The position numbers and the translations under genes were made by a program. A DNA stretch of 64,000 bases from Methylobacterium sp. (GTDB taxonomy: Bacteria; Pseudomonadota; Alphaproteobacteria; Rhizobiales; Beijerinckiaceae), in contig PERO01000021.1 in assembly GCA_002928875.1 (NCBI GenBank), forward strand, positions 62,001 through 126,000. The letters run 5' to 3'. Shown piece by piece: positions 1-64,000 of this stretch. How positions within the stretch are numbered: position 1 is the first letter of the stretch; each line of letters begins with the position of its first letter. Under the pieces are notes generated by a model, which saw only the letters and a list, made by a program, of their open reading frames with translations, did not search any database and was not told where the DNA came from.

Positions 1-1
1 G

Positions 2-289
2 ATCGGCATGGCCGCGCCGAAGGAAGGCATCTTCCCGGTGCCGTCGGGCATCGCGGTCGTGAAGGGCGGCCCGCATACGGACCTCGCCTTCGCCTATATC
101 AACGAGCTTCTCGGCTCCGAGGTGCAGTCGAAGATCGCCGGCCCGACCTTCGCCATGCCGACCAACACCGATACTCCGGTGCCGGCGGGCATGCCGACGG
201 ATGCGAAAATCCACACGATCGACTGGGCCTTCGTGGCCGAGAATCGCACCGAATGGGTGAAGCGCTGGGACCGCGAGATGGCGACCTGA
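2..289 (+). CDS. ABC importer substrate-binding protein, spermidine/putrescine type (C-terminal fragment)
   Basis: Only the last 95 residues are in the window; the gene begins upstream. The fragment has the look of the C-terminal lobe of a PotD-like periplasmic binding protein: a segment with P-S-G-I-A-V-V-K-G, then a helix with AFAYINELL, and an end rich in W and R (VKRWDREMAT). The family binds a small ligand in the periplasm and hands it to the membrane permeases. The assignment is supported by the PotA/PotB/PotC-like genes that follow 39 bases later on the same strand. The ligand cannot be read from the fragment; the downstream enzymes suggest a ureide, hydantoin or imide rather than a polyamine. 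Confidence 0.75.
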   Translation: MGMAAPKEGIFPVPSGIAVVKGGPHTDLAFAYINELLGSEVQSKIAGPTFAMPTNTDTPVPAGMPTDAKIHTIDWAFVAENRTEWVKRWDREMAT

Positions 290-328
290 GGACCAGGGCC
301 GCGGCCTCGCCCGCGCCCGTGATCGATC

Positions 329-1405
329 ATGTCTGACCCGGCTTTCCTTGATGTGCGGCAGGCGACGAAGAGCTTCGGCGCCACGCGTGTGCTCGATGGC
401 GTCGACCTCGCGGTTGGGAAGGGTGAGTTCGTCTCCCTTCTCGGGCCGTCGGGCTGCGGAAAAACCACGCTCCTGCGCCTCATCGCAGGGCTGGCGGCGG
501 CGGATTCCGGCCGGTTCCGCCTCGATGGCCAGGAGATCGCGGCCTTGCCGCCGCACAAGCGCGATGTCGGCGTCGTCTTCCAGAGCTACGCGCTGTTTCC
601 GCATCTGACGGTCGCGGAAAACATCGCCTTCGGCCTCAAGGCCAAGGGGGCACCGGCGGGTGTGATCGCCGAAACCGTGAAGCAGTTCCTTGGCCTGGTG
701 CATATGGAGGCGCTGGCCGACCGTTCCGTACGTGCCCTCTCCGGCGGGCAGCAGCAGCGGGTGGCGGTCGCGCGCGCGCTCGCGGTGAAGCCGAAGCTGC
801 TGCTTCTCGACGAACCCTTCTCCGCGCTCGATCGCAAGCTGCGCGAGACGATGCAGATCGAGCTTCGCCGCCTCCTGCGCGAACTGGCGATCACCGCGAT
901 CTTCGTGACGCATGATCAGGACGAGGCGCTCATCATGTCCGACCGGATCGCCGTGATGAATCGCGGGCGGATCGAGCAATTCGAGACGCCCGAGGCGATC
1001 TACGCGCGGCCCGCAACGCCCTTCGCGCTGGAATTCGTGGGTCTCTCGACCCGCATCGCCGGCACGGTGACCGCTTACGATGAAGCGGGCTTCGTGACGG
1101 TCGACACGCCGCAGGGCCAACTCGTGGCCCGGGGGCGCTTTGCGGCGGGAAGCCCCGTGCTGCTCGGCATCCGGCCCGAGCGCATCCGGTTCGGGACGGA
1201 GGGCGGCGAAAACCGGATCGCGCCCGTGCTGCGGGATATCGTGTTCCAGGGGGCAAGGGTCCAGGCCCATTTCGTCAGCCCGGATGACCGGCCAATCCTG
1301 ATCGAGACCTCCGCCGCCCTGCCTGCGGGTCTCGCGGCCGGCATGCCCGTGCCGATCTCGTTTGCGGCGGCGGATACCCTCGCCTACCCCGCCGAGGCCG
1401 CGTGA
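329..1405 (+). CDS. ABC importer ATP-binding protein, PotA-like
   Basis: This 358-residue protein has all nucleotide-binding motifs: Walker A GPSGCGKT at 39-46, the Q-loop VVFQSYALFP near 82, the signature LSGGQ at 137-141, Walker B LLLLDEP at 157-163 and the switch VTHD at 193-196. A C-terminal TOBE-type regulatory region follows from about residue 235. Its length and the C-terminal domain are typical of PotA/FbpC/UgpC-class ATPases. It hydrolyses ATP on the cytoplasmic face to drive the two permeases encoded directly downstream; its stop overlaps the next start by 4 bases. Substrate is inferred only from context. Confidence 0.92.
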   Translation: MSDPAFLDVRQATKSFGATRVLDGVDLAVGKGEFVSLLGPSGCGKTTLLRLIAGLAAADSGRFRLDGQEIAALPPHKRDVGVVFQSYALFPHLTVAENIAFGLKAKGAPAGVIAETVKQFLGLVHMEALADRSVRALSGGQQQRVAVARALAVKPKLLLLDEPFSALDRKLRETMQIELRRLLRELAITAIFVTHDQDEALIMSDRIAVMNRGRIEQFETPEAIYARPATPFALEFVGLSTRIAGTVTAYDEAGFVTVDTPQGQLVARGRFAAGSPVLLGIRPERIRFGTEGGENRIAPVLRDIVFQGARVQAHFVSPDDRPILIETSAALPAGLAAGMPVPISFAAADTLAYPAEAA

Positions 1406-2238
1406 TGAACAGCCTCGCCGGCAACCGGGTGATCTGGCTCGCGGTGCCCGCGCTCGGCTTCCTCGCGATCTTCTACGCCGCGCCGCTGTTCTATCTGCTC
1501 GCGCGCAGCTTCATCGGGCCGAACGGCTTTTCAATCGGGCTTTTCACGGCCTTTTTCGCCGATGCCTACAACTGGCGCGTCATCGGCAACACCCTGCGCA
1601 TCGCGCTGCTGGTGACGCTGGTTTGCCTCACCGTGGGTTATCCCGTCGCCCTGGCCTTGGCGCGTTCGAAGGGGCTCGCGCAGGTGATCCTGCTGACCGC
1701 GATCATCCTGCCGCTCTCCGTGGGTGTGGTGGTGAAGGCCTTCGCCTGGCAGATCGTGCTGCGGCGCGACGGGGCGATTGCGAAGCTGCTGGTCTCCACC
1801 GGCATCTGGGACGAGCCGCAACGCCTGCTCTTCACCGAGCCCGGCCTGGTGATCGGCGCGGCGAATGTGTTCCTGCCCTTCATGATCCTGCCGATCTATT
1901 CGGTGGTGAAGCTCATTGATCCGCGCCTCTGGGAAGCCGGCGCGACGCTCGGCGCGAGCCCGCTCTACCGCTTCCGCAAGATCATCCTGCCGCTGACCAT
2001 GCCGGGCCTGATCAGCGGTATGGCCTTCGTCTTCTCGATGTCGGTCTCGATGTTCGTGATCCCCAGCCTGCTGATGGGCGACCGCTTCCAGACGCTCGCC
2101 ACGCTCACTGGCCGCTCCTTCCTGCTGATGCGCAACGAGGCACTCGGTTCGGCGACCGCCGTGGTGCTGCTGGTGCTCGCGGTTTCGATCGTCGTGGGTT
2201 CGACCTGGCTGTCGCGCCGGATCGGGAGGTCGGGATGA
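1402..2238 (+). CDS. ABC importer permease, PotB-like
   Basis: A 278-residue integral membrane protein with about six hydrophobic segments, starting with one at residues 9-33. The EAA-type coupling loop that contacts the ATPase is visible as WEAGATLGASPLYRFRKI at about 176-193. It is the first of two permeases of the heterodimeric channel. The ATG start lies inside the 3' end of the ATPase gene (ATGA overlap), so translation is probably coupled. Confidence 0.9.
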   Translation: MMNSLAGNRVIWLAVPALGFLAIFYAAPLFYLLARSFIGPNGFSIGLFTAFFADAYNWRVIGNTLRIALLVTLVCLTVGYPVALALARSKGLAQVILLTAIILPLSVGVVVKAFAWQIVLRRDGAIAKLLVSTGIWDEPQRLLFTEPGLVIGAANVFLPFMILPIYSVVKLIDPRLWEAGATLGASPLYRFRKIILPLTMPGLISGMAFVFSMSVSMFVIPSLLMGDRFQTLATLTGRSFLLMRNEALGSATAVVLLVLAVSIVVGSTWLSRRIGRSG

Positions 2239-3035
2239 CCGCGATCGAAAAGGCCGCGAGCGCGCTCGTCTGGTTCGTCGCAGCCTTGGCGGTGATCTTC
2301 CTGCTGTCGCCGCTCGTCATCACGATCGCCGTCTCGTTCGGGGATAGCGCGGTGTTCTCTCTGCCGCCGCCGGGCTGGTCCACGCGCTGGTACGAGCGGC
2401 TGCCGAACACGCGCGGGCTTGCGGCCTCGCTCGGCACATCGGTGCAGATCGCGGCGCTCTCGACGCTTGTCTCGCTTGTGCTCGGCACGCTCTGCGCCAT
2501 TGCGCTGGTGCGCGGCGAATTCCGGGGGCGCGAGGCGATTGCGACCTTTCTCGTCTCTCCGCTCATGTTGCCGGGACTGGTCGTGGGCATCGCGATGCTG
2601 CAGGGCTTCCGCGCCATGGGCCTGCGGGATGCCTGGCTGAGCCTGCTCGTGGCGCATGTCATCATCACCATGCCCTATGTGGTGCGCACGGTTCTGGCGT
2701 CGCTCAGCCTCTTCGATTTCACCCTCATCGAGGCCGCCCGGACGCTCGGCTGCAACACGATGCAGGCCCTGCGCAAGGTGATGGTACCGGCGCTCGCCCC
2801 GGCCTTCCTCACCTCGGGCATGTTCGCCTTCCTCGCTTCCATGGACAATTATCCGATCTCGATCTTCTTCACCGATGCCTGGACCAAGACCCTGCCGATC
2901 CAGATGCTGCAACTGGTGGAGGAGCGCCCCGACCCGATGATCGCCGCCGTCTCGACCCTGTTGATCCTGCTCGCGATCCTCGCGATGATCATCGGCGACC
3001 GGCTTGTGGGCCTGAAGAAGCTCGCGGAGTTCTGA
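2235..3035 (+). CDS. ABC importer permease, PotC-like
   Basis: A 266-residue membrane protein and partner of the preceding permease. The EAA loop is seen as IEAARTLGCNTMQALRKV at about 170-187. Six hydrophobic segments are visible. It overlaps the preceding gene by 4 bases (ATGA) and its last base is the first base of the next gene, so transporter and hydrolase genes form one transcription unit. Confidence 0.9.
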   Translation: MTAIEKAASALVWFVAALAVIFLLSPLVITIAVSFGDSAVFSLPPPGWSTRWYERLPNTRGLAASLGTSVQIAALSTLVSLVLGTLCAIALVRGEFRGREAIATFLVSPLMLPGLVVGIAMLQGFRAMGLRDAWLSLLVAHVIITMPYVVRTVLASLSLFDFTLIEAARTLGCNTMQALRKVMVPALAPAFLTSGMFAFLASMDNYPISIFFTDAWTKTLPIQMLQLVEERPDPMIAAVSTLLILLAILAMIIGDRLVGLKKLAEF

Positions 3036-3991
3036 TGCCCCCGCCCGATCTCCCTGCGACGGACCGCGATTTTCAGGGCTATCGCGCCGGCGAACCGTCG
3101 ATCCTCTGGCCGAACGGCGCGCAACTCGCCGTTTCGGTCGTCGTCAATGTCGAGGAGGGCGCGGAACTCGCGCTATCCGCCGGCGATGAGGCGAACGAGT
3201 TCATCTACGAGGCCAATGAGCGCACCGAAGGCGTGCGCGACCTCTGCATGGAGAGCCATTACGAATACGGCACGCGGCGCGGCTGGCCGCGCATCCGGCA
3301 GGCGCTGAAGGATCACGGCGTCACGGCCACGCTCAACGCCAATGGCCGTGCCCTCGCCTATTCGCCCTGGATCGGCGCGGAGGCCATTTCCGACGGCCAC
3401 GAGGTATCCGCCCATGGCTGGCGCTGGGAGCGGCACGCGCACATGGATGAAGCGACCGAGCGTCGCGCCATCGCCCGCACGGTGGCGGCCATCGCGGCCA
3501 GCGCGGGCACTCCCCCGCGCGGCTGGCACACGCGTTCCGCAACCTCGCCAAACACCCGCCGCCTGCTGATCGAGCATGGCGGATTTCTTTACGATTCCAA
3601 CGCCTACAACGACGATTGCCCCTATATGGCGGCGATTGGCGGGCGCGATCTCGTGATCCTCCCCTATGCCTTCGACACGAACGACATGCGGTTCCAGCCC
3701 GGCGGCGCCTTCGTGGAGGGAGACGATTTCGCGCGCTACTGCATCGCGGCCTTCGAGCGGCTCCATGCCGAAGGACGGACCGCGCCACGCATGCTCTCGA
3801 TCGGGATCCATCTGCGCATCATCGGTCGCCCCGCGCGGATCGGCGGGCTCGAACGGCTGCTGGCGCATATGGCGGGCCGCGAAGGCGTTTGGTTTGCGAC
3901 CCGCGAAGCCATCGCCCATCATTGGCGCGCGGGGCTCGGCCTGCCGGAATGGCAGCCGCGCCCTGCCCTTTCCGCCTTCGAGGTGGCATGA
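3035..3991 (+). CDS. PuuE-like polysaccharide-deacetylase-family hydrolase (allantoinase/imidase type), paralogue 1
   Basis: This 318-residue protein has the NodB/polysaccharide-deacetylase fold in the version found in PuuE allantoinase and bacterial cyclic-imide hydrolases, not in sugar deacetylases. Visible marks are WPNGAQLAVSVVVNVEEGAE near the N-terminus, ESHYEYGTRRGWPRI, SAHGWRWERH, a P-N-T-R-R-L-L-I-E segment, GFLYDSNAYNDDCPYM, PYAFDTNDMRF, and SIGIHLRIIGRPARI. These are known from memory of the family to be shared with PuuE. Expected reaction: hydrolytic opening of a five-membered cyclic amide such as allantoin, hydantoin or an imide, in the cytosol. The exact substrate is not determined by the sequence. 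Confidence 0.85.
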   Translation: MPPPDLPATDRDFQGYRAGEPSILWPNGAQLAVSVVVNVEEGAELALSAGDEANEFIYEANERTEGVRDLCMESHYEYGTRRGWPRIRQALKDHGVTATLNANGRALAYSPWIGAEAISDGHEVSAHGWRWERHAHMDEATERRAIARTVAAIAASAGTPPRGWHTRSATSPNTRRLLIEHGGFLYDSNAYNDDCPYMAAIGGRDLVILPYAFDTNDMRFQPGGAFVEGDDFARYCIAAFERLHAEGRTAPRMLSIGIHLRIIGRPARIGGLERLLAHMAGREGVWFATREAIAHHWRAGLGLPEWQPRPALSAFEVA

Positions 3992-4887
3992 TGGGTTTCG
4001 ATTTCACCGGCTATGGCGGGAACTGGCCGGATTTCCGCTGGCCCAACGGCGCGCGGCTCGCCGTTTCCGTCGTCGTGAATTTCGAGGAAGGCGCGGAGAT
4101 GCAGGTGGGCTATGGCGACCCGCTGAGCGAGCGGCTCGGCGAGGTGATCAGCGTCGTCGAGCCGGGCCGGCGCGATCGCGGGCAGGAGCAGATCTTCGCC
4201 TATGGCCTGCGCGCCGGCCTCTGGCGCATGCTCGATGCGCTGGACCGGCATGGTCTGCGCGCGACCTTCTTCTGCTGCGGCCGGGCGGTGAAGCAATCGC
4301 CGCAACTCGCGGCGGAAATCACAAAGCGCGGGCATGAGCCGGCGCTGCATGGCTGGCGCTGGCGCCCGCATGCCGATTACCTGAGCCGCGCGGACGAGGC
4401 GCGCGATCTTGATCGCGCCATCGCGGTGATCGAGGCGGCTTGCGGGGAGAAACCGACCGGGTTCTTCTGCCGTGGTGCCGAGAGCGACTGGACCCGCGCG
4501 CTGTTGATCGAGCGCGGATTTGCCTATGCTTCCAACGCCTTCGACGACGACCTGCCCTATTGGGACCGGAGCGGCGCGCGGCCCCTGCTCGTCGTGCCCT
4601 ACGCGCTCGACACCAACGACATGAAGTTCTTTCATCCCAACGGCTTCGTGCGCGCGAGCGAGATGGTGGATTATGTGACCGACGCGCTCGACGTGCTGCT
4701 CGCCGAAGCGGAGCGATCCGGCCCGCGCCTGCTGAATATCGGCTATCACCTGCGGATCTGTGGGCGACCCGCCCGCTTTCCCGCTTTCGAAGCCGTGCTG
4801 GCCCGCCTCGCGGCCTTCGGGGATCGGGTTTATGTGGCGCGGCGCTACGAGATCGCCCGCGCCTTTGCGGCAGCGGTGCCGGCATGA
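3988..4887 (+). CDS. PuuE-like polysaccharide-deacetylase-family hydrolase, paralogue 2
   Basis: The start is taken as the first of two adjacent ATG codons, giving a 4-base overlap with the preceding gene and a 299-residue protein. It shares the family frame (WPNGARLAVSVVVNFEEGAE, HGWRWRPH, DDDLPYW, PYALDTNDMKFF, NIGYHLRICGRPARF) but is clearly different from its neighbour. Where paralogue 1 and PuuE have GW-T-R and P-N-T-R-R, this one has GFFCRGAESDWTRALLIE. It is therefore likely to act on a different ring or a later intermediate rather than being a recent duplicate. A longer reading frame extends upstream inside paralogue 1 but is not needed. Confidence 0.85.
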   Translation: MMGFDFTGYGGNWPDFRWPNGARLAVSVVVNFEEGAEMQVGYGDPLSERLGEVISVVEPGRRDRGQEQIFAYGLRAGLWRMLDALDRHGLRATFFCCGRAVKQSPQLAAEITKRGHEPALHGWRWRPHADYLSRADEARDLDRAIAVIEAACGEKPTGFFCRGAESDWTRALLIERGFAYASNAFDDDLPYWDRSGARPLLVVPYALDTNDMKFFHPNGFVRASEMVDYVTDALDVLLAEAERSGPRLLNIGYHLRICGRPARFPAFEAVLARLAAFGDRVYVARRYEIARAFAAAVPA

Positions 4888-4897
4888 GGGCCGAGCG

Positions 4898-6286
4898 ATG
4901 ATCCCCCTCGCCCGTGATCTCGCCGCCGGCATCCGGTCCGATCGGCTCGACCCGGTCGCCGTCACGCGGGATGCGCTTGCGCGCTGCCATGCCTCGCAAC
5001 CCCGCCTCAACGCGCTGACCGTGATCGACGACAACAAGGCTCTCGCGGAAGCCGCGACGATCTCTGCGCGCCTGGCGGCCGGTGCGCATCTGCCGCTGGC
5101 AGGCGTGCCGATCGTCGTGAAGGACAACATCTGGGTCGGTGGCTGGCGCATCACGCAAGGCTCGCGCTACTTCGCCGATCACATCGCCCCGTGCGATGCG
5201 CTGGCTGTGGAACGCGCGCGACAGGCCGGCGCAATCGTGCTCGGCATCGGGCATTGCCCGGAATTCGCCTGCAAGGGCCTGACGCGCTCGCCGCTTTACG
5301 GCACGACGCATCACCCCATGGATGCGAGCCTCACGCCCGGTGGCTCCTCGGGCGGGAACAGCGCGATTGTCGCGGCCGGCAGCGTGCCCCTGTCCATCGG
5401 CACGGATGGCGGCGGTTCGAGCCGTCGCCCGCCCGCGCATTGCGGCCTCGTCGGCTTCAAGCCGAGCCACGGCGCGATCCCGCATCCCTTTGGCTTCCCT
5501 GAGCCTTTCTGGTGGATCACCTGCATCGCGCCCATCGCGCGCGACGTCGCGGATGCGGCCCTGCTGTTTTCCGTGATGGCCGGCCCTGATGCGCGCGACC
5601 CCGAAAGCCTTCGCCTCCTCGCGATGCGCGACGAAAGGCCGGAAGCCTTGCGCATCGCCTTCCACTCCACCCTGGGGCTCGATGTGCCGGTGGATGACGA
5701 TGTGGCGGATGGTTTCGCGAAGGCCATCGACACCCTGCGCAAGGCGGGCCTGGCCATGATTGAAACCGCGCCTGTCTGGCCCGAGCCGGAGGAGCGCGCG
5801 GCCCTGTCGGCGATCCAGTTCGCGGGGCTTGCGGCGATCCATGGCACACGCTACCGCGCCGATCCCGCGGCGATTGACCCGGATGTCGCCGCGCAGATCG
5901 AGCAAGGTTTCCGCCTGCCCGCGACCGAGGTGGCGCGCGGCCTGGAAACGAGCCAGCAGATACGCCGCGGCCTCGGCGCGTTTTTCGCAGAATTCGATCT
6001 GATGCTCTCGCCCACCACGCCTTGCGTGGCCTGGCCGCACACGGAACTCGGCCCGGCGATGATCGGCGGGAAGCCGGTCGATGCGCGCGGGCATGCCTCC
6101 TTCACGCCGCTCTACAATCACGGGCAGAACCCGGCGATTTCCATTCCCTGCGGGCGCGGTCGCGCCGGTCTGCCCATCGGATTGCAGATCGCGGGCGGCG
6201 TGGGCGAGGATCAGCGCGTGCTGGCCTTCGCGGCGGCAGCCGAGCGCATCCTCGCGGAAGCCGGCCTGTGGACGGGGCTTTCATGA
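4898..6286 (+). CDS. Amidase (amidase-signature family)
   Basis: A 462-residue amidase-signature enzyme. The Ser-cis-Ser-Lys triad can be placed: Lys75 in VVKDNIW, the cis-Ser in GGSSGG at 150/151, and the nucleophile Ser174 in GTDGGGSS. The family hydrolyses amide bonds in the cytosol. In this operon it could cleave the linear half-amide or carbamoyl product left after ring opening by the PuuE-like enzymes; the imidase plus half-amidase pair known for cyclic-imide breakdown is the closest precedent. The ATG at 4898 lies 10 bases after the previous stop; an upstream in-frame ATG would overlap the previous gene by more than 100 bases and is rejected. Confidence 0.88.
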   Translation: MIPLARDLAAGIRSDRLDPVAVTRDALARCHASQPRLNALTVIDDNKALAEAATISARLAAGAHLPLAGVPIVVKDNIWVGGWRITQGSRYFADHIAPCDALAVERARQAGAIVLGIGHCPEFACKGLTRSPLYGTTHHPMDASLTPGGSSGGNSAIVAAGSVPLSIGTDGGGSSRRPPAHCGLVGFKPSHGAIPHPFGFPEPFWWITCIAPIARDVADAALLFSVMAGPDARDPESLRLLAMRDERPEALRIAFHSTLGLDVPVDDDVADGFAKAIDTLRKAGLAMIETAPVWPEPEERAALSAIQFAGLAAIHGTRYRADPAAIDPDVAAQIEQGFRLPATEVARGLETSQQIRRGLGAFFAEFDLMLSPTTPCVAWPHTELGPAMIGGKPVDARGHASFTPLYNHGQNPAISIPCGRGRAGLPIGLQIAGGVGEDQRVLAFAAAAERILAEAGLWTGLS

Positions 6287-7053
6287 CGCGCATCCTGATC
6301 CTCAACCCTAACATGACCGAGGCGATGACGATCCGCCTCACCGAGGTTGCCGCGCGGGTCGCCTCACCCGGCACGGCGATCGCCAGCGCCACCGCGCCGC
6401 GCGGCTTCCCCTACATTTCGAGCCGGGCCGAGGCGCAGATCGCCGGGGCGATCGCGCTGGAGATGCTCGCCGAACGGCAGGGCCAGTTCGACGCGGCGAT
6501 CATCGCGGCCTTTGGTGATCCCGGCTTGATCGCGGCGCGCGAATTGTTCGATGAGCCCGTCATCGGCATGTCGGAAGCGGCGATGCTCACCGCCCTCATG
6601 CTGGGCAAACGCTTCGGAATCGTCAGTTTCGCCGCCCGCATGGCGCCTTGGTACGAGGAATGCGTGGAGATGCACGGATTGACCGGGCGTTGCGCGGGCG
6701 TGTTCTGCCTCGACGAGCCGATTTCCTCGGTCGCGGATGTCGCGGCTGAAAAGAGCGAGGCTCTGGTGACGCTCTCCGGCCGCGCCATCGCGGCGGGTGC
6801 GGATGTGGTCATCCTCGCCGGCGCGCCGCTCGCCGGGCTTGCGGCGGAGGTCGCGCCTCTCATCCCCGTGCCGCTGGTCGATCAGGCGCAGGCCGCGCTG
6901 AAACAGGCGGAAACGCTTGTGGCGCTGAAGCCGCGCAAGGCGGGTGACGGCCGGTTCAAGCGACCGCTGCCGAAGCCGAGCCACGGGCTCGCGGCCGCGC
7001 TCGCCAACCGCATCTCGCACGACGATACCCCTTCCGGAGGCTCCCATGGCTGA
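6283..7053 (+). CDS. Asp/Glu/hydantoin racemase family protein lacking both catalytic cysteines
   Basis: A 256-residue member of the hydantoin/allantoin racemase family, recognised by the start TRILILNPNMT, the motif FGDPGL at 77-82, ARELFDEPVIG and a second strand DVVILAGAPLAGLAAE. In active hydantoin racemases a Cys stands before the F-G/D-D-P-G-L motif and another in G-C-A-G-M. Here those positions are Ala76 and Gly180, so the two-base cysteine mechanism is not available. Other cysteines (127, 137, 142) lie elsewhere. It may be a non-racemising homologue, a different lyase, or a regulatory partner. It overlaps the amidase by 4 bases and the next gene by 8. Confidence 0.82.
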   Translation: MTRILILNPNMTEAMTIRLTEVAARVASPGTAIASATAPRGFPYISSRAEAQIAGAIALEMLAERQGQFDAAIIAAFGDPGLIAARELFDEPVIGMSEAAMLTALMLGKRFGIVSFAARMAPWYEECVEMHGLTGRCAGVFCLDEPISSVADVAAEKSEALVTLSGRAIAAGADVVILAGAPLAGLAAEVAPLIPVPLVDQAQAALKQAETLVALKPRKAGDGRFKRPLPKPSHGLAAALANRISHDDTPSGGSHG

Positions 7054-8461
7054 GTTCGATCTCGCGATCCGCAACGGCACGATCATCACTGCCGCCGATA
7101 CCATCACCTGCGACATCGGCATCCGGGGCGGGCGAATCGTGCAACTCGCCGAGCGGATAGAGGGTGCGGCCCGCGAGGTGGATGCGAAAGGCCTCCTCGT
7201 GATGCCCGGCGGCATCGACAGCCATGTGCATCTCGACCAGGAATCCGGCCCGGAAATCCGCATGGCCGACGATTTCGAGAGCGGCACGCGCGCCGCGCTC
7301 GCGGGCGGCAACACGACCGTCATCGCCTTCGCGAAGCAGGAGAAGGGCAAGTCGCTGCGCGCCTGTGTCGAGGCCTATCACAAAAAGGCGAACGGCAAAG
7401 CGATGATCGATTACGGCTTCCACCTCATCGTCTCAGACCCCACGCCGGGCGTGCTGAACCAGGAACTGCCGGCTTTGTTCCAGGATGGCTGCACCTCTTT
7501 CAAGGTGTTCATGACCTATGACGATCTCGTGCTGAACGACCGGCAATTGCTGGAGGTTTTCGCCGTCGCGAAACGCGAGCGCGCGCTCGTGATGGTGCAT
7601 GCCGAGGGCTACGACACCATCAAGTTCCTCACCGAAAAACTCGAATCCGAGGGCAAGACCGCGCCCTATTTCCACGCCCTGTCCCGCCCCCAGCTCATCG
7701 AGCGCGAGGCGACGCATCGCGCCATCAGCCATGCCGAACTGATCGACGTGCCGATCATGATCGTGCATGTCTCGGGCCGCGAACCCATGGAGCAGATCCG
7801 CTGGGCGAAGAGCCGGGGCTTGCGCGTCTATGCCGAGACCTGCCCGCAATACATCTCGCTCACCGCCGACGACCTGAAGGGCGAGGACCTCGCGGGAGGG
7901 AAATATGTCTGTTCGCCCCCGCCGCGCGACCGCGACAGCTGGGCCGCGATCTGGGAGGGCCTGAAGGATGGTACGTTCCAGGTGTTCTCGTCGGATCATT
8001 GCCCGTTCTATTTCGACAGCGAGGCGGGCAAGAAGCACCCCAAAGCGCGCCAATCCTTCCGCTATGTGCCGAACGGCATTCCCGGCATCGAAACACGGCT
8101 GCCGATCCTCTGGTCGGAGGGTGTCGCCAAGGGCCGGATCAGCGCGAACGACTTCGTGGCGCTGACGTCGACCAACCACGCCAAGCTCTACGGCATTTAC
8201 CCGAAAAAGGGCACGATTGCCGTGGGTTGCGACGCCGACCTCGTGCTCTGGGACCCCAACCGCAAGGAAATCATCCGGCAGGAGATCCTGCATCACGGCT
8301 CGGATTACACGCCATGGGAGGGCTTCGCGGTCACCGGCTGGCCGGTGATGACCATCGCGCGCGGGAAGATCGTGATGGATGACGGCCAGGTGCTGGCGAA
8401 AGCCGGCGACGGGCAGTTCCTCGCCCGCGATATCTCGCCCTATGCGGAGAAGGCGGCGTGA
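7046..8461 (+). CDS. hydA: Dihydropyrimidinase / D-hydantoinase
   Basis: A 471-residue amidohydrolase-superfamily enzyme with the full binuclear metal site: H60 and H62 in GIDSHVHLDQ, the carbamylated Lys153 in SFKVFMTYDD, H185 in MVHAEG, H241 in IVHVSGREP and D317 in FSSDHCP. Length matches known hydantoinases. It hydrolyses dihydropyrimidines or 5-substituted hydantoins to N-carbamoyl acids. The ATG at 7046 is preceded by a good ribosome-binding site (GGAGG at 7036-7040) and is preferred over an upstream in-frame start inside the racemase-like gene. No N-carbamoyl-amino-acid hydrolase gene is present, so the amidase or a gene elsewhere must finish the pathway. Confidence 0.93.
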   Translation: MAEFDLAIRNGTIITAADTITCDIGIRGGRIVQLAERIEGAAREVDAKGLLVMPGGIDSHVHLDQESGPEIRMADDFESGTRAALAGGNTTVIAFAKQEKGKSLRACVEAYHKKANGKAMIDYGFHLIVSDPTPGVLNQELPALFQDGCTSFKVFMTYDDLVLNDRQLLEVFAVAKRERALVMVHAEGYDTIKFLTEKLESEGKTAPYFHALSRPQLIEREATHRAISHAELIDVPIMIVHVSGREPMEQIRWAKSRGLRVYAETCPQYISLTADDLKGEDLAGGKYVCSPPPRDRDSWAAIWEGLKDGTFQVFSSDHCPFYFDSEAGKKHPKARQSFRYVPNGIPGIETRLPILWSEGVAKGRISANDFVALTSTNHAKLYGIYPKKGTIAVGCDADLVLWDPNRKEIIRQEILHHGSDYTPWEGFAVTGWPVMTIARGKIVMDDGQVLAKAGDGQFLARDISPYAEKAA

Positions 8462-9996
8462 ACCCTTCGACGCTGGTTCTGGCCGACCGCATCGTCGAGG
8501 GCGTCGCGCCCGACGGCATGCCGGTCATCCATGACGATGCGGCGATCCTGATCGAAGCGGGCGTTGTGAAGGCCATCGGCCCGGCCCGCGCGCTGGTGGC
8601 CGCGCATCCCGGCGTGGAAACGCTGGGCGGGCGTGGCAAGGTGGTGATGCCCGGCCTCATCAACGCGCATCACCATGTCGGTCTTACGCCGTTCCAGCTG
8701 GGATCGCCCGATTATCCGCTCGAATTGTGGTTTGCCTCGCGGATCGCGCTGCGGGATGTCGATCTCCGGCTCGACACCTTGTTCTCGGCTTTCGAAATGA
8801 TCGCGAGCGGCGTGACCACCGTTCAGCACCTGCATTCGCGCGCGCCGGGCGATGCGCAAGCCGTGCTGGGCGCCGCGCGCAAGGTGATCGGCTCCTATCG
8901 CGAAATCGGCATGCGCGCGTCCTATTCCATGGCTTTGCGCGACCAGAACCGGCTGGTCTATCAGGATGACCGGCTCTTCACGGATAGCGTGCCGGAGACC
9001 CTTCGTCCGGCCCTGCGCGCGTTTTTCGAGCGCTTCACCTTGCCACTTTCCGAGCAGGTCGCGGTGTTCGAGGCCTTGCGCGCGGAACTTCAGGCAGAGC
9101 CGCGCATCCGCTTTCAGGTCGCGCCCGCGAACCTGCACTGGCTGTCGGACGAGGCGCTTCGACTCGCGGCCGAGCTTTCGAGCCGGCACGGCATGCCCAT
9201 CCACATGCACCTCCTCGAAACGCCCTACCAGAAGGAATATGCACGGCGGCGCACCGGCGGCTCGGCCGTGGCCTATCTCGAACGTTTCGGCCTGCTGAGC
9301 GACCGGATGACCCTCGGCCACGGCGTCTGGATGAGCGAGAGCGATATCGAGCAATGCGCCGCGCATGGCGCGCGGATCTGCCACAATTGTTCCTCGAATT
9401 TCCGTCTCAAGAGCGGGATTGCGCCGGTCAACCGGTTTCTCGCGAAGGGCATTCCGGTCTGCCTCGGCATCGACGAGGCCGGGATCAACGAGGATCGCGA
9501 CATGCTGCAGGAGATGCGCCTCGTCCTGCGCGCACATCGCGAGCCGGGGATCGACGCGCCGCAGCCCTCGGCCGTGGAAGTCTTCCGCATGGCGACCGGA
9601 CATGGCGCGGCCACGACGCCCTTTGGCGACCGGATCGGCTCGCTGAAGCCGGGATCGCTGGCCGATCTCGTGCTGCTCGACCATGCCAAGGTCACCCACC
9701 CCTACCAGCATGCCGAGACGCCGCTGATCGACGTGATCCTCCACCGCGCGAAGCCCTCGGCCATCGAGGCCGTGATGGTGGGCGGCGAGGTGATCTACGA
9801 GGATGGCCGCTTCACGCGCATCGACCGCGCGCAGGTGCTGGAGGCCATCCGCGAGAGCCTGGCTGCGCCGCTCACGCCAACGGAACTGGATCGGAAGCGG
9901 CTGTCGGAAGCCATCTTCCCGCATGTGAAGGCGTTTTATGATCGCTGGCTGCCGGCGGAGCCCGGCGCGCCGCACACGTCTTACAATGCGAAATAG
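8458..9996 (+). CDS. Amidohydrolase of the TRZ/ATZ (chlorohydrolase/deaminase) type
   Basis: A 512-residue metal-dependent hydrolase starting with GTG that overlaps the hydantoinase stop by 4 bases. The metal motif is MPGLINAHHHV (His71-73); later PIHMHLLETP, LGHGVWM and LGIDEAG supply the remaining ligands and the catalytic Asp. The subfamily includes atrazine-type dechlorinases, guanine and 8-oxoguanine deaminases and SsnA-like proteins, acting on N-heterocycles. Its position as last gene of the operon suggests deamination or hydrolysis of an N-heterocycle feeding into the ring-opening enzymes. The exact substrate is unknown. It ends head-on to the hydroxyisourate hydrolase gene. Confidence 0.87.
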   Translation: MNPSTLVLADRIVEGVAPDGMPVIHDDAAILIEAGVVKAIGPARALVAAHPGVETLGGRGKVVMPGLINAHHHVGLTPFQLGSPDYPLELWFASRIALRDVDLRLDTLFSAFEMIASGVTTVQHLHSRAPGDAQAVLGAARKVIGSYREIGMRASYSMALRDQNRLVYQDDRLFTDSVPETLRPALRAFFERFTLPLSEQVAVFEALRAELQAEPRIRFQVAPANLHWLSDEALRLAAELSSRHGMPIHMHLLETPYQKEYARRRTGGSAVAYLERFGLLSDRMTLGHGVWMSESDIEQCAAHGARICHNCSSNFRLKSGIAPVNRFLAKGIPVCLGIDEAGINEDRDMLQEMRLVLRAHREPGIDAPQPSAVEVFRMATGHGAATTPFGDRIGSLKPGSLADLVLLDHAKVTHPYQHAETPLIDVILHRAKPSAIEAVMVGGEVIYEDGRFTRIDRAQVLEAIRESLAAPLTPTELDRKRLSEAIFPHVKAFYDRWLPAEPGAPHTSYNAK

Positions 9997-10057
9997 CGCT
10001 TCTTCTGTCGCATTGTCTTCGCGCCAACCGGCGACCCCTTGGCTTGAAAATGCTTCC
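9996..10057. repeat. Partial, diverged copy of the dispersed ~107-bp repeat (copy C)
   Basis: The 60-base gap between two convergent genes holds a sequence matching the second half of the repeats at 30704-30810 and 54630-54736. Shared blocks are TGTCGCATT, CGCCAACCGG and TTG(A/G)AAATGCT; the first-half hairpin is missing. The element fills almost the whole gap, so it may act as, or replace, a transcription terminator for both genes. Confidence 0.6.
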
Positions 10058-10059
10058 GA

Positions 10060-10413
10060 TTACGCCCCGCGAAACAGCGAGAAGCCGTAGGGCGTGAACT
10101 TGAAGGGCAGATGATAATGCTCGGCCGCATTCCGCACCCGGAAGCGGAACGGCACCTCATCGAGAAATGGCGCGTCGCGTCCCGTCCGCGCGAAAAAGGC
10201 GCCGAGATCGAACCGCACCTCGTAGAGGCCGGCGACGACGCCCGCACCACGGGCCGAGGCATGATCGAGGAGGCCGTTCGCGCCGATCTCCCCCGCCGCA
10301 ACGAGCGCGGGCGACGGTTCGAGCCGATGAAGCTCGACGTTGAGCCCCGCCGCGACACGCCCGGTCGCGATATCCATCGCATGGATGGAAATTCCGCCCG
10401 CCTGCTCCATCAT
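10060..10413 (-). CDS. uraH: 5-hydroxyisourate hydrolase (transthyretin-like)
   Basis: A 117-residue protein of the transthyretin-like HIUase family. It shows ISIHAMDIATGRVAAGLNVE at the N-terminus, GLYEVRFDLGAFF, and HYHLPFKFTPYGFSLFRGA at the end. The enzyme opens 5-hydroxyisourate after uricase in purine breakdown. The family hallmark is a C-terminal Tyr-Arg-Gly-Ser; here it is Phe-Arg-Gly-Ala, so the last active-site Ser is replaced. Uricase and OHCU decarboxylase are not in the window. It may act in purine degradation beside the PuuE-like enzymes, or on a related ring. Confidence 0.87.
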   Translation of the reverse strand: MMEQAGGISIHAMDIATGRVAAGLNVELHRLEPSPALVAAGEIGANGLLDHASARGAGVVAGLYEVRFDLGAFFARTGRDAPFLDEVPFRFRVRNAAEHYHLPFKFTPYGFSLFRGA

Positions 10414-10626
10414 TCCCGCTCCCTGCCGCCGCCCGAGTTCAGCCTTCGGCCCGTTCTAGCAGCCCGCCGCCATTCGGGCCACCGCGCGCGGCGGGACCGG
10501 TCCGCCGGGTCGGATCGCGGCTCGGCTTGGCGCGCGCCCGTCCCGCTCCTCGCGGTGCTTCGACGGAATGTCATCGCGCCAGCGATAACAGGGATGCGGC
10601 ATTTCCCCGCCCCGGCCTAGAGGCAA

Positions 10627-10971
10627 TCAGGCATCGACGTGGCAGCTCTCCTCCAGGGCCGTCAACGCGGCATCGAGGGCCTGCCCCCGCGCGGTCAGGC
10701 TGTAGCTCACCCGGGGTGGAACGGTCGGCTCGTAGGAACGGGCGACCAGGCCTTCCGCCTCGAGCATTCTCAGGCGGTCCGTCAGGACTTTCGAGGAGAT
10801 ATTCTCGATGAAACGCTTGAACTCGCTGTGCCGGGTTTCCCCGTTTCGGCTGAGAACCCACAGGATGTGAACCGTCCACTGACCGGACAATGTCTTCAGA
10901 AGCTGATCAAGCGGACATCCCGGCTCGATTTTCGGGTTTCTCGTGGCTTTCACGATTCCTCCTCGGTCCAT
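10627..10971 (-). CDS. HxlR-family transcriptional regulator
   Basis: A 114-residue winged-helix protein with CPLDQLLKTLSGQWTVHILW, the recognition region (FKRFIENISSKVLTDRLRML) and the wing (EPTVPPRVSYSLT), as in HxlR/MarR-type one-component regulators. A Cys at residue 19 is in the position that senses electrophiles or oxidants in several family members. It is divergent from the isochorismatase-like gene across 359 bases and probably controls that operon. Confidence 0.9.
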   Translation of the reverse strand: MDRGGIVKATRNPKIEPGCPLDQLLKTLSGQWTVHILWVLSRNGETRHSEFKRFIENISSKVLTDRLRMLEAEGLVARSYEPTVPPRVSYSLTARGQALDAALTALEESCHVDA

Positions 10972-11330
10972 TCCAATCGAAAGCAGTCGACGCCGGCACC
11001 CCCCTTTTTCGGGGGCTGCAGCCGAACATGTCGATGCCGTGTTGCGCAGCGGCCGAAAGGTGTTTCAGCCCGCACTCCCTGATTTTCGCCCCATTCCATC
11101 CCATGGACTTCAACAGGATGTCACTCGAATTCGTTGCTTTTCCTGTATGATTTCCCGGCAACAAAATCGACAGGAAGTAGATAATGCTCATTCAACTCGG
11201 TTCGCAAGGATTTCGATTGAGTGAACCTGCCAAGTTCCAATTGGAAAGTTACGAACCAAATGGTGCCTTCTTTCGGCGAACTCGGAGTTATGCTAGTGTG
11301 CTGGCGATTTTCAAGGAATGAGGATCCCCT
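10972..11330. promoter_or_regulatory. Divergent promoter region between hxlR-type gene and hydrolase operon, with a 12-bp palindrome
   Basis: This 359-base region holds no credible gene and is visibly richer in A+T than its surroundings in its right half. A perfect 12-bp palindrome TTCCAATTGGAA lies at 11235-11246, about 85 bases before the hydrolase start. Dimeric HxlR proteins bind short dyads, so this is a candidate operator. I see no convincing sigma70 -35/-10 pair. A weak C5/G5 hairpin at 11000-11015 has no T-run after it. Confidence 0.4.
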
Positions 11331-11984
11331 ATGCCAACAGCATCGCCCAAGCCGGGAGCGACCCTCCTCGACCCGAAGAACCACATCCTGATCATGATCG
11401 ATCACCAGTCGCAGATGTCTTTCGCGACCAAGTCGATCGATGCCGTCATGCTTCGCAACAACGCCGCCCTGGTTGCCAAGGGTGCCGCCGGTTTCGGGGT
11501 GTCGACCATCCTCACCACCGTCGCCGAGAAGACCTTCTCGGGCCCGATCTTCGACGAGATCCGGTCGGCCTTTCCGGATGCGGACATCATTGACCGCACG
11601 ACGATGAACACCTGGGAGGACGGGCGCATCACTGATCGCATCAACGCGATCAACAAGCCGAAGATCGTGCTGGCGGGTTTGTGGACCTCGGTCTGCATCG
11701 TCGGCCCTGCCCTGTCCGCCATCGATCAGGGCTTCGAGGTCTATGTGATTGCCGATGCCTGCGGCGATGTCTCCGACGAAGCGCATGAGCGCGCCATGGA
11801 GCGCATGGTGCAGATGGGCGCCCGGCCGATGACCGCCCTGCAATATCTGCTCGAATTGCAGCGCGACTGGGCGCGCGGCGAGACCTACGACATGACCACC
11901 GGCATCGCGAAGATCCATGGCGGCGGCTACGGCCTGGGCATCATCTACGCCAAGACCATGTTCGGTGCGCAGGAAGGCCACTGA
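11331..11984 (+). CDS. YcaC-like isochorismatase-family hydrolase
   Basis: A 217-residue cysteine-hydrolase fold protein. Asp24 in IMIDHQSQ and Cys122 in LWTSVCIVGPALSAI are the catalytic Asp and Cys; the usual third residue position carries R in DRTTMNTWED, as I recall for YcaC. YcaC itself has no settled substrate. The protein is cytosolic and opens a putative operon with XapX, an amidohydrolase and an MFS exporter. A small amide, N-carbamoyl compound or xenobiotic is a plausible substrate; the sequence does not decide. Confidence 0.88.
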   Translation: MPTASPKPGATLLDPKNHILIMIDHQSQMSFATKSIDAVMLRNNAALVAKGAAGFGVSTILTTVAEKTFSGPIFDEIRSAFPDADIIDRTTMNTWEDGRITDRINAINKPKIVLAGLWTSVCIVGPALSAIDQGFEVYVIADACGDVSDEAHERAMERMVQMGARPMTALQYLLELQRDWARGETYDMTTGIAKIHGGGYGLGIIYAKTMFGAQEGH

Positions 11985-11999
11985 GCCCACGCTTCGTCA

Positions 12000-12040
12000 C
12001 GTGCTGCCGGCGGCATCCCGTTTCCGTCGCCTGCAGCACG
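12000..12040 (+). terminator. Intercistronic stem-loop between hydrolase and xapX-type gene
   Basis: CGTGCTGC at 12000-12007 pairs perfectly with 12033-12040. After a single C/T mismatch, GGCGGC at 12009-12014 pairs with 12026-12031 with one G-U pair, leaving an 11-base loop. No T-run follows, so it is more likely an attenuator or mRNA-processing/stability element than a strong intrinsic terminator. Confidence 0.45.
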
Positions 12041-12072
12041 CCGTTCCGATGCCAGCCCGGTGAGGCCGTCTC

Positions 12073-12330
12073 ATGAAGCTTTATCTCATCGCTTTGGGCG
12101 CGGGCCTGCTGGTCGGCGTCATCTATGGCCTGCTGAATGTCCGCTCGCCCGCACCACCCGTGATCGCGCTGGTCGGCCTCCTCGGGATTCTCGTGGGCGA
12201 GCAGATCGTGCCGATCGTCAAGCGCTGGATCGGGGGCGATGGCGTCACCCTCTCCTGGATGCGGACGGAATGCGCGCCACATGTCTTCGGGGAATTGCCG
12301 AAACAGGCGTCGAAAAACACGGAAAGCTAG
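12073..12330 (+). CDS. XapX-domain small membrane protein
   Basis: An 85-residue protein with two hydrophobic helices (about 3-21 and 29-50) joined by the short turn NVRSPAPPVIALVG, which with LLGILVGEQ is the mark of the XapX (DUF1427) family. The C-terminal ~25 residues are polar and probably cytosolic. Function is not known for the family. The gene lies 21 bases upstream of the amidohydrolase and downstream of the YcaC-like gene, a combination that suggests a joint role, perhaps in membrane association or transport of the same compound. Confidence 0.85.
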   Translation: MKLYLIALGAGLLVGVIYGLLNVRSPAPPVIALVGLLGILVGEQIVPIVKRWIGGDGVTLSWMRTECAPHVFGELPKQASKNTES

Positions 12331-12351
12331 CGCAACCAGCAGGGGTCGCCC

Positions 12352-14241
12352 ATGTCCGAAGCCAGCCTCCTGCTCGTCAACGGGCGCTTCACGACGCTGG
12401 ACCCGGCCCGGCCGGACGCCGAGGCGCTGGCGATCCGCGACGGCCGGATCATGGCGGTGGGCCCGCGCGCCGATCTGCAGCCAAGCGTGGGCGCTGACAC
12501 GCAGGTGATCGATCTCGGCGGAAGGCGCGTCATCCCCGGTCTCAACGACAGCCACACGCATCTGATCCGCGGTGGTCTGAACTACAACATGGAGCTGCGC
12601 TGGGAGGGCATCGAGAGCCTCGCCGATGCGCTGGCGCTGCTGAAGGCGCAGGCCGCGATCACCCCGCCGCCGCAATGGGTGCGCGTCGTCGGCTCCTTCA
12701 CGATGTTCCAGTTCAAGGAAAAGCGCCTGCCGACGCTGGAGGAGATCAACGCGGCGGCGCCGGATACGCCGGTCTTCATCTTGCACCTCTACGATCGCGC
12801 GCTGCTGAACCGTGCCGCGCTGCGTGCCGTGGGCTACACGAAGGACACGCCCGAGCCGCCCGGCGGCGAGATCCAGCGGGATTCCAACGGCAACCCCACC
12901 GGCCTGCTGCTCGCGAAACCCAATGCCGCGATCCTCTACGCGACGCTCGCGAAGGGCCCGCGCCTCGAACCCGAGGACCAGATCAACTCCACCCGGCATT
13001 TCATGCGCGAACTGAACCGCCTCGGCATCACCAGCGTGATCGATGCCGGCGGCGGCTTCCAGAACTATCCGGACGATTACCAGATCATCCGGAAGCTCGC
13101 CGATGACGACCAGCTCACATTGCGCATCGCCTACAACCTCTTCACACAGCGCAAGGGCGCGGAGAAGGAGGATTTCGTCAACTGGGCGAAGCTCGTGAAA
13201 CCCGGCCAGGGCAATGACTGGTTCCGCCACAACGGCGCCGGCGAGATGCTCGTCTTCTCGGCGGCGGATTTCGAGGATTTCTTCATGCCGCGGCCGGATC
13301 TCGCGCCGGAGATGGAGAACGAACTCGAACAGGTCGTGCGCGTGCTCGCGGCCAATCGCTGGCCCTTCCGCCTGCACGCGACCTATGACGAAAGCATCGG
13401 CCGGGCGCTCGATGTCTTCGAGCGGGTGAACCGCGAGATCCCCTTCGACGGTTTGCACTGGTTCTTCGACCATGCCGAGACGGTCTCCGAGCGCAACATC
13501 GAGCGCATCCGCGCGCTCGGCGGCGGCATCGCCGTGCAGCATCGCATGGCCTTTCAGGGCGAGGCCTTCGTGGAGCGCTATGGCGTGCGCGCGGCCGAGG
13601 CGACGCCCCCCATCCGCCGCATGCTGGAGATGGGCGTGCCCGTCGGTGGCGGCACGGATGCCACGCGCGTCGCGAGCTACAACCCCTGGACGTCGCTCGC
13701 CTGGCTCGTCACGGGCATGACGGTCGGCGGCATGCGCCTCTATCCGCCGGCGAACCGGCCGAGCCGGCTTGAGGCGCTGCGGATGTGGACCGAAGGTTCG
13801 GCCTGGTTCTCGACCGAAGGCGGCAAGAAGGGCCGGCTTGCGCCGGGCCAGCTCGCCGATCTCGCCGTGCTCTCCGCCGATTACATGACAGTGCCGGAAG
13901 CGGACATCGCCGGCATCGAAAGCGTGCTGACCATCGTCGGCGGGCGGATCGTCCATGCCGATGCGGATTTCAAGCCGCTCGGACCGAAGCCGCTGCCGGT
14001 GAGCCCGGATTGGGCGCCCTCGAAGCGCTATGCCCTCGAGCACCGCAAGGCGCGCGCCGCCGCCTTCGTGGCCGAGCAAATCGACGGGGCCATCGCCGCG
14101 ACCGGCGAGGCCTGCTGCACCAGCGCCTGCCATGTCCATGCGCATCAGCATGCCCGGCCCCGGACGGCCACCGCACCGGTGCGCGACAAGGACCTCGCCG
14201 ATTTCTGGGGTGCTTTCGGCTGCAGCTGCTTCGCGTTCTGA
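12352..14241 (+). CDS. YtcJ-like amidohydrolase with Cys/His-rich C-terminal tail
   Basis: A 629-residue amidohydrolase of the YtcJ/Amidohydro_3 class. It shows the metal motif VIPGLNDSHTHLIRGG, a later FRLHATYDES, HWFFDHAET, and GGGTDATRVASYNPW, the last carrying the catalytic Asp. The family contains exoenzyme-like amide hydrolases of mostly unknown substrate. An odd extension at 584-629 carries Cys588, 589 and 593, His594, 596, 598 and 600, and finally Cys624 and 626, which could bind metal. No signal peptide is visible. Confidence 0.87.
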   Translation: MSEASLLLVNGRFTTLDPARPDAEALAIRDGRIMAVGPRADLQPSVGADTQVIDLGGRRVIPGLNDSHTHLIRGGLNYNMELRWEGIESLADALALLKAQAAITPPPQWVRVVGSFTMFQFKEKRLPTLEEINAAAPDTPVFILHLYDRALLNRAALRAVGYTKDTPEPPGGEIQRDSNGNPTGLLLAKPNAAILYATLAKGPRLEPEDQINSTRHFMRELNRLGITSVIDAGGGFQNYPDDYQIIRKLADDDQLTLRIAYNLFTQRKGAEKEDFVNWAKLVKPGQGNDWFRHNGAGEMLVFSAADFEDFFMPRPDLAPEMENELEQVVRVLAANRWPFRLHATYDESIGRALDVFERVNREIPFDGLHWFFDHAETVSERNIERIRALGGGIAVQHRMAFQGEAFVERYGVRAAEATPPIRRMLEMGVPVGGGTDATRVASYNPWTSLAWLVTGMTVGGMRLYPPANRPSRLEALRMWTEGSAWFSTEGGKKGRLAPGQLADLAVLSADYMTVPEADIAGIESVLTIVGGRIVHADADFKPLGPKPLPVSPDWAPSKRYALEHRKARAAAFVAEQIDGAIAATGEACCTSACHVHAHQHARPRTATAPVRDKDLADFWGAFGCSCFAF

Positions 14242-14301
14242 GCCATGGCCCCTTCCGCTTTGCCAAAAGCTGCCGGAATGTGGGGAACACGCCGGCCTGT
14301 C

Positions 14302-14339
14302 GCGGGGCGGCGCGTCAGGCCGGCCTTGCCGCGCCCCGC
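14302..14339 (+). terminator. GC-rich stem-loop upstream of the MFS gene
   Basis: GCGGGGCG at 14302-14309 is the reverse complement of 14332-14339. The loop contains the 10-bp palindrome AGGCCGGCCT. It lies between the amidohydrolase stop and the GTG start at 14368, without a T-run, and may dampen read-through into the exporter gene. Confidence 0.35.
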
Positions 14340-14367
14340 CATCGACACCGGCGAAAGGACCTGATCC

Positions 14368-15978
14368 GTGGAGGCGCGCGTCGCATCCCCACCGCCCGCG
14401 GGACCCTCACCCGGCGCATTCGCGCCGTTTGGCTTCCCCGCCTTCACGCTGCTCTGGACGGCGACGCTGCTGTCGAACACCGGCACCTGGATGCATGATG
14501 TCGCGGCGGGATGGCTGATGACCTCGCTCTCGCCCTCGCCGCTGGTGGTTTCGCTGGTCCAGGCCTCGACGAGCGCGGCCATGGCGCTTTTCGCCTTGCC
14601 GGCCGGAGCGCTGGCGGACCTGTTCGACCGGAAGCGGCTCCTGATCACGCTGAACATCCTCCGCATGGTGCTCGCCGTGCTGCTCGGTGTCCTGACCTTC
14701 GCCGGCCTCGTGACACCCTGGATCCTGCTCGCCGTGACCTTCCTGTTGGGGATCTGTTCGGCGCTGATCGCGCCGGCCTGGCAGGCGATCGTACCCAGTC
14801 TCGTGCCCCGCGAGACCCTGCCGCAAGCGGTGGCCCTCAACGCCATGGGCATCAACGTGGCCCGCGCCATCGGCCCGGCGGTCGGCGGTGTGCTGATCGT
14901 GAGCTTCGGCGTGGCGATCGTCTTCGTGATCAACGGCCTGTCCGAACTCATCGTCGTGGCCGCCCTGCTGCTGTGGAAGGCACCGCCGCGCCCGGCCCGG
15001 GGGCAGCCCGAGCGGTTCCTGCCCGCCATTGGCGCGGGTCTCCGCTTTGCAGCGGCCAGCAGCCGGTTGCGGATCGTGCTGATCCGCGCGACCGCGTTCT
15101 TCGTGTTCGCCGCCGCCTATTGGTCGCTCCTGCCGGTGCTGGTGCGCAACGTGATGGGCGGTGGCGCGGCCGAATTCGGCATTCTCGTCAGCGCCGTGGG
15201 CGCCGGAGCGGTCTCCGCGGCCATCGTCCTGCCCTATCTCTCGCGCCATCTCGGAGGCGCGGATGGTCTGGTCCGGGCCGGGTCGATCGGCACGGCCCTC
15301 GCGCTTGGCGGCTTCGCGCTGGCCCCCAGCCTGCCGGTTGCGGCGGCTGCGGCCTTCGGCGCCGGCATTGCCTGGATCCTGACCTTGTCGTCGTTCAACG
15401 TCGCCGCCCAATCCGCACTGCCCGATTGGGTGCGCGGCCGCGGCCTGTCGATCTACGGGCTCGTTTTCTACGCCGCGATGACCGCCGGAGCGCTGCTCTG
15501 GGGCAGCCTCGCGACCTATCTCGGCGTCGCGACCACGCTGATGATCGCCGCCGCAGGCATGCTTCTCGGCATGCTGGCCACGCGCCGGAAGGTTCTCTCG
15601 GCCGAGCCGCAGGATCTCGCGCCGGCCGCTTCCTGGCCCGAGCCGGTGGTGGTGCTCCCGGTCGAGGGCGATCGCGGCCCGGTGCTGGTGACGATCGAAT
15701 ACCGCATCCGCGCCGAGGATCGCGATGCCTTCCTGCAGGCGATCCGGGATCTCGCCGGCGAAAGGCGGCGCGACGGGGCCTATGCCTGGTCGGTCTGGGA
15801 GGACATCGCCGATCCCGGCCGTTTCGTCGAAACCTTCGAGGAGGCGAGCTGGAACGAGCATCTGCGCCACCATGCCCGCGTCACCCGCGCCGATGCCGAT
15901 CTGCATGCCGGGGTGCAGCGCCTGCATGTCGGGCCCGAGCCGCCGCGCGTCACGCACCTGCTGAAGGGCGCGCCCTGA
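14368..15978 (+). CDS. MFS exporter with fused C-terminal monooxygenase-like (ABM-type) domain
   Basis: A 536-residue protein. The first ~420 residues form an EntS/DUF894-type major facilitator (LLWTATLLSNTGTWMHDVAAGW at the first helix, then repeated Ala/Gly/Leu-rich helices and a DLFDRKRLL loop between helices 2 and 3). Residues 439-536 form a soluble domain (VLVTIEYRI ... FVETFEEASWNEHLRHH ... THLL) resembling antibiotic-biosynthesis-monooxygenase ferredoxin-like folds. It probably exports a small molecule, and the soluble domain would sit in the cytosol. GTG is chosen as the start, just upstream of the conserved helix. It is last in the HxlR-adjacent module. Confidence 0.85.
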   Translation: MEARVASPPPAGPSPGAFAPFGFPAFTLLWTATLLSNTGTWMHDVAAGWLMTSLSPSPLVVSLVQASTSAAMALFALPAGALADLFDRKRLLITLNILRMVLAVLLGVLTFAGLVTPWILLAVTFLLGICSALIAPAWQAIVPSLVPRETLPQAVALNAMGINVARAIGPAVGGVLIVSFGVAIVFVINGLSELIVVAALLLWKAPPRPARGQPERFLPAIGAGLRFAAASSRLRIVLIRATAFFVFAAAYWSLLPVLVRNVMGGGAAEFGILVSAVGAGAVSAAIVLPYLSRHLGGADGLVRAGSIGTALALGGFALAPSLPVAAAAAFGAGIAWILTLSSFNVAAQSALPDWVRGRGLSIYGLVFYAAMTAGALLWGSLATYLGVATTLMIAAAGMLLGMLATRRKVLSAEPQDLAPAASWPEPVVVLPVEGDRGPVLVTIEYRIRAEDRDAFLQAIRDLAGERRRDGAYAWSVWEDIADPGRFVETFEEASWNEHLRHHARVTRADADLHAGVQRLHVGPEPPRVTHLLKGAP

Positions 15979-15987
15979 GCCTGTACC

Positions 15988-16875
15988 CTATTCCGAACCG
16001 CTCACCGCGATCACATCGACCGCCTGCGTGATGACCTGCTTGCCGGAGAGCTTCAGCACGCCCGAGACCGGCGCGACATCGCCGTAATCGCGGCCGACGG
16101 CGACGACGACATGGTCGCTCGCCACGGCGATACCGTTGGTCGGATCCAGTTCGACCCACCCGGCCTCCTCGCCGCACCAGGCCATGACCCAGGCGTGCAT
16201 CGCATCGGCGCCTTCGAGCCGGGCCTGCCCTTCCGGCGGATGCGTGCGCAGGAAGCCCGAGACGTAGCCGGCCGGCACGCCGAGCGCCCGCAAGGCCGTG
16301 ATCATGATGTGGGTGAAATCCTGGCAGACCCCGTGGCGATTGGCGAAGGCTTCCGTGGCCGGCGTGTCCACGTGGGTGGCGTCGGGGTCGAAGCGCATGT
16401 CGTCGTAGAGTGCCTGATTGAGGGCGGTCGCCGCCTCGAGCACCGTCATCGAGCCCTGCGTCTTGCGCCGCGCGTATTCGCGGATCGCGGGATCGGGCGG
16501 CAGGCGCGGCGAAGGCCCCGTGAAATGATGCGGCGAGCGCGGACCGAGGCTGCGCTGCCGTCGGACGAGCGCGTCGAAACCCTCGAGCTTCGGCGACAGG
16601 TCGAGCGTCGGCGGGGTGAAATCCCGCTCGATCCGCGCCTGGAGATGCAGGGATAAGCCGCCCTTCACCGCGCGATAGGCGGTCTCGACCACGGAATTTC
16701 CGAAGAAATCCATGGAATCCACGCGCTCATGCGGGCGCGGCTGCAATTCGAGCACATTGGCGATCACCCGCTGGCGGCCGGGCACGCTGCGGGGAACGAT
16801 GCGCAATTGCTGCCGACCGCTGGCGGCGGCCTTGCCGAAATCGTAACCCATGCGAAGGCGGATATCGTACAGCAT
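15988..16875 (-). CDS. Transglutaminase-like cysteine protease/peptidase-family protein
   Basis: A 295-residue protein with the bacterial transglutaminase N-terminal beta domain (about 1-85) and a transglutaminase core. The triad is Cys184 in RHGVCQDFTHI, His227 in AMHAWV and Asp244 in VELDPTNG. No signal peptide is seen. It is the last gene of a three-gene minus-strand set with the ATP-grasp/alpha-E protein and the DUF2126 protein. By family knowledge such proteins are predicted to cleave or transfer peptide amides in an uncharacterised peptide-ligation system. Confidence 0.88.
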   Translation of the reverse strand: MLYDIRLRMGYDFGKAAASGRQQLRIVPRSVPGRQRVIANVLELQPRPHERVDSMDFFGNSVVETAYRAVKGGLSLHLQARIERDFTPPTLDLSPKLEGFDALVRRQRSLGPRSPHHFTGPSPRLPPDPAIREYARRKTQGSMTVLEAATALNQALYDDMRFDPDATHVDTPATEAFANRHGVCQDFTHIMITALRALGVPAGYVSGFLRTHPPEGQARLEGADAMHAWVMAWCGEEAGWVELDPTNGIAVASDHVVVAVGRDYGDVAPVSGVLKLSGKQVITQAVDVIAVSGSE

Positions 16876-16881
16876 CGTGCC

Positions 16882-19269
16882 CTACTTGAAGTAGGCGGCG
16901 GAAATCATGTCCGACAAAGCATAGGCCTGTTGCTGCAGTGAGACGAGTGCCGCCTTGTCGAGCGTCTCGGCCGTCAGCACGGCGAGATCGGCATGCATGC
17001 GCAACACGGCGCGCTCCAGCGGCGATTTCTGGCTGACGGGGTCCGAGCCCGGCAGGAAGCTCACATGCTGCTGCATCTCGTTCACGCTGTAGAGGATCGC
17101 GCGCGGGTTCAGCGCATCAAGCGCGAGCAGATCGAGCACGGTCTCCCGGTTCGTGGAGACGGCATAGCGGCGGCGATGCGTCATGGCGCTGTCGGCGATC
17201 TCGACGGCAAGGTCGAGCGCGCCGTCCGGCGCATCGGGAGCGCCCATGGCGATCAGGTTGGCGAGCATGAACTGGCTGCGCTCCAGCGCGCGCCCGATGC
17301 TCATGAAGCGCCAGCCCACGAAGCGGTACATGTTCTCGTGCACGAGGCCGGTGAAGCCCGAGACCTTGCGCAGCAAAACGCCGGTGGCGCGCGCGGTATC
17401 GTCGCCTTCCGACAGGGTTTTCGCGAAGCGCCGGGCGGTCTTTGACAGATCGTTCAGCGCCGTCCAGCCATCGACCGAGAACCGGTCGCGGATCTTGCTC
17501 GCACTGTGGACCGCGGCGTCGAGCGTGCCGAGAAAGCCTTCCGGCACCGGAACGTCGCTGTCGAGCCCGCGCGCCTCCAGCAGATCGCGCAGCAGGGCGA
17601 TGGTGGGATGCCCGCCATCGGGATCCTCCGACAGCCGCAGATGCAGCGCCCGGAGCAGCCGGAGATGGCCCTCGGCACGCTCCACATAGCGGCCGAGCCA
17701 GAACAGATTGTCGGCGGCGCGGCTCGGCAGCATCCCCGGCAGCGCCCGCAGGAACGGTTCGCCCGGCGTGGCGAGCATCGTGTCCTGCCGCACCGGTTTG
17801 GCGCTGACGATCCAGACATCGGCCGCCGATCCGCCGCGCCGCATGGAGAGTGCGGTGGAATCGTCGGTGCGGCCGATCCGGGCATAGCCGCCGGGCATCA
17901 CTTCCCAGCCCGTCGGCGTCCGGGCGAGAAAGACGCGCAGGCTCATGGGGCGTGGACGCAGCACGCCATCCACCAGGGCCGGCGTGGTCGAGAGAGTCAC
18001 GACTTCCTGTCCGACATATCCCGCGCCGTTGGCCTGAAGCGCGCGCTTCAATGCATCGTGGTCCGGCCGCGGGGGCGCGTGCGGATCGGGATCGAAGGGC
18101 AGGCTCGTCGAAAGCGCCTCGCCGATCAGCATCCGGCCGGCATGGGCCAGCACATGGCTCGCCTCGGCTTCCTGCCCGCACCACCAGGTGGCGATGTTCG
18201 GCAGCATGAGCGGCTGGTCCAACAGCCGCTCCGAGATGCGCGGCAGGAACGCCTGCAAGGCGCGGATTTCGAGGATGCCGGAGCCCAGCGCGTTCACGAG
18301 GGTGACGCTGCCCCGGCGCACGGCAGCGACGAGACCGGGCGTGCCGAGCTTCGATTGCGGATCGAGTTCGAGCGGATCGGCGAAGTTGGAATCGAGCCGC
18401 CGCCACAAAACGTCGATCGGCAGAGGGCCCGCCACGGTGCGGACCATCAGTTCGCCATCCTCGAAGGTGAGGTCCTCGCCCTCGAGCAGCCCGAAGCCGA
18501 GATACCGGGCGATGTAGGCATGCTCGAAATAGGTCTCGTTCAGCGGTCCGGGCGTCAGGATCGAGACCCGGTTGGTCTGCTGGTTGCGCATGCCGTTCAG
18601 CGCATCGCGAAAGCAGCGGAAGAAGCCGGCAAGGCGATGCACATGCGCCTGCGCGTAGTGATCCGCGAAGATGCGGGCCGTCGCGACGCGGTTCTGCAGC
18701 GCGAAACCCACGCCGGACGGGGCCTGGGTGCGGTCGCCCAGCACCCACCAGGCGCCATCCGGTCCGCGACCGATCTCGAAGGCCACGAAATTCAGGAAAT
18801 GCCCGCCGCGCGGGGTGACGCCCACGAGCGGACGCAGCCATTCCCGGCTTTCCGCGATGAGGGAGGCCGGCAGGTAGCCTTCCTCGACCAGCAGGTTCGG
18901 GCCGTAGAGATCGCGGCAGACCGCTTCCAGCAGATCGGCGCGCTGCATGAGCCCGGCCGAGATCGAGGCCCAATCCGCCTCGTTGATGAGGATCGGCACA
19001 TGGCTCAGCGGCCATTCGAGTTCGGAGGAGATGCCGGCATTGTACTGGCGGTAATAGACGCCGGCATCGCGCAGGTAATGGTCGCCGCGGGCCGTACGCT
19101 TCTGCAGTTCCTCCGGCGACATCGCCGCGAGATATTCCATGAAACTCTGCCAGACCGGCCGGATATGGCCGGCGGCGTCGAGCAATTCGTCCGCCACCCC
19201 CCGCTCGGGGATGTATCCCCGCAGCAGATTCATGGCGGAGGGGGACGCGGAGGACAGGCTGGCGGTCAC
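16882..19269 (-). CDS. Circularly permuted ATP-grasp protein fused to an alpha-E domain
   Basis: A 795-residue fusion. The N-terminal ~475 residues are the circularly permuted ATP-grasp region (MNLLRGY start at 13, LEWPLSHVPILI, GRGPDGAWWVLGDRTQAPSG, RVSILTPGP, and GYVGQEVVTLSTTP). The alpha-helical alpha-E domain begins at LPSRAADNLFWLGRYVERAE and runs to the end. In many genomes these are two separate genes. The predicted activity is ATP-dependent amide or peptide ligation, with alpha-E as an all-helical partner. The GTG at 19269, 4 bases after the upstream stop, is used as start; ATG at 19233 is a good alternative. Longer frames overlap the upstream gene. Confidence 0.87.
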   Translation of the reverse strand: MTASLSSASPSAMNLLRGYIPERGVADELLDAAGHIRPVWQSFMEYLAAMSPEELQKRTARGDHYLRDAGVYYRQYNAGISSELEWPLSHVPILINEADWASISAGLMQRADLLEAVCRDLYGPNLLVEEGYLPASLIAESREWLRPLVGVTPRGGHFLNFVAFEIGRGPDGAWWVLGDRTQAPSGVGFALQNRVATARIFADHYAQAHVHRLAGFFRCFRDALNGMRNQQTNRVSILTPGPLNETYFEHAYIARYLGFGLLEGEDLTFEDGELMVRTVAGPLPIDVLWRRLDSNFADPLELDPQSKLGTPGLVAAVRRGSVTLVNALGSGILEIRALQAFLPRISERLLDQPLMLPNIATWWCGQEAEASHVLAHAGRMLIGEALSTSLPFDPDPHAPPRPDHDALKRALQANGAGYVGQEVVTLSTTPALVDGVLRPRPMSLRVFLARTPTGWEVMPGGYARIGRTDDSTALSMRRGGSAADVWIVSAKPVRQDTMLATPGEPFLRALPGMLPSRAADNLFWLGRYVERAEGHLRLLRALHLRLSEDPDGGHPTIALLRDLLEARGLDSDVPVPEGFLGTLDAAVHSASKIRDRFSVDGWTALNDLSKTARRFAKTLSEGDDTARATGVLLRKVSGFTGLVHENMYRFVGWRFMSIGRALERSQFMLANLIAMGAPDAPDGALDLAVEIADSAMTHRRRYAVSTNRETVLDLLALDALNPRAILYSVNEMQQHVSFLPGSDPVSQKSPLERAVLRMHADLAVLTAETLDKAALVSLQQQAYALSDMISAAYFK

Positions 19270-19273
19270 GATG

Positions 19274-22200
19274 TCAGAGCCCCGGCCGCCGGCGCAGGTC
19301 GAGCGTGAGCGGGAATTCGCGATGCGACGAAACCGGGCCGGGTTCATAGGGGCCCGGCATGTGCCCATGCGGCTCGAAACGCGCGAGGCGACGCGCCTCC
19401 GCCTCGTTCCCGTTGACCGGGAACGTCTCGTAATTGCGACCGCCGGGATGCGCCACGTGATAAACGCAGCCCCCAAGCGCGCGCCCGCTCCAGAGATCGA
19501 CGATGTCGAAGGTCAGGGGCGCATCGACCGGCAGGCGCGGATGCAGCGCCAAAGCCGGTTGCCACGCCTTGTAGCGCACGCCCGCCACCGCCACGCCCGA
19601 TGCGCCGGGTCGCGTGAGCGGCACGCGCCGCCGGTTGCAGGCCACCGCATAGCGGGCGGGATCGGCCGCCTCGAGCTTGACCTGCAGACGCTCGACCGAA
19701 CTGTCGGTGTAGCGCACGGTGCCGCCGATCGCGCCCGTCTCGCCCAGCACGTGCCATGGCTCGAGAGCCTGCCGGAGTTCGAGCCGCACGCCCTCGTATT
19801 CCACCTCGCCGCAGAAGGGGAAGCGGAACTCCGCCTGCGCCTCGTACCATTCCGGCCTGAGCGCGAAGCCGTGATCGGCAAGGTCGCGCAGGACATCGAG
19901 GAAATCCTCCCAGAGGAAATGCGGCAGCATGAAGCGATCATGCAGGGTCGTTCCCCAGCGCACGAATTCGCCCTGCAGCGGGGCCTTCCAGAACCGCGCG
20001 ATCAGCGCCCGGAGCAGAACCTGCTGCGCGAGGCTCATGCGCGCATCGGGCGGCATCTCGAAGCCGCGGAATTCCACCAGCCCCAGCCGGCCCGTGGGGC
20101 CATCAGGCGAGAACAGCTTGTCGATGCAGATCTCGGAGCGATGCGTGTTACCCGTCACGTCGACGAGCAGGTTTCTGAGCAGCCGGTCCACCAGCCATGG
20201 CTGCGGCGGCGGCCCCTCCTCGGGTGTCGGGATCTGGGCCAGCGCGATCTCGAGCTCGTAGAGCGCGTCGTTGCGCGCCTCGTCGATGCGCGGCGCCTGG
20301 CTCGTCGGCCCGATGAACAGGCCCGAGAACAGGTAGGAGAGGCTGGGGTGCCGCTGCCAGCACAGGATCAGGCTCTTCAGCAGGTCAGGCCGGCGCAGGA
20401 AGGGGCTGTCGAGGGTCGTGGCACCGCCCACGACGACGTGATTGCCGCCACCAGTGCCGGTATGGCGACCGTCCAGCATGAATTTGTCCGCCCCGAGCCG
20501 GCATTGCCGCGCCTCGGCATAGATCGCTTCCGTGGTGGCGACGCATTCGCGCCACGAGCCGGCGGGATGGATGTTCACCTCGATCACCCCGGGATCCGGC
20601 GCGACGCGGATGACATTCATGCGCGGGTCCGAGGGCGGTGCGTAGCCTTCGATATGCACGGGCTGGTTCAGCCGGGCCGCAGCGGCTTCGGCGGCCGCCA
20701 CGAGTTCGAGATAATCCTCGAGCCGCTGGACCGGCGGCATGAAAACACAGAGCCGGCCGTCACGCGGCTCGACGCAGATGGCGGTGCGGACGGCCCCGTC
20801 GATCGCCTCGATCCCCTGCTCGTTTCGTGCCTGCCCCGCTGTCCCGGCGGTGAACTGGGCCACGCGCTGCTCCGGCGCGCTGGCGGATCGCGCGGTCGGG
20901 TCGGGTAGCGGGCCGCGCGGCTCGGTCGGGTCCGCCGGCTCGATGAAGGGGAATTGCGACGGCGGCAGATGCGGCAGCGAGCCCAGCGGCAGGCGATAAC
21001 CCGCGGCGCTGTCGCCCGGCACGAGAAACAGGTGCTGGCGCCGGAGCTTCCAGCGCTCCGACATCCACCCGCCCCGGCCGGCCGCGGCCTGCCAGCGCTG
21101 GATCGGCAGCACGTAACCCGTGGGCTGCGTCAGCCCGTTCGAGAAGACGCGGGCGATGCGCTGGCGCTCCTCTGGGTCCTTCAGCTTCGAATTTTCGGGC
21201 GTCACGTTGTCGGGCAGTTTCGCTTCCCGGAGGATCCATTCGCCGACATCCTCGTAGGCCGGCAGGATGGCATCGCCGGAGATCGCCAGTTCCTCCGCCA
21301 TCGCGCCGAGGAAGGCGGCTGCCTCCGGGGCCGCCGGGCCGGTCGCGGGGGTCGTCCGCTCCTCCGCGACGAGGGCGGGATCGTTCCAGATCGGCTTGCC
21401 GTCGCGCCGCCAGTAGACCGAGAAGGTCCAGCGCGGCAGCGTCTCGCCAGGGTACCACTTGCCCTGCCCGTAATGCAGGAAGCCGCCGGGCGCGAAGCGT
21501 TCCCGCAGGCGGCGGATCAGCTTGTCGGCCAGCGCCCGCTTCTGCGGGCCGACGGCATCGGTGTTCCATTCCGCGCTCTCGAAATCGTCGATCGAGACGA
21601 AGGTCGGCTCGCCGCCCATGGTGAGGCGCACATCGCCCGCGACGAGCGCGGCATCGACCTTTTCACCCAGCGCATCGAGCGCGGCCCAGGATTCGTCGGA
21701 GAACGGCTTGGTGATGCGCGGCTGCTCCGCCACGCGACGCACCTGCATGTCGAAATGGAAGGTCGTCTCGGCAAAGCTCGCCATGCCGGAAACGGGGGCG
21801 GCATTGCTGTAATGCGGTGTCGCCGCCAGCGGAATGTGGCTCTCGCCCGCCAGCAACCCGGAGGTCGGGTCGAGGCCGATCCAGCCGGCACCGGGAATAT
21901 AGACCTCCACCCAGGCATGGAGATCGGTGAAATCGTGATCCGTGCCGGGCGGACCATCGAGCGCGACGAGATCCGGCTTCAGCTGGATGAGATAACCCGA
22001 GACGAAGCGCGCGGCGAAGCCGAGATGCCGGAGCAGCTGCACCAGCAGCCAGCTCGAATCCCGGCAGGAGCCGGATTGCACCGTGAGTGTCTCCTCCGGC
22101 GTCTGCACGCCGGGCTCCATGCGGATGACGTAGCGGATTTCACGCGCGACGAAGGCGTTGAGATCCACGATCATCGAGACCGTGCGCTTCGGATCGCGCG

Positions 22201-22603
22201 GAATGCTCGCCAGAAACTGCTCGACACGCGGGCCGGTCGGGGCCGGCACCCGGTAGATGGCGAGATCGGGCTCGATCTCCGGCGGATAGGCGAACGGCCA
22301 TTGCTCCGCCTGCTCCTCGACGAAGAAATCGAACGGGTTGTAGACCCGCATATCCGCGACGAGATCGACCTCGATCCGGAATTCGCGCACGGGTTCGGGA
22401 AAGACGAAGCGCGCCAGCCAGTTGCCGTAAGGGTCCTGCTGGTGGTTCACGAAATGCGGACCCGGCAACACCTTCAGCGAATGCGAGATGATCCGCGTCC
22501 GGCCATGGGGCGCGGGCCGCATGCGGATGATCTGCGGACCAAGCGAAACGGGTCTGTCGTACTGGTAATGCGTGAGGTGGTGGATACTGGCCTTGATCGA
22601 CAT
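19274..22603 (-). CDS. Large transglutaminase-DUF2126 protein
   Basis: An 1109-residue protein. Residues 1-~290 are a transglutaminase-like unit with its own N-terminal beta domain and a triad Cys180 (SGSCRDSSW), His229 (DLHAWVEVY) and Asp245 (LDPTSG). The rest, from about 310, is the long DUF2126 region with motifs such as [43 protein letters not shown] and YRFEN-like blocks near [12 protein letters not shown]2126 resembles glutamine-synthetase-like ligases by published prediction, which I recall but cannot verify here. First gene of the cluster; the three genes are nearly contiguous. Confidence 0.88.
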
Positions 22604-22781
22604 GCCGAAGTGGACTGCCCCTTGTCAGGCCACTTGCCTGCAGTGACCGGAAACATGATGCACCGCAAAAGCGCAATCGCAAACCCCTGATGCCGGAGTT
22701 CCCTGTTCTCCCCAACGCTTTGTGCGGGAAATCCCGTTACCGGGACAAGACCTTGGCGAACCCCTCCGGGCCGCGCGCAGG

Positions 22782-23852
22782 CTACGGCACCGCAAGGGCA
22801 TGGTTCGGCTCGCCGCGCCGGACGAACCGGTGCGGCAAGGTCCGGTCCGCGACCGGCTCGCCCCGCCAGCAGGCGAGAAGCTGCTCAACCACCACCGCAC
22901 CGAAATCCCGGTAGGGAATTTCGATCGAGCTCAGCCACGGCGCGATCCACTGGTTGAAGGCGTTGTTGTCGATGCCGATGATGCGCGTCTCGGCGGGCAC
23001 GGCGCGCCCGGTTTCGAGCGCATGGCGATATGCCGCATAGGCCATGAGATCGCTGGGGCAGAGGAGCCCGCGCGGCCAGCCATGCCTCGCGACCAGCGCC
23101 TGAATTGCGGCATAACCCATGGCGATGTGATCGGGCCCTGCCCCGCCGGCCTGCGGAAGCCGTGACACGTCGATCCCGCGCGCCGCGCATTCCGCGAGGA
23201 AACCCTGCACGCGCTCGGCAATGGAGGACGACATCACCGCCGGATGGATCACCGCGAGATCATCGATGCCAAGGCGCGCGAATTCCGCCGCGACATCCGC
23301 ACCCGCCTGCCGGTTGTCGATGCCGACGAAGGGGCTCGGCCCGAGCGGGTTGCGGCGATTGACGCAGACAATGGCTTCGCCGCGCGCCATCGCGGCCCCC
23401 AGTCCCGGGCTGGGAACGGCCGAGACCAGCACGTAGCCACGGGCGAGCTGCGCCCGCATGGCCTCGAGATATTCATCCTGCAGTTCCGGGCGGTCATGCG
23501 TGTCGCAGAGCACCATGACATAACCCGCCGCGCGCAGGGCATGCTCGGTGGAAGCCGCGATCGCCGCCATGGCCGGGTTGTCGAGATTGGGCGAGAGCAT
23601 GGCCACCACCTGGCTTTCGCGCCGCCGCAGGCTCCGCCCCGCATGGTTCGGCCGGTAGCCGAGCCGCGCCACCGCCTCCTGCACCCGCAGGACCGTATCC
23701 GCCGAGGCGCGGCCGAGATCGCCATTCACGATGCGCGAGACGGTCGCCGCCGAAACGCCCGCGACATGCGCCACATCGCTGAGCGAGGGCGCAGAGGCGA
23801 GTCTTGCGCCAGCGTTCCCCGTGGTCTCCGGCCCCTTCGCGGCCTGCGGCAT
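22782..23852 (-). CDS. LacI-family transcriptional repressor
   Basis: A 356-residue regulator. The N-terminal helix-turn-helix and hinge are at 22-45 (SLSDVAHVAGVSAATVSRIV), followed by a periplasmic-binding-protein-like sugar sensor domain (VVAMLSPNLDNPAMAAIAAS, GIDNRQAG, LCPSDLMAYAAYRHA, IIGIDNNAF). The ATG at 23852 leaves a short N-terminal arm before the helix-turn-helix; an upstream in-frame start would run through the operator. It is divergent from the sugar ABC operon, with a perfect palindrome between, so it most likely represses that operon until a glucoside-type inducer binds. Confidence 0.92.
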   Translation of the reverse strand: MPQAAKGPETTGNAGARLASAPSLSDVAHVAGVSAATVSRIVNGDLGRASADTVLRVQEAVARLGYRPNHAGRSLRRRESQVVAMLSPNLDNPAMAAIAASTEHALRAAGYVMVLCDTHDRPELQDEYLEAMRAQLARGYVLVSAVPSPGLGAAMARGEAIVCVNRRNPLGPSPFVGIDNRQAGADVAAEFARLGIDDLAVIHPAVMSSSIAERVQGFLAECAARGIDVSRLPQAGGAGPDHIAMGYAAIQALVARHGWPRGLLCPSDLMAYAAYRHALETGRAVPAETRIIGIDNNAFNQWIAPWLSSIEIPYRDFGAVVVEQLLACWRGEPVADRTLPHRFVRRGEPNHALAVP

Positions 23853-23890
23853 CCGTCCACCCCACTTTCTTCGATACGCCAGATTGACGC

Positions 23891-23910
23891 CTTGGCAAAC
23901 GTTTGCCAAG
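23891..23910. promoter_or_regulatory. LacI-family operator, perfect 20-bp palindrome
   Basis: The half-site CTTGGCAAAC is followed directly by its exact reverse complement. The A-A-C-G-T-T centre is the normal core of LacI/GalR-family operators. It lies 38 bases from the repressor start and 85 from the binding-protein start, and a TTGACG -35-like hexamer at 23884-23889 sits on its edge, so bound repressor would block the promoter. Confidence 0.85.
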
Positions 23911-23995
23911 CTGGAAATCGCAGCGGGATCGGCAGGTTTCGCGCGACAAGACAATGGCGCTGGAGCAACCGGCTGCCCTTCCGGGAGGATATGAC

Positions 23996-25273
<1,278 letters not shown>

Positions 25274-25329
25274 CGGCCGGCGCGCCGGGCGAACCCGGCG
25301 CGTCCCTCTCCAGCCGAAGCGGATCATCC

Positions 25330-26343
25330 ATGGCCGATGCCAGCCCCCCGACGCGCATGATGCCGCGCGACGCCCTTGCCGCGCGCCTCTGGCAGGCGGC
25401 ATCCGGCCTGCTCGACCGGCCGATGGCGCTCGTGCAGCGCCTCGTTGGCGGCAACCGGATGGCGTGGATCTTCCTCGCGCCGAACATCTTCTTCTTCGGG
25501 CTGTTCGTGTTCCTGCCCATCGGCATCAACATCGCGTTGTCGGTCACCGGCGGCACGAACCTGTTCCTCGGCGATCGGCCGCATGTCGGCGCGGCGCATT
25601 ACGAGGCCCTGCTCGATTGCCGGTCCTATCTCGAACCGGGCTCCTGCCGGGAGGATCATTTCTGGAAAGGCGTGGCGAACACGCTGAAATTCACGCTTTT
25701 CCAGATGGTCGCGATGGTCGGCACGGCGCTTGTCACCGCTTTGGTGCTGAACCGCAAGATCCGCGGGCGCGGGTTCTTCCGCGCCGTCTATTTCTTCCCC
25801 GTGCTGCTGTCGCCCGTGGTGGTGGCGCTGATCTGGAAGTGGATCCTCCAGCGTGACGGCCTGCTCAATGCCGCGATCACCACGGCGGGCGGGCAGAAGA
25901 TCCTGTTTTTCGTCGATCCGGGCTGGGCGATGTTCTGGGCGGTGTTCGTGTCGGTCTGGGCGCATATGGGCTTCTACACGCTCATCCTGCTGGCCGGTTT
26001 GCAGGCGATCCCCGCCGATCTCTACGAAGCCGCCGAGATGGATGGCACGCCGCCGATGCGAGTGCTGACGCGCATCACCCTGCCGCTGCTCTGGCCGAAC
26101 CTGCTGGTGGTGCTCGTGCTGGTGCTGATCCGCGCCGTGCAGACCTTCGACGAGGTCTTCGTGCTGACCGGCGGCGGGCCGGGCACCGCGACCGTGATGA
26201 TCGTGCAATATATCTACGAGACCGCCTTCGCCAATCAGGTGCAGAATTTCGGGCGGGCTGCGGCGGCCTCGATGCTGCTCGGCGGCCTGCTCTTCGCCCT
26301 GACGATGCTCCAGCTCTGGTTTGCGCGGAGGAAGGCGGCATGA
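25330..26343 (+). CDS. Sugar ABC importer permease, MalF/UgpA type
   Basis: A 337-residue membrane protein with about six helices after a ~38-residue polar N-terminus. The EAA loop is LYEAAEMDGTPPMRVLTRI. The first periplasmic loop contains two cysteines (LLDCRSYLEPGSCREDHFW), which could form a disulfide. ATG at 25330 is preferred; a GTG at 25270 that overlaps the previous stop by 4 bases would add 20 residues and cannot be excluded. The gene ends in an ATGA overlap with the next permease. Confidence 0.88.
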   Translation: MADASPPTRMMPRDALAARLWQAASGLLDRPMALVQRLVGGNRMAWIFLAPNIFFFGLFVFLPIGINIALSVTGGTNLFLGDRPHVGAAHYEALLDCRSYLEPGSCREDHFWKGVANTLKFTLFQMVAMVGTALVTALVLNRKIRGRGFFRAVYFFPVLLSPVVVALIWKWILQRDGLLNAAITTAGGQKILFFVDPGWAMFWAVFVSVWAHMGFYTLILLAGLQAIPADLYEAAEMDGTPPMRVLTRITLPLLWPNLLVVLVLVLIRAVQTFDEVFVLTGGGPGTATVMIVQYIYETAFANQVQNFGRAAAASMLLGGLLFALTMLQLWFARRKAA

Positions 26344-27386
26344 CGGTTTCGCTTTTCCGCCAGACCCGCCATCCCGGTCGCATCGGCTGGACCGACATCC
26401 TGTCCTACGCCTATCTCGCCCTCGGCGTGGTGCTGATGTTCGGCCCCGTCCTGTGGCTCGTCCTCTCCTCGCTGAAGACGCCGGCGGCGCTGCTGGAATT
26501 CCCGCCCTCCCTGCTGCCGCTCACGCAGAAGACCGTGACCGTTCCCGGCCATGCCCAGCCGCTGGAGCTTTACCGCGTCCGGATGCCGGATGGCACCGTG
26601 AGGGAACTCGCGCAGGTCAGGCGCATCGGCATCCAGGCGCAGATGCTCGACCCCGCCGATCCCGCCACGATCATCCGCGTGCCCATCGAGGCGCGCGAAC
26701 CGATCCGCGAAATGGCCTTCGCCTGGTCGAATTACACCGAGCCGCTGCAGCAATTCGCCTTCGGACGCTATTTCTCGAATTCGCTGATCGTGACCATCGT
26801 GGCGACCATCATCACGCTGATCATCAACTCGATGGCGGCCTATGCCTTGGCGATCTACGAGTTTCGCGGCAAGGCGCTGATGCTCCTGCTCGTCATCGGC
26901 ACGCTGATGATCCCGATCACCATCGTGCTCGTCCCGGTTTTTCTGGTGATCACCCAAATGGGGCTGAACAATTCGCTCTGGGCGGTGATCCTGCCGGGTG
27001 CCGCGACGCCCACCGGTGTCTTCCTGCTGCGGCAATACATGCTGACGCTCCCGCGCGACCTGATCGAGGCGGCGCGCATGGACAAGGCCTCGGAATGGCA
27101 GATCTATGCGCGCATCGTCCTGCCACTGACGCTGCCGGCGCTCGCGGTTCTGGCGATCTTCTCGATCATGTGGCGCTGGAACGAATTCCTCTGGCCGCTC
27201 GCGGTGCTGACGAAGAGCGAGGTCTACACTTTGCAGATCGGGCTCAACGCCTTCCAGGGCGAACTCCAGACGCAATGGCACTACCTGCTGGCGATGACCG
27301 TGATGACGCTGGCCCCGGTGGCTTTGGTCTTCGTCTTCCTGCAGCGGTTCATCACCACGGGCATCGCCAATACGGGGATGAAGTGA
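26340..27386 (+). CDS. Sugar ABC importer permease, MalG type, with enlarged periplasmic loop
   Basis: A 348-residue permease, longer than the ~280 usual for MalG-type proteins. The extra length is a hydrophilic stretch at about 62-125 after the first helix, with beta-like pairs (KTVTVPG, LYRVRMPDGTVREL), suggesting a small periplasmic domain. The EAA loop is LIEAARMDKASEWQIYARI. Translation is coupled to the preceding permease by a 4-base overlap and its last base is shared with the ATPase start. The added domain might touch the binding protein or a larger oligosaccharide. Confidence 0.88.
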   Translation: MTVSLFRQTRHPGRIGWTDILSYAYLALGVVLMFGPVLWLVLSSLKTPAALLEFPPSLLPLTQKTVTVPGHAQPLELYRVRMPDGTVRELAQVRRIGIQAQMLDPADPATIIRVPIEAREPIREMAFAWSNYTEPLQQFAFGRYFSNSLIVTIVATIITLIINSMAAYALAIYEFRGKALMLLLVIGTLMIPITIVLVPVFLVITQMGLNNSLWAVILPGAATPTGVFLLRQYMLTLPRDLIEAARMDKASEWQIYARIVLPLTLPALAVLAIFSIMWRWNEFLWPLAVLTKSEVYTLQIGLNAFQGELQTQWHYLLAMTVMTLAPVALVFVFLQRFITTGIANTGMK

Positions 27387-28468
27387 TGTCGAGCCTGTCG
27401 CTGCGTGCGATTCGCAAATCCTTCGGTCCGGTCGATGTGCTCAAGGGCATCGATCTCGACGTCGCCGACGGCGAATTCGTGGTGTTCGTCGGCCCCTCGG
27501 GCTGCGGGAAATCCACGCTCCTGCGCGTGATTGCCGGCCTCGAGGCGGCGACTTCCGGCACGGTCGCCATCGACGGCCTGGACGTAACCGGCCAGCGCGC
27601 AGCGGAACGCGGGCTTGCCATGGTGTTCCAGTCCTATGCGCTCTATCCGCATATGAGCGTCTACCGGAACATCGCCTTCGCGCTCGAGAACATGCGCCTG
27701 ACCAGAGCCGAGATCGAGACCCGCGTGAGCCGCGCCGCGGCCATGCTGCGCCTCACGGATTATCTCGACCGCAAGCCCGGCGCGCTCTCCGGAGGGCAGC
27801 GCCAGCGCGTTGCAATCGGTCGCGCGGTGGTGCGCGATCCGAAGATCTTCCTGTTCGACGAACCGCTCTCGAACCTCGATGCCGAATTGCGCGTCGCAAC
27901 CCGCAAGGAACTCGCGAGCCTGCATGCCGAGATCGGCGGCACGATGATCTATGTGACGCATGACCAGGTCGAGGCCATGACGCTCGCCGACCGGATCGTC
28001 GTGCTCAATCAGGGCCGGATCGAGCAAGTGGGAACGCCGCTGGAGCTCTACAACCGGCCGATCAACCGCTTTGTCGCGGGCTTCATCGGCTCGCCGCGGA
28101 TGAATTTCATCGAGGCAGTCGCCGAAGGCGCGGGGCGCGTGCGTCTTTCCGGCGGGAACGGCATCCTCGATCTGCACGACGTCTGTCCCGACACCGCGCG
28201 ACCGGGCATCGGGGCGCTGAGCGTGGGCATCCGCCCGGAGCATCTCGTTCCCGTCGACAGCGAAACACCGGATTTGTGGCTGACGGTCGATCTGATCGAG
28301 AAGCTCGGCAGCGAATCCTACATCTACGGCACGCTCGGGGATGGCACGCCGCTCACCTTGCGTGCGGCACCCGATGATCCGGCCGAGCGCCATCAGCGGA
28401 TCGGCATCCGGATCGATCGGCAGCGCGTGCATGTCTTCGACGAAGCCGGCCGGGCCCTCGGGCGATGA
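27386..28468 (+). CDS. Sugar ABC importer ATP-binding protein, MalK/UgpC type
   Basis: A 360-residue ATPase: Walker A GPSGCGKS at 36-43, Q-loop MVFQSYALYP, signature LSGGQ at 134-138, Walker B IFLFDEP at 154-160, and [10 protein letters not shown]. The C-terminal part has the TOBE/regulatory fold found in MalK (VGIRPEHLVP, SYIYGTL). It powers the MalF/MalG-like pair. ATG at 27386 shares one base with the permease stop; longer upstream frames are excluded by overlap. Confidence 0.92.
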   Translation: MSSLSLRAIRKSFGPVDVLKGIDLDVADGEFVVFVGPSGCGKSTLLRVIAGLEAATSGTVAIDGLDVTGQRAAERGLAMVFQSYALYPHMSVYRNIAFALENMRLTRAEIETRVSRAAAMLRLTDYLDRKPGALSGGQRQRVAIGRAVVRDPKIFLFDEPLSNLDAELRVATRKELASLHAEIGGTMIYVTHDQVEAMTLADRIVVLNQGRIEQVGTPLELYNRPINRFVAGFIGSPRMNFIEAVAEGAGRVRLSGGNGILDLHDVCPDTARPGIGALSVGIRPEHLVPVDSETPDLWLTVDLIEKLGSESYIYGTLGDGTPLTLRAAPDDPAERHQRIGIRIDRQRVHVFDEAGRALGR

Positions 28469-28526
28469 CGCGCGGCACGACACCCTCCTTCATCTCCGAC
28501 CCGAGCGACGACGGGAGCCCCGCCGC

Positions 28527-30707
28527 ATGAAAGCCCTCACCGAAGCGCGTTTCCTCGGACAGGCCGATGCCTGGTTCCGGTTCGGCCTGCCTTACGGGAT
28601 CGAGGCGAGGATCGCCTTTCTCGAAGCCGATCTCGCGCGCGTCGTGTTCCGGCATGCCGATGGCTACCGGCTCGACCGGAGCTGGTCCATCGCCCCGAAC
28701 CGCAGCGAGCCGGATTATGCCGGCCGGAACCGGGACGATCTCTCCGGCTTTGCTTTGCCGGAGGCGACGGTCCGGCCAACGGCCGAGGGCTGCGAGATCG
28801 CGGCCGGTGACCTCGTGCTGTCGGTGCGGCTGTCTCCGTTTGGCCTGACATGGCGCCGCAAGGGCGAGCCCGAGCCTTTCCTCGCGGATCGGGCGACGCA
28901 GGCCTATCTCGTCTCGCGCAGGACCGGCGCGTTCAGCCATTTCGTGGCCCGCCAGCGCGATGAGCGCCATTACGGGCTCGGCGACAAGTCCGGCCGGCTC
29001 GACAAGACCGGGCGGCGTTTCCGCATCGATGCGGTCGACCCTTGCGGCTTCGATGCCGAAACCAGCGATCCGCTCTACAAGATGATCCCGTTCTACATCG
29101 TGCACGGCCGGACCGGCGCGCATGGGGTGTTCTATGACAATCCGGCGATGGCCTCGGTCGATTTCGGGGCCACGCTCGACAATTACCACGGCCTGTTCCG
29201 CTCCTATCAGGCCGATGACGGCGATTTCGATTGCTATGTCTTCGCCGGGCCGACGGTTGCGGATGTCACGCGCCGCTTCTCCTGGCTGACCGGCGGGCAG
29301 GCCTTCCCGCCGCTCTGGTCGCTCGGTTTCGGCATGACCAGCATGGCGATCGCCGACGCCGCGGATGCCGACAACCAGATCAGCCAGTTCCTCGCAAGGT
29401 GCCGCGAGCACGACATCCCCTGCCGGAGCTTCCATTTCGGCTCGGGCTATTCGATGCATGACGGCAAGCGTTATGCCTTCCGCTGGAACCGCGAGAAATT
29501 CCCCGATCCCGCCGCGACGATCGCCCGGATCGAGGCCGCCGGCATGCGGGCGGTCACCAACCTGAAGCCCTGCCTGCTCGATGACCACCCTCGCCTCGCG
29601 GAAGTCTCGGCGGCGCTGGTGCAGGATCAATCCACCGGCACACCGGCCGTGGCGCAGTTCTGGGACGGCCTCGGCTTCCACCTCGATTTCACCAACCCCG
29701 CCGGTCGCGCCTGGTGGCGCGACGGCATGGCGCAGACCCTTCTGGCCCATGGCGTCACCACCGTCTGGAACGACAACAACGAATACGAGATCTGGGACGA
29801 GGACGCGATATGCGCCGGCGACGGCCGGCCCTTCCGGCAGATCCTGGCTCGCCCCGTGCAGGCCTTGCTGATGACCAAGCTCGCCGCGGAAACCCGGCAG
29901 GCCCATGCACCGGGCGAGCGGCCCTACAACATCACCCGCGCGGGCAACGCCGGCCTCTGGCGCTATGGCCAGACCTGGTCGGGCGACAATGCCACGGCCT
30001 GGAAGACCCTGCGCTACAATCTGAGCCAGGGCCTGACCATGGTGCTGAGCGGCATGTACAATACCGGCCACGATGTCGGGGGCTTCCATGGCCCGCGCCC
30101 CGGCCCGGAGCTGCTGGTGCGGTTCACCGAGTTCTGCTGCCTCTGGCCACGCTTCGTCATGAATTCATGGAACGAGGACGGCATCACCACCGTGCCTTGG
30201 CTCTACCCGGACATGCTAACGCATGTCCGCGCGGCGATGCGCCTGCGCGAGCGCCTGATGCCGCTGCTCTACACGCTGATGTGGCAGGCCGCGACCACGG
30301 ACGAACCGGCGATCCGGCCCCTGCTCTGGCATTGGCCGGATGATCCGCTGGCTGCCGAGGCTGATGACCTCTTCATGCTCGGACCCGATCTGATCGTTGC
30401 CCCGGTGCTGGAGGAAGGCGCGACGACGCGGATGGTCTATCTGCCGGCGCATCCCGGCGGCTGGGTCTGCTTCCATTCCGGCCATCTCTATGCCGGCGGC
30501 ACGCATCACGACGTGCCGGGACCGCTGGGCATGCTGCCGCTCTTCGTGCGGCATGGCGCCGTGCTTCCGGTTGCCGATGCCGCCGGCCAACCGACCGCCC
30601 TGGCCTTCGGCGATGCGGGCCGGGACCATTGCGACATCTATCTCGATGACGGCCTGGCGACGGATTGGCAGGACCGCTCGCTCGTCCGGCTCACGCTCGC
30701 GGGCTAG
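28527..30707 (+). CDS. GH31-family glycosidase (alpha-glucosidase or related)
   Basis: A 726-residue glycoside hydrolase of family 31. The catalytic nucleophile is Asp416 in TTVWNDNNEYE and the acid/base is Asp487 in TWSGDN; other marks are LGDKSGRLDKTGRRF, SFHFGSGYSMHDGKRYAFRW, FHLDFTNPAGRAWW, and NTGHDVGGFHGP. There is no signal peptide, so it works in the cytosol on sugars brought in by the adjacent importer. GH31 includes alpha-glucosidases, isomaltases, alpha-xylosidases and sulfoquinovosidases; the sulfonate-binding residues of the last group are not evident. It is the last gene of the LacI-controlled operon. Confidence 0.9.
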   Translation: MKALTEARFLGQADAWFRFGLPYGIEARIAFLEADLARVVFRHADGYRLDRSWSIAPNRSEPDYAGRNRDDLSGFALPEATVRPTAEGCEIAAGDLVLSVRLSPFGLTWRRKGEPEPFLADRATQAYLVSRRTGAFSHFVARQRDERHYGLGDKSGRLDKTGRRFRIDAVDPCGFDAETSDPLYKMIPFYIVHGRTGAHGVFYDNPAMASVDFGATLDNYHGLFRSYQADDGDFDCYVFAGPTVADVTRRFSWLTGGQAFPPLWSLGFGMTSMAIADAADADNQISQFLARCREHDIPCRSFHFGSGYSMHDGKRYAFRWNREKFPDPAATIARIEAAGMRAVTNLKPCLLDDHPRLAEVSAALVQDQSTGTPAVAQFWDGLGFHLDFTNPAGRAWWRDGMAQTLLAHGVTTVWNDNNEYEIWDEDAICAGDGRPFRQILARPVQALLMTKLAAETRQAHAPGERPYNITRAGNAGLWRYGQTWSGDNATAWKTLRYNLSQGLTMVLSGMYNTGHDVGGFHGPRPGPELLVRFTEFCCLWPRFVMNSWNEDGITTVPWLYPDMLTHVRAAMRLRERLMPLLYTLMWQAATTDEPAIRPLLWHWPDDPLAAEADDLFMLGPDLIVAPVLEEGATTRMVYLPAHPGGWVCFHSGHLYAGGTHHDVPGPLGMLPLFVRHGAVLPVADAAGQPTALAFGDAGRDHCDIYLDDGLATDWQDRSLVRLTLAG

Positions 30708-30810
30708 AGCGGTTTCCGATCTGCCTGAATCAGATCGACCGCTCTATCGCTCTGTTTTGTCGCATTTTCTGATCGCCAACCGGTATCCACTTGGCCGGAA
30801 AATGCTCTAG
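30704..30810. repeat. Dispersed 107-bp repeat (copy A) with terminal inverted repeats
   Basis: The element begins CTAGAGC and ends GCTCTAG, which are reverse complements. Its first 40 bases form a hairpin: AGAGCGGT and CGATCTG pair with CAGATCG and ACCGCTCT. The second half contains TTTTGTCGCATTTTCT and CCAACCGGTATCCACTTGGCCGG. It starts within the stop codon region of the GH31 gene, so the hairpin may act as its terminator. Copy B is of the same length at 54630-54736. Confidence 0.8.
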
Positions 30811-30869
30811 CATTGCGCGCCCCTTCCGGGGCAAGGTCGGGTTAGCCCGGTCGAGCAGAACGCCGAACG

Positions 30870-30887
30870 TTGTCACAAGACAGTCAA
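30870..30887 (+). promoter_or_regulatory. Pho-box-like PhoB site upstream of phoX
   Basis: TTGTCAC, four bases, CAGTCAA: two GTCA cores exactly 11 bases apart, matching the layout of a Pho box (CTGTCAT, N4, CTGTCAT) with 5 of 7 bases in each half. It lies 53 bases before the phoX start, a normal distance for PhoB activation under phosphate limitation. Confidence 0.6.
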
Positions 30888-30940
30888 CGACGGCGGCTAA
30901 CCAGCACATTTGCGATGGTTTAACATTTTGGAGCTTCCCC

Positions 30941-32923
30941 ATGACCCAGTCGGCCGATCGATCCGCGAATGCCCCGCTCTCCGTGCAATATGAGGAATCG
31001 GAGGACCTGGGCTCCAACACCAGCGCCAATGCGACGCTGGGCGACGTGATCGCGGTCCGCTATGACCGGCGCGATCTCCTCAAGGGCCTGCTCGGCTGCA
31101 CGGCCATCGCCGCGACGGTCTCGCCCGTGGCCCTGATGGTCGCCGAGGAAGCCCGCGCGCAGGGCGCGAACACCACGCCGAGCTTCAACTTCAAGGAAAT
31201 CGCCGCCGGTTCGGACGAGCGGCACCATGTCGCGGAGGGATATGACGCCGATATCCTGATCCGCTGGGGCGATGCCGTGGTGCCCGGCGCGCCGGCCTTC
31301 GACCCTCTGGGCCAGACCGGTGCCGCGCAGGCGAAGCAGTTCGGCTACAACAACGACTTCCTCGGCTTCGCGCCGATCGACGGCAAGTCCGATCACGGCC
31401 TGCTCGTCGTGAACCACGAATACACCAACGAGGAACTGATGTTCCCGAAGCTCGGGCGTCAGGATACCACCGCCAAGTTCGCAGGGATGACGAAGGAACT
31501 CGCCGAGGTCGAGATGATGGCCCATGGCGGCTCGGTGATCGAGATCCGCCGGCAGAACGGCAAATGGGGCGTCGTGCCGAACTCGACGTTCGCCCGCCGC
31601 ATCACGGCCGATACGCCGATGGTTGTCACCGGGCCCGCCGCCGGCCATGACCTGATGAAGACCAATGCCGATCCGACCGGCACCAAGGTTCTCGGCATGC
31701 TGAACAATTGCGCGGGCGCGATGACCCCCTGGGGCACCTGGTTGACCTGCGAGGAGAACTTCAACGGCTATTTCTGGGGCAAGGCCGAGGGCGCCAACGA
31801 GAAGGCGCTGAAGCGTTATGGCGCGCCGGGCAACTGGTACAACTGGGGCCAGTATTTCGATCGCTTCGACGTCGCGAAGGAGCCGAACGAGGTGAACCGC
31901 TTCGGCTGGGTTGTCGAGATCGACCCGTTCGATCCCAACTCCGTGCCGAAGAAGCGCACGGCGCTCGGCCGCTTCAAGCATGAGGGTGCGGGCAACATCG
32001 TGAACCGCGACGGCCGTTTCGTGGTCTATTCGGGCGACGATGAACGCTTCGATTATGTCTACAAGTTCGTCAGCGAGGGCACGGTCAACACCACGAACCG
32101 CGCCGCCAATGCCGACCTGCTCGACAAGGGCACGCTCTATGTCGCGAAATACAACGCCGACGGGACCGGCAACTGGCTGCCGCTGGTGCATGGCCAGGGC
32201 CCGCTGACCGCCGCGAACGGCTTCCCCGACCAGGCCACCGTGCTGGTGCAGGCCCGTCTCGCCGCCGATGCGCTGGGCGCCACGAAGATGGATCGCCCGG
32301 AGGACATCGACGTCAATCCGCGCAACGGCAAGGCCTATCTGATGCTGACCAACAACAGCCGTCGGCGGCCGGAGCAGGTGGACGCGGCCAACCCGCGCGC
32401 CGACAACAAGTTCGGCCACATCATCGAAATGGAGCCGGATGGCGGCGACCATGCCGCATTGGCGTTCAAGTGGAACATTCTCGTGCGCTGCGGCGATCCG
32501 TCCGTCGCGGCGGTGGGCGCGACCTTCCATCCCAACACCACGAAGGACGGCTGGTTCGGCATGCCGGACAATTGCGCGGTCGACAATGCCGGCCGTCTGT
32601 GGGTCTCGACCGACGGCAATTCCCCGGCCGCAACGGGGCGTGCCGATGGCGTCTGGGCAATGGAAACCGACGGCGCGGCGCGTGGCACCTCGAAGCTGTT
32701 CTTCCGCTGCCCCAACGGAGCCGAGATGTGCGGCCCCTATTTCACGCCGGATGACGAGACCTTTTTCGTCGCGGTTCAGCATCCGGGCGAGGCGGACGAT
32801 GATGCGAAGGAACCCGCGACCTTCGAGAAGCCCTCCACCCGCTGGCCCGACTTCAAGGATGGCATGCCGCCGCGTCCGTCGGTGATCGCCATCACGAAGC
32901 GGGGCGGCGGCAAGATCGGCTGA
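30941..32923 (+). CDS. phoX: PhoX-family alkaline phosphatase (Tat-exported)
   Basis: A 660-residue PhoX/DUF839 protein. It has a long N-terminal region with a twin-arginine signal (YDRRDLLKGLLGC, then a hydrophobic stretch to about residue 70 ending in EARAQG). Family blocks include LLVVNHEYTNEELMFP, NNCAGAMTPWGTWLTCEENF, RFGWVVEIDPFDP, LGRFKHEG and YSGDDERFDYVYKF; the last four carry the iron/calcium ligands of PhoX. It releases phosphate from organic esters in the periplasm, in line with the Pho-box-like site upstream. The ATG at 30941 follows GGAGC at 30930. Confidence 0.92.
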   Translation: MTQSADRSANAPLSVQYEESEDLGSNTSANATLGDVIAVRYDRRDLLKGLLGCTAIAATVSPVALMVAEEARAQGANTTPSFNFKEIAAGSDERHHVAEGYDADILIRWGDAVVPGAPAFDPLGQTGAAQAKQFGYNNDFLGFAPIDGKSDHGLLVVNHEYTNEELMFPKLGRQDTTAKFAGMTKELAEVEMMAHGGSVIEIRRQNGKWGVVPNSTFARRITADTPMVVTGPAAGHDLMKTNADPTGTKVLGMLNNCAGAMTPWGTWLTCEENFNGYFWGKAEGANEKALKRYGAPGNWYNWGQYFDRFDVAKEPNEVNRFGWVVEIDPFDPNSVPKKRTALGRFKHEGAGNIVNRDGRFVVYSGDDERFDYVYKFVSEGTVNTTNRAANADLLDKGTLYVAKYNADGTGNWLPLVHGQGPLTAANGFPDQATVLVQARLAADALGATKMDRPEDIDVNPRNGKAYLMLTNNSRRRPEQVDAANPRADNKFGHIIEMEPDGGDHAALAFKWNILVRCGDPSVAAVGATFHPNTTKDGWFGMPDNCAVDNAGRLWVSTDGNSPAATGRADGVWAMETDGAARGTSKLFFRCPNGAEMCGPYFTPDDETFFVAVQHPGEADDDAKEPATFEKPSTRWPDFKDGMPPRPSVIAITKRGGGKIG

Positions 32924-32945
32924 TCGCGCCCGCATCGCACCCCAA

Positions 32946-32974
32946 GGCCGGTGCCGCTCCTCGCGGCATCGGCT
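32946..32974. terminator. Stem-loop between convergent phoX and sensor kinase genes
   Basis: GCCGGTGCCG at 32947-32956 pairs with CGGCATCGGC at 32964-32973 (one G-U pair) around a 7-base loop. It lies in the 62-base gap between two genes that end towards each other, and probably acts in both directions although there is no clear T-run. Confidence 0.55.
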
Positions 32975-32985
32975 GTCGGAGCCGG

Positions 32986-35562
32986 TTATTGGTCCGCCGC
33001 TTCCGACCGGCTATCCCCGGACATCGCCTCGAAGACCTTCTGCGCGAGCTGCTCGACCGTGAAGGGCTTGGGCAGCACATGCGCCTCGGGCTCGAGGCCG
33101 GCATTCGCGATCATCGCGTTGCGCGGGAAGCCGGTGGTGAACAGGACCCGGAGATCGGGCCTGCGACGCCGGGCCTCGACCGCGAGGTCGACGCCGTTCA
33201 TGTCCGGCATCACCACATCCGTGAAGAGAAGCGCCACGTCCGGCCGGTTGTCCAGAACGCGCAGGGCATCCGCCGCGAGCGCCGCCTCGAGCACCTGATA
33301 TCCCAGTTCCCCCAGCGTCTCGACGCTGAGGCTGCGCACCGCCGGCTCGTCCTCCACGACAAGGATCACCTGCCGGTCGCTGGCGCGGGGCAGCGACGCG
33401 CCGGGCGCGATGCGTACCGTGCCGGCAGGGCGTTCCGCGGCCGCCTGCCGGGGCAGGTAGATCTTCACGGTGGTTCCATGGCCCGGTTCGGAATAGATCC
33501 GGGCATGGCCGCCGGATTGCTGGACGAAGCCGTAGACCATCGAAAGCCCGAGCCCCGTGCCCTTGCCGACCTCCTTGGTCGTGAAGAAGGGTTCGAAGGC
33601 GCGCGCGACCACATCCGCCGGCATGCCGCTGCCCGTGTCGGTCACGGCCACCATCACGTATTGGCCGGCGGGAACCCCGAAAAGCGCGCGCGCCCGGTCG
33701 TTGTCGAGATCGCAATTGGCGGTCTCGATGGTCAGCCGCCCGCCATTGGGCATCGCGTCGCGGGCATTCACGGCGAGGTTCAGGATGGCGCTTTCCAGCT
33801 GATGGGGATCGGCAAAGGTGCGCCAGAGGCCGCTTGCCAGCGTGGTCTCCAACCGGATGCTCTCCGTTAGTGTGCGCTGGAGCAGTTCGCTCATGCCGAG
33901 GATCAGCTGGTTCGCGTCGATGCTTTCGGGCTGGAGTGTTTGCTGGCGCGAGAAGGCGAGCAGCCGGGCGGTCAGTGCGGCGGCACGCTTCGCGCCTTCC
34001 TGGGCATTGTCGATGAGGCGCAAGAGCCGGCTGTCGCCCTCGTCGATGCGCCGGCGCAGCATGCCGAGAGAGCCGACCACGATTGCAAGCATATTGTTGA
34101 AATCATGCGCAATTCCACCGGTGAGCTGGCCGACGGCTTCCATCTTCTGCGCCTGCCGCAGAGCATCCTGCGCGAGTGCGAGTTCGGCGGCGGCCGATTT
34201 CTGGTCCGTGACATCGCGGGCGACGGCATAGATCAGCCCGTCCTCGGGAACGGCGGTCCAGGACAGCCAGCGATAGCTGCCATCGGCGTGGCGAAACCGG
34301 TTCTCGAACTGGTAGGTCGATTGTCCGCTTGCCAGCGCCCCGACCTGCTCCGCCGTCGCGTTGACATCGTCGGGATGCACGAATGCGCGGTAGGATTGGC
34401 CTTCGATGTCGCGAATGGCCCATCCCAGCGAACGCCCGAAACCGGGACTGACGCTGTGGAACACGCCATCCATGTCCATCACGGCCAGGCCATCGTGGCT
34501 CACGCGCCAGATCTGGTCGCGTTCGCGCGAAGCCTCGGCGAGTTGCGCCACCGCGCGCGCCTCGCGCTGCGCCTTGCGCTTCGCCGCCAGCGCGATCAGG
34601 AACAGGCTCAGGGTCGCGGGCACCCCGAAGAAGAGGTGGCTCGCCATCGATGCCTGCCATTTCGCGAGCACGCTCGCCCGATCGATGCCGACGGTGACAT
34701 AAACCGGCCGCTCGGCCAGTTGCCGGTAGGCATAGAGCCGTCGCGTGTTATCGACCACCGATGTCGCTTCGTAGAGGCCGCGAACCGGCTGGCGCCCGAT
34801 CGCCTGCATCAGCGTGGTCGTGGGCGCGACCCGCGCGGGCGCGGATGGACCGGCCTCGGGAAACCGCGCCAGGATCGTGCCGTCGGCGCGCAGCATGGTC
34901 GCCGTGTCGATGCCCTCGTCGCGGGCGAGATCGCGGTAGAAGGCCGAGAAATAGCCGGATTGCGCCGAAACGGAGACCACCCCATCGAACGGGCGGTCGG
35001 CGGGGCTGCGGCGCATTGCCACCCCGAAGAACGCCTCGTTCGGGTTGAGCCGGCCGCGCAACACATCGGTGATGTAGATGGCGCCGGGCGGCATCTCGTT
35101 GCGTGCGAAGACCCGGAAATAGTCGCGGTCGGTGTAGACGAGGCCCTGCGGCGGCGGAGAAACCGCACTCGAGACGAGGATGCGGCCGTCGCGATCGAGC
35201 GCCAGCACGAATTGCAACTGCCTCAGCCGCCCGATCAGCGCCCGGATGCGCCCATGCATCTCGGCCTCGCGCTCGCGGATTTCGGCATCGGACAGGCCCG
35301 ACATTAGCTGCGAGACCTGCAACGCGGCGAGATCCAGCGTCTCGAACACCTTCAGGGCATGTTCGTGGACGACATCGACCTTGCGTTCGAGGTTCGTCCA
35401 GGCATCTGCGAGTTGCGCGCGATAGGACAGATAGCCCCCCACGCCCAGCGCCAGCAGCGGCACGACCAGCGTCGCGAGCAGCAGATAATTGAAGATCGCC
35501 GAAGCGCTGCCGGGCGGGGTCCGTTTGGCGAGGGCGGAATTCGGCATGGGCGGCGCCGTCAA
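32986..35562 (-). CDS. Hybrid sensor histidine kinase (periplasmic sensor, PAS, HisKA, HATPase, REC)
   Basis: An 858-residue membrane kinase. A helix at about 24-47 and another near 300-322 enclose a periplasmic Cache-like sensor (LALDRDGRILVSS, YTDRDYFRVF, RADGTILARFP). Then come a PAS domain (~345-465), the HisKA box GGIAHDFNNMLAIVVGSLGML with the phospho-His, an ATPase domain (DTGSGMP, FFTTKEVGKGTGLGLSMV), and a C-terminal receiver with LLFTDVVMPDMNG. A TTG start at 35562 overlaps the next gene's stop by 4 bases; ATG at 35547 is an alternative. It forms an operon with the upstream response regulator. The signal is unknown; Cache sensors often bind small organic ligands. Confidence 0.9.
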   Translation of the reverse strand: MTAPPMPNSALAKRTPPGSASAIFNYLLLATLVVPLLALGVGGYLSYRAQLADAWTNLERKVDVVHEHALKVFETLDLAALQVSQLMSGLSDAEIREREAEMHGRIRALIGRLRQLQFVLALDRDGRILVSSAVSPPPQGLVYTDRDYFRVFARNEMPPGAIYITDVLRGRLNPNEAFFGVAMRRSPADRPFDGVVSVSAQSGYFSAFYRDLARDEGIDTATMLRADGTILARFPEAGPSAPARVAPTTTLMQAIGRQPVRGLYEATSVVDNTRRLYAYRQLAERPVYVTVGIDRASVLAKWQASMASHLFFGVPATLSLFLIALAAKRKAQREARAVAQLAEASRERDQIWRVSHDGLAVMDMDGVFHSVSPGFGRSLGWAIRDIEGQSYRAFVHPDDVNATAEQVGALASGQSTYQFENRFRHADGSYRWLSWTAVPEDGLIYAVARDVTDQKSAAAELALAQDALRQAQKMEAVGQLTGGIAHDFNNMLAIVVGSLGMLRRRIDEGDSRLLRLIDNAQEGAKRAAALTARLLAFSRQQTLQPESIDANQLILGMSELLQRTLTESIRLETTLASGLWRTFADPHQLESAILNLAVNARDAMPNGGRLTIETANCDLDNDRARALFGVPAGQYVMVAVTDTGSGMPADVVARAFEPFFTTKEVGKGTGLGLSMVYGFVQQSGGHARIYSEPGHGTTVKIYLPRQAAAERPAGTVRIAPGASLPRASDRQVILVVEDEPAVRSLSVETLGELGYQVLEAALAADALRVLDNRPDVALLFTDVVMPDMNGVDLAVEARRRRPDLRVLFTTGFPRNAMIANAGLEPEAHVLPKPFTVEQLAQKVFEAMSGDSRSEAADQ

Positions 35563-35981
35563 CCGGTCATGGGCGCGTCATTGCCGCCATCCGGAACCCG
35601 GCGGCGACCGGGGGCTCGCCCGAGCATGCCGGCCATCGAATCGAGCAATTGCTGATCGGAGAATGGCTTGCCGAGGAAAGTCGAGCCTTCGGGAAGGGTG
35701 TAAGTCGCCGGACGCATGCGACCGGACACGACAAGGACACGCACATCCGGGTGGGAACGGGCAATCCTGCGCGCCAGTTCGATCCCGTCGGCGCCGCCCG
35801 GCATGTTGATGTCGGTCACGACCGCTTTCAGGTTCGCCTCGTCCTCGATGATGTCGATCGCCGCATCGGTGCTGCCCGCCTCGATGACCGCATATCCCGC
35901 ATCGCTGAGAATATCCGCGACGAACATGCGGATCAGGGGCTCGTCATCGACGACGAGAACGGTCGGGCGGGACGTCGACAT
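35559..35981 (-). CDS. Single-domain response regulator
   Basis: A 140-residue receiver protein: acidic pocket VDDEPLI, phospho-acceptor Asp in VVTDINMPGGADGIEL, switch Ser in VLVVSGRM and Lys in FLGKPF. There is no output domain, so it likely relays phosphate or acts by protein contact. It precedes the hybrid kinase with a 4-base overlap. ATG at 35981 is followed directly by the canonical receiver start; upstream in-frame codons run into non-conserved sequence. Confidence 0.88.
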   Translation of the reverse strand: MSTSRPTVLVVDDEPLIRMFVADILSDAGYAVIEAGSTDAAIDIIEDEANLKAVVTDINMPGGADGIELARRIARSHPDVRVLVVSGRMRPATYTLPEGSTFLGKPFSDQQLLDSMAGMLGRAPGRRRVPDGGNDAPMTG

Positions 35982-36286
35982 CAAAGGCAATTCCAAAGGC
36001 GGGCGAAAATTTCGTAGGGCGAGGCCGATTGGGCGCATGTGCCCACGGGCGAAAACGCAGGATGCATCGTTCGGTTCCACGCGTCCGGGAAAAAAATCGG
36101 ACCGCGAAAAATTCCGCGACGGCGTGGCGCGCGATCCCAGTCGGGCGGCGCGGCAATCGGGCGCAGCCGGCCGGCACATCGGAGGGGCGATCGCCCGCAA
36201 CCTTGGCATGTCCATTGCTGAGTGACCAGCCGAACAGGTCGCTGATCGGGGGAGCCGCGACTTTTGCACAAACAGGAGGCTTCCGT
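35982..36286. other. Intergenic region, divergent promoters (no gene seen)
   Basis: A 305-base stretch separates the response regulator from the TRAP operon. I see no conserved coding sequence and no clear dyad. A Shine-Dalgarno CAGGAGGC at 36273-36280 serves the TRAP binding protein. Confidence 0.5.
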
Positions 36287-37372
36287 ATGCAGCGTCGCTC
36301 ATTTTTTAAGCTTTCCGGTCTCGCCGCGACTGGCGTGATCGCATCTCCGGCCATTGTCACGGCGCAGACCCGTTTCAACTGGAAGATGACCTCGGCCTAC
36401 GGGCCGCGCGCTGCCTTCTACTCGACCGGCCCCGGCTCGGCGACCGACCTCATCAAGCGCATCGACGACATGTCCGGCGGGCGGCTGAAGATCCAGTTCT
36501 TCGGCGCGGGCGAACTGGTTCCGGCCTTCGAGGGCTTCGATGCGGCCTCCGCGGGCAATGTCGAGATGAACTACGGCAATTCCTATTTCTGGACCGGCAA
36601 GAGCTTCGCGGCGCAGTATTTCACGGCCGTCCCCTTCGGCCTGAACTATCAGGGCATCAATGGCTGGCTCTTCGACGGCGGCGGCATGGACCTCTGGCGC
36701 GAGACCTACCAGCGATTCAATCTCGTTCCCTTCGCCTGCGGCAATACCGGCGTGCAGATGACCGGCTGGTTCCGCAAGCCGATCGAAAAGATCGAGGATT
36801 TCAAGGGCCTGAAGATGCGCATTCCCGGCCTCGCCGGTCGCGTCTATCAGGCGCTCGGCGTCGATGTGCGCCTGCTGCCCGCCGGCGAGATCTTCCCCGC
36901 GCTGGAGCGTGGCGTGATCGATGCCGCGGAATTCGTGGGTCCGTTCCTCGACCGCCAGCTCGGGCTGCATCGCGTCGCGAAGAACTACTACACCACGGGC
37001 TGGCACGAGACCGCGACCGTCTCCGAGCTGGTCATCAACAAGCGCGCCTGGGACAGCCTGCCCGCCGACCTCAAGGCCGTCGTCGAGAATGCCTGCACCG
37101 CCTGCAACGGCGTCAGCGAAGCCTGGGCGCAGAAGAACAACGCGGATGCCCTCGAGGATCTCGTGATGAACCAGGGCGTGATCGCCAAGCCGCTTCCGGA
37201 TGAGGTGGTGGCCGAACTGCGCAAGGTGAACGACCGCATTCTCGAGGAAGCCGTGGCGAAGGACGCCTTCGTGAAGAAGGTCCATGATAGCTACATGGCC
37301 TACAAGGCGAAATACGAGAAATGGACGGCGCTCTCCGAGGGCGTGTACCACTCGAAGGTGCGCGGCTCGTGA
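36287..37372 (+). CDS. dctP: TRAP transporter substrate-binding protein, DctP family
   Basis: A 361-residue periplasmic protein with an N-terminal Tat-type signal (QRRSFFKLSGLAATGVIASPAIVTAQ region, residues 2-26). Family blocks include EMNYGNSYFWTGK, FKGLKMRIPGLAGRVYQALGV with the Arg that clamps the ligand carboxylate, and LERGVIDAAEFVGP. It captures a carboxylic acid for sodium-coupled uptake. The sequence class is close to binders of keto and aromatic acids, but the ligand is not certain. Good ribosome-binding site 6 bases upstream. Confidence 0.9.
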   Translation: MQRRSFFKLSGLAATGVIASPAIVTAQTRFNWKMTSAYGPRAAFYSTGPGSATDLIKRIDDMSGGRLKIQFFGAGELVPAFEGFDAASAGNVEMNYGNSYFWTGKSFAAQYFTAVPFGLNYQGINGWLFDGGGMDLWRETYQRFNLVPFACGNTGVQMTGWFRKPIEKIEDFKGLKMRIPGLAGRVYQALGVDVRLLPAGEIFPALERGVIDAAEFVGPFLDRQLGLHRVAKNYYTTGWHETATVSELVINKRAWDSLPADLKAVVENACTACNGVSEAWAQKNNADALEDLVMNQGVIAKPLPDEVVAELRKVNDRILEEAVAKDAFVKKVHDSYMAYKAKYEKWTALSEGVYHSKVRGS

Positions 37373-37875
37373 CCGCCTCGATGAAGATTGCCGACCGGAT
37401 CGACCGTTTCACCGATCTGGTCGGCGGCGCCTTCGCGTGGACGACCTTCCTGCTCGTGCTCGTCATGGCGACGAACGTGCTGCTGCGGTATCTGTTCTCG
37501 CTGGGCTCGGTCTGGGCGCAGGAGCTGGAATGGCACCTGCTCGCCCCGATCTGCCTCATCGGGATGGCCTATGCCCTGCGGCATGGCGAGCATGTGCGCG
37601 TGGATATCTTCTTCGCGCGCTACCCCGAGCGCCTGAAGGTCTGGATCGACCTGACCGGCGCGATCGCCTTCGTGCTGATCTCGGCGCTGATCATCTACAT
37701 CAGCTGGTTCTACGTCCTGCAATCCTGGCGCGTCGATGAAGGCTCGGCCAATCCCGGCGGCATTCCCATGCGCTACCTGCTGAAGGCGTTCATCCCGTTC
37801 GGCTTTGCGATGTTCCTGCTGCAATCCCTCGCGGATGCGCTCCGTGCCTGGGCGAAGCTCCGCAGCCTGCCCTGA
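37369..37875 (+). CDS. dctQ: TRAP transporter small permease, DctQ family
   Basis: A 168-residue four-helix membrane protein (about 18-40, 50-70, 92-115, 130-150). The family motif is QELEWHLL with GMAYALRHGEHVRVDIFF. GTG at 37369 overlaps the previous stop; the ATG four codons later is possible. It pairs with DctM. Confidence 0.88.
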   Translation: MTASMKIADRIDRFTDLVGGAFAWTTFLLVLVMATNVLLRYLFSLGSVWAQELEWHLLAPICLIGMAYALRHGEHVRVDIFFARYPERLKVWIDLTGAIAFVLISALIIYISWFYVLQSWRVDEGSANPGGIPMRYLLKAFIPFGFAMFLLQSLADALRAWAKLRSLP

Positions 37876-37899
37876 CGCCCGTCTTTCCCGGATTTTGCC

Positions 37900-39225
37900 A
37901 TGCCCACGAATGAAATTCTCGCGATCCTGATGCTCGTCTCGTTTTTCGGCCTGCTGCTCGCGGGATTTCCCGTGGCGTTGACGCTCGCGGTGTCGGGATT
38001 CGTCTTCGGCTGGCTCGGTTTCGGGTCGCTGCTCTTCAACCTGCTGCCGAACCGCATCTTCGGCGTCGTCACCAGTTACACGCTGCTCGCCATTCCGCTT
38101 TTCGTATTCATGGGGGTGATGCTCGAGAAATCCCGGCTCGCAGAAGACCTGATGGAGGTGGTGGGCCACCTCGCGGGCGATCTCCGGGGCGGGTTGGGGG
38201 TCGGGATCATCCTCGTCGGCATCGTCATGGGCGCGACGACCGGCATTGTCGGCGCGACGGTGGTGACCCTCGGCCTGCTGACCCTGCCGACGCTTCTGCG
38301 CCGCGGCTACGACAAGGGCCTGGCCTGCGGCGTGATCTGCGCCTCGGGCACGCTGGGGCAGATCATCCCGCCGAGCCTGATCCTCATCCTGCTGGCGGAC
38401 ATCATGAACGACAGCGTCGGCACGTTCTTCGCTGCGGCCGTGTTCCCCGGCCTGCTGCTGGCGCTGCTTTACATGGGCTACATCCTGCTGCTCGGCGTGC
38501 TGCGGCCGAACATGGTGCCGCCCGTGCCGAAAGCGGAGCGGAATGCCATGCCGAAGCGCGAATTGTGGGGCAAGCTGCTGCGCGTGGCGCTGCCGCCGCT
38601 GGGCCTCGTGCTGGCCGTGCTCGGTTCCATCATCGCCGGCATCGCCGCCCCCACGGAAGCCGCCTCGATGGGCGCGCTGGGTTCGATCGTCGTCACGGCG
38701 ATCGGTCGCCGGTTCAACCTGTCGATGCTGAAGGCCACGATCTTCGACACGACCAAGATCACCGCCCAGATGATGTTTATCCTGATCTGCGCGCAGATCT
38801 TCGCCATCGCCTTCCGGGGCCTGCAGGGCGAGAAGCTGGTGGAGGACATGTTCCACGCGCTGCCCGGCGGCATCAATGCCGATATCTGGTTCATGCTGCT
38901 GATCATCTTCGTGCTCGGCTTCTTCATCGAGTGGATCGAGATCTGCTACATCGCCGTTCCGCTGTTCCTGCCGATCTTCCAGGCCGCGGGCGCGGATCTC
39001 GTCTGGATCGCGGCGCTGATCTGCCTGATGCTGCAGACCTCGTTCCTCACCCCGCCCTTCGGCTGGGCCTTGTTCTACCTCCGGGGCGTGACGCCGCCCG
39101 AGGTGACGACCGCCGACATCTACCGGGGCGTGGTGCCATTCATCCTGCTGCAGGTCGTGGCCGTGGGCATCGTCTTCCTGGTCCCTTCCCTCGCGACGTG
39201 GCTGCCGAAATCGATCGGCTGGTGA
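37900..39225 (+). CDS. dctM: TRAP transporter large permease, DctM family
   Basis: A 441-residue protein with about 12 helices. Marks are LLAGFPVALTLAVSG near the start, GATTGIVGATVVTLGLLTLP, SGTLGQIIPPSLILILLAD, and AAPTEAASMGALGS, typical of the sodium- and substrate-binding elevator domain. It completes the dctPQM operon. Confidence 0.9.
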   Translation: MPTNEILAILMLVSFFGLLLAGFPVALTLAVSGFVFGWLGFGSLLFNLLPNRIFGVVTSYTLLAIPLFVFMGVMLEKSRLAEDLMEVVGHLAGDLRGGLGVGIILVGIVMGATTGIVGATVVTLGLLTLPTLLRRGYDKGLACGVICASGTLGQIIPPSLILILLADIMNDSVGTFFAAAVFPGLLLALLYMGYILLLGVLRPNMVPPVPKAERNAMPKRELWGKLLRVALPPLGLVLAVLGSIIAGIAAPTEAASMGALGSIVVTAIGRRFNLSMLKATIFDTTKITAQMMFILICAQIFAIAFRGLQGEKLVEDMFHALPGGINADIWFMLLIIFVLGFFIEWIEICYIAVPLFLPIFQAAGADLVWIAALICLMLQTSFLTPPFGWALFYLRGVTPPEVTTADIYRGVVPFILLQVVAVGIVFLVPSLATWLPKSIGW

Positions 39226-39250
39226 CCGGGCGGCTGCCCGCCGCTGCCGA

Positions 39251-40201
39251 TCAGTACTGGACCGTCACGACGACCGTATCGGTATAGATGCCGGGCGACG
39301 GCGTCGTCTGCGGCGGCACGCGACCATAGACCGGCACGGAGACCGTCAGCCCCGTGCCCGTTCCCGACAGGGTGTTCGAACCGAGGGTCGAGCCCCAGGG
39401 CTGGGACCGCGCGGCATCGCGGTAAAGGCCGTAGGTCACGAATTCCGCGCCCTTCGTCATCCGGCGCAGCACGGGATTGGTCGCGCCCGACAAGCCGCCA
39501 TCGAGCTGCACCTGATATGGCAGGGACGTCGAACAGGCGACGCCGAGATTGGTCGAGGCATCGATATTCGCGGTGAGCGCCGAGGGGTTGCCGAAATTCA
39601 TCGACGCCGAGGTCACCACGCATTTGGCCGGCACGGTCGCCGCCATGCCGAAGTTCCATGCCAGCGTGCCAGTGGTCATGGCGGGGCAGAGCTGGCCGGT
39701 GGTGGTGTAGCGGCTGCGCTGATGCGTCAGCGTGCCGTTGAAATTCGCGGTATAGCTTCCGACCGGAACCGTCTGCTGGCCCGCGAAGACGCGCCCATAC
39801 ATCGTGACGGCCACGGGCGTGGAAGTGCCCGATCCGTTCAGCGGCACCAGCACCTCCACGCCGGCACCGCCAGCGCGCCAGTTGCTCCATTTCACCGTGC
39901 GGCCAGGATCGGAATAGAATTGGTAGTTCAGCACGTTGGCGCCATTCAGCGCCCGGCGCGTTCCGCCCACCGTGCCGGAATTGGGATCACCCAGATTGAG
40001 GCAGACCCGCACCGTGCGGTTCGCGATGCCCGTGCAGCTGACGGAGATCGTCGCGGTGATGTCGACGGCCGCATTCAACAGCACATCCACCGTGCCGAAA
40101 TTGATCGTCGCCGGCCGCGTGATGGTACAGGTCTGCGCCTGAGCCGTCGCGGCAAGACCGATCGTGAACCACAGCAAAAGGCCGATCCCCAGGCGTCGCA
40201 T
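39251..40201 (-). CDS. Two-domain spore coat U protein, probable tip adhesin of an archaic chaperone-usher pilus
   Basis: A 316-residue secreted protein (signal peptide 1-22, cut after AQA) with two tandem SCPU domains. Each starts with a Cys and the pattern INFG (CTITRPATINFGTVD, CVVTSASMNFGNPS) and ends with a beta strand of the type GIYTDTVVVTVQY. In CsuE-like pili the two-domain subunit is the adhesin at the tip, and its position last in the operon fits. It is surface-exposed after assembly. Confidence 0.85.
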   Translation of the reverse strand: MRRLGIGLLLWFTIGLAATAQAQTCTITRPATINFGTVDVLLNAAVDITATISVSCTGIANRTVRVCLNLGDPNSGTVGGTRRALNGANVLNYQFYSDPGRTVKWSNWRAGGAGVEVLVPLNGSGTSTPVAVTMYGRVFAGQQTVPVGSYTANFNGTLTHQRSRYTTTGQLCPAMTTGTLAWNFGMAATVPAKCVVTSASMNFGNPSALTANIDASTNLGVACSTSLPYQVQLDGGLSGATNPVLRRMTKGAEFVTYGLYRDAARSQPWGSTLGSNTLSGTGTGLTVSVPVYGRVPPQTTPSPGIYTDTVVVTVQY

Positions 40202-40202
40202 C

Positions 40203-42671
40203 TCATAATCCCTTGCAAATCAACGGGCCGACGCGGCCGTTCGAGCCGTTGCGATCCTCGCGGGTGAAACTCGTCTCGCAACTCTTCTCGCCATGCCGGA
40301 TGGTAACCGTGTTCGTGTCGCCGATGCCCGGAATGAACACCATCCCGCCATAGCCGATCGCGTAGTTGATGCCGGTTTCCTGATGCGTCAGGACCGCGCC
40401 GATCGGAATGGGCTCGCCCTTCTCGTTCTGGATTTTCACGCGGGCGGTATCCTGCGCGGCGATCGTCTTGACCCGAACCGTGCTCGAGCCGCGATAACCG
40501 GGAATGACATCCTGTTCCGTCAGCGTGATGTGGGTGCCGGCGGGCACCGTCTCCGGCGAGATCGCCACCTTCGAGCGCTGGAACGAGCGCAAATCGGGGA
40601 TGACGGCCTTGCCGGACCAGTCGGTCTTCGCCACGGGACGGTTCTCGTGCAGGACCTCGACGCCAGAGGCGCCGACATCGACGACCGCGAAAGCATCGTT
40701 GACGCGCCGGGACGCGAAGACGCCGCCCGGCGTCGCCACCACGGCCCCGTCGAGTTCGGCGTAACCGCCGATGAAGGCGTTGTCCTGCCGCAATCCGGCC
40801 GTGACCTGCGCCCAGGGGTTCCGGTAGGCGGCACTCGCGCCGCGCTGCGGGTTGGTGCCTTCGTTGGTGTAGAGGCGCCAGCTGTAATCATGCGCCTTCG
40901 TGCCCATCGGGCGGATGGCCTCGGCACTGAAACTCCGGTCGTCGCGGGTGGCCGAGACGGAGCTGGTCACGATCACGTCGTCCCCCAGCGGAAAGGACAG
41001 CCCGGCGCTGATGCCGGTCTGGCGGCTGCGCGCGAGATCGGAATAGGCCGAAACGAACACGTTATAGTGCCGGGCGAAGGTTTGCGAATAGGTCAGCCCC
41101 AGCAGTTGCGAGCGATCCCCGTCGGCGCGTTCGAGATTGACGAAGCTCGCCGCCATCGAGGCATTCCAGGCGGGCAGCGGAACACCCACGGTCAACCGGT
41201 CGATGGCGCGGGGCATGCGCGCCGAGCGGTTGACGACGAAAAACCCCGAATCCGTGAGATCGCCGGAAGTGTCGCCGATCACCGGCCGCGCCGTGACGGA
41301 GGCGACATCCTCGAAACGCCCGAAGGTGCGCTGGGTGCTGAGGCCGACGAAAACGCCGTGGATCGTGTTCTGCCAGCTGGCATAGGCGAAGCCGCCGAGC
41401 GTCTCCCGGTGCCAGCTGCCGGCGCCCGCGAGGTTCAGCAAGCCGAACCGGCCGAGGCCGAGGGTGACACCCGCGCCGCCATTCGCGAGGCCGGGCGTCG
41501 CTTCGCCATGGGCCTCGAGCGTGACGGTTTCGGTGAGGCCATAGCGCATCGTCCCGAGGCCGATCCATCGCCTGCCGTAATCGGCGGACTGGACGGCGTA
41601 ATTGTAGCGCGGCACGCCGCCATCGAGCGAGAAATCGAACTGGCCGGCCGCCAGCAGCCGCGACGAGGTGAAGAAAGGAATGGTGGTGACCGTCTCGCGC
41701 CCCGTGACATCGCGGACGATGACGCGCGCCAGCCCGGATTCGCCGGGCACGGGGATGTTGTTCAGGCGGAACGGGCCGGCGCCAACCTCCCGGCTCGCGA
41801 CCCGGATGTTGTCGACATAGACATCGACCGTCGACGGCACGGCGGCACTGCCGCCCACGCTCGGCAGCGGCGCGGTGACGAGATCCGGCTTCAGCGAGAA
41901 TTGCCGGCTGACCTGTCCCCCGCCATAGCGCACGGAGCGGGTCCAGTTCAGCCCGCCGCTGATGGCATCGCCGACCGTCGTCATCGTCATGGTCTCGGGA
42001 TGGGCAAAGACGAACGCCGTCTCGAGCCGGAGAATCCCCGTCTTGGCGAGCGTCGTGCCGGCAATCGCGGTGTTCTGCAGCACGCCAAACGGCGAGAAGG
42101 CGCGATGATCGAATGTCACCGAGCCGGTGTTGAAGGTGCGGGCCGACCGCCCGTACCCCCGCGTCGACGTGCCGTAGAGATTGTAGTTCAGCACCTGGCC
42201 GAAATCGCGCGAGACGGCGACGTTCTCCTGCGTGACATGCCCGCCATTGTCGTTGGCGGCATAATCCCGCGCGAGGCGCATTTCCGGTGCGAGTTCCACG
42301 AACAGCTTCTGGGCGGGCTCGTCGTAGCGCAGGCCGAGGCCGGGAATGTCGGCGAGGTCCAGCACATCCTTGTCGTCGCCTTTCGGCACCGCGACGCCGA
42401 TCTCGCGCAGTTCCGAGCGCCGCGAGGAAAAGCGCCCGTCCGGGTGCCGGTAGAATTCGGCGATGAGGTTCGTCGCATCCCCGTTGAGAAAGACTTCGAG
42501 CTGCAGCCTGTGCGCACCGTCCGGCACGCGCGCCACAGCGGCGGGAAAAGCGCCGAAGGTCACCGCGATGAGCATAACCAGAAGCACGAAAACCCGGCTG
42601 AGCCGGGCCAACATGCGGCGAGGCCGCATGTCTTTCGGAGGTCGCTCGGGGCATGCCGGGCTTTCGCGCAT
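40203..42671 (-). CDS. Outer-membrane usher of the FimD/PapC family, archaic type
   Basis: An 822-residue usher. After a signal sequence (about residues 20-48) come the N-terminal chaperone-binding domain (LQLEVFLNGD), the barrel and plug (SVGGSAAVPSTVDVYVDN, GPFRLNNIPVPGESGLARVIVRD) and C-terminal domains with paired cysteines. It forms the pore through which pilin subunits pass. The start at 42671 is used; ATG at 42629 gives a shorter leader and is equally good. One base separates its end from the adhesin gene. Confidence 0.9.
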   Translation of the reverse strand: MRESPACPERPPKDMRPRRMLARLSRVFVLLVMLIAVTFGAFPAAVARVPDGAHRLQLEVFLNGDATNLIAEFYRHPDGRFSSRRSELREIGVAVPKGDDKDVLDLADIPGLGLRYDEPAQKLFVELAPEMRLARDYAANDNGGHVTQENVAVSRDFGQVLNYNLYGTSTRGYGRSARTFNTGSVTFDHRAFSPFGVLQNTAIAGTTLAKTGILRLETAFVFAHPETMTMTTVGDAISGGLNWTRSVRYGGGQVSRQFSLKPDLVTAPLPSVGGSAAVPSTVDVYVDNIRVASREVGAGPFRLNNIPVPGESGLARVIVRDVTGRETVTTIPFFTSSRLLAAGQFDFSLDGGVPRYNYAVQSADYGRRWIGLGTMRYGLTETVTLEAHGEATPGLANGGAGVTLGLGRFGLLNLAGAGSWHRETLGGFAYASWQNTIHGVFVGLSTQRTFGRFEDVASVTARPVIGDTSGDLTDSGFFVVNRSARMPRAIDRLTVGVPLPAWNASMAASFVNLERADGDRSQLLGLTYSQTFARHYNVFVSAYSDLARSRQTGISAGLSFPLGDDVIVTSSVSATRDDRSFSAEAIRPMGTKAHDYSWRLYTNEGTNPQRGASAAYRNPWAQVTAGLRQDNAFIGGYAELDGAVVATPGGVFASRRVNDAFAVVDVGASGVEVLHENRPVAKTDWSGKAVIPDLRSFQRSKVAISPETVPAGTHITLTEQDVIPGYRGSSTVRVKTIAAQDTARVKIQNEKGEPIPIGAVLTHQETGINYAIGYGGMVFIPGIGDTNTVTIRHGEKSCETSFTREDRNGSNGRVGPLICKGL

Positions 42672-42703
42672 CGCAACCGGTCCGGTCGCATCAGATCATG
42701 GTA

Positions 42704-43438
42704 TCAGCGCAGGCCCGCCGCCTGGCCGGTGATGGCACCGCGATCGGTGGTCGCACTGATCGTCGCGCCCGCGCCCGCCGCACCGTTGAAACGGCCCGGC
42801 GACATCCATTCCATCGTCGATCCGGCGAGGGCATAGCCGAGGAGACCGCTGCCGAAGCTGACATTCTGGCCGCCCGCGAGCTTCACCGACACGTTGGAGA
42901 GCCGGACGCGGCGGTCGCCCGTATTGGTCGCGCGCAGCACGAGCCGGCCGTTTCGCGTGCCGATGGCCCAGTTGACCTGCGCGGGCCTCGTCTCCTCCGC
43001 CAGCAGGAAGACGGGAATGGAATGGCGCACCACGATGGCAATCGTGCCGGATTGCTGGCGGTTGGGATCGGGCAATTCATCCACCAGCACGCGGAACGCC
43101 TGCTCCTGCGTCACGGGCGAGCGGTTCACCTGCACGAGACGCACGGAATAGGTCGTGCCAGGCTGCAGGGTCGTCAACGGCGGCGAGGCGGCGAGATCGT
43201 CGGTCTCCTCGAGGCTTTCCTCGCCGTTCTGCTGCGTCCAGCGATAGACGCGCGTCTGCACGGCGATGGGCGCCTGGCCGGTATTGCGGATCTGCACCGT
43301 GGCGCTCGGGCTGTTCTGCCGCAATTCGATCAGCACGGGCGAGGCCTGCAGGGAGGCGGCCTCGGCGGCGCCCAGCCCGGCGGGCGCGAAAGCGGCGCAG
43401 AAAGCGAAGGGCAAGAACCGGTTCATGGCGTATGTCAT
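42704..43438 (-). CDS. Periplasmic pilus chaperone, PapD/CsuC type
   Basis: A 244-residue protein with a signal peptide (1-28) and the two immunoglobulin-like domains of pilus chaperones. Visible are LQASPVLIELRQNSPSATVQIRNTG, the strand with YRWTQQNGEE, PLTTLQPGTTYSVRLVQ and the G1-type strand EQAFRVLVDELP. It folds and delivers SCPU subunits by donor strand complementation. ATG at 43438 is the first of two close starts (the other at 43426). It sits between pilin and usher genes. Confidence 0.9.
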   Translation of the reverse strand: MTYAMNRFLPFAFCAAFAPAGLGAAEAASLQASPVLIELRQNSPSATVQIRNTGQAPIAVQTRVYRWTQQNGEESLEETDDLAASPPLTTLQPGTTYSVRLVQVNRSPVTQEQAFRVLVDELPDPNRQQSGTIAIVVRHSIPVFLLAEETRPAQVNWAIGTRNGRLVLRATNTGDRRVRLSNVSVKLAGGQNVSFGSGLLGYALAGSTMEWMSPGRFNGAAGAGATISATTDRGAITGQAAGLR

Positions 43439-43539
43439 GGGGGCCTCGGGCGCGGCCTCGTCAGCCGGCACGGTACGGGAGGGCTGGATCATCGGGGGGA
43501 AGGCGGCGAACCGGCCGGAAGGACCGGTTCGCTTCAACC

Positions 43540-44028
43540 TCAATAGGTGACGGTGACCGTCACGGCGTCGCTGTAGGTTCCCGGCGGGGGAACGGCCTGG
43601 GCCGGAACGCGGCCGTAGATCGTGAGCGTCTGGTTCGCGCCGGTGCCGGTGCCGGCCACGGTGTCGGTGCCGATCGTCTGGCCCCAGAGCAGGGTGCGCG
43701 CGGCATCCCGATAGAGCGTGTAGTTCACGGCATTCGCGCCGGACGACATCTTGCGGGTCGCGACCGTTGCACCCGTGCCGCCGCCCACGCCGAGGCTGAC
43801 GGTATAGGGCGTCGTGCTCGAGCAGTTGACGGTCAGCGTGCTGGTCTGGTCGACGTTGGCGGCGATCGTCGCCATCGAGCCGAAGTTGATGGCGGTGGCC
43901 GAGACGACCGTGCAGGACGCCTGGATGGTGATGCTGAGGTTCAGGGTGCCGGTGGCAGTCGCGGCAAATGTTGCGGGAACGATCGCCAACCCAAGTCCCG
44001 CCGCGAGCAGGACCGATTTCATTCTCAT
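43540..44028 (-). CDS. Spore coat U domain major pilin
   Basis: A 162-residue secreted protein with signal peptide 1-22 and one SCPU domain (ASCTVVSATAINFG near 36-49; CSSTTPYTVSLG; SGANAVNYTLYRD; terminal YSDAVTVTVTY). First gene of the four-gene pilus operon, in the position of the major subunit (CsuA/B-like). Ribosome-binding site GGAG is 9 bases before ATG. Confidence 0.88.
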   Translation of the reverse strand: MRMKSVLLAAGLGLAIVPATFAATATGTLNLSITIQASCTVVSATAINFGSMATIAANVDQTSTLTVNCSSTTPYTVSLGVGGGTGATVATRKMSSGANAVNYTLYRDAARTLLWGQTIGTDTVAGTGTGANQTLTIYGRVPAQAVPPPGTYSDAVTVTVTY

Positions 44029-44092
44029 TTTTGGTTCTCCAGAAGAGGAAACCTTCCTTCTGAGGTTTCACGGGAACCCTAGGTGCGGGCGC

Positions 44093-44124
44093 GGTTAAAA
44101 GAATCGGTCCGGATTTGGTTAAAA
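44093..44124 (-). promoter_or_regulatory. Direct repeat TTTTAACC (CtrA-like half-sites) upstream of the pilus operon
   Basis: On the minus strand the octamer TTTTAACC occurs twice with 16 bases between. Each carries TTAACC, the core of the alphaproteobacterial CtrA half-site TTAACCAT (7 of 8 and 6 of 8 matches). They lie 65-96 bases before the pilin start. The match is suggestive only. Confidence 0.35.
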
Positions 44125-44240
44125 CACCGATGATCCCGGATGGGCACGCCGCATAATTAACAGAACGGTATATTCCTCCGCGAAGACGGCCGGACCAATT
44201 CCCTGTATGACCTTGCTGTTCTGCAGGCCCGGAGTGAACG

Positions 44241-44684
44241 ATGCTCGAAAATCGCATTCCCCCGCCCATCGTGACCATGCTGTTCGCAGCCGCGATGTGG
44301 TTCATGGCAAGCCCTGACACCGCGTCTCCCGGTCGGACGGCGATGGCCATCGGCGTCTTCCTGCTGGCGGGCTGTTTCGGCTTTCCCGCCTTCCGCGCCT
44401 TCCGGCGATCGGGCACGACCATCGACCCGGTGCGAATCGAGCGGGCGAGCAGCCTCGTGACGGGCGGAATCTACCGGGTATCGCGCAATCCGATGTATGT
44501 CGCGCTGGCGCTGCTCCTCGCGGCCTGGGCGATCTGGCTCGGCGGGGCCTGGGTCTGGCTCGGCCCGCCGGCCCTGGTTCTCTGGCTTGATCGATTGCAG
44601 ATCCGGCCGGAGGAACGCGTCATGGCCGCCCGGTTCGGCCAGGAATACGAGGAATACCAGCGAAAGGTCCGCCGCTGGATCTGA
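44241..44684 (+). CDS. Isoprenylcysteine carboxyl methyltransferase-family membrane protein
   Basis: A 147-residue integral membrane protein with about four helices and the ICMT/PEMT signature GIYRVSRNPMYVALALLL followed by EERVMAARFGQEYEEYQRKVRRWI, the SAM-binding C-terminal part. It probably methylates a small lipid or carboxylate; the substrate of bacterial members is mostly unknown. Stands alone between the pilus and LysR loci. Confidence 0.85.
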   Translation: MLENRIPPPIVTMLFAAAMWFMASPDTASPGRTAMAIGVFLLAGCFGFPAFRAFRRSGTTIDPVRIERASSLVTGGIYRVSRNPMYVALALLLAAWAIWLGGAWVWLGPPALVLWLDRLQIRPEERVMAARFGQEYEEYQRKVRRWI

Positions 44685-44688
44685 AGGC

Positions 44689-45615
44689 TCACCGGCTCGG
44701 GGCCTGCTGGCTCCGGGTTTGCTGGCTCCAGCTCTCGGACAGCAAGGCGCGGAAGCGGCTGGCCGCGGGGGAGAGGCGGCCATTCCTCCGCTCGACGATC
44801 CCGATCGTCCGGGAGACCACGGGGCCGGTGATCGGCCGCGTCGCGATCTTCGGGTGGTCGTCCTGCGGGGTCGCCAGCCGCGGCAGCACGGAGATGCCAA
44901 CCCCGGTCTCGACGAGGCCGAGGGATGTCGAGAGGTGGTTGACCTCGTAGAACCAGTTCAGCCGGACGCCGGAATTGGCCAGGGCATTGTCGAGAATGGT
45001 CCGGTTACCCGAATGGCGGCTGACGCCGATCAGCAACTCATTGGCCAGATCGCTCCATTCGACCGTCTCACGCGCGGCCAGCGGATGCGCGCGATGGCAG
45101 GCCAGCACGAAGGGATCATCCATCAGCGGCGTGAAGGTCAGTTCGGGATCGGCCGATCCCAGCATGCTGATCCCGAATTCGGATTCACCATGCGCCACAC
45201 TCTTGAGGCCTTCGCTCGCGGAGAGATCGAGGATGCGGATCCGGATATTGGGATGCAGGGCGTGGAATTGCCGGATCACCTGCGGAAGGAAATAGAAGGC
45301 GGCCGTCGGCACGCAGGCGATGGTCACCTGCCCGTGCTGCAGCTTTCCCGTCGCGCTCATGGACAGCACCGAGGCTTCGAGCTCGTCGAGAAGGCGCACC
45401 AGCAGCGGCTGCAATTCCCGCCCCACCGTCGTCGCGGCCACGCGCCGGGTCGTACGCTCGAGCAGCGGCGCGCCGAGCGTGATCTCGAGCTGCTTGATCC
45501 GCCGGCTGAGCGCGGGCTGCGACAGGTTCAGCTGTTCCGCGGCCTTGTGGAAGCTGCCGCTTTCCAGCACCGCGAGGAAGGCGCGAAGATCGAGAAGTTC
45601 GAAATTGATCCGCAT
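44689..45615 (-). CDS. LysR-family transcriptional regulator
   Basis: A 308-residue regulator with an N-terminal winged helix (LRAFLAVLESGSFHKAAEQL, SQPALSRRIKQLE) and a two-lobed effector domain. It is divergent from the galD-type gene, and such a pairing usually means the regulator senses an intermediate of the adjacent catabolic genes. It could bind the T-N11-A dyad at 45697-45727. Confidence 0.92.
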   Translation of the reverse strand: MRINFELLDLRAFLAVLESGSFHKAAEQLNLSQPALSRRIKQLEITLGAPLLERTTRRVAATTVGRELQPLLVRLLDELEASVLSMSATGKLQHGQVTIACVPTAAFYFLPQVIRQFHALHPNIRIRILDLSASEGLKSVAHGESEFGISMLGSADPELTFTPLMDDPFVLACHRAHPLAARETVEWSDLANELLIGVSRHSGNRTILDNALANSGVRLNWFYEVNHLSTSLGLVETGVGISVLPRLATPQDDHPKIATRPITGPVVSRTIGIVERRNGRLSPAASRFRALLSESWSQQTRSQQAPSR

Positions 45616-45672
45616 AACGCATCAATAGGCGAAATCTTTGCATTTAACAACGTTGGAGAGCCCGATTATCAC

Positions 45673-45742
45673 TCTTCCGGAAATCAGATGAAATCTGTCT
45701 ATCGATCCACAAAATGGATCAATAGACGAGCAATCCGGAAGA
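45673..45742 (+). promoter_or_regulatory. Nested inverted repeats over the galD ribosome-binding site; LysR-type T-N11-A dyad
   Basis: Inner arms 45697-45709 and 45715-45727 match at 12 of 13 positions around CAAAA, and contain GATCC/GGATC with a T-N11-A spacing. Outer arms TCTTCCGGA at 45673-45681 and TCCGGAAGA at 45734-45742 are exact complements and the right one contains the ribosome-binding site. The structure could be a LysR operator, an mRNA hairpin that hides the ribosome-binding site, or both. Confidence 0.55.
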
Positions 45743-45748
45743 ATGACC

Positions 45749-46858
45749 ATGGAAGCCCGCGCGGTTCCCTGCACCCTGATGAGAGGCGGCACATCGCGTG
45801 GGCCGTTCTTCCTGGCCTCCGACCTGCCGGCGAGCCCCGCCGCGCGCGATGCCGCGCTGATCTCGGCGATGGGGGCCGGGCATGATCTGCAGATCGACGG
45901 GCTGGGGGGCGGCAACCCGCTGACCAGCAAGGTGGCGATCGTTTCGCCCTCGGCACGCCCGGATGCCGATATCGATTATCTCTTCGCGCAGGTGAATGTC
46001 GCGGAGCAGCGGGTCGATACCTCGCCCAATTGCGGCAACATGCTCTCCGCGGTCGGGCCATTCGCGCTGGAGCGCGGGCTGGTTCGGGCCCAGCCGGGCG
46101 AGACGCGGATCCGCATCTTCAACGTCAATACCGGCAAGCGGATCGAGGCCATCGTGCAGACGCCGAACGGCCGCGTGACTTATGACGGCGCCTGCCGGAT
46201 CGATGGCGTGCCCGGCACGGCGGCTCCGATCCGCCTGACGTTTCTCGATGCCACCGGCAGCAAGACCGGCGCGCTTTTTCCCTCCGGCCGGCAGACCGAT
46301 CTCATCGCGGGAATTCCCTGCACCCTGATCGATGCCGCCACGCCGCTGGTGATCATCCGCGCGACCGATCTCGGGAAGACAGGGCATGAAACGCCCGCCG
46401 CGCTCGATGGCGACCGGGCTTTCATGGGGCGGCTCGAGGCATTGCGCCGCGAGGCCGGGCGCTTGATGGGCCTCGGCGATGTCCGCGATCTCGTGGTGCC
46501 GAAACCGGTGCTCGTCGCGCCGCCGGCCGCCGGCGGCACGCTCGCCGCGCGCTATTTCATGCCCCATTCCGCCCACAAGGCGCTTGCGGTCACCGGGGCC
46601 GTCGGCATCGCCACGGCGGCGGCGATCACCGGCACGGTTGCCCATGCGGTCGCGACCGGCGCCGGGCTCGGCACGACCATCCGGATCGAGCATCCCTCGG
46701 GCGCGCTGGACCTGATGCTGGCGCAGCGCCGGGCCGGCGGGCCCTTCGAGGCCTCGCTGGTCCGCACGGCGCGGAAAATCTTCGAGGGCAACGTCTTCGT
46801 CCGGATGCCGGAATCCGTAGCCGGCGAGACACTCGTCACCTTCGCAAAATCAGCATAA
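45749..46858 (+). CDS. galD: 4-oxalomesaconate tautomerase, PrpF/GalD family
   Basis: A 369-residue PrpF-fold isomerase. It starts RAVPCTLMRGGTSRGPFF, and has GLGGGNPLTSKVAIV, SPNCGNMLSAVGPFALERGL with the catalytic Cys, and MPHSAHKALAVTGAV, as in GalD, which converts the keto and enol forms in gallate breakdown. ATG at 45749 is chosen over 45743 because GGAAG at 45737-45741 is 7 bases from the former and only 1 from the latter. The neighbouring LysR and Bug genes are usual partners. A PrpF-type aconitate isomerase is the alternative. Confidence 0.87.
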   Translation: MEARAVPCTLMRGGTSRGPFFLASDLPASPAARDAALISAMGAGHDLQIDGLGGGNPLTSKVAIVSPSARPDADIDYLFAQVNVAEQRVDTSPNCGNMLSAVGPFALERGLVRAQPGETRIRIFNVNTGKRIEAIVQTPNGRVTYDGACRIDGVPGTAAPIRLTFLDATGSKTGALFPSGRQTDLIAGIPCTLIDAATPLVIIRATDLGKTGHETPAALDGDRAFMGRLEALRREAGRLMGLGDVRDLVVPKPVLVAPPAAGGTLAARYFMPHSAHKALAVTGAVGIATAAAITGTVAHAVATGAGLGTTIRIEHPSGALDLMLAQRRAGGPFEASLVRTARKIFEGNVFVRMPESVAGETLVTFAKSA

Positions 46859-46881
46859 AATCATCAATCGGGAGAGAAACC

Positions 46882-47874
46882 ATGCAGCTCAACAGGCGGC
46901 ACTTCACCATCGGCCTTGCCACCACCGCGTTTGCCACCACCACGTTCGGTGCGACAGCCGTGAGGGCCAACAACACCTATCCGACCAAGCCGATCAAGCT
47001 GATCGTTCCCTATGCCGCCGGCGGCGGCACCGACACGATCGCCCGCGTGATCGCGCAGGGGATCAGCCAGTCGATCGGGCAATCCGTGGTCGTCGAGAAC
47101 AATGGCGCGGCCGGCGGCAACATCGCCACCCAGCAGGCGGCGAATGCCGACCGCGACGGCTACACCGTCCTGATGGCCAATCAGGGTCCGATGGTCGTCA
47201 ATCCGCATCTCTTCAAATCCATGCGGGTGGATACGCTGAAGGCCTTCGACCCGGTGACGCTGCTCGCCTCCGCGCCGCTGGTTCTCGTGGTTCCGAAGGA
47301 TTCCCGCTTCAAGGATCTGAAGGAACTGGTGGCCTTCGCCAAGGCGAACCCGGAAAAGCTGACCTATGCCTCCGCGGGGAACGGGTCCGCCAGCCATCTC
47401 GCGACGCTGCTGCTCGAGAAGGCGGCCGGCATCAAGGCGGTTCACCTCCCCTATCGCGGTGCGGGACCGGCCATCAACGACCTGATCGGCGCCAAGACCG
47501 ATTTCATGGTGACGACCTTCCCCTCGATCCTCGGCCAGATCGATGGCGGGCTCGTCCGCCCGCTGGCGGTGACCTCGCGCGAGCGCACCGCTTTGCGCCC
47601 TGACCTGCCGACGGTGGCCGAACTGGGCTGGTCCGGCTACGATGCCAGCGCCTGGTACGGCTTCGTGGTGCCGGCCGGCACGCCCGCCCCGGTGGTCGAC
47701 CGGCTGCGCAAGGCGACGCTCGACGCGCTGAACTCGCCGCTGCTGAAGGATCGCCTCGGCAAGGAAGGCGCCTCCCCCATCGGCAATTCGCCCGAGGAGT
47801 TCCGGCGCATGATGGTGGAGGAACATCAGCGCTGGGGGCGGCTGATCCAGTCCGCCGGCCTCAACCACGAGTAA
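46882..47874 (+). CDS. Bug-family (TctC) tripartite tricarboxylate transporter substrate-binding protein
   Basis: A 330-residue periplasmic protein with a Tat-like signal (NRRHFTIGLATTAFATTTFG, residues 4-23) and the family blocks YPTKPIKLIVPYAAGGGTDTIARV, FAKANPEKLTYASAGNGSASHL, and LPYRGAGPAINDLIGAKTDF. It binds a carboxylate ligand. No TctA/TctB membrane genes are nearby, so it is an orphan binder, perhaps sharing a transporter or working as a sensor. Transcribed with galD, 23 bases downstream. Confidence 0.9.
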   Translation: MQLNRRHFTIGLATTAFATTTFGATAVRANNTYPTKPIKLIVPYAAGGGTDTIARVIAQGISQSIGQSVVVENNGAAGGNIATQQAANADRDGYTVLMANQGPMVVNPHLFKSMRVDTLKAFDPVTLLASAPLVLVVPKDSRFKDLKELVAFAKANPEKLTYASAGNGSASHLATLLLEKAAGIKAVHLPYRGAGPAINDLIGAKTDFMVTTFPSILGQIDGGLVRPLAVTSRERTALRPDLPTVAELGWSGYDASAWYGFVVPAGTPAPVVDRLRKATLDALNSPLLKDRLGKEGASPIGNSPEEFRRMMVEEHQRWGRLIQSAGLNHE

Positions 47875-47992
47875 CCCGGCCCGATGGCACAGCCTCCCCG
47901 CGCCCGGCCATCGCTATCCGGCAAGGCGCGGCGCTTTTGCCGGAACGAGGAGCGCGGGCCGGCGTTGGACCGGCAGCGCTTCCCGGAGGCTC

Positions 47993-48286
47993 GTGTTGGA
48001 CCAGATCGCGATCATCGGTTTTCTCGCCGCCCTGTGCTCCACCACGAGCTTCGCGCCGCAGGTCTGGCGCATCATCCGGACCCGTGACACCAGCGCGATC
48101 TCGGCCCGCATGTATGGCATCACGGTCGTCGGGTTCCTGCTCTGGCTCGTCTATGGCGTGCTGCGGATGGAATGGCCGCTGATCCTCACGAACGGGATCT
48201 GCCTGGCGTTCTCGGCCTTCATTCTCGCGATGAAACTGCTCCCGCAACGCAGCAAGGAGGCGGTGGCGGAGAAGCTCGCCCCCTGA
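47993..48286 (+). CDS. SemiSWEET-type sugar transporter
   Basis: A 97-residue three-helix protein of the MtN3/PQ-loop family: helix 1 with TTSFAPQVWRIIRTRDT (PQ motif), helix 2 SARMYGITVVGFLLWLVYGVL, helix 3 WPLILTNGICLAFSAFILAMKL. It acts as a dimer moving small sugars or other solutes down a gradient. GTG at 47993 follows GGAGG at 47985-47989. Confidence 0.88.
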   Translation: MLDQIAIIGFLAALCSTTSFAPQVWRIIRTRDTSAISARMYGITVVGFLLWLVYGVLRMEWPLILTNGICLAFSAFILAMKLLPQRSKEAVAEKLAP

Positions 48287-48370
48287 ACTTCAACGGCGCC
48301 CTGCGGCCGCTCCCACGGGAAAAACTTCATATTTTATTGATCATGCCACCGGAGCCATAACCATGGTCCT

Positions 48371-48395
48371 GGAACGATCGCGCCGGCTATCCGTT
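48371..48395 (+). promoter_or_regulatory. EcfG-type general stress promoter
   Basis: GGAAC, 16 bases, CGTT: an exact match to the -35/-10 consensus of the alphaproteobacterial extracytoplasmic sigma factor EcfG. It lies 35 bases before the start of the single-domain response regulator. Confidence 0.7.
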
Positions 48396-48430
48396 CATTT
48401 TCCAGGTTTGAACATGCGTTGGAATGAACG

Positions 48431-48820
48431 ATGAGCCCGAAAATCCTGATTGTCGAAGACGAAGCCATGGTGGCCCTGGATCTCGAAGCCTGGCTCGAGG
48501 AATTCGGCTATGCCCCGGTGGGCATCGCGCCGGATGCGGCCACGGCCTACAGGCTGGCCGCGACAGCCCCGACCCTTGCGCTGGTCGATCTCAACCTGCG
48601 CGACGGCTTGTCGGGCCCCGAAATCGGTCGCCGGCTCGCCCATGAATTCGGCGTGCGCGTGCTCTTCATGACCGCGAATCCGCGCCTGCTCGAGCCGGGC
48701 ATTCCCGGAACGCTGGGCGTGCTGGCGAAGCCCTATGAGCCGCAGGCGGTGCAGGCCGCAATCGAGTTCGCGCTGGAACGCAATCCGGTCGCTCCGCCGG
48801 AATTACGGGTTTTTGCCTGA
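48431..48820 (+). CDS. Single-domain response regulator with EcfG-type promoter
   Basis: A 129-residue receiver: IVEDEAMVALDLEAWLEE, phospho-acceptor Asp53 in LVDLNLRDG, and Lys in VLAKPYEP. The segment VRVLFMTAN resembles the F-x-T-G-Y motif of single-domain regulators linked to HWE/HisKA_2 kinases in the general stress response. It faces an HWE kinase gene whose end it overlaps by 18 bases, so the two are probably partners. Confidence 0.88.
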   Translation: MSPKILIVEDEAMVALDLEAWLEEFGYAPVGIAPDAATAYRLAATAPTLALVDLNLRDGLSGPEIGRRLAHEFGVRVLFMTANPRLLEPGIPGTLGVLAKPYEPQAVQAAIEFALERNPVAPPELRVFA

Positions 48821-50245
48821 TTTCGCCGGGTTTTTCCGGTTGAGCGCCGCGAGGCTGCACATCATCCGCACCGTCAGGCCCCGATCGCCCCACTGGCGTT
48901 CGAGTTGCCCGCCCAGATGATGCTCGACGGCGACATTGGCGAGACGGGTGCCGAACCCCGTCTTGTCCGATCGTTCGCGGATGGGCGCGTTGCGTTCCTG
49001 CCAGACGAGGACGCAACGATCGTCTTCTCGCGTGCAGGTGATGTCGACCAGCCCGTCCGGCACCGAGAGCGCGCCGTATTTCATCGCGTTGGTCGCGAGT
49101 TCGTGGAAGATCATCGCGAGCGGCGTCGCGGCCTTGTCGTCGATCGGCACGTCCTGCCCGGCGACGCTGATGCGCCCTTCCTTCAGGGCGGGATAGGGCT
49201 TCAGAATTTCCCGCAGCAGTGCGTGCAGCGTGGTTTCGCCCACGAAGGGCCGGGATTCATCGCTGTGCGGACGCGCGTAATCATGCGCTCGCCCGAGTGC
49301 CGCGATGCGGTCCCGCAAGGTCAGGGCCACGGCGCGGAACGCCGGCGTCTCGCGCGCGGTGATGCCGATCAGCCCCTGCACGATGGCGAAGATGTTCTTG
49401 ATGCGATGGCTGAGTTCCTGGCTCAGCAGCTCCAGCATGTCGGCATTGCTCTTCGCCTCGTGAATGTCGGTGCATGTGCCGAACCACCGGACGATCCGGC
49501 CCGCCTCGTCGCGCACCGGCAAGGCGCGACCAAGCGTCCAGCGATATTCGCCGCTGTGATGGCGCAGCCGGTATTCGATGTCGTAGGCTTCGCCCGTCTC
49601 GAGCGAATGGCGCCAGCGGGTCCAGGCCTTTTCTTGGTCGTCCGGATGGAACATGCCGTTCCAGCCTTCGCCATCGGTCGAGCCCGGCGGCATGCCGGTG
49701 AATTCGTACCAGCGGGCGTTGTAGAAATCGTGGAAACCGTCCGGCAAGGTCGACCAGACCATCTGCGGCATTGTATCGACCAAAGCCGCGAACCGCGCCT
49801 CACTGTCCCGCAACTCGCGGGCGACGGCCGCCGACCGGGCAACGATATCCGCCATCTCGCCATCGAGCGATGTGGGCCGCGTGATCACGAGAAAGCGTGG
49901 CGCGAGGTCCGGCGAGCCGGAATGCCGGGCAATCGTCACCTCGAAAAGCCGGGCGCCGTCGGCCGGCTCGGGTTGCCGGAGGATGATCTCGACGCGTTCG
50001 CTCCGGGCCTGCTGCAAGGCCGCGGCGGCGATCGCCCGATCCTCCGGATGCCAACGCTCGATCCATGATGCCCCGAGGACCGGGCGCGGATCGGACAGAG
50101 CGAACAACGCGGCCGCCGCCGCGTTGCCGAAGCAGATCATGCCGTCTTCGCCGATCCATTCGATGCCGAACGGAGAATGGGCGAAAATCCCGGCCAGCAA
50201 GGCCTGGGCCTCATCGTGATCGGACGGCAGATCAGGCAATCGCAT
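48803..50245 (-). CDS. PAS-domain HWE-family sensor histidine kinase (soluble)
   Basis: A 480-residue cytosolic kinase. A first PAS-like domain (about 15-125) precedes a clear PAS/PAC (148-265; MPQMVWSTLPDGFHDFYNA, WFGTCTDIHEAK). The HWE box has the phospho-His280 in LSQELSHRIKNIFAIVQGL, with HELATNAMKYGAL and the W-x-E of VWQERN, features that define the HWE class. ATG at 50245 is the start next to the first conserved residues; a longer frame would enter the promoter region. It overlaps the response regulator gene tail to tail. Confidence 0.88.
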   Translation of the reverse strand: MRLPDLPSDHDEAQALLAGIFAHSPFGIEWIGEDGMICFGNAAAAALFALSDPRPVLGASWIERWHPEDRAIAAAALQQARSERVEIILRQPEPADGARLFEVTIARHSGSPDLAPRFLVITRPTSLDGEMADIVARSAAVARELRDSEARFAALVDTMPQMVWSTLPDGFHDFYNARWYEFTGMPPGSTDGEGWNGMFHPDDQEKAWTRWRHSLETGEAYDIEYRLRHHSGEYRWTLGRALPVRDEAGRIVRWFGTCTDIHEAKSNADMLELLSQELSHRIKNIFAIVQGLIGITARETPAFRAVALTLRDRIAALGRAHDYARPHSDESRPFVGETTLHALLREILKPYPALKEGRISVAGQDVPIDDKAATPLAMIFHELATNAMKYGALSVPDGLVDITCTREDDRCVLVWQERNAPIRERSDKTGFGTRLANVAVEHHLGGQLERQWGDRGLTVRMMCSLAALNRKNPAKSGKNP

Positions 50246-50612
50246 CGAATATCCTCGGGCATGGCCAGAGCCGTCCGGGCGCCGCGCCGGAATTCCGGGT
50301 TGCATCAAAGGGTGGCCGCCCTGCGCCGGAGCACCGCGATTTCGCCGATGAAATCCGTGTCCGGAGAGCAGATCGGGTGGCAAATCCGTCCGGGAGGGGC
50401 GCGAGGCGCGATCGCATGAATTTGACCTGAGATAACACGCCGATAAGACGCGCGGCGGCGCGAAATGTTCCCGCGCAACGGATCCTCGAAGCAAGCGCTC
50501 GCCTCCAAGCGTCCCGGCGCAGGCGCGGGAACCGAGGGCATGCGATCGATGTTCTGATACTGCCCGTCATGCGCGAACCATCTGAAGCGCACGAACCCAT
50601 CGAACAGCCTGC
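50246..50612. promoter_or_regulatory. Divergent promoter region with two EcfG-like candidates
   Basis: 367 bases without a gene. On the plus strand GGAAC at 50528-50532, 17 bases, TGTT at 50550-50553 could serve the DUF2254 gene. On the minus strand GGAAC at 50471-50467, 16 bases, CGTC at 50450-50447 could serve the kinase. Each -10 element has one mismatch to CGTT. Confidence 0.4.
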
Positions 50613-52070
50613 ATGCCGTTGTCTTGGCGACTTGCGGCCGCGACAGACTGGCGGTCGCGCCGCTCTTCCGCCCCGCTTCATGAGGAGGCCGCGATCCCGA
50701 CATTCCTGTCCAAGGTTACGCTCTGGGCGCTCCTCACCCGGCTGCGCACGAGCTTCTGGTTCCTGCCGGCATCGATGGCAGTGGCGGCCGCGGCGCTTTC
50801 GTTCGCGCTGATCGCGCTCGACCGGCAGCTGGGCACCAGCACCGTGAAGGAACTCGACTGGCTCTATACTTTCGGGCCGGAGGGAGCGCGCGCTCTCCTG
50901 TCCGCCGTTGCCAGCTCGATGATCACGGTTGCGGGCCTGACCTTCTCGATGACGATGCTGACATTGCAGCTCGCCTCGTCGCAATTCGGCCCGCGCATGC
51001 TGCGCAACTTCATGCGCGACCGTGGCAACCAGGTGGTTCTCGGAACCTTCACGGCCACCTTCGTCTATTGCCTGCTCGTGCTGCGCAGCGTGCGCGGGCT
51101 CGAGGGGTCCAGCTTCGTGCCGCATGTCGCCGTGGCTTTCGGCGTATTCCTCGCGATCGCCAGCATTGCGGTGCTCATCTTCTTCATCCACCACATCGCG
51201 ACGGCGATCCGGATCGAGACGCTGCTCGCCGAACTGGCGGCGGAGACGCACGCGGCGGTGGACCGTCTCTACCCGGAACGGTTCGGCCATGCCCCGCCGG
51301 ATGCGATGGACCCGCCTCCCCTGCCCGAAGGCTTCGAGCGCGAGGCATTGCCCGTGGCGGTCGACAAGGGCGGCTATGTCCAGCGCATCGACGGCACGGC
51401 GCTGATGCGCATCGCGGTGGAGCACGACATGGTGATCCGCATCGCGGCATCGCCGGGCCGGTTCGTCACGACGGGCGATCCGCTATTTCTGGTGCATCCG
51501 CCGGAGCGCCTTTCGGAGGAGATCCACGCAACCATTCGCCGCACCGTGGTGATCGGCGACGAACGCACGCCGGATCAGGATCTGGCTTTCTCGGTGCGGC
51601 GGATCGTCGAGATCGCGCAGCGCGCGCTGTCGCCGGGCATCAATGATCCCACCACCGCGCTCTATTGCATCGACCGGCTGGGCGAGGCGCTCGGCCGGCT
51701 GGCGCAGCGGCGCGCCCCATCGGCCTTCCGGTTCGACGGGCAGAACCGGCTGCGCATCGTCGCGGATGTCACCACGCTCGACGATCTGGCCTGTCCCGCT
51801 TTCGCGGCGATCGCCCGCTACGGTCTCGCCGACATGGATGTCGTCGCGCATCTGCTGCGGGCGATCGACCGGCTGGTGACCGAGGCCGGGCAGGAAAACT
51901 GCCGTGGTGTCCTCGCGCTGGCGGCGGATCTGCGCCGATGCGCCGAGGCGCAGGCCGAACTGGCCTATGACCGCGCGCAGATCGGTGCCGCTGGACGGGG
52001 CAACGCCGCGAGCCGCTCTTTCCGCCCGCCCGAACCGGTGCCGGGAACCCCCGGCGCGCGCGTGTCCTGA
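50613..52070 (+). CDS. DUF2254 membrane protein
   Basis: A 485-residue protein with four hydrophobic helices in the first 210 residues (about 44-72, 90-120, 135-160, 172-200) and a soluble C-terminal half. Family blocks are FGPEGARALLSAVASSMITVAGLTFSMTMLTLQLASSQFGPR, split by a GLTFS turn, and FSVRRIVEIAQRALSPGINDPTTA. Function is unknown. The start is the only in-frame ATG before the first helix. EcfG-like control would make it a stress gene. Confidence 0.85.
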   Translation: MPLSWRLAAATDWRSRRSSAPLHEEAAIPTFLSKVTLWALLTRLRTSFWFLPASMAVAAAALSFALIALDRQLGTSTVKELDWLYTFGPEGARALLSAVASSMITVAGLTFSMTMLTLQLASSQFGPRMLRNFMRDRGNQVVLGTFTATFVYCLLVLRSVRGLEGSSFVPHVAVAFGVFLAIASIAVLIFFIHHIATAIRIETLLAELAAETHAAVDRLYPERFGHAPPDAMDPPPLPEGFEREALPVAVDKGGYVQRIDGTALMRIAVEHDMVIRIAASPGRFVTTGDPLFLVHPPERLSEEIHATIRRTVVIGDERTPDQDLAFSVRRIVEIAQRALSPGINDPTTALYCIDRLGEALGRLAQRRAPSAFRFDGQNRLRIVADVTTLDDLACPAFAAIARYGLADMDVVAHLLRAIDRLVTEAGQENCRGVLALAADLRRCAEAQAELAYDRAQIGAAGRGNAASRSFRPPEPVPGTPGARVS

Positions 52071-52275
52071 CGGTTGCGCATCGGGCCGGATGGTGCCCGG
52101 TTTCGTCGCCTCGGCGGCCATCGCAAGCGGCGCGCTTGTCCGCATGTTGCCCGAATGGGCACCCTGCCCTTCGCCTTGTTGTCATCGGCAGCGCGCGAGC
52201 GACTTGCCTGGCCGGGACCGGCTCAGTAAAGCGCGTCTGGGTACGAGCGATCCGCGGCGCGCAGCAGGCAGTCCC

Positions 52276-54048
52276 ATGACCGGCCAGACGACCAGAGCAG
52301 AGTTGCGCACGGAGGACGAAGCCGCCGAACTGATCGAATTGCTGGCTCGCCAGATGCCGATCGTGCTGGGCGCGGTGCTGGTGGTGGCGCCGACGGCGAC
52401 CTATGTGTACGGTTTGCGCCTCGGTCCGAACGCCATGACCATGACCTGGCTGATCGCGGCCTTCGTGCTCGCCGCCCTTCGCGGGCTCTTCGTGCTGGCC
52501 TATTGGCGCTTGCGCGCCGGCACGCCACTCTGGATCTGGCGGACCGGGTTCATGCTGGGCAGCCTCGCATCCGGCAGCCTCTTTGGCTGGTTCGGCTGGG
52601 AGGTGACCGGCTCCGGCGATGCACCGCTGACGTTGTTCATCATCATGATGCTGGTGGGGCTCACGGCCGGCTCGGTCGCCTCGCTTTCGGCCGACCGGCT
52701 GGTCTATGCCGTCTTCGCGCTGAGCGCGATGGGCCCGGTCGTGGTGCAGTTCGCGCGCGCCAGCGACGAGACAAGCCGCTGGATGGCCTTGCTGGGCCTC
52801 GTCTTTCTGATCACGCATCTCGGGTATTCCATGCTGCAGAACCGGACGATGCGCGATCTCATCCGGCTTCGGAATCAGGAGAAGGCCTTCGCGCTGCAAC
52901 TCGCCGAGGCGCGCGACCGGGCAGAGCGTTCCAACGGCGAGAAAACGCGCTTCCTGCTGGCTGCAGGGCATGACCTGGGCCAGCCGCTCTATGCCATTCG
53001 CCTGCTGCTCGATTCGCTGCAGCATGTCGGGAAAGATCTGCAGGCCGAGCGCATCGCGACGATCGGGCAATCGGTCGATGCCATCTCGGATCTGCTGGAG
53101 CGGATGCTGGAAGCGGCGCGCGCCGGCTCGGAAGGCTACGAGCCCCGCCTTGTGCCGGTCGAGCTTGACACGGTCTTCCGGCAGGTCGGCGTGGAATTCG
53201 CGGTCGAGGCGGCCGACAAGTCGCTCGATCTCTGCTTCGTGGGAACCAGCCGCTGGGCCCTGGCCGAGCCGACCCTGCTCACGCAGATCCTGCGGAACTT
53301 CGTCGGCAACGCCGTGCGCTACACCGAGCACGGACGCGTTCTGGTCGGCGTCCGGCAGCGGGGCGAGGCGCTCGAACTGCAGGTCTTCGATACCGGGCCG
53401 GGAATCGCCGAGGAGGACCTGTCGCGCATCTTCGAGCCGTTTCACCAGCTCGCGAATCCGGGGCGGCAGGCCGGGCGCGGCCATGGCCTGGGCCTGACCA
53501 TCGCGCGCAGCATGGCCGAGCTGATCGGCGGGAGCGTGACGGTCCGCTCCTGGCCCGGCCGCGGTTCAATGTTCGCGATCACCCTTCCGGCTGCCACGGC
53601 CCCGCCCCTTGGCGAGGCACTCGCGGCGCACCAGGGTTCCAGCCCGCCCGCAACCGCGGCAGCCTGCCGGTTGCTTCTCGTCGAGGATCACGCGCCGGTG
53701 CGCGATATCCTGCGGGAACTGCTGACCGGCTGGGGTTATTCGGTCACGACAAGCGCCGAGGCCGAACACGCGCTCGCCGAACTCGACGCCGGCGGCCCGT
53801 ACCCGGATGTTATCGTTTCGGATCTGCGCCTGCCCGGCGCGATGGACGGGCTCGATCTCATCCGGGCCATCCGCGCTCGCGCCGGATCCATGATCCCGGC
53901 CCTGCTGGTGTCGGCGGATGTGGCCACGCCGAACCCGGACGAGCGCATTCCCGTGTTGCAGAAGCCCGTGGGCGCGCATGCGCTCCGCGAGAAGCTCGAC
54001 GACGTGTTGCGGCTCAGCCGATCCGGGACCGCTCCAGAAAAGTCCTGA
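52276..54048 (+). CDS. Membrane-bound hybrid histidine kinase with C-terminal receiver
   Basis: A 590-residue protein with six or so helices in residues 28-190 (no large periplasmic domain), a HisKA box with His232 in GHDLGQPLYAIRLLLDSL, an ATPase domain (FDTGPGIAEEDLSRIFEPF, GHGLGLTIARSMAEL) and a receiver from about 462 with VIVSDLRLPGAMDG. Most relatives read HDLRQPL at the H-box; here Arg is Gly. It overlaps the convergent NarL-type regulator gene by 35 bases and is its likely partner. Confidence 0.9.
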   Translation: MTGQTTRAELRTEDEAAELIELLARQMPIVLGAVLVVAPTATYVYGLRLGPNAMTMTWLIAAFVLAALRGLFVLAYWRLRAGTPLWIWRTGFMLGSLASGSLFGWFGWEVTGSGDAPLTLFIIMMLVGLTAGSVASLSADRLVYAVFALSAMGPVVVQFARASDETSRWMALLGLVFLITHLGYSMLQNRTMRDLIRLRNQEKAFALQLAEARDRAERSNGEKTRFLLAAGHDLGQPLYAIRLLLDSLQHVGKDLQAERIATIGQSVDAISDLLERMLEAARAGSEGYEPRLVPVELDTVFRQVGVEFAVEAADKSLDLCFVGTSRWALAEPTLLTQILRNFVGNAVRYTEHGRVLVGVRQRGEALELQVFDTGPGIAEEDLSRIFEPFHQLANPGRQAGRGHGLGLTIARSMAELIGGSVTVRSWPGRGSMFAITLPAATAPPLGEALAAHQGSSPPATAAACRLLLVEDHAPVRDILRELLTGWGYSVTTSAEAEHALAELDAGGPYPDVIVSDLRLPGAMDGLDLIRAIRARAGSMIPALLVSADVATPNPDERIPVLQKPVGAHALREKLDDVLRLSRSGTAPEKS

Positions 54049-54613
54049 CCTCACCGCGATGCGCGAGCCCGAAGCGCTTGAAAACGCTCGAGAGGTGGGC
54101 GCGGACGGTGTTCTCGCTGATCCCTAGGCTGCGGCCGATCACCTTGTTCTGCAGGCCACGCGCGCAGAGGATGAGGATGTCACGTTCGCGCGGGGTGAGG
54201 ACGGGCCGGAGCGCGCCATCGCGCGTTTCGGGCTCCTGGCTCGTCAGTTCCGCGAGCACGGCGAGGATCGCCTCGGGCCCATCCGCCTTCGAGAGCAGGG
54301 CAGCCGCCGCCTCCAGCGCCGAAGCGCCGGGCAGATCGCGCGGGTCGCTGCCGGTCATGATGATCACGGGCAGGCCGGGACAAAGGCGCTGAAGTTCGAG
54401 ATAGGTCTCGGGCCCGCTCGAATCCGGCAAAGCGAGATCCAGGATGACCGCATCGAGCGGCCCGGCGGCCAGGATCTGCCGGGTTTCGGCCAGAGTGGCG
54501 CATTCCTCGATGACAATCGCGGGGAAGGCGGCCTGCAAGGCTGTGCGCAAACCCACCCGCACGAGGGGATGATCATCGACGATGAGGATCCTCAATTGCC
54601 GCATGCCTTTCAC
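54014..54613 (-). CDS. NarL/LuxR-type response regulator
   Basis: A 199-residue regulator with receiver (VDDHPLVRVGLR, Asp59 in VILDLALPDSSG, Lys in LLSKADG) and a LuxR-type helix-turn-helix (LTPRERDILILCARGLQNKVIGRSLGISENTVRAHLS, in two helices, residues ~139-180). Probably activated by the adjacent hybrid kinase and controls unknown targets. Convergent overlap with that gene. Confidence 0.9.
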   Translation of the reverse strand: MKGMRQLRILIVDDHPLVRVGLRTALQAAFPAIVIEECATLAETRQILAAGPLDAVILDLALPDSSGPETYLELQRLCPGLPVIIMTGSDPRDLPGASALEAAAALLSKADGPEAILAVLAELTSQEPETRDGALRPVLTPRERDILILCARGLQNKVIGRSLGISENTVRAHLSSVFKRFGLAHRGEVRTFLERSRIG

Positions 54614-54629
54614 CCGAGGGATGTTTTTT

Positions 54630-54736
54630 CTAGGAGCGGCTTCCGATCTGACTTTATCAGATCGACCGCTCTATCTCTCTGTTTTGTCGCATTTCTTGCC
54701 GCCAACCGGTATCCACTTGGCCGGAAAAAACTCCAG
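54630..54736. repeat. Dispersed 107-bp repeat (copy B)
   Basis: Same length and order as copy A: GAGCGGCTTCCGATCTGA and TCAGATCGACCGCTC form the hairpin, followed by TTTTGTCGCATTTCTT and CCAACCGGTATCCACTTGGC. The ends are less exact (CTAGGAG and CTCCAG). It lies just upstream of the NarL-type gene. Confidence 0.8.
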
Positions 54737-54924
54737 AATCGACCTCCGCGCCACGCCAGGGGCCGAGTCGCATCACCGTCCCCGGGGCGCGACTCATCCG
54801 GCGGGCCTTTCGACGCAGAAAACGCGATGCGTGCGATCGCGCGCCCGCATCGCTCCAAGGACAGCCGGCATGCGAGGCTCCCTTCCCGACCGGGCGGGAG
54901 CCTCCTTCCGCGACGGGTTCCCGC
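54737..54924. other. Intergenic, no feature seen
   Basis: Together with copy B this makes a 311-base gap between the regulator and the lipoprotein gene. Short frames here have no family resemblance. Confidence 0.4.
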
Positions 54925-55668
54925 TCAGCTCGCGAGCCCGGGCAGGACACCGATCGTAACCGGGCGCAGCAGGTCTTGAATCGTGAGGTTCTGGAACGTC
55001 TTGTCGCGCGTGGTCTTGTTGATGTCCATGTTGTTTTGCACCCAGGCGGTCGCCGAGCCGTCATCCTTCAGGAAAGCCTCGAACGCCTTGTCGTCCCTGA
55101 GCAGGGCGCGAATTTTGTGCGGCGAAAAAATGCTGGTGTAGTAATCCGGATTGCTGCTGCCGAAACGCTGCCGGAACAGCGTAACGCGTTCCTTCATGGC
55201 CCTGTTCTTGGGGTCGTCCTGAATGCTCTTCAGCCAGACCCGGCCGAAGCCGCGCGCATATTCGAAGCGCTCGCGGCTGACACCAGCCTTGTCAAGGATA
55301 TCCGCGTTGAACAATGACTTGTCGAGCGAGTCGTAGGTCACGTCCGGATATCGCGCGAGATAGGCGCCCAGCACGTAGTTGAGGAAAGTATCCTCGTCCT
55401 TTGTCAGGTTACTCTGGTAGCCGTCGGGCAGGAAATACATCGCCTCGCCCAGCGCGGTGTTCCACAGTGCCAGCGATGCCCAGTTGTCGGCCTTGGCAAT
55501 CTCGGCCAGCGCCGCCTTCCGCTCTTCCGGCGACTTCTGGAAATGCGACGTGAGCCCGGATCGCACGAGGCCGGGATCCACATTGGTGCAGGCCGGCAAT
55601 ATGGCGAGGGACGCGAGCAGGCCCATCGCACCGAGGGATCGAGCCAGCGAAGGGAACCGTTTGGTCAT
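54925..55668 (-). CDS. Lipoprotein of unknown function
   Basis: A 247-residue protein with a lipoprotein signal: a hydrophobic stretch and the lipobox LPAC with Cys27. The mature part is alpha-helical and charged (HFQKSPEERKAALAEIAKAD, NYVLGAYLARYPDVTYDSL, FRQRFGSSNPDYYTSIF). I do not recognise a family. ATG at 55668 has a strong ribosome-binding site (GGAGG, 8 bases upstream). It is 44 bases downstream of the outer-membrane barrel gene and likely co-transcribed, so both may act in the outer membrane. Confidence 0.82.
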   Translation of the reverse strand: MTKRFPSLARSLGAMGLLASLAILPACTNVDPGLVRSGLTSHFQKSPEERKAALAEIAKADNWASLALWNTALGEAMYFLPDGYQSNLTKDEDTFLNYVLGAYLARYPDVTYDSLDKSLFNADILDKAGVSRERFEYARGFGRVWLKSIQDDPKNRAMKERVTLFRQRFGSSNPDYYTSIFSPHKIRALLRDDKAFEAFLKDDGSATAWVQNNMDINKTTRDKTFQNLTIQDLLRPVTIGVLPGLAS

Positions 55669-55712
55669 GATTGAACCTCCGGAAATTGGGGTGATCCGCA
55701 TGGTCTCGCTCC

Positions 55713-56630
55713 TCAGAACCGATAGGCGACGCCAAGGGTGCCGCGGCTGTAGCGCAGCCGCTGGTTCCCCACCCATGTCAGCCCCTTGAGCGACACCTCC
55801 CAGCGTTCGTTGATCTGGTAGGTCAGGCCGGATTGCAGGGTGAACCAGTTGCGGTCGAGCCGCTGCTCGGCCGGCGCAACCTGCTCGGCGAAGACCTGGT
55901 TCAGCACGACACCGGCGGTGAGGCGCAGGCGATCGGTGATGTTGTACATCGCACTGAGATGCAGCAGACCGATGGTCGAACCGAAATGGGCCACCGGCGG
56001 AATGTTGCCCGGATCATAGGCCTGCCGGCTGCGGATCGTCACGATGGTCGCGTCGAGCGAGAGCAGCACCGGGCCCAGCGGGTAGGACGCCCCCACGAAC
56101 CCGCCGAAGCGGTAGCTCGAGCTGTCCGCACCCACCGGCGCGGCCGGGACACCGACGAACTGGTAGGAATTGCCGCCCAGACCGAAGCCGCCGAGCACGC
56201 CGACGCGCAGGAACGGCAGCGGCGCGATGCCAAGCACGAGATCGCCGCCGCCCGCGTCGGAATTCCCGTTGAGCGAGAGCGGGAAGGCCAGGATCGTCGA
56301 CTTGATCGTCTCGCGCGAATAATTGCCGCTGATCGAGGCGAAGCCGATGGAGCCGAAGCCGAAGCTGAGGCCGACCTGCGTGCCGTAGCTGTTCTGCTTC
56401 AGGCGGGTCGGCTGGCGGGTTTTCTCGGTCAGGCTGGCTCCGAAATCGACCGAGAGCTTGAAGCTGTGCAGGAAGCCGCGGTTGGGATCGTCCGGGAATA
56501 CCCCCGGCAGCGACAGCGTGCGCACCTCCGAGAGTTTCGGCAGCTTTGCATTGCTGAATGTCTGGGCCGAGGCAGCGAACGGCACTGCCAGCAAACCCGC
56601 AGCCATGACCATACCAAGTGTGAAGCGCAT
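55713..56630 (-). CDS. Outer-membrane beta-barrel protein
   Basis: A 305-residue protein with a signal peptide (cut after ASAQ, residue ~23) and many alternating strands, for example VGLSFGFGSIGFASISGNY, LLSLDATIVTIRSRQAY, LHLSAMYNITDRLRLTAGVV. It ends in the aromatic residue needed for barrel insertion (LGVAYRF). No plug or large extracellular domain is seen. A channel or lipid/phenol-type transporter is possible; function is not read from sequence. Confidence 0.8.
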   Translation of the reverse strand: MRFTLGMVMAAGLLAVPFAASAQTFSNAKLPKLSEVRTLSLPGVFPDDPNRGFLHSFKLSVDFGASLTEKTRQPTRLKQNSYGTQVGLSFGFGSIGFASISGNYSRETIKSTILAFPLSLNGNSDAGGGDLVLGIAPLPFLRVGVLGGFGLGGNSYQFVGVPAAPVGADSSSYRFGGFVGASYPLGPVLLSLDATIVTIRSRQAYDPGNIPPVAHFGSTIGLLHLSAMYNITDRLRLTAGVVLNQVFAEQVAPAEQRLDRNWFTLQSGLTYQINERWEVSLKGLTWVGNQRLRYSRGTLGVAYRF

Positions 56631-56847
56631 CAGACCAAGCCCCTTGCCTTCTGTCGTGAATCCACGCGGCGGGCGAGGTCGCGAACCTTGCCGAAGCCGG
56701 AGGTCACCAAACCGGTGCCGGGACAGAAGCAGCCGGGGCTAACAGGAGCAAACGCGCGGGCGGACTAGTCCATTCCGTGCGTGAATTGTGTCTGAAAGGT
56801 CACAGGAGCGGCTCGGAGGCACAAGCCAGGGCGATGATCGCGCCGGA

Positions 56848-57543
56848 TCACCGGGCTCCGGCCTTTAGGGCTTCCATCACCAGTTCGGCCGTGCGCTTCG
56901 CCGAGGCCGGATTCTGACCGGTGACGAGATTGCCGTCGCGCAGGGCAAAAGGCTCGAAATCCGGGCCGCCTTCATGCCGGGCCCCCAGTTCCTTCAGGCG
57001 GCTTTCGAGGAGGAACGGCACCGCCTTGTCGAGGCCGACGGCGCGCTCTTCGCTATCCGTGAAGGCGGCGACCCGGCGCCCCGCGACGAAGGGCGTGCCG
57101 TCGACCTTTCGGGCCGAGACGAGCCCCGCCGGGCCATGGCATACGGCGGCCACCACCTTGCCCTCGCGGTCGAAGCGCTCGACCAGCCGCGCCAGCTTGT
57201 CGCTGACGGGATAATCGAACATCGTGCCGTGCCCGCCCGGCAGGAACAGGGCATCGTAGCCGGCGGAATCGACGCTGCCGACCGCCGGGGTGCCGGCAAC
57301 CTCGGCCTTCAGCGCGGCATCTCCGAGATAGCGCTCGACGGATGCATCATTCTCGCCTTCGGCATTCATGCTGCGCTGGTCGACCGGGATCGCGCCACCG
57401 GCGATCGAGGCCAAGGTCACCTCGGCGCCGGCGTCGCGGAACGCATAATAGGGCGTCGTCAGTTCTTCGAGCCACACGCCGGTGGGTTCGGTGCCGGGGG
57501 TCATCCGGCTGGCGGAGGTGGCGACGATCAGGATACGGGTCAT
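56848..57543 (-). CDS. DJ-1/PfpI-family protein (Hsp31-like)
   Basis: A 231-residue type 1 glutamine-amidotransferase-fold protein. The reactive Cys is in VVAAVCHGPAGL, and LPGGHGTMFDYP carries the nearby acidic or His partner. Length and sequence match the Hsp31/YajL/glyoxalase III group acting on glyoxals or damaged proteins. Stands alone, minus strand. Confidence 0.9.
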   Translation of the reverse strand: MTRILIVATSASRMTPGTEPTGVWLEELTTPYYAFRDAGAEVTLASIAGGAIPVDQRSMNAEGENDASVERYLGDAALKAEVAGTPAVGSVDSAGYDALFLPGGHGTMFDYPVSDKLARLVERFDREGKVVAAVCHGPAGLVSARKVDGTPFVAGRRVAAFTDSEERAVGLDKAVPFLLESRLKELGARHEGGPDFEPFALRDGNLVTGQNPASAKRTAELVMEALKAGAR

Positions 57544-57795
57544 GGCGATATCGTCCTTGTCTTCATGGTTGGGCGGGGTTTGCCCCTGCGATGGCCGGCC
57601 AGAAGGCCGATCGAGCCATCAGGAAATCGGAGAGACACGACGATCGGCCAGCAATGCGCTCATGGTAAGGCAATGGGCAGTTCCGACATCCCTGTCCGAC
57701 CGCCATGCGCGCGGCGTGCACCCGACGAGAACCCCGCCGCCGCCATCGGCGGCAGCTGCGATACGGCGCAAAAGATCCGCTCGTGAGCGGGGTGT

Positions 57796-59262
57796 TCAGG
57801 CCCGGCGCTGCCCGTGCTGCGCGAAAGTCACGCCATTGCGACGGCGCAGGGTGAGTTCCTGCCGGAAGTCGCACTCGCCCGCCGTGAAGGTCTCGACCGG
57901 ACCGCCGGGCTGGTCTCCGAGCTGCAGCAGGCTCGCGCCCTGCATCGAGGCAGGCGCCGACACGCCCAGCAGGTCGAGGATGGTCGGCGCGATATCGATC
58001 ACGCCCGCCGCGCCCGCATGCACGCCCGGCGTGATGGCCGCGTGGCCGCCAAGCGCCAGCACGGTGTTGAGTTCGTGCCGGTTGAGGCCGCCATGCATGC
58101 CGCCGCCCACCGGAACGGAACCGGTGATGAGCCCCAAACCGGGAAGGCCATGGGCGTCGTCGTCAAGGTTCGAACGCAGCACATAGACGAGTTCGGGCTG
58201 CCGACCGTGATCGAGCCCGACCAGTCGATGCGAGAAGGTGCCGGGAACGGTGCCCTGAACCGGATCCTCCGATGGGGTGAAGACCATCCCGGTGAATTCC
58301 TGCGCCATCAGCCAGCGCGCCACGCGATCGCGGCGCTCGAGATCGCCATCGAGCACGCGGATCTCGCCCATGTTGCCGCCGGTCACCGCCAGCGCCATGC
58401 CGGAAAGATCGCGCTGCGCGGCCATGGCGGCGGGATGCCCGGCTTCCGTCAGCAGGGCCGCCAGATCGACTTCGCCGGAGCTGGAAATCTGGCCGTGATC
58501 GGAGGCAACGAGAACCGCGATGTCGTCGGCATCCGGCCGCAGGCGGATCGCCTCGAGAATGCGGCCGAAGGCATTGTCGGCGCTGCGCATCACCGCGCGC
58601 GTCTCCTCCGAGCCGAGAAAGCGATAATGGAAGGAGGTATCCGGCTCGTTGAACCAGACCAGCGCCACGTCGGGCGCCATCTCGGGGATCACCCAATCGG
58701 TCATGATGCGCGTGGCGTAATCGATCTCGTCAAAGCGGGGCAGCGTGCGCGGCGGCAGGGGGCCGAACCGCGCAACCATGTCCTCGACCGCGGAGGGCGT
58801 CCGCGTGTGCCTGGTTCCAAGCACCGAGAAGGTCCAGTGGCCGTTCTGGGCGACCCGCGGATTGATCGCGTAGGTCGATCCGGGCGAACCGGAATGCACC
58901 ACGGCGACGCTTTTGCCGGCATGCGCCAGGACATCCGCGAAGGTATCGGCGGTGACGAATTTGCCGCCAAGCCGCTCCTCGGCGAGCGCGATATCCTCGG
59001 CCTTCGAGACATCCAGCACGAAATCGCGCGTGACCTCGGGGTAGTAGAACGCATTCCCCACGATGCCGTGCCGCGACGGAAAGGCGCCCGTCGCGATGGA
59101 GGAGGTCGCAACGCGGGTCATCGACGGGAAGACCGTGCGCGCCTCCGGGAAGCTCCGGCCCCCGGCGATGAAGCCTGCGAGATGCGGCATGCGGTCCGGC
59201 GTCACCATGTCGGGCCGGAGGCCATCGAACACGCAGACAACGACACGGGAAGCTTGGATCAT
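57796..59262 (-). CDS. Alkaline-phosphatase-superfamily phosphodiesterase (NPP-like)
   Basis: A 488-residue metal hydrolase: metal Asp in VFDGLRPD, Thr nucleophile in FPSMTRVATSSIATG, HGIVGNAFY, then WFNEPDTSFHY, ASDHGQ and GGMHGGLNRHELN, which supply the remaining Asp and His ligands. It lacks a signal peptide. NPP-type members split phosphodiesters such as glycerophosphodiesters or nucleotides. The gene follows ugpC directly, so it may cut imported glycerophosphodiesters in the cytosol. ATG at 59262 is preferred to the GTG at 59295. Confidence 0.85.
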   Translation of the reverse strand: MIQASRVVVCVFDGLRPDMVTPDRMPHLAGFIAGGRSFPEARTVFPSMTRVATSSIATGAFPSRHGIVGNAFYYPEVTRDFVLDVSKAEDIALAEERLGGKFVTADTFADVLAHAGKSVAVVHSGSPGSTYAINPRVAQNGHWTFSVLGTRHTRTPSAVEDMVARFGPLPPRTLPRFDEIDYATRIMTDWVIPEMAPDVALVWFNEPDTSFHYRFLGSEETRAVMRSADNAFGRILEAIRLRPDADDIAVLVASDHGQISSSGEVDLAALLTEAGHPAAMAAQRDLSGMALAVTGGNMGEIRVLDGDLERRDRVARWLMAQEFTGMVFTPSEDPVQGTVPGTFSHRLVGLDHGRQPELVYVLRSNLDDDAHGLPGLGLITGSVPVGGGMHGGLNRHELNTVLALGGHAAITPGVHAGAAGVIDIAPTILDLLGVSAPASMQGASLLQLGDQPGGPVETFTAGECDFRQELTLRRRNGVTFAQHGQRRA

Positions 59263-59344
59263 GATGGCACCGGGTGGCAGGGTCGGGTGGGTCACGGGGG
59301 ATTCGCCAGAGGTCGGGCAGCGCGGCAGCGCCGCCTGCCCCGCT

Positions 59345-60445
59345 TCAGGCCGCGATGGCTTTGGAGGCGTGCTGGCGCAGATTGTCCCGCTTCAGGCGGG
59401 CACCGCTCGCGGGATCGAAGAGGTGCAGCATTTCGGGGTTGATCTCGAAGCGCAATTCCTGTCCGGCCGCCACCGGCTCGCTCGTGGGGCACTGCACGAT
59501 GAAATCCACGCCCGCGAATCGACCATGGACGAGCTGCACCGCGCCGAGCTTCTCGACGAAATCCGCATGCAGGGCATGCCGCCCGCCGGGCCGGATCTCG
59601 ATCTGCTCCGGCCGGATGCCGAGGATCGCCTTCGTGCCAGCCGCCATGGCGGGGAAAACCGGAATCGCCAGCGGCACGTTGGCCGCCACGGCCTCGCCGG
59701 GCGCGCGGATCTCCACCTCGACGAGGTTCATCGGCGGCGAACCGATGAAGCCCGCGACAAACAGCGTCTCGGGCCGTTCGTAGATTTCGGTCGGCGTGCC
59801 GATCTGCTCGATCATCCCGGCATTCATCACCACGATGCGGTCTGCCAGCGTCATCGCCTCGACCTGATCATGCGTGACGAAGACCGAGGTGACACCAAGC
59901 CGCTGGTGCAGCTTGCGGATTTCGAGCCGCATCTGCACCCGGAGCTTCGCGTCGAGGTTCGAGAGCGGCTCGTCGAACAGGAAGATTTTCGGCTCGCGGA
60001 TCATCGCCCGGCCCATCGCCACGCGCTGCCGCTGCCCGCCGGACAGCTGGCCGGGCTTGCGATCGAGATAGGTCTCGAGCCCGACGCTGCGCGCCACCTC
60101 CTCGATGCGGCGCTGGCGTTCCGCCTTCGGCACGCCGGCAACCTTGAGCGCGTAGCCAATGTTCTCGGCCACCGTGAAATGCGGGTAGAGCGCATAGTTC
60201 TGGAAGACCATGGCGCAACCCCGCTCGCGCGGCTCGCGATCGTTCACGACGTCGCCACCGATGGCGATCGTGCCGCCGGTGATCGCCTCGAGCCCGGCGA
60301 TCATGCGAAGCAGCGTCGATTTCCCGCAACCCGACGGCCCGAGAATGACCACGAACTCCCCATGTGTGATCGACAGATCGACCCCGTGGATGACCTCGGT
60401 CTTGCCATAGCTCTTGGTGACCTTGCTGATGGTGATGTCGGCCAT
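59345..60445 (-). CDS. ugpC: Glycerol-3-phosphate ABC importer ATP-binding protein
   Basis: A 366-residue MalK/UgpC-type ATPase: [55 protein letters not shown] and a C-terminal regulatory domain ([11 protein letters not shown]). Fourth gene of a ugpBAEC-ordered operon. Confidence 0.9.
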
Positions 60446-60459
60446 GATCCACTCCCGAA

Positions 60460-61404
60460 TTATTTGTCTGCCGCGATCAGGCCGCGGACGAAGTAACCCT
60501 GCATGAAGATGACCACCAGAAGCGGTGGCAGCATGACGATCAGCGTGCCGGCCATGGCCTCGTTCCAGACCGGCGGCTGGCCGAAAAGCGGCCCCGGCAC
60601 GAGCTTCTGGAGCTGCATGGTCGCGGTGGTCATTTCCGGCCGCGTGGTGATCAGCAGCGGCCAGAGATACTGGTTCCAGGCATAGACGAACATGATGGTG
60701 GCGAGGGCGGCCATGTTGGTCTTCGAGAGCGGCAGCAGCACGTCCCGGAAGAAGCGCAAGGGGCCGGCGCCATCCATGCGCGCGGCTTCGACGAGTTCAG
60801 CCGGGATCGTCATGAAGAATTGCCGGTAGAGGAAGGTGCCCGTCGCGGTCGCAACCAGCGGCAGGATGAGCCCGGTATAGGAATTCAGCAGGTTCCACTC
60901 GGGCAAGGCGATCGCCACCTGCGGCAGATTGCCGACGCCGATCAGCCCCAGCAGCGTGGCGGGGGCATTGAAAACCGCGTTCAGGAATCCCTGGACGGGC
61001 GAGAGCGCATTGGCCGCCACCGCGTAGGTCGGCACGATGCGCACCTCGAGCGGCAGCATCAGCGTCACGAAGATCAGCCAGAAGCAGAACATCTTCAGCC
61101 GGTAATTGAAGAAGACGATCGAGAAGGCCGAAATCGCAGCAATCGCGATCTTGCCGATCGTCACGCCGGTGGCAACGATGAAGGAATTCACGAATTTCGT
61201 GCCGAAATCGGATTTGTTCCAGACCTTCGTGTAGTTCTCGACGAGGCTGTCGCCGGGCAGGAGCGGCATCGGCACCTGGTTGACGGTCTGGAAATCGTGG
61301 CTCGACGCCACGAAGACGATGTAAATCGGCAGAGCCGCGAGCACGAGGCCAAAGAGCATGGCCAGATGCGTGAAGAAATTCAGGATGGGCGTGCGCTCGA
61401 TCAT
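60460..61404 (-). CDS. ugpE: Glycerol-3-phosphate ABC importer permease
   Basis: A 314-residue six-helix permease with EAA loop [23 protein letters not shown] (in two parts) and [28 protein letters not shown] after helix 1, the latter block known from UgpE proteins. Partner of the next permease; 9 bases apart. Confidence 0.88.
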
Positions 61405-61413
61405 GGGTCAGCC

Positions 61414-62298
61414 TCAGCTGTAATGCACGCGTTTTTCGACATATTTGAACTGGACGAAGGTCAGCGAGACCACCAGCACCATCAGCACGATGGATTGCGC
61501 CGCGGCGATCGAGTAATCGAGGCCCTTGAACCCGTCCGAATAGATCTTGAAGACCATCAGGTCTGTCGCGCGCGCCGGTCCGCCGCCGGTGATGATGTCG
61601 ACGATGCCGAAGCTGTCGACGAAGCTCTCGGTGATGTTGATGACCAGCAGGAAGAAGAAGGTCGGCGCCAGCAGCGGCAGCTGCAAGTCCCACAGGCGCC
61701 GCATCACCCCGGCCCCATCCATCGCGCCGGCCTCGGTCAGCGTGCGCGGAATGGCCTGCAGCCCGGCAAGGAAGAAGATGAAGCTGTAGGCGATCATCTT
61801 CCAGGAATTGGCGATCACGATCAGGATGAAGGCATCCCAGCCATCAAGCGCGGGGTTCCAGAGGTTGGGGAACACCCGGTTGATCGACGAGACGAACCCG
61901 GCATCGGGCGCGAAGATGAAGCGGAAGGCGAGGCCCACGGCCGGCGCGGCAATCGCATAGGGCCAGAAATAGACGAAGCGATAGACGCGATAGCCCGCGA
62001 GCTGGCGATCCACGAAGGTCGCGAGCAGCAGCGAGAGCACCAGCGTCAGCGCCGTCGAGCAGACGGCGAAGAGGATCGAGATCCTGACCGAGTTCCAGTA
62101 GAGATTGTCGGAGAACACGGTCTGGAAATTCTGCCAGCCCACGAACTGGTTGCCGCCACCGAAGGGCGGCTCCAGCGTCACGGCCCAGTAGAGCGACTGC
62201 ACCGCTGGCCAGTAGAAGAAGATGAACACGAGGATGAGTTGCGGCGCGATCAGCGCGGCAGCGAGCCAGGTCGAGTTGAAGGCGGCACGGCGGTCCAT
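61414..62298 (-). CDS. ugpA: Glycerol-3-phosphate ABC importer permease
   Basis: A 294-residue permease. UgpA marks include PQLILVFIFFYWPAVQSLYW, FGGGNQFVGWQNFQ, and the EAA loop LTEAGAMDGAGVMRRLWDLQLPL (split). ATG at 62298 is chosen over a GTG at 62325. Confidence 0.88.
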   Translation of the reverse strand: MDRRAAFNSTWLAAALIAPQLILVFIFFYWPAVQSLYWAVTLEPPFGGGNQFVGWQNFQTVFSDNLYWNSVRISILFAVCSTALTLVLSLLLATFVDRQLAGYRVYRFVYFWPYAIAAPAVGLAFRFIFAPDAGFVSSINRVFPNLWNPALDGWDAFILIVIANSWKMIAYSFIFFLAGLQAIPRTLTEAGAMDGAGVMRRLWDLQLPLLAPTFFFLLVINITESFVDSFGIVDIITGGGPARATDLMVFKIYSDGFKGLDYSIAAAQSIVLMVLVVSLTFVQFKYVEKRVHYS

Positions 62299-62384
62299 GA
62301 TTGCTCGCGATTGCTCGAATTCCACAACGAGGGAACGCCCCGGAGCGCATGGCTCGAGGCGTTCCCGGATGGTGTTCGATGGGA

Positions 62385-63731
62385 TCAGGGCAATTGCTTG
62401 CCGCGGAAGGTCTGCTCGAAGCGGCGGAGAATGCCGTTGCCCCGGTTGACCGCCTCATCGAGCGCGGCCTGCACGTCCTTTTTGCCGGTGAAGGCCGCTT
62501 CGAGTTCCGAGCGGATTTCCGCGCGGATCTGCGTGAAGTTGCCGAGGCGGATGCCGCGCGAAATCGCGGTCGGCGGCGTGAAGGTCAGCGACTGCATGGC
62601 GATCTCGCGACCGGCCTTGTCGGCCTGGGCATAGAAGCCTTCGTCCTGCATCGCGCGGAAGGCGGACTGGGTGACCGGGATATAGCCCGTCACGGTCGGC
62701 ATCCACTTCACTTCCGCCGTCGAGAGCGCGAAATCGAGGAAGGCGGCCGCGGCCTCGTATTCTTCCTTCGACTTGCCCGCCATCACCCAGAGCGAAGCGC
62801 CGCCCACGAGGCTGTTCTTGCGCTCCGTGCCGGCATAGATCGGCAGCATGCCCACGCCCCAGTTGGTGCCGGGCTTCACCGTGGAATGCATCACGCCATG
62901 GTTGGCGACCGAGGTGAGCACGGTGGAGCAGGTGCCATCCGCAAAGGCCTGCAGGATGGTCTTGCCGGTCTGGGCGGTCTGGATGCGGGCCACGCCCTCG
63001 TCGAGCAGCTTCTTCCAGTCCTTCATGTAGTCGGCGAACTTGGTCTTGTTGAAGACGAGTTCGGCATCGAGGCCGTCATAGCCGTTGTTCTTGCTGGCGA
63101 TCGGCAGGTTGTGGATGGCGGAGAACTGCTCCAGCGGCATCCAGGTGTCGAAATCGAAGCAGAAGCCCGCTTCGGCATGGCCGCCGCGCTTGATCGCGCG
63201 CGCCGTCTCGAACCATTCCTCGATGGTCTTCGGCGCCTCGGTCTTGCCGACCTTCGCGAAGTGATCCTTGTTGAAATAAAGCAGCGCGGTCGAGGAATTG
63301 TAGGGGAAGGACCACATCTCGCCCTTCGAGGTCGCATAATAGTTCGAGATGCCGGGGAAGAAATCGTCCCACTTCACCTTCATGTTGAAGTCTTTGACGA
63401 ACTGGACGGCGTTGTAGGTCGCGCCGGAGAGCATGAAGTTCACCGTGCCGGCATCGTAGATCTGCACGATCGTCGGGTGCTGCTTCGAACGGAAGGCGGC
63501 GATGGTGTTCTGCTCGGCCTTGTCGTAACCGCCCTGCCCGGTGCAGACCGCCTCGTACTTGGTCTGGCTCTCGTTGAAGCGCTTGCAATGCAGCGCCATG
63601 ACTTCACCGAGCTGCCCGGTCAGGCCATACCAGTAATCGAACTTGATGCGGTTCTGCGCATTGGCGGCATTCATGCCAACCATGACGCCGAATGCCGAAA
63701 TGGCAGCCAGAACAACGCTTTTCCTCGTCAT
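62385..63731 (-). CDS. ugpB: Glycerol-3-phosphate-binding protein
   Basis: A 448-residue periplasmic binder with signal peptide 1-25 (cut after ANA). UgpB-type blocks: IKFDYWYGLTGQLGEV, CTGQGGYDKAEQNTIAAFR, GEMWSFPYNSSTALLYFNKD, ALWVMAGKSKEEYEAAA-like region and TGYIPVTQSAF. Tyr/Trp/Ser residues in WYGLTG and FPYNSST match ligand-contacting parts of UgpB. First gene of the operon, behind Pho-box-like repeats. Confidence 0.9.
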   Translation of the reverse strand: MTRKSVVLAAISAFGVMVGMNAANAQNRIKFDYWYGLTGQLGEVMALHCKRFNESQTKYEAVCTGQGGYDKAEQNTIAAFRSKQHPTIVQIYDAGTVNFMLSGATYNAVQFVKDFNMKVKWDDFFPGISNYYATSKGEMWSFPYNSSTALLYFNKDHFAKVGKTEAPKTIEEWFETARAIKRGGHAEAGFCFDFDTWMPLEQFSAIHNLPIASKNNGYDGLDAELVFNKTKFADYMKDWKKLLDEGVARIQTAQTGKTILQAFADGTCSTVLTSVANHGVMHSTVKPGTNWGVGMLPIYAGTERKNSLVGGASLWVMAGKSKEEYEAAAAFLDFALSTAEVKWMPTVTGYIPVTQSAFRAMQDEGFYAQADKAGREIAMQSLTFTPPTAISRGIRLGNFTQIRAEIRSELEAAFTGKKDVQAALDEAVNRGNGILRRFEQTFRGKQLP

Positions 63732-63822
63732 TTATCTCTCCTCGTTTTTGCTGACGCGCGAGCCTCGGGGAGTTCGATAGCGGTGCCGCTTGAAGGGGCG
63801 TTGACATAACCGTTGCCGTACG

Positions 63823-63851
63823 ATGACAGGATCATTGCTGCTCGATGACGG
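63823..63851 (-). promoter_or_regulatory. Pho-box-like 11-bp-phased repeats upstream of ugpB
   Basis: On the minus strand CCGTCAT, CAGCAAT and CTGTCAT start 11 bases apart (63851, 63840, 63829); the last is an exact PhoB half-site, the first has 6 of 7 matches. They lie 92 bases before ugpB, which is phosphate-regulated through tandem Pho boxes in Escherichia coli. Confidence 0.55.
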
Positions 63852-64000
63852 TAGCCGCGACATGCCGGACTTTGCCGGCGAATAGAATCCGCACCCCGCT
63901 GCGCGCGGCAGAAGCAAGGAATCAGCTGATCGGGATCGACGGCGACCGTGAGCGGCCTGCCGGAAACCTTCGATCGCGCGCGAACATTTCTCCGCAAAGA

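Follow-up and report, generated by a model that had tools for sequence, protein, structure and literature searches.

A candidate operon for uptake and opening of cyclic ureides in Methylobacterium, merged from modules that are separate in five of six congeners with a close PuuE1

The window analyzed here is a 64,000-nucleotide stretch of contig PERO01000021.1 of Methylobacterium sp. (positions 62,001 to 126,000). Its first part carries ten co-directional plus-strand genes and one minus-strand transthyretin gene, which were confirmed together with their families and are followed by a regulator gene of doubtful membership:

2..289, +, SBP1, C-terminal part of an ABC solute-binding protein (352 aa when whole); PF13343 and other solute-binding families match the longer reading frame
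329..1405, +, PotA1, ABC ATPase (ABC_tran and TOBE_2)
1402..2238, +, PotB1, permease (BPD_transp_1)
2235..3035, +, PotC1, permease (BPD_transp_1)
3035..3991, +, PuuE1, PuuE-like hydrolase (TIGR03212, 285 bits)
3988..4887, +, PuuE2, second PuuE-like hydrolase (TIGR03212, 264 bits)
4898..6286, +, Ami, amidase-signature amidase (PF01425, 305 bits)
6283..7053, +, Rac, member of a racemase-fold family, lacking both catalytic cysteines (PF01177, 143 bits)
7046..8461, +, DHP, dihydropyrimidinase/D-hydantoinase (TIGR02033, 545 bits; PRK13404, 746 bits)
8458..9996, +, TRZ, TRZ/ATZ-type amidohydrolase with a GTG start (PF01979, 155 bits)
10060..10413, -, HIU, transthyretin/HIUase-like protein, convergent (PF00576, 84 bits; TIGR02962, 75 bits)
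10627..10971, -, HxlR-type regulator, doubtful as a member of the system (PF01638, 81 bits)

Profile matches uphold the earlier note's reading of this content as a Pot-type importer joined to two PuuE-like hydrolases, an amidase, a dihydropyrimidinase, a TRZ/ATZ-type amidohydrolase and a racemase homologue. Its description of ten plus-strand genes overlapping by 1-8 bases holds for the genes, their coordinates and their families, but overlaps occur at only seven of the nine junctions and SBP1 is truncated by the window edge. With genes called by our own codon script and a start codon of our choice, SBP1 begins at contig position 61231, i.e. at window position -769. The overlaps measure 4 bases at PotA/PotB, PotB/PotC, PuuE1/PuuE2, Ami/Rac and DHP/TRZ, 8 bases at Rac/DHP and 1 base at PotC/PuuE1; gaps of 39 and 10 bases lie at SBP/PotA and PuuE2/Ami, respectively. 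The operon adjoins an apparent pyrimidine- and nucleoside-catabolic island, and no description of this gene set was found in the literature among the matches listed.

Conservation was followed in the best 80 of at least 515 confirmed PuuE1 relatives, a set selected by PuuE1 and thus containing it throughout. These loci are mostly alpha- and beta-proteobacterial; 53 of them extend 8 kb to both sides, and many end at contig ends. At identity thresholds of our own, PuuE2, TRZ and the racemase-fold protein Rac2 were each found in 33 loci, Ami in 17 and DHP in 12, with PotC1 directly 5' of PuuE1 in 40 and PuuE2 directly 3' of it in 27. Loci that contain both members of a pair number 26 for PuuE2 with TRZ (Fisher p 1e-8) and 15 for Ami with Rac (p 7e-6), both p values being optimistic since close species were not collapsed. 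The HxlR-type regulator had no relative at the mapping threshold in the 80 loci. Around other PuuE-family genes, none of nine control stretches of our choosing held a partner at 40% identity or more, and 19 shorter control loci (2.3-3.9 kb) held none except an NHL protein in two. Judged by its sequence, the NHL protein appears to resemble peptidylamidoglycolate lyase.

Within the genus the trait is patchy: six of 16 other genomes have a PuuE1 of at least 84% identity, and in five of these six the PuuE1 module lies apart from PuuE2 and TRZ. The window operon therefore joins modules that stand apart in most congeners with a close PuuE1, and the idea of a fixed ten-gene operon is rejected on the same count. 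Since the modules are separable, TRZ and DHP need not share one substrate. The exact ten-gene order was not found in the other genomes compared, the nearest (G003) having one extra gene. The earlier note named an order unique to this genome as grounds for refutation; since the importer and hydrolases recur in many genomes, either as one unit or split into modules, that condition does not refute its reading. The link between TRZ and PuuE1 is not fixed: eight TRZ homologues found independently of PuuE1 have core or partner genes in three loci, none of these in three, and another PuuE-family gene in the remaining two, one of which is nearest to canonical PuuE. Among the best 80 loci PuuE1 is accompanied by at least four different uptake systems, so that the hydrolases and not one transporter form the constant part. 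Nitrogen in the environment includes many ring compounds of unknown fate, and a gene core present in both alpha- and beta-proteobacteria, complete with dedicated importers, points to such a class of compounds and offers a direct route to finding it.

Both PuuE-like hydrolases retain the PuuE sequence blocks while falling outside the canonical family. PuuE1, PuuE2 and PuuE3 (285, 264 and 393 bits) all score below the TIGR03212 cut-off of 424.6, and a tree places the three apart from canonical PuuE, with PuuE1 also apart from PuuE2 and PuuE3. PuuE2 makes up one side of a split supported at 100/100; PuuE1 does so only when L062 is set aside, an outlier that distorts the midpoint root. L062 is a distant PuuE in a peptide-type cluster at C11, and this cluster was rejected as a component because L062 has 28% identity and the cluster holds no partner at the 40% level. 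The blocks N-x-E-E-G, HG, ND and H-x-R, which we take to be catalytic in PuuE, are invariant in a 10-row alignment of PuuE2 types, PuuE1, PuuE3 and the genome's own canonical PuuE, and are retained in comparison with 1z7a.

The other hydrolases differ in how closely they can be assigned. DHP passes the cut-offs of TIGR02033 (393.25) and PRK13404 (647). TRZ matched 31 NCBIfam families and reaches the cut-off of none of the 25 listed (best 193 bits against 522), with MTA/SAH deaminase and AtzA as its best PDB relatives; its residues H71-x-H73, H249-x-H251-xx-E254, H288 and D339 are invariant in five of five sequences, its own included. Ami is likewise below all 25 listed NCBIfam cut-offs, and its PDB relatives include GatA, urethanases and biuret hydrolase.

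Rac had been called a racemase homologue, which is true of the family, PF01177, and of its nearest PDB relatives, the allantoin racemases, but both catalytic cysteines are absent. In KpAllR these are Cys79 and Cys184 (PMC12661438). Rac was aligned with the allantoin racemases 3qvj and 5lfd, and in a family alignment alanine and glycine stand at the two sites in 33 of 33 Rac rows (own included) and in 32 of 32 Rac2 rows, one of 33 Rac2 rows having been removed by a length filter; Rac2 of locus L101 matches PF01177 at 141 bits. Usable cysteine controls from the same genome were limited to L154, with one cysteine, and L157, a glutamate-racemase-like protein that aligned with cysteine at both sites. 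Because both cysteines are absent in every aligned member, Rac and Rac2 probably do not work as two-cysteine racemases. With identical replacements at both sites in all 65 rows, they would show that a well-studied fold has either acquired a different acid-base pair or taken up a new reaction.

The earlier note also placed a hydroxyisourate hydrolase next to the operon and reported carbamoylase and uricase missing. A transthyretin-family gene does lie there, convergent and 63 bases off, but HIU at 75 bits falls short of the TIGR02962 cut-off of 87.45, and in four of four close homologues (own included) the C-terminal end reads FRGA and NGL lacks the arginine of the DGR position. YRGS and DGR, presumably functional in 5-hydroxyisourate hydrolase, are present in L061, L073 and L053. 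As to the missing enzymes, the operon genes indeed contain none of the usual carbamoylase families (Pfam, NCBIfam) and no uricase or OHCU decarboxylase domain (Pfam), but absence from the genome is ruled out by an M20 hydantoinase/carbamoylase-family gene that shares the operon's contig and lies some 30 kb upstream (C9 30072-31319) and by a urate oxidase N-domain protein (PF06181) at C2:185539. Contig C1 further carries an HIUase and PuuE-UraD, the PuuE copy at 537 bits and the HIUase copy at 126.9 bits, both above cut-offs. The canonical urate genes thus lie elsewhere in the genome, and the names allantoinase, racemase and HIUase are unsafe for these loci.

We tentatively propose, and consider quite possible, that this is an undescribed catabolic operon for using an exogenous amino-substituted cyclic ureide as nitrogen source, separately from the urate pathway. 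Gene content, families, conservation, the missing cysteines and the separate urate genes are observed, while the substrate class, the order of steps and every activity are inferred, the steps from family chemistry. The Pot-type ABC importer would take up a compound whose ring may be, for instance, of the iminohydantoin or 2-aminoimidazolone type. TRZ would hydrolyze an exocyclic C-N bond of the ring, giving off ammonia or an amine and leaving an imide or cyclic ureide. Ring opening by PuuE1, PuuE2 and DHP would yield half-amides or ureido acids, and any acyclic amide or ureide that is left would be hydrolyzed by Ami. The upstream M20 enzyme could finish ureido acids, and Rac probably converts an intermediate by some chemistry that is not two-cysteine racemization. 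The compound class of the earlier note (uptake and ring opening of ureides, hydantoins or cyclic imides) is hereby upheld, with its details corrected for the modules, racemase, HIUase, carbamoylase and uricase. The proposal draws on the overlapping co-directional genes, the conserved association around PuuE1 and its absence from the control stretches, the distinct PuuE-like enzymes with their retained blocks, the urate genes elsewhere, the neighboring catabolic island, and, as described below, the carbamoylase-type genes in the PuuE1 loci of several relatives and a Salipiger plasmid. Against it stand the listed cut-offs that TRZ and Ami miss, the loose link of TRZ to PuuE1, the separable modules, the operon's lack of a carbamoylase and the patchy distribution.

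A hydantoin or dihydropyrimidine operon is an unlikely reading, in which DHP opens 5-substituted hydantoins or dihydropyrimidines and the upstream carbamoylase-family enzyme finishes, with PuuE1, PuuE2 and TRZ in an accessory role, opening the rings of similar compounds. DHP passes D-hydantoinase cut-offs and, as in the hyu operons of hydantoinase, racemase and carbamoylase, stands beside a racemase homologue. Carbamoylase-type genes occur in several related PuuE1 loci, namely M20 family members in L140, L147, L149, L150 and L152, with weaker or contig-edge ones in L124 and L137. In L175 a DHP that belongs to the operon enzyme's subfamily (PRK13404, 770 bits) lies with PuuE1 and Rac2 beside a CN hydrolase; further CN hydrolases are found in L140 and, by 48% identity to that of L175, in L049. 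The L175 protein belongs to the CN_hydrolase family, has a single NCBIfam match (N-carbamoylputrescine amidase, 126.5 bits, cut-off 410) and resembles D-carbamoylase by a motif that we take to be diagnostic. Against this reading, DHP is present in only 12 of the 80 loci compared with 33 each for PuuE2 and TRZ, the racemase homologue lacks both cysteines, and another hydantoinase gene of this genome lies in the reductive pyrimidine cluster, together with one of the M20 carbamoylase family. Unlike hyu operons, the present one contains no carbamoylase-family gene, although Ami may still do that job, and it has the cysteine-free racemase homologue, two PuuE-like enzymes and TRZ. A paper on hydantoinase clusters (PMC3546935) has no occurrence of "polysaccharide deacetylase".

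Somewhat less probable still is a cyclic-imide operon resembling HxnM/HxnN of Aspergillus nidulans, with PuuE1 and PuuE2 as imidases and Ami as half-amidase. According to PMC9304392, on this nicotinate pathway, HxnM is a proposed cyclic imidase, PuuE-related via HpPgdA, that precedes the amide hydrolase HxnN, and the operon likewise sets PuuE-related enzymes next to an amidase; Ami directly follows PuuE1 in seven of the 80 loci and lies in 17. In an indirect comparison through 3qbu, HxnM's nearest structural homologue, PuuE1 is far nearer to PuuE allantoinases (252 and 244 bits) than to this imidase-like chain (42 bits). The only chains that PuuE2 matches at E 1e-20 or better are three of PuuE type, and imides would need neither TRZ nor a hydantoinase.

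Roughly one in four of the best 80 loci also contain genes for a sugar kinase, an SIS protein and BtpA, which suggests that the substrate is glycosylated in some hosts. A broader version of the proposed ureide pathway, which we regard as speculative and improbable as a whole, would be a widespread proteobacterial scavenging of damaged or modified nitrogen rings arriving as glycosides, such as oxidized-guanine ribosides (guanidinohydantoin) or glycation-derived hydroimidazolones. Some hosts would remove the sugar by means of the kinase, SIS and BtpA proteins; TRZ would deaminate the ring, the paired PuuE enzymes would open it and the cysteine-free racemase-fold pair would perform a reaction new to its superfamily. 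The combination recalls the fructoselysine-type SIS deglycase and PfkB kinase, with SIS genes near the core in 21 and PfkB in 20 of the 80 loci; in contrast to that system, the L101 proteins score weakly (FrlB 41 bits, cut-off 430; FrlD 34 bits, cut-off 247), and no SIS or PfkB genes lie beside the window operon.

Urate degradation proceeds through uricase PuuD, HIUase, UraD and PuuE, and Klebsiella has the allantoin racemase HpxA. The shared PuuE, racemase and transthyretin families, and a racemase homologue nearest to allantoin racemases, would fit a second allantoin pathway of import, racemization, allantoinase and allantoate breakdown. We consider this very doubtful: the operon's allantoinase and HIUase paralogues miss their cut-offs, the racemase cysteines are lost, canonical genes lie elsewhere, and TRZ, which the operon adds along with a hydantoinase, an amidase and its own importer, has no role in it. 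A simple allantoin operon is rejected for the missed cut-offs, the lost cysteines and the second, canonical set. HIUase-like and allantoinase-like paralogues also serve a modified purine in the caffeine C-8 oxidation cluster of Pseudomonas CBB1, which PMC4408171 reports to lack an allantoin racemase homologue; by Pfam, however, the present operon genes include no dehydrogenase, monooxygenase or OHCU decarboxylase family.

Despite the transporter family names and the SIS and PfkB counts, an ordinary polyamine or sugar as substrate, with the hydrolases as unrelated passengers, is highly improbable given several uptake systems beside constant hydrolases and transporter proteins that score under the polyamine cut-offs. 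PotA1 is below both polyamine PotA models (346 bits, cut-off 482; 333, cut-off 356) and falls short of every curated cut-off among the 25 NCBIfam models listed out of 190 matched, while PotB1 and PotC1 reach 149 and 159 bits against 348 and 326, respectively. In the PDB, SBP1 has relatives among the Pot, 2-AEP and agropine-type binding proteins (74 bits at best), a comparison that points to no ligand.

A Salipiger plasmid carries the order GntR-SBP-ABC-PuuE1-amidase-racemase-(LysR)-hydantoinase, whereas plasmid hit H3 is unannotated. According to PMC6015842, the genes of plasmid pE10SP1 include one related to dihydroorotase, one for an Asp/Glu/hydantoin racemase and one for a putative polysaccharide deacetylase.

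The window carries an operon related to, but distinct from, the catabolic systems already described for ureides and hydantoins. As the earlier note had described, ten plus-strand genes and an adjacent HIU gene are present, and family searches agree with its gene assignments. The plus-strand order is SBP1, PotA1, PotB1, PotC1 (a Pot-type ABC importer), PuuE1, PuuE2 (PuuE-like hydrolases), Ami (amidase), Rac (racemase fold), DHP (dihydropyrimidinase/D-hydantoinase) and TRZ (TRZ/ATZ-type amidohydrolase). HIU, a transthyretin/HIUase-like protein, follows TRZ on the minus strand. SBP1 is truncated by the window edge and starts at window position -769. Overlaps of 1-8 bases occur at seven of nine junctions; the other two have gaps of 39 and 10 bases. 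The window spans 62001-126000 of contig C9 in the source genome (G000), which measures 3.24 Mb and is 84% complete. Past the operon (window 11331-14241) lie genes for an Isochorismatase-family hydrolase and a large Amidohydro_3 protein.

To survey conservation beyond the genus, one genome per species was scanned; of the 515 PuuE1 relatives confirmed, the best 80, which come mostly from α- and β-proteobacteria, were retained. Partner genes were assigned to these loci by homology mapping with set thresholds.

Partner genes and co-directional direct neighbours in the best 80 of 515 PuuE1 loci
Importer 1: PotB1 46/80, PotC1 46/80, PotA1 44/80, SBP1 43/80
Second hydrolase, TRZ and racemase-fold families: PuuE2 33/80, TRZ 33/80, Rac2 33/80, Rac 32/80
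Regulator and SIS, PfkB, BtpA: GntR-FCD 23/80, SIS 21/80, PfkB 20/80, BtpA 20/80
Other: Ami 17/80, DHP 12/80, PuuE3 (third PuuE-like hydrolase) 9/80, HIU 1/80
Neighbours: PotC1-PuuE1 40, PuuE1-PuuE2 27, PuuE2-Rac2 21, BtpA-PuuE1 16, Rac2-TRZ 14, Ami-Rac 11

Within these best 80 of 515 loci, PuuE2 co-occurs with TRZ in 26 (p 1e-8), Ami with Rac in 15 (p 7e-6) and SIS with BtpA in 19 (p 4e-15), values that related species inflate. SBP1 and SIS seldom share a locus (3/80, p 3e-5). An EutA/arylmalonate-decarboxylase-like protein, its family call taken from L095, was seen at the set threshold in eight of the 80 loci (L095, L097, L105, L145, L147, L149, L150, L153). Nine control regions flanking other genes of the PuuE family (13-20 kb each) held no relatives of TRZ, Rac, Rac2, Ami, DHP, importer 1, SIS, PfkB or BtpA at 40% identity or more; NHL, an NHL-repeat protein, was present in two. 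A second test started from TRZ (E 1e-120 or better) instead of PuuE1 and found it in nine genomes, this one counted, of 289 sampled evenly across the class. Three of the eight other TRZ loci hold partner genes (L172, L175, L178) and two hold another PuuE-family gene (L173 and L176, the latter copy nearest canonical PuuE). At L174, L177 and L179 (TRZ identity 53, 49 and 41%) neither partner nor PuuE-family genes were found. TRZ is therefore linked to the system yet also occurs without it.

PuuE1, often accompanied by PuuE2, occurs in four settings: with SBP1-PotABC1; with SBP2-PotABC2 plus SIS, PfkB and BtpA; with PotABC3-PuuE3-NHL; and behind a TRAP importer in three near-identical loci. The uptake system changes between loci while the chemistry is constant. 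The SIS, PfkB and BtpA/SgcQ-family proteins suggest that some hosts import a glycoside and then release the ring from it. SIS/PfkB/BtpA-type genes share a contig with operon genes in G030 and G057; in the window genome a single BtpA-family protein is encoded, far from the operon on contig C1. Two plasmids carry related sets: GntR, SBP, ABC, PuuE1 (57% identity), amidase, racemase homologue, LysR and hydantoinase in Salipiger, and ABC genes, nucleoside deaminase, amidohydrolase and PuuE1 in a Comamonadaceae member.

When 61 genomes, this one among them, were searched, PuuE1 was recovered at 84% identity or more in six of the 16 other genus members, so the trait is patchy. Five of the six (G002, G011, G012, G013, G015; the G011 arrangement being taken from record L078, whose match position is identical) have SBP1-PotABC1-PuuE1-Ami-Rac-DHP without PuuE2 and TRZ. 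PuuE2-TRZ-HIU lies at a separate place beside PotABC3-PuuE3-NHL in G012 and G002; by search match positions, PuuE2- and PuuE3-like matches are ~5 kb apart on other contigs in G011, G013 and G015. The sixth, G003, shares the window's fusion of both modules and carries one additional racemase homologue, placed after PuuE2 and before Ami; G030, of another genus, has the modules fused in its own order. Hence either modules were merged in the window operon or they were split in the others. The fusion is unlikely to be an assembly error, as it recurs in a second genome, G003.

Several proteins depart from what their family names imply. Rac aligns with allantoin racemases across its length. KpAllR uses Cys79 and Cys184, and single Cys-to-Ser changes left OpaE with 4.8% and at most 0.3% activity (PMC12661438). 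In our alignment the two catalytic positions are Ala and Gly in all 33 Rac rows and all 32 Rac2 rows. Since the reading frames are intact and conserved, decay is unlikely, and both families more probably carry out another reaction, as judged from sequence. A further racemase homologue in this genome (L154 1480-2238, contig C4) has one of the two cysteines. With a score of 75, HIU falls short of its cut-off of 87.45, and it lacks both the C-terminal YRGS and the arginine of the DGR motif, as do its close homologues (four of four sequences, own included). PuuE2 and PuuE3 form separate subfamilies in the tree (support 100/100 and 100/99), and a 99/98 branch separates PuuE1 once the outlier L062 is disregarded; that distant PuuE-like gene (L062 9699-13299, contig C11 of this genome) lies within an apparent peptide-type ABC operon. 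All three retain the PuuE sequence blocks. Among the NCBIfam matches listed, DHP is the only operon enzyme over a cut-off. TRZ reached none of those listed, but its conserved residues, kept in five of five sequences, form the pattern of metal-dependent deaminases.

A second operon, PotA3-SBP3-PotB3-PotC3-PuuE3-NHL (stretch L005), is divergent from SBP1 and ~0.3 kb away by analyst-chosen start codons. Two features of this stretch are:

C9 49734-54589 (L005 3734-8589), upstream of the window and beyond the second operon: genes for a GTP-cyclohydrolase-II-like protein (PRK07198), DUF1688 protein, uracil phosphoribosyltransferase and 5'-nucleotidase in a row
C9 55285-56160 (L005 9285-10160): NHL-repeat protein, adjoining PuuE3

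The DUF1688 and GTP-cyclohydrolase-II-like proteins match URC4 and URC1, and the row looks like the URC uracil pathway. It lies near a reductive pyrimidine set, also upstream, of PreA, D-hydantoinase and an M20 hydantoinase/carbamoylase-family enzyme (~30 kb from the operon), together with pyrimidine-nucleoside phosphorylase and a BMP-type binding protein. NHL, weakly similar to peptidylamidoglycolate lyase, adjoins PuuE3 in eight of the nine PuuE3-holding loci among the best 80 of 515 as well as in this genome; in G031 and G004 (L056, L057) it likewise neighbours PuuE3-like genes.

The earlier pathway interpretation was right as to class and wrong in some details. TRZ would remove an exocyclic ring substituent, PuuE1, PuuE2 and DHP would open cyclic amides, and amide or ureide hydrolysis would follow, by Ami in the window operon; carbamoylase-type genes occur in PuuE1-related loci L140, L147, L149, L150, L152 and L175, and in L049 by similarity. 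The full series of steps would be required for a cyclic ureide with an amino substituent, the substrate class we tentatively propose. Hydantoins in the classic sense are a rather unlikely substrate. Cyclic imides appear somewhat less probable still. Allantoin is improbable: PuuE1, PuuE2 and PuuE3 all fall under the allantoinase cut-off. The operon is also not the cell's basic urate route, since the canonical genes lie elsewhere, namely urate oxidase (PF06181) on contig C2 and HIUase and a PuuE-UraD fusion on C1, all exceeding their cut-offs. The system is of note for its breadth, its sugar-linked versions and its cysteine-free racemase-fold proteins.
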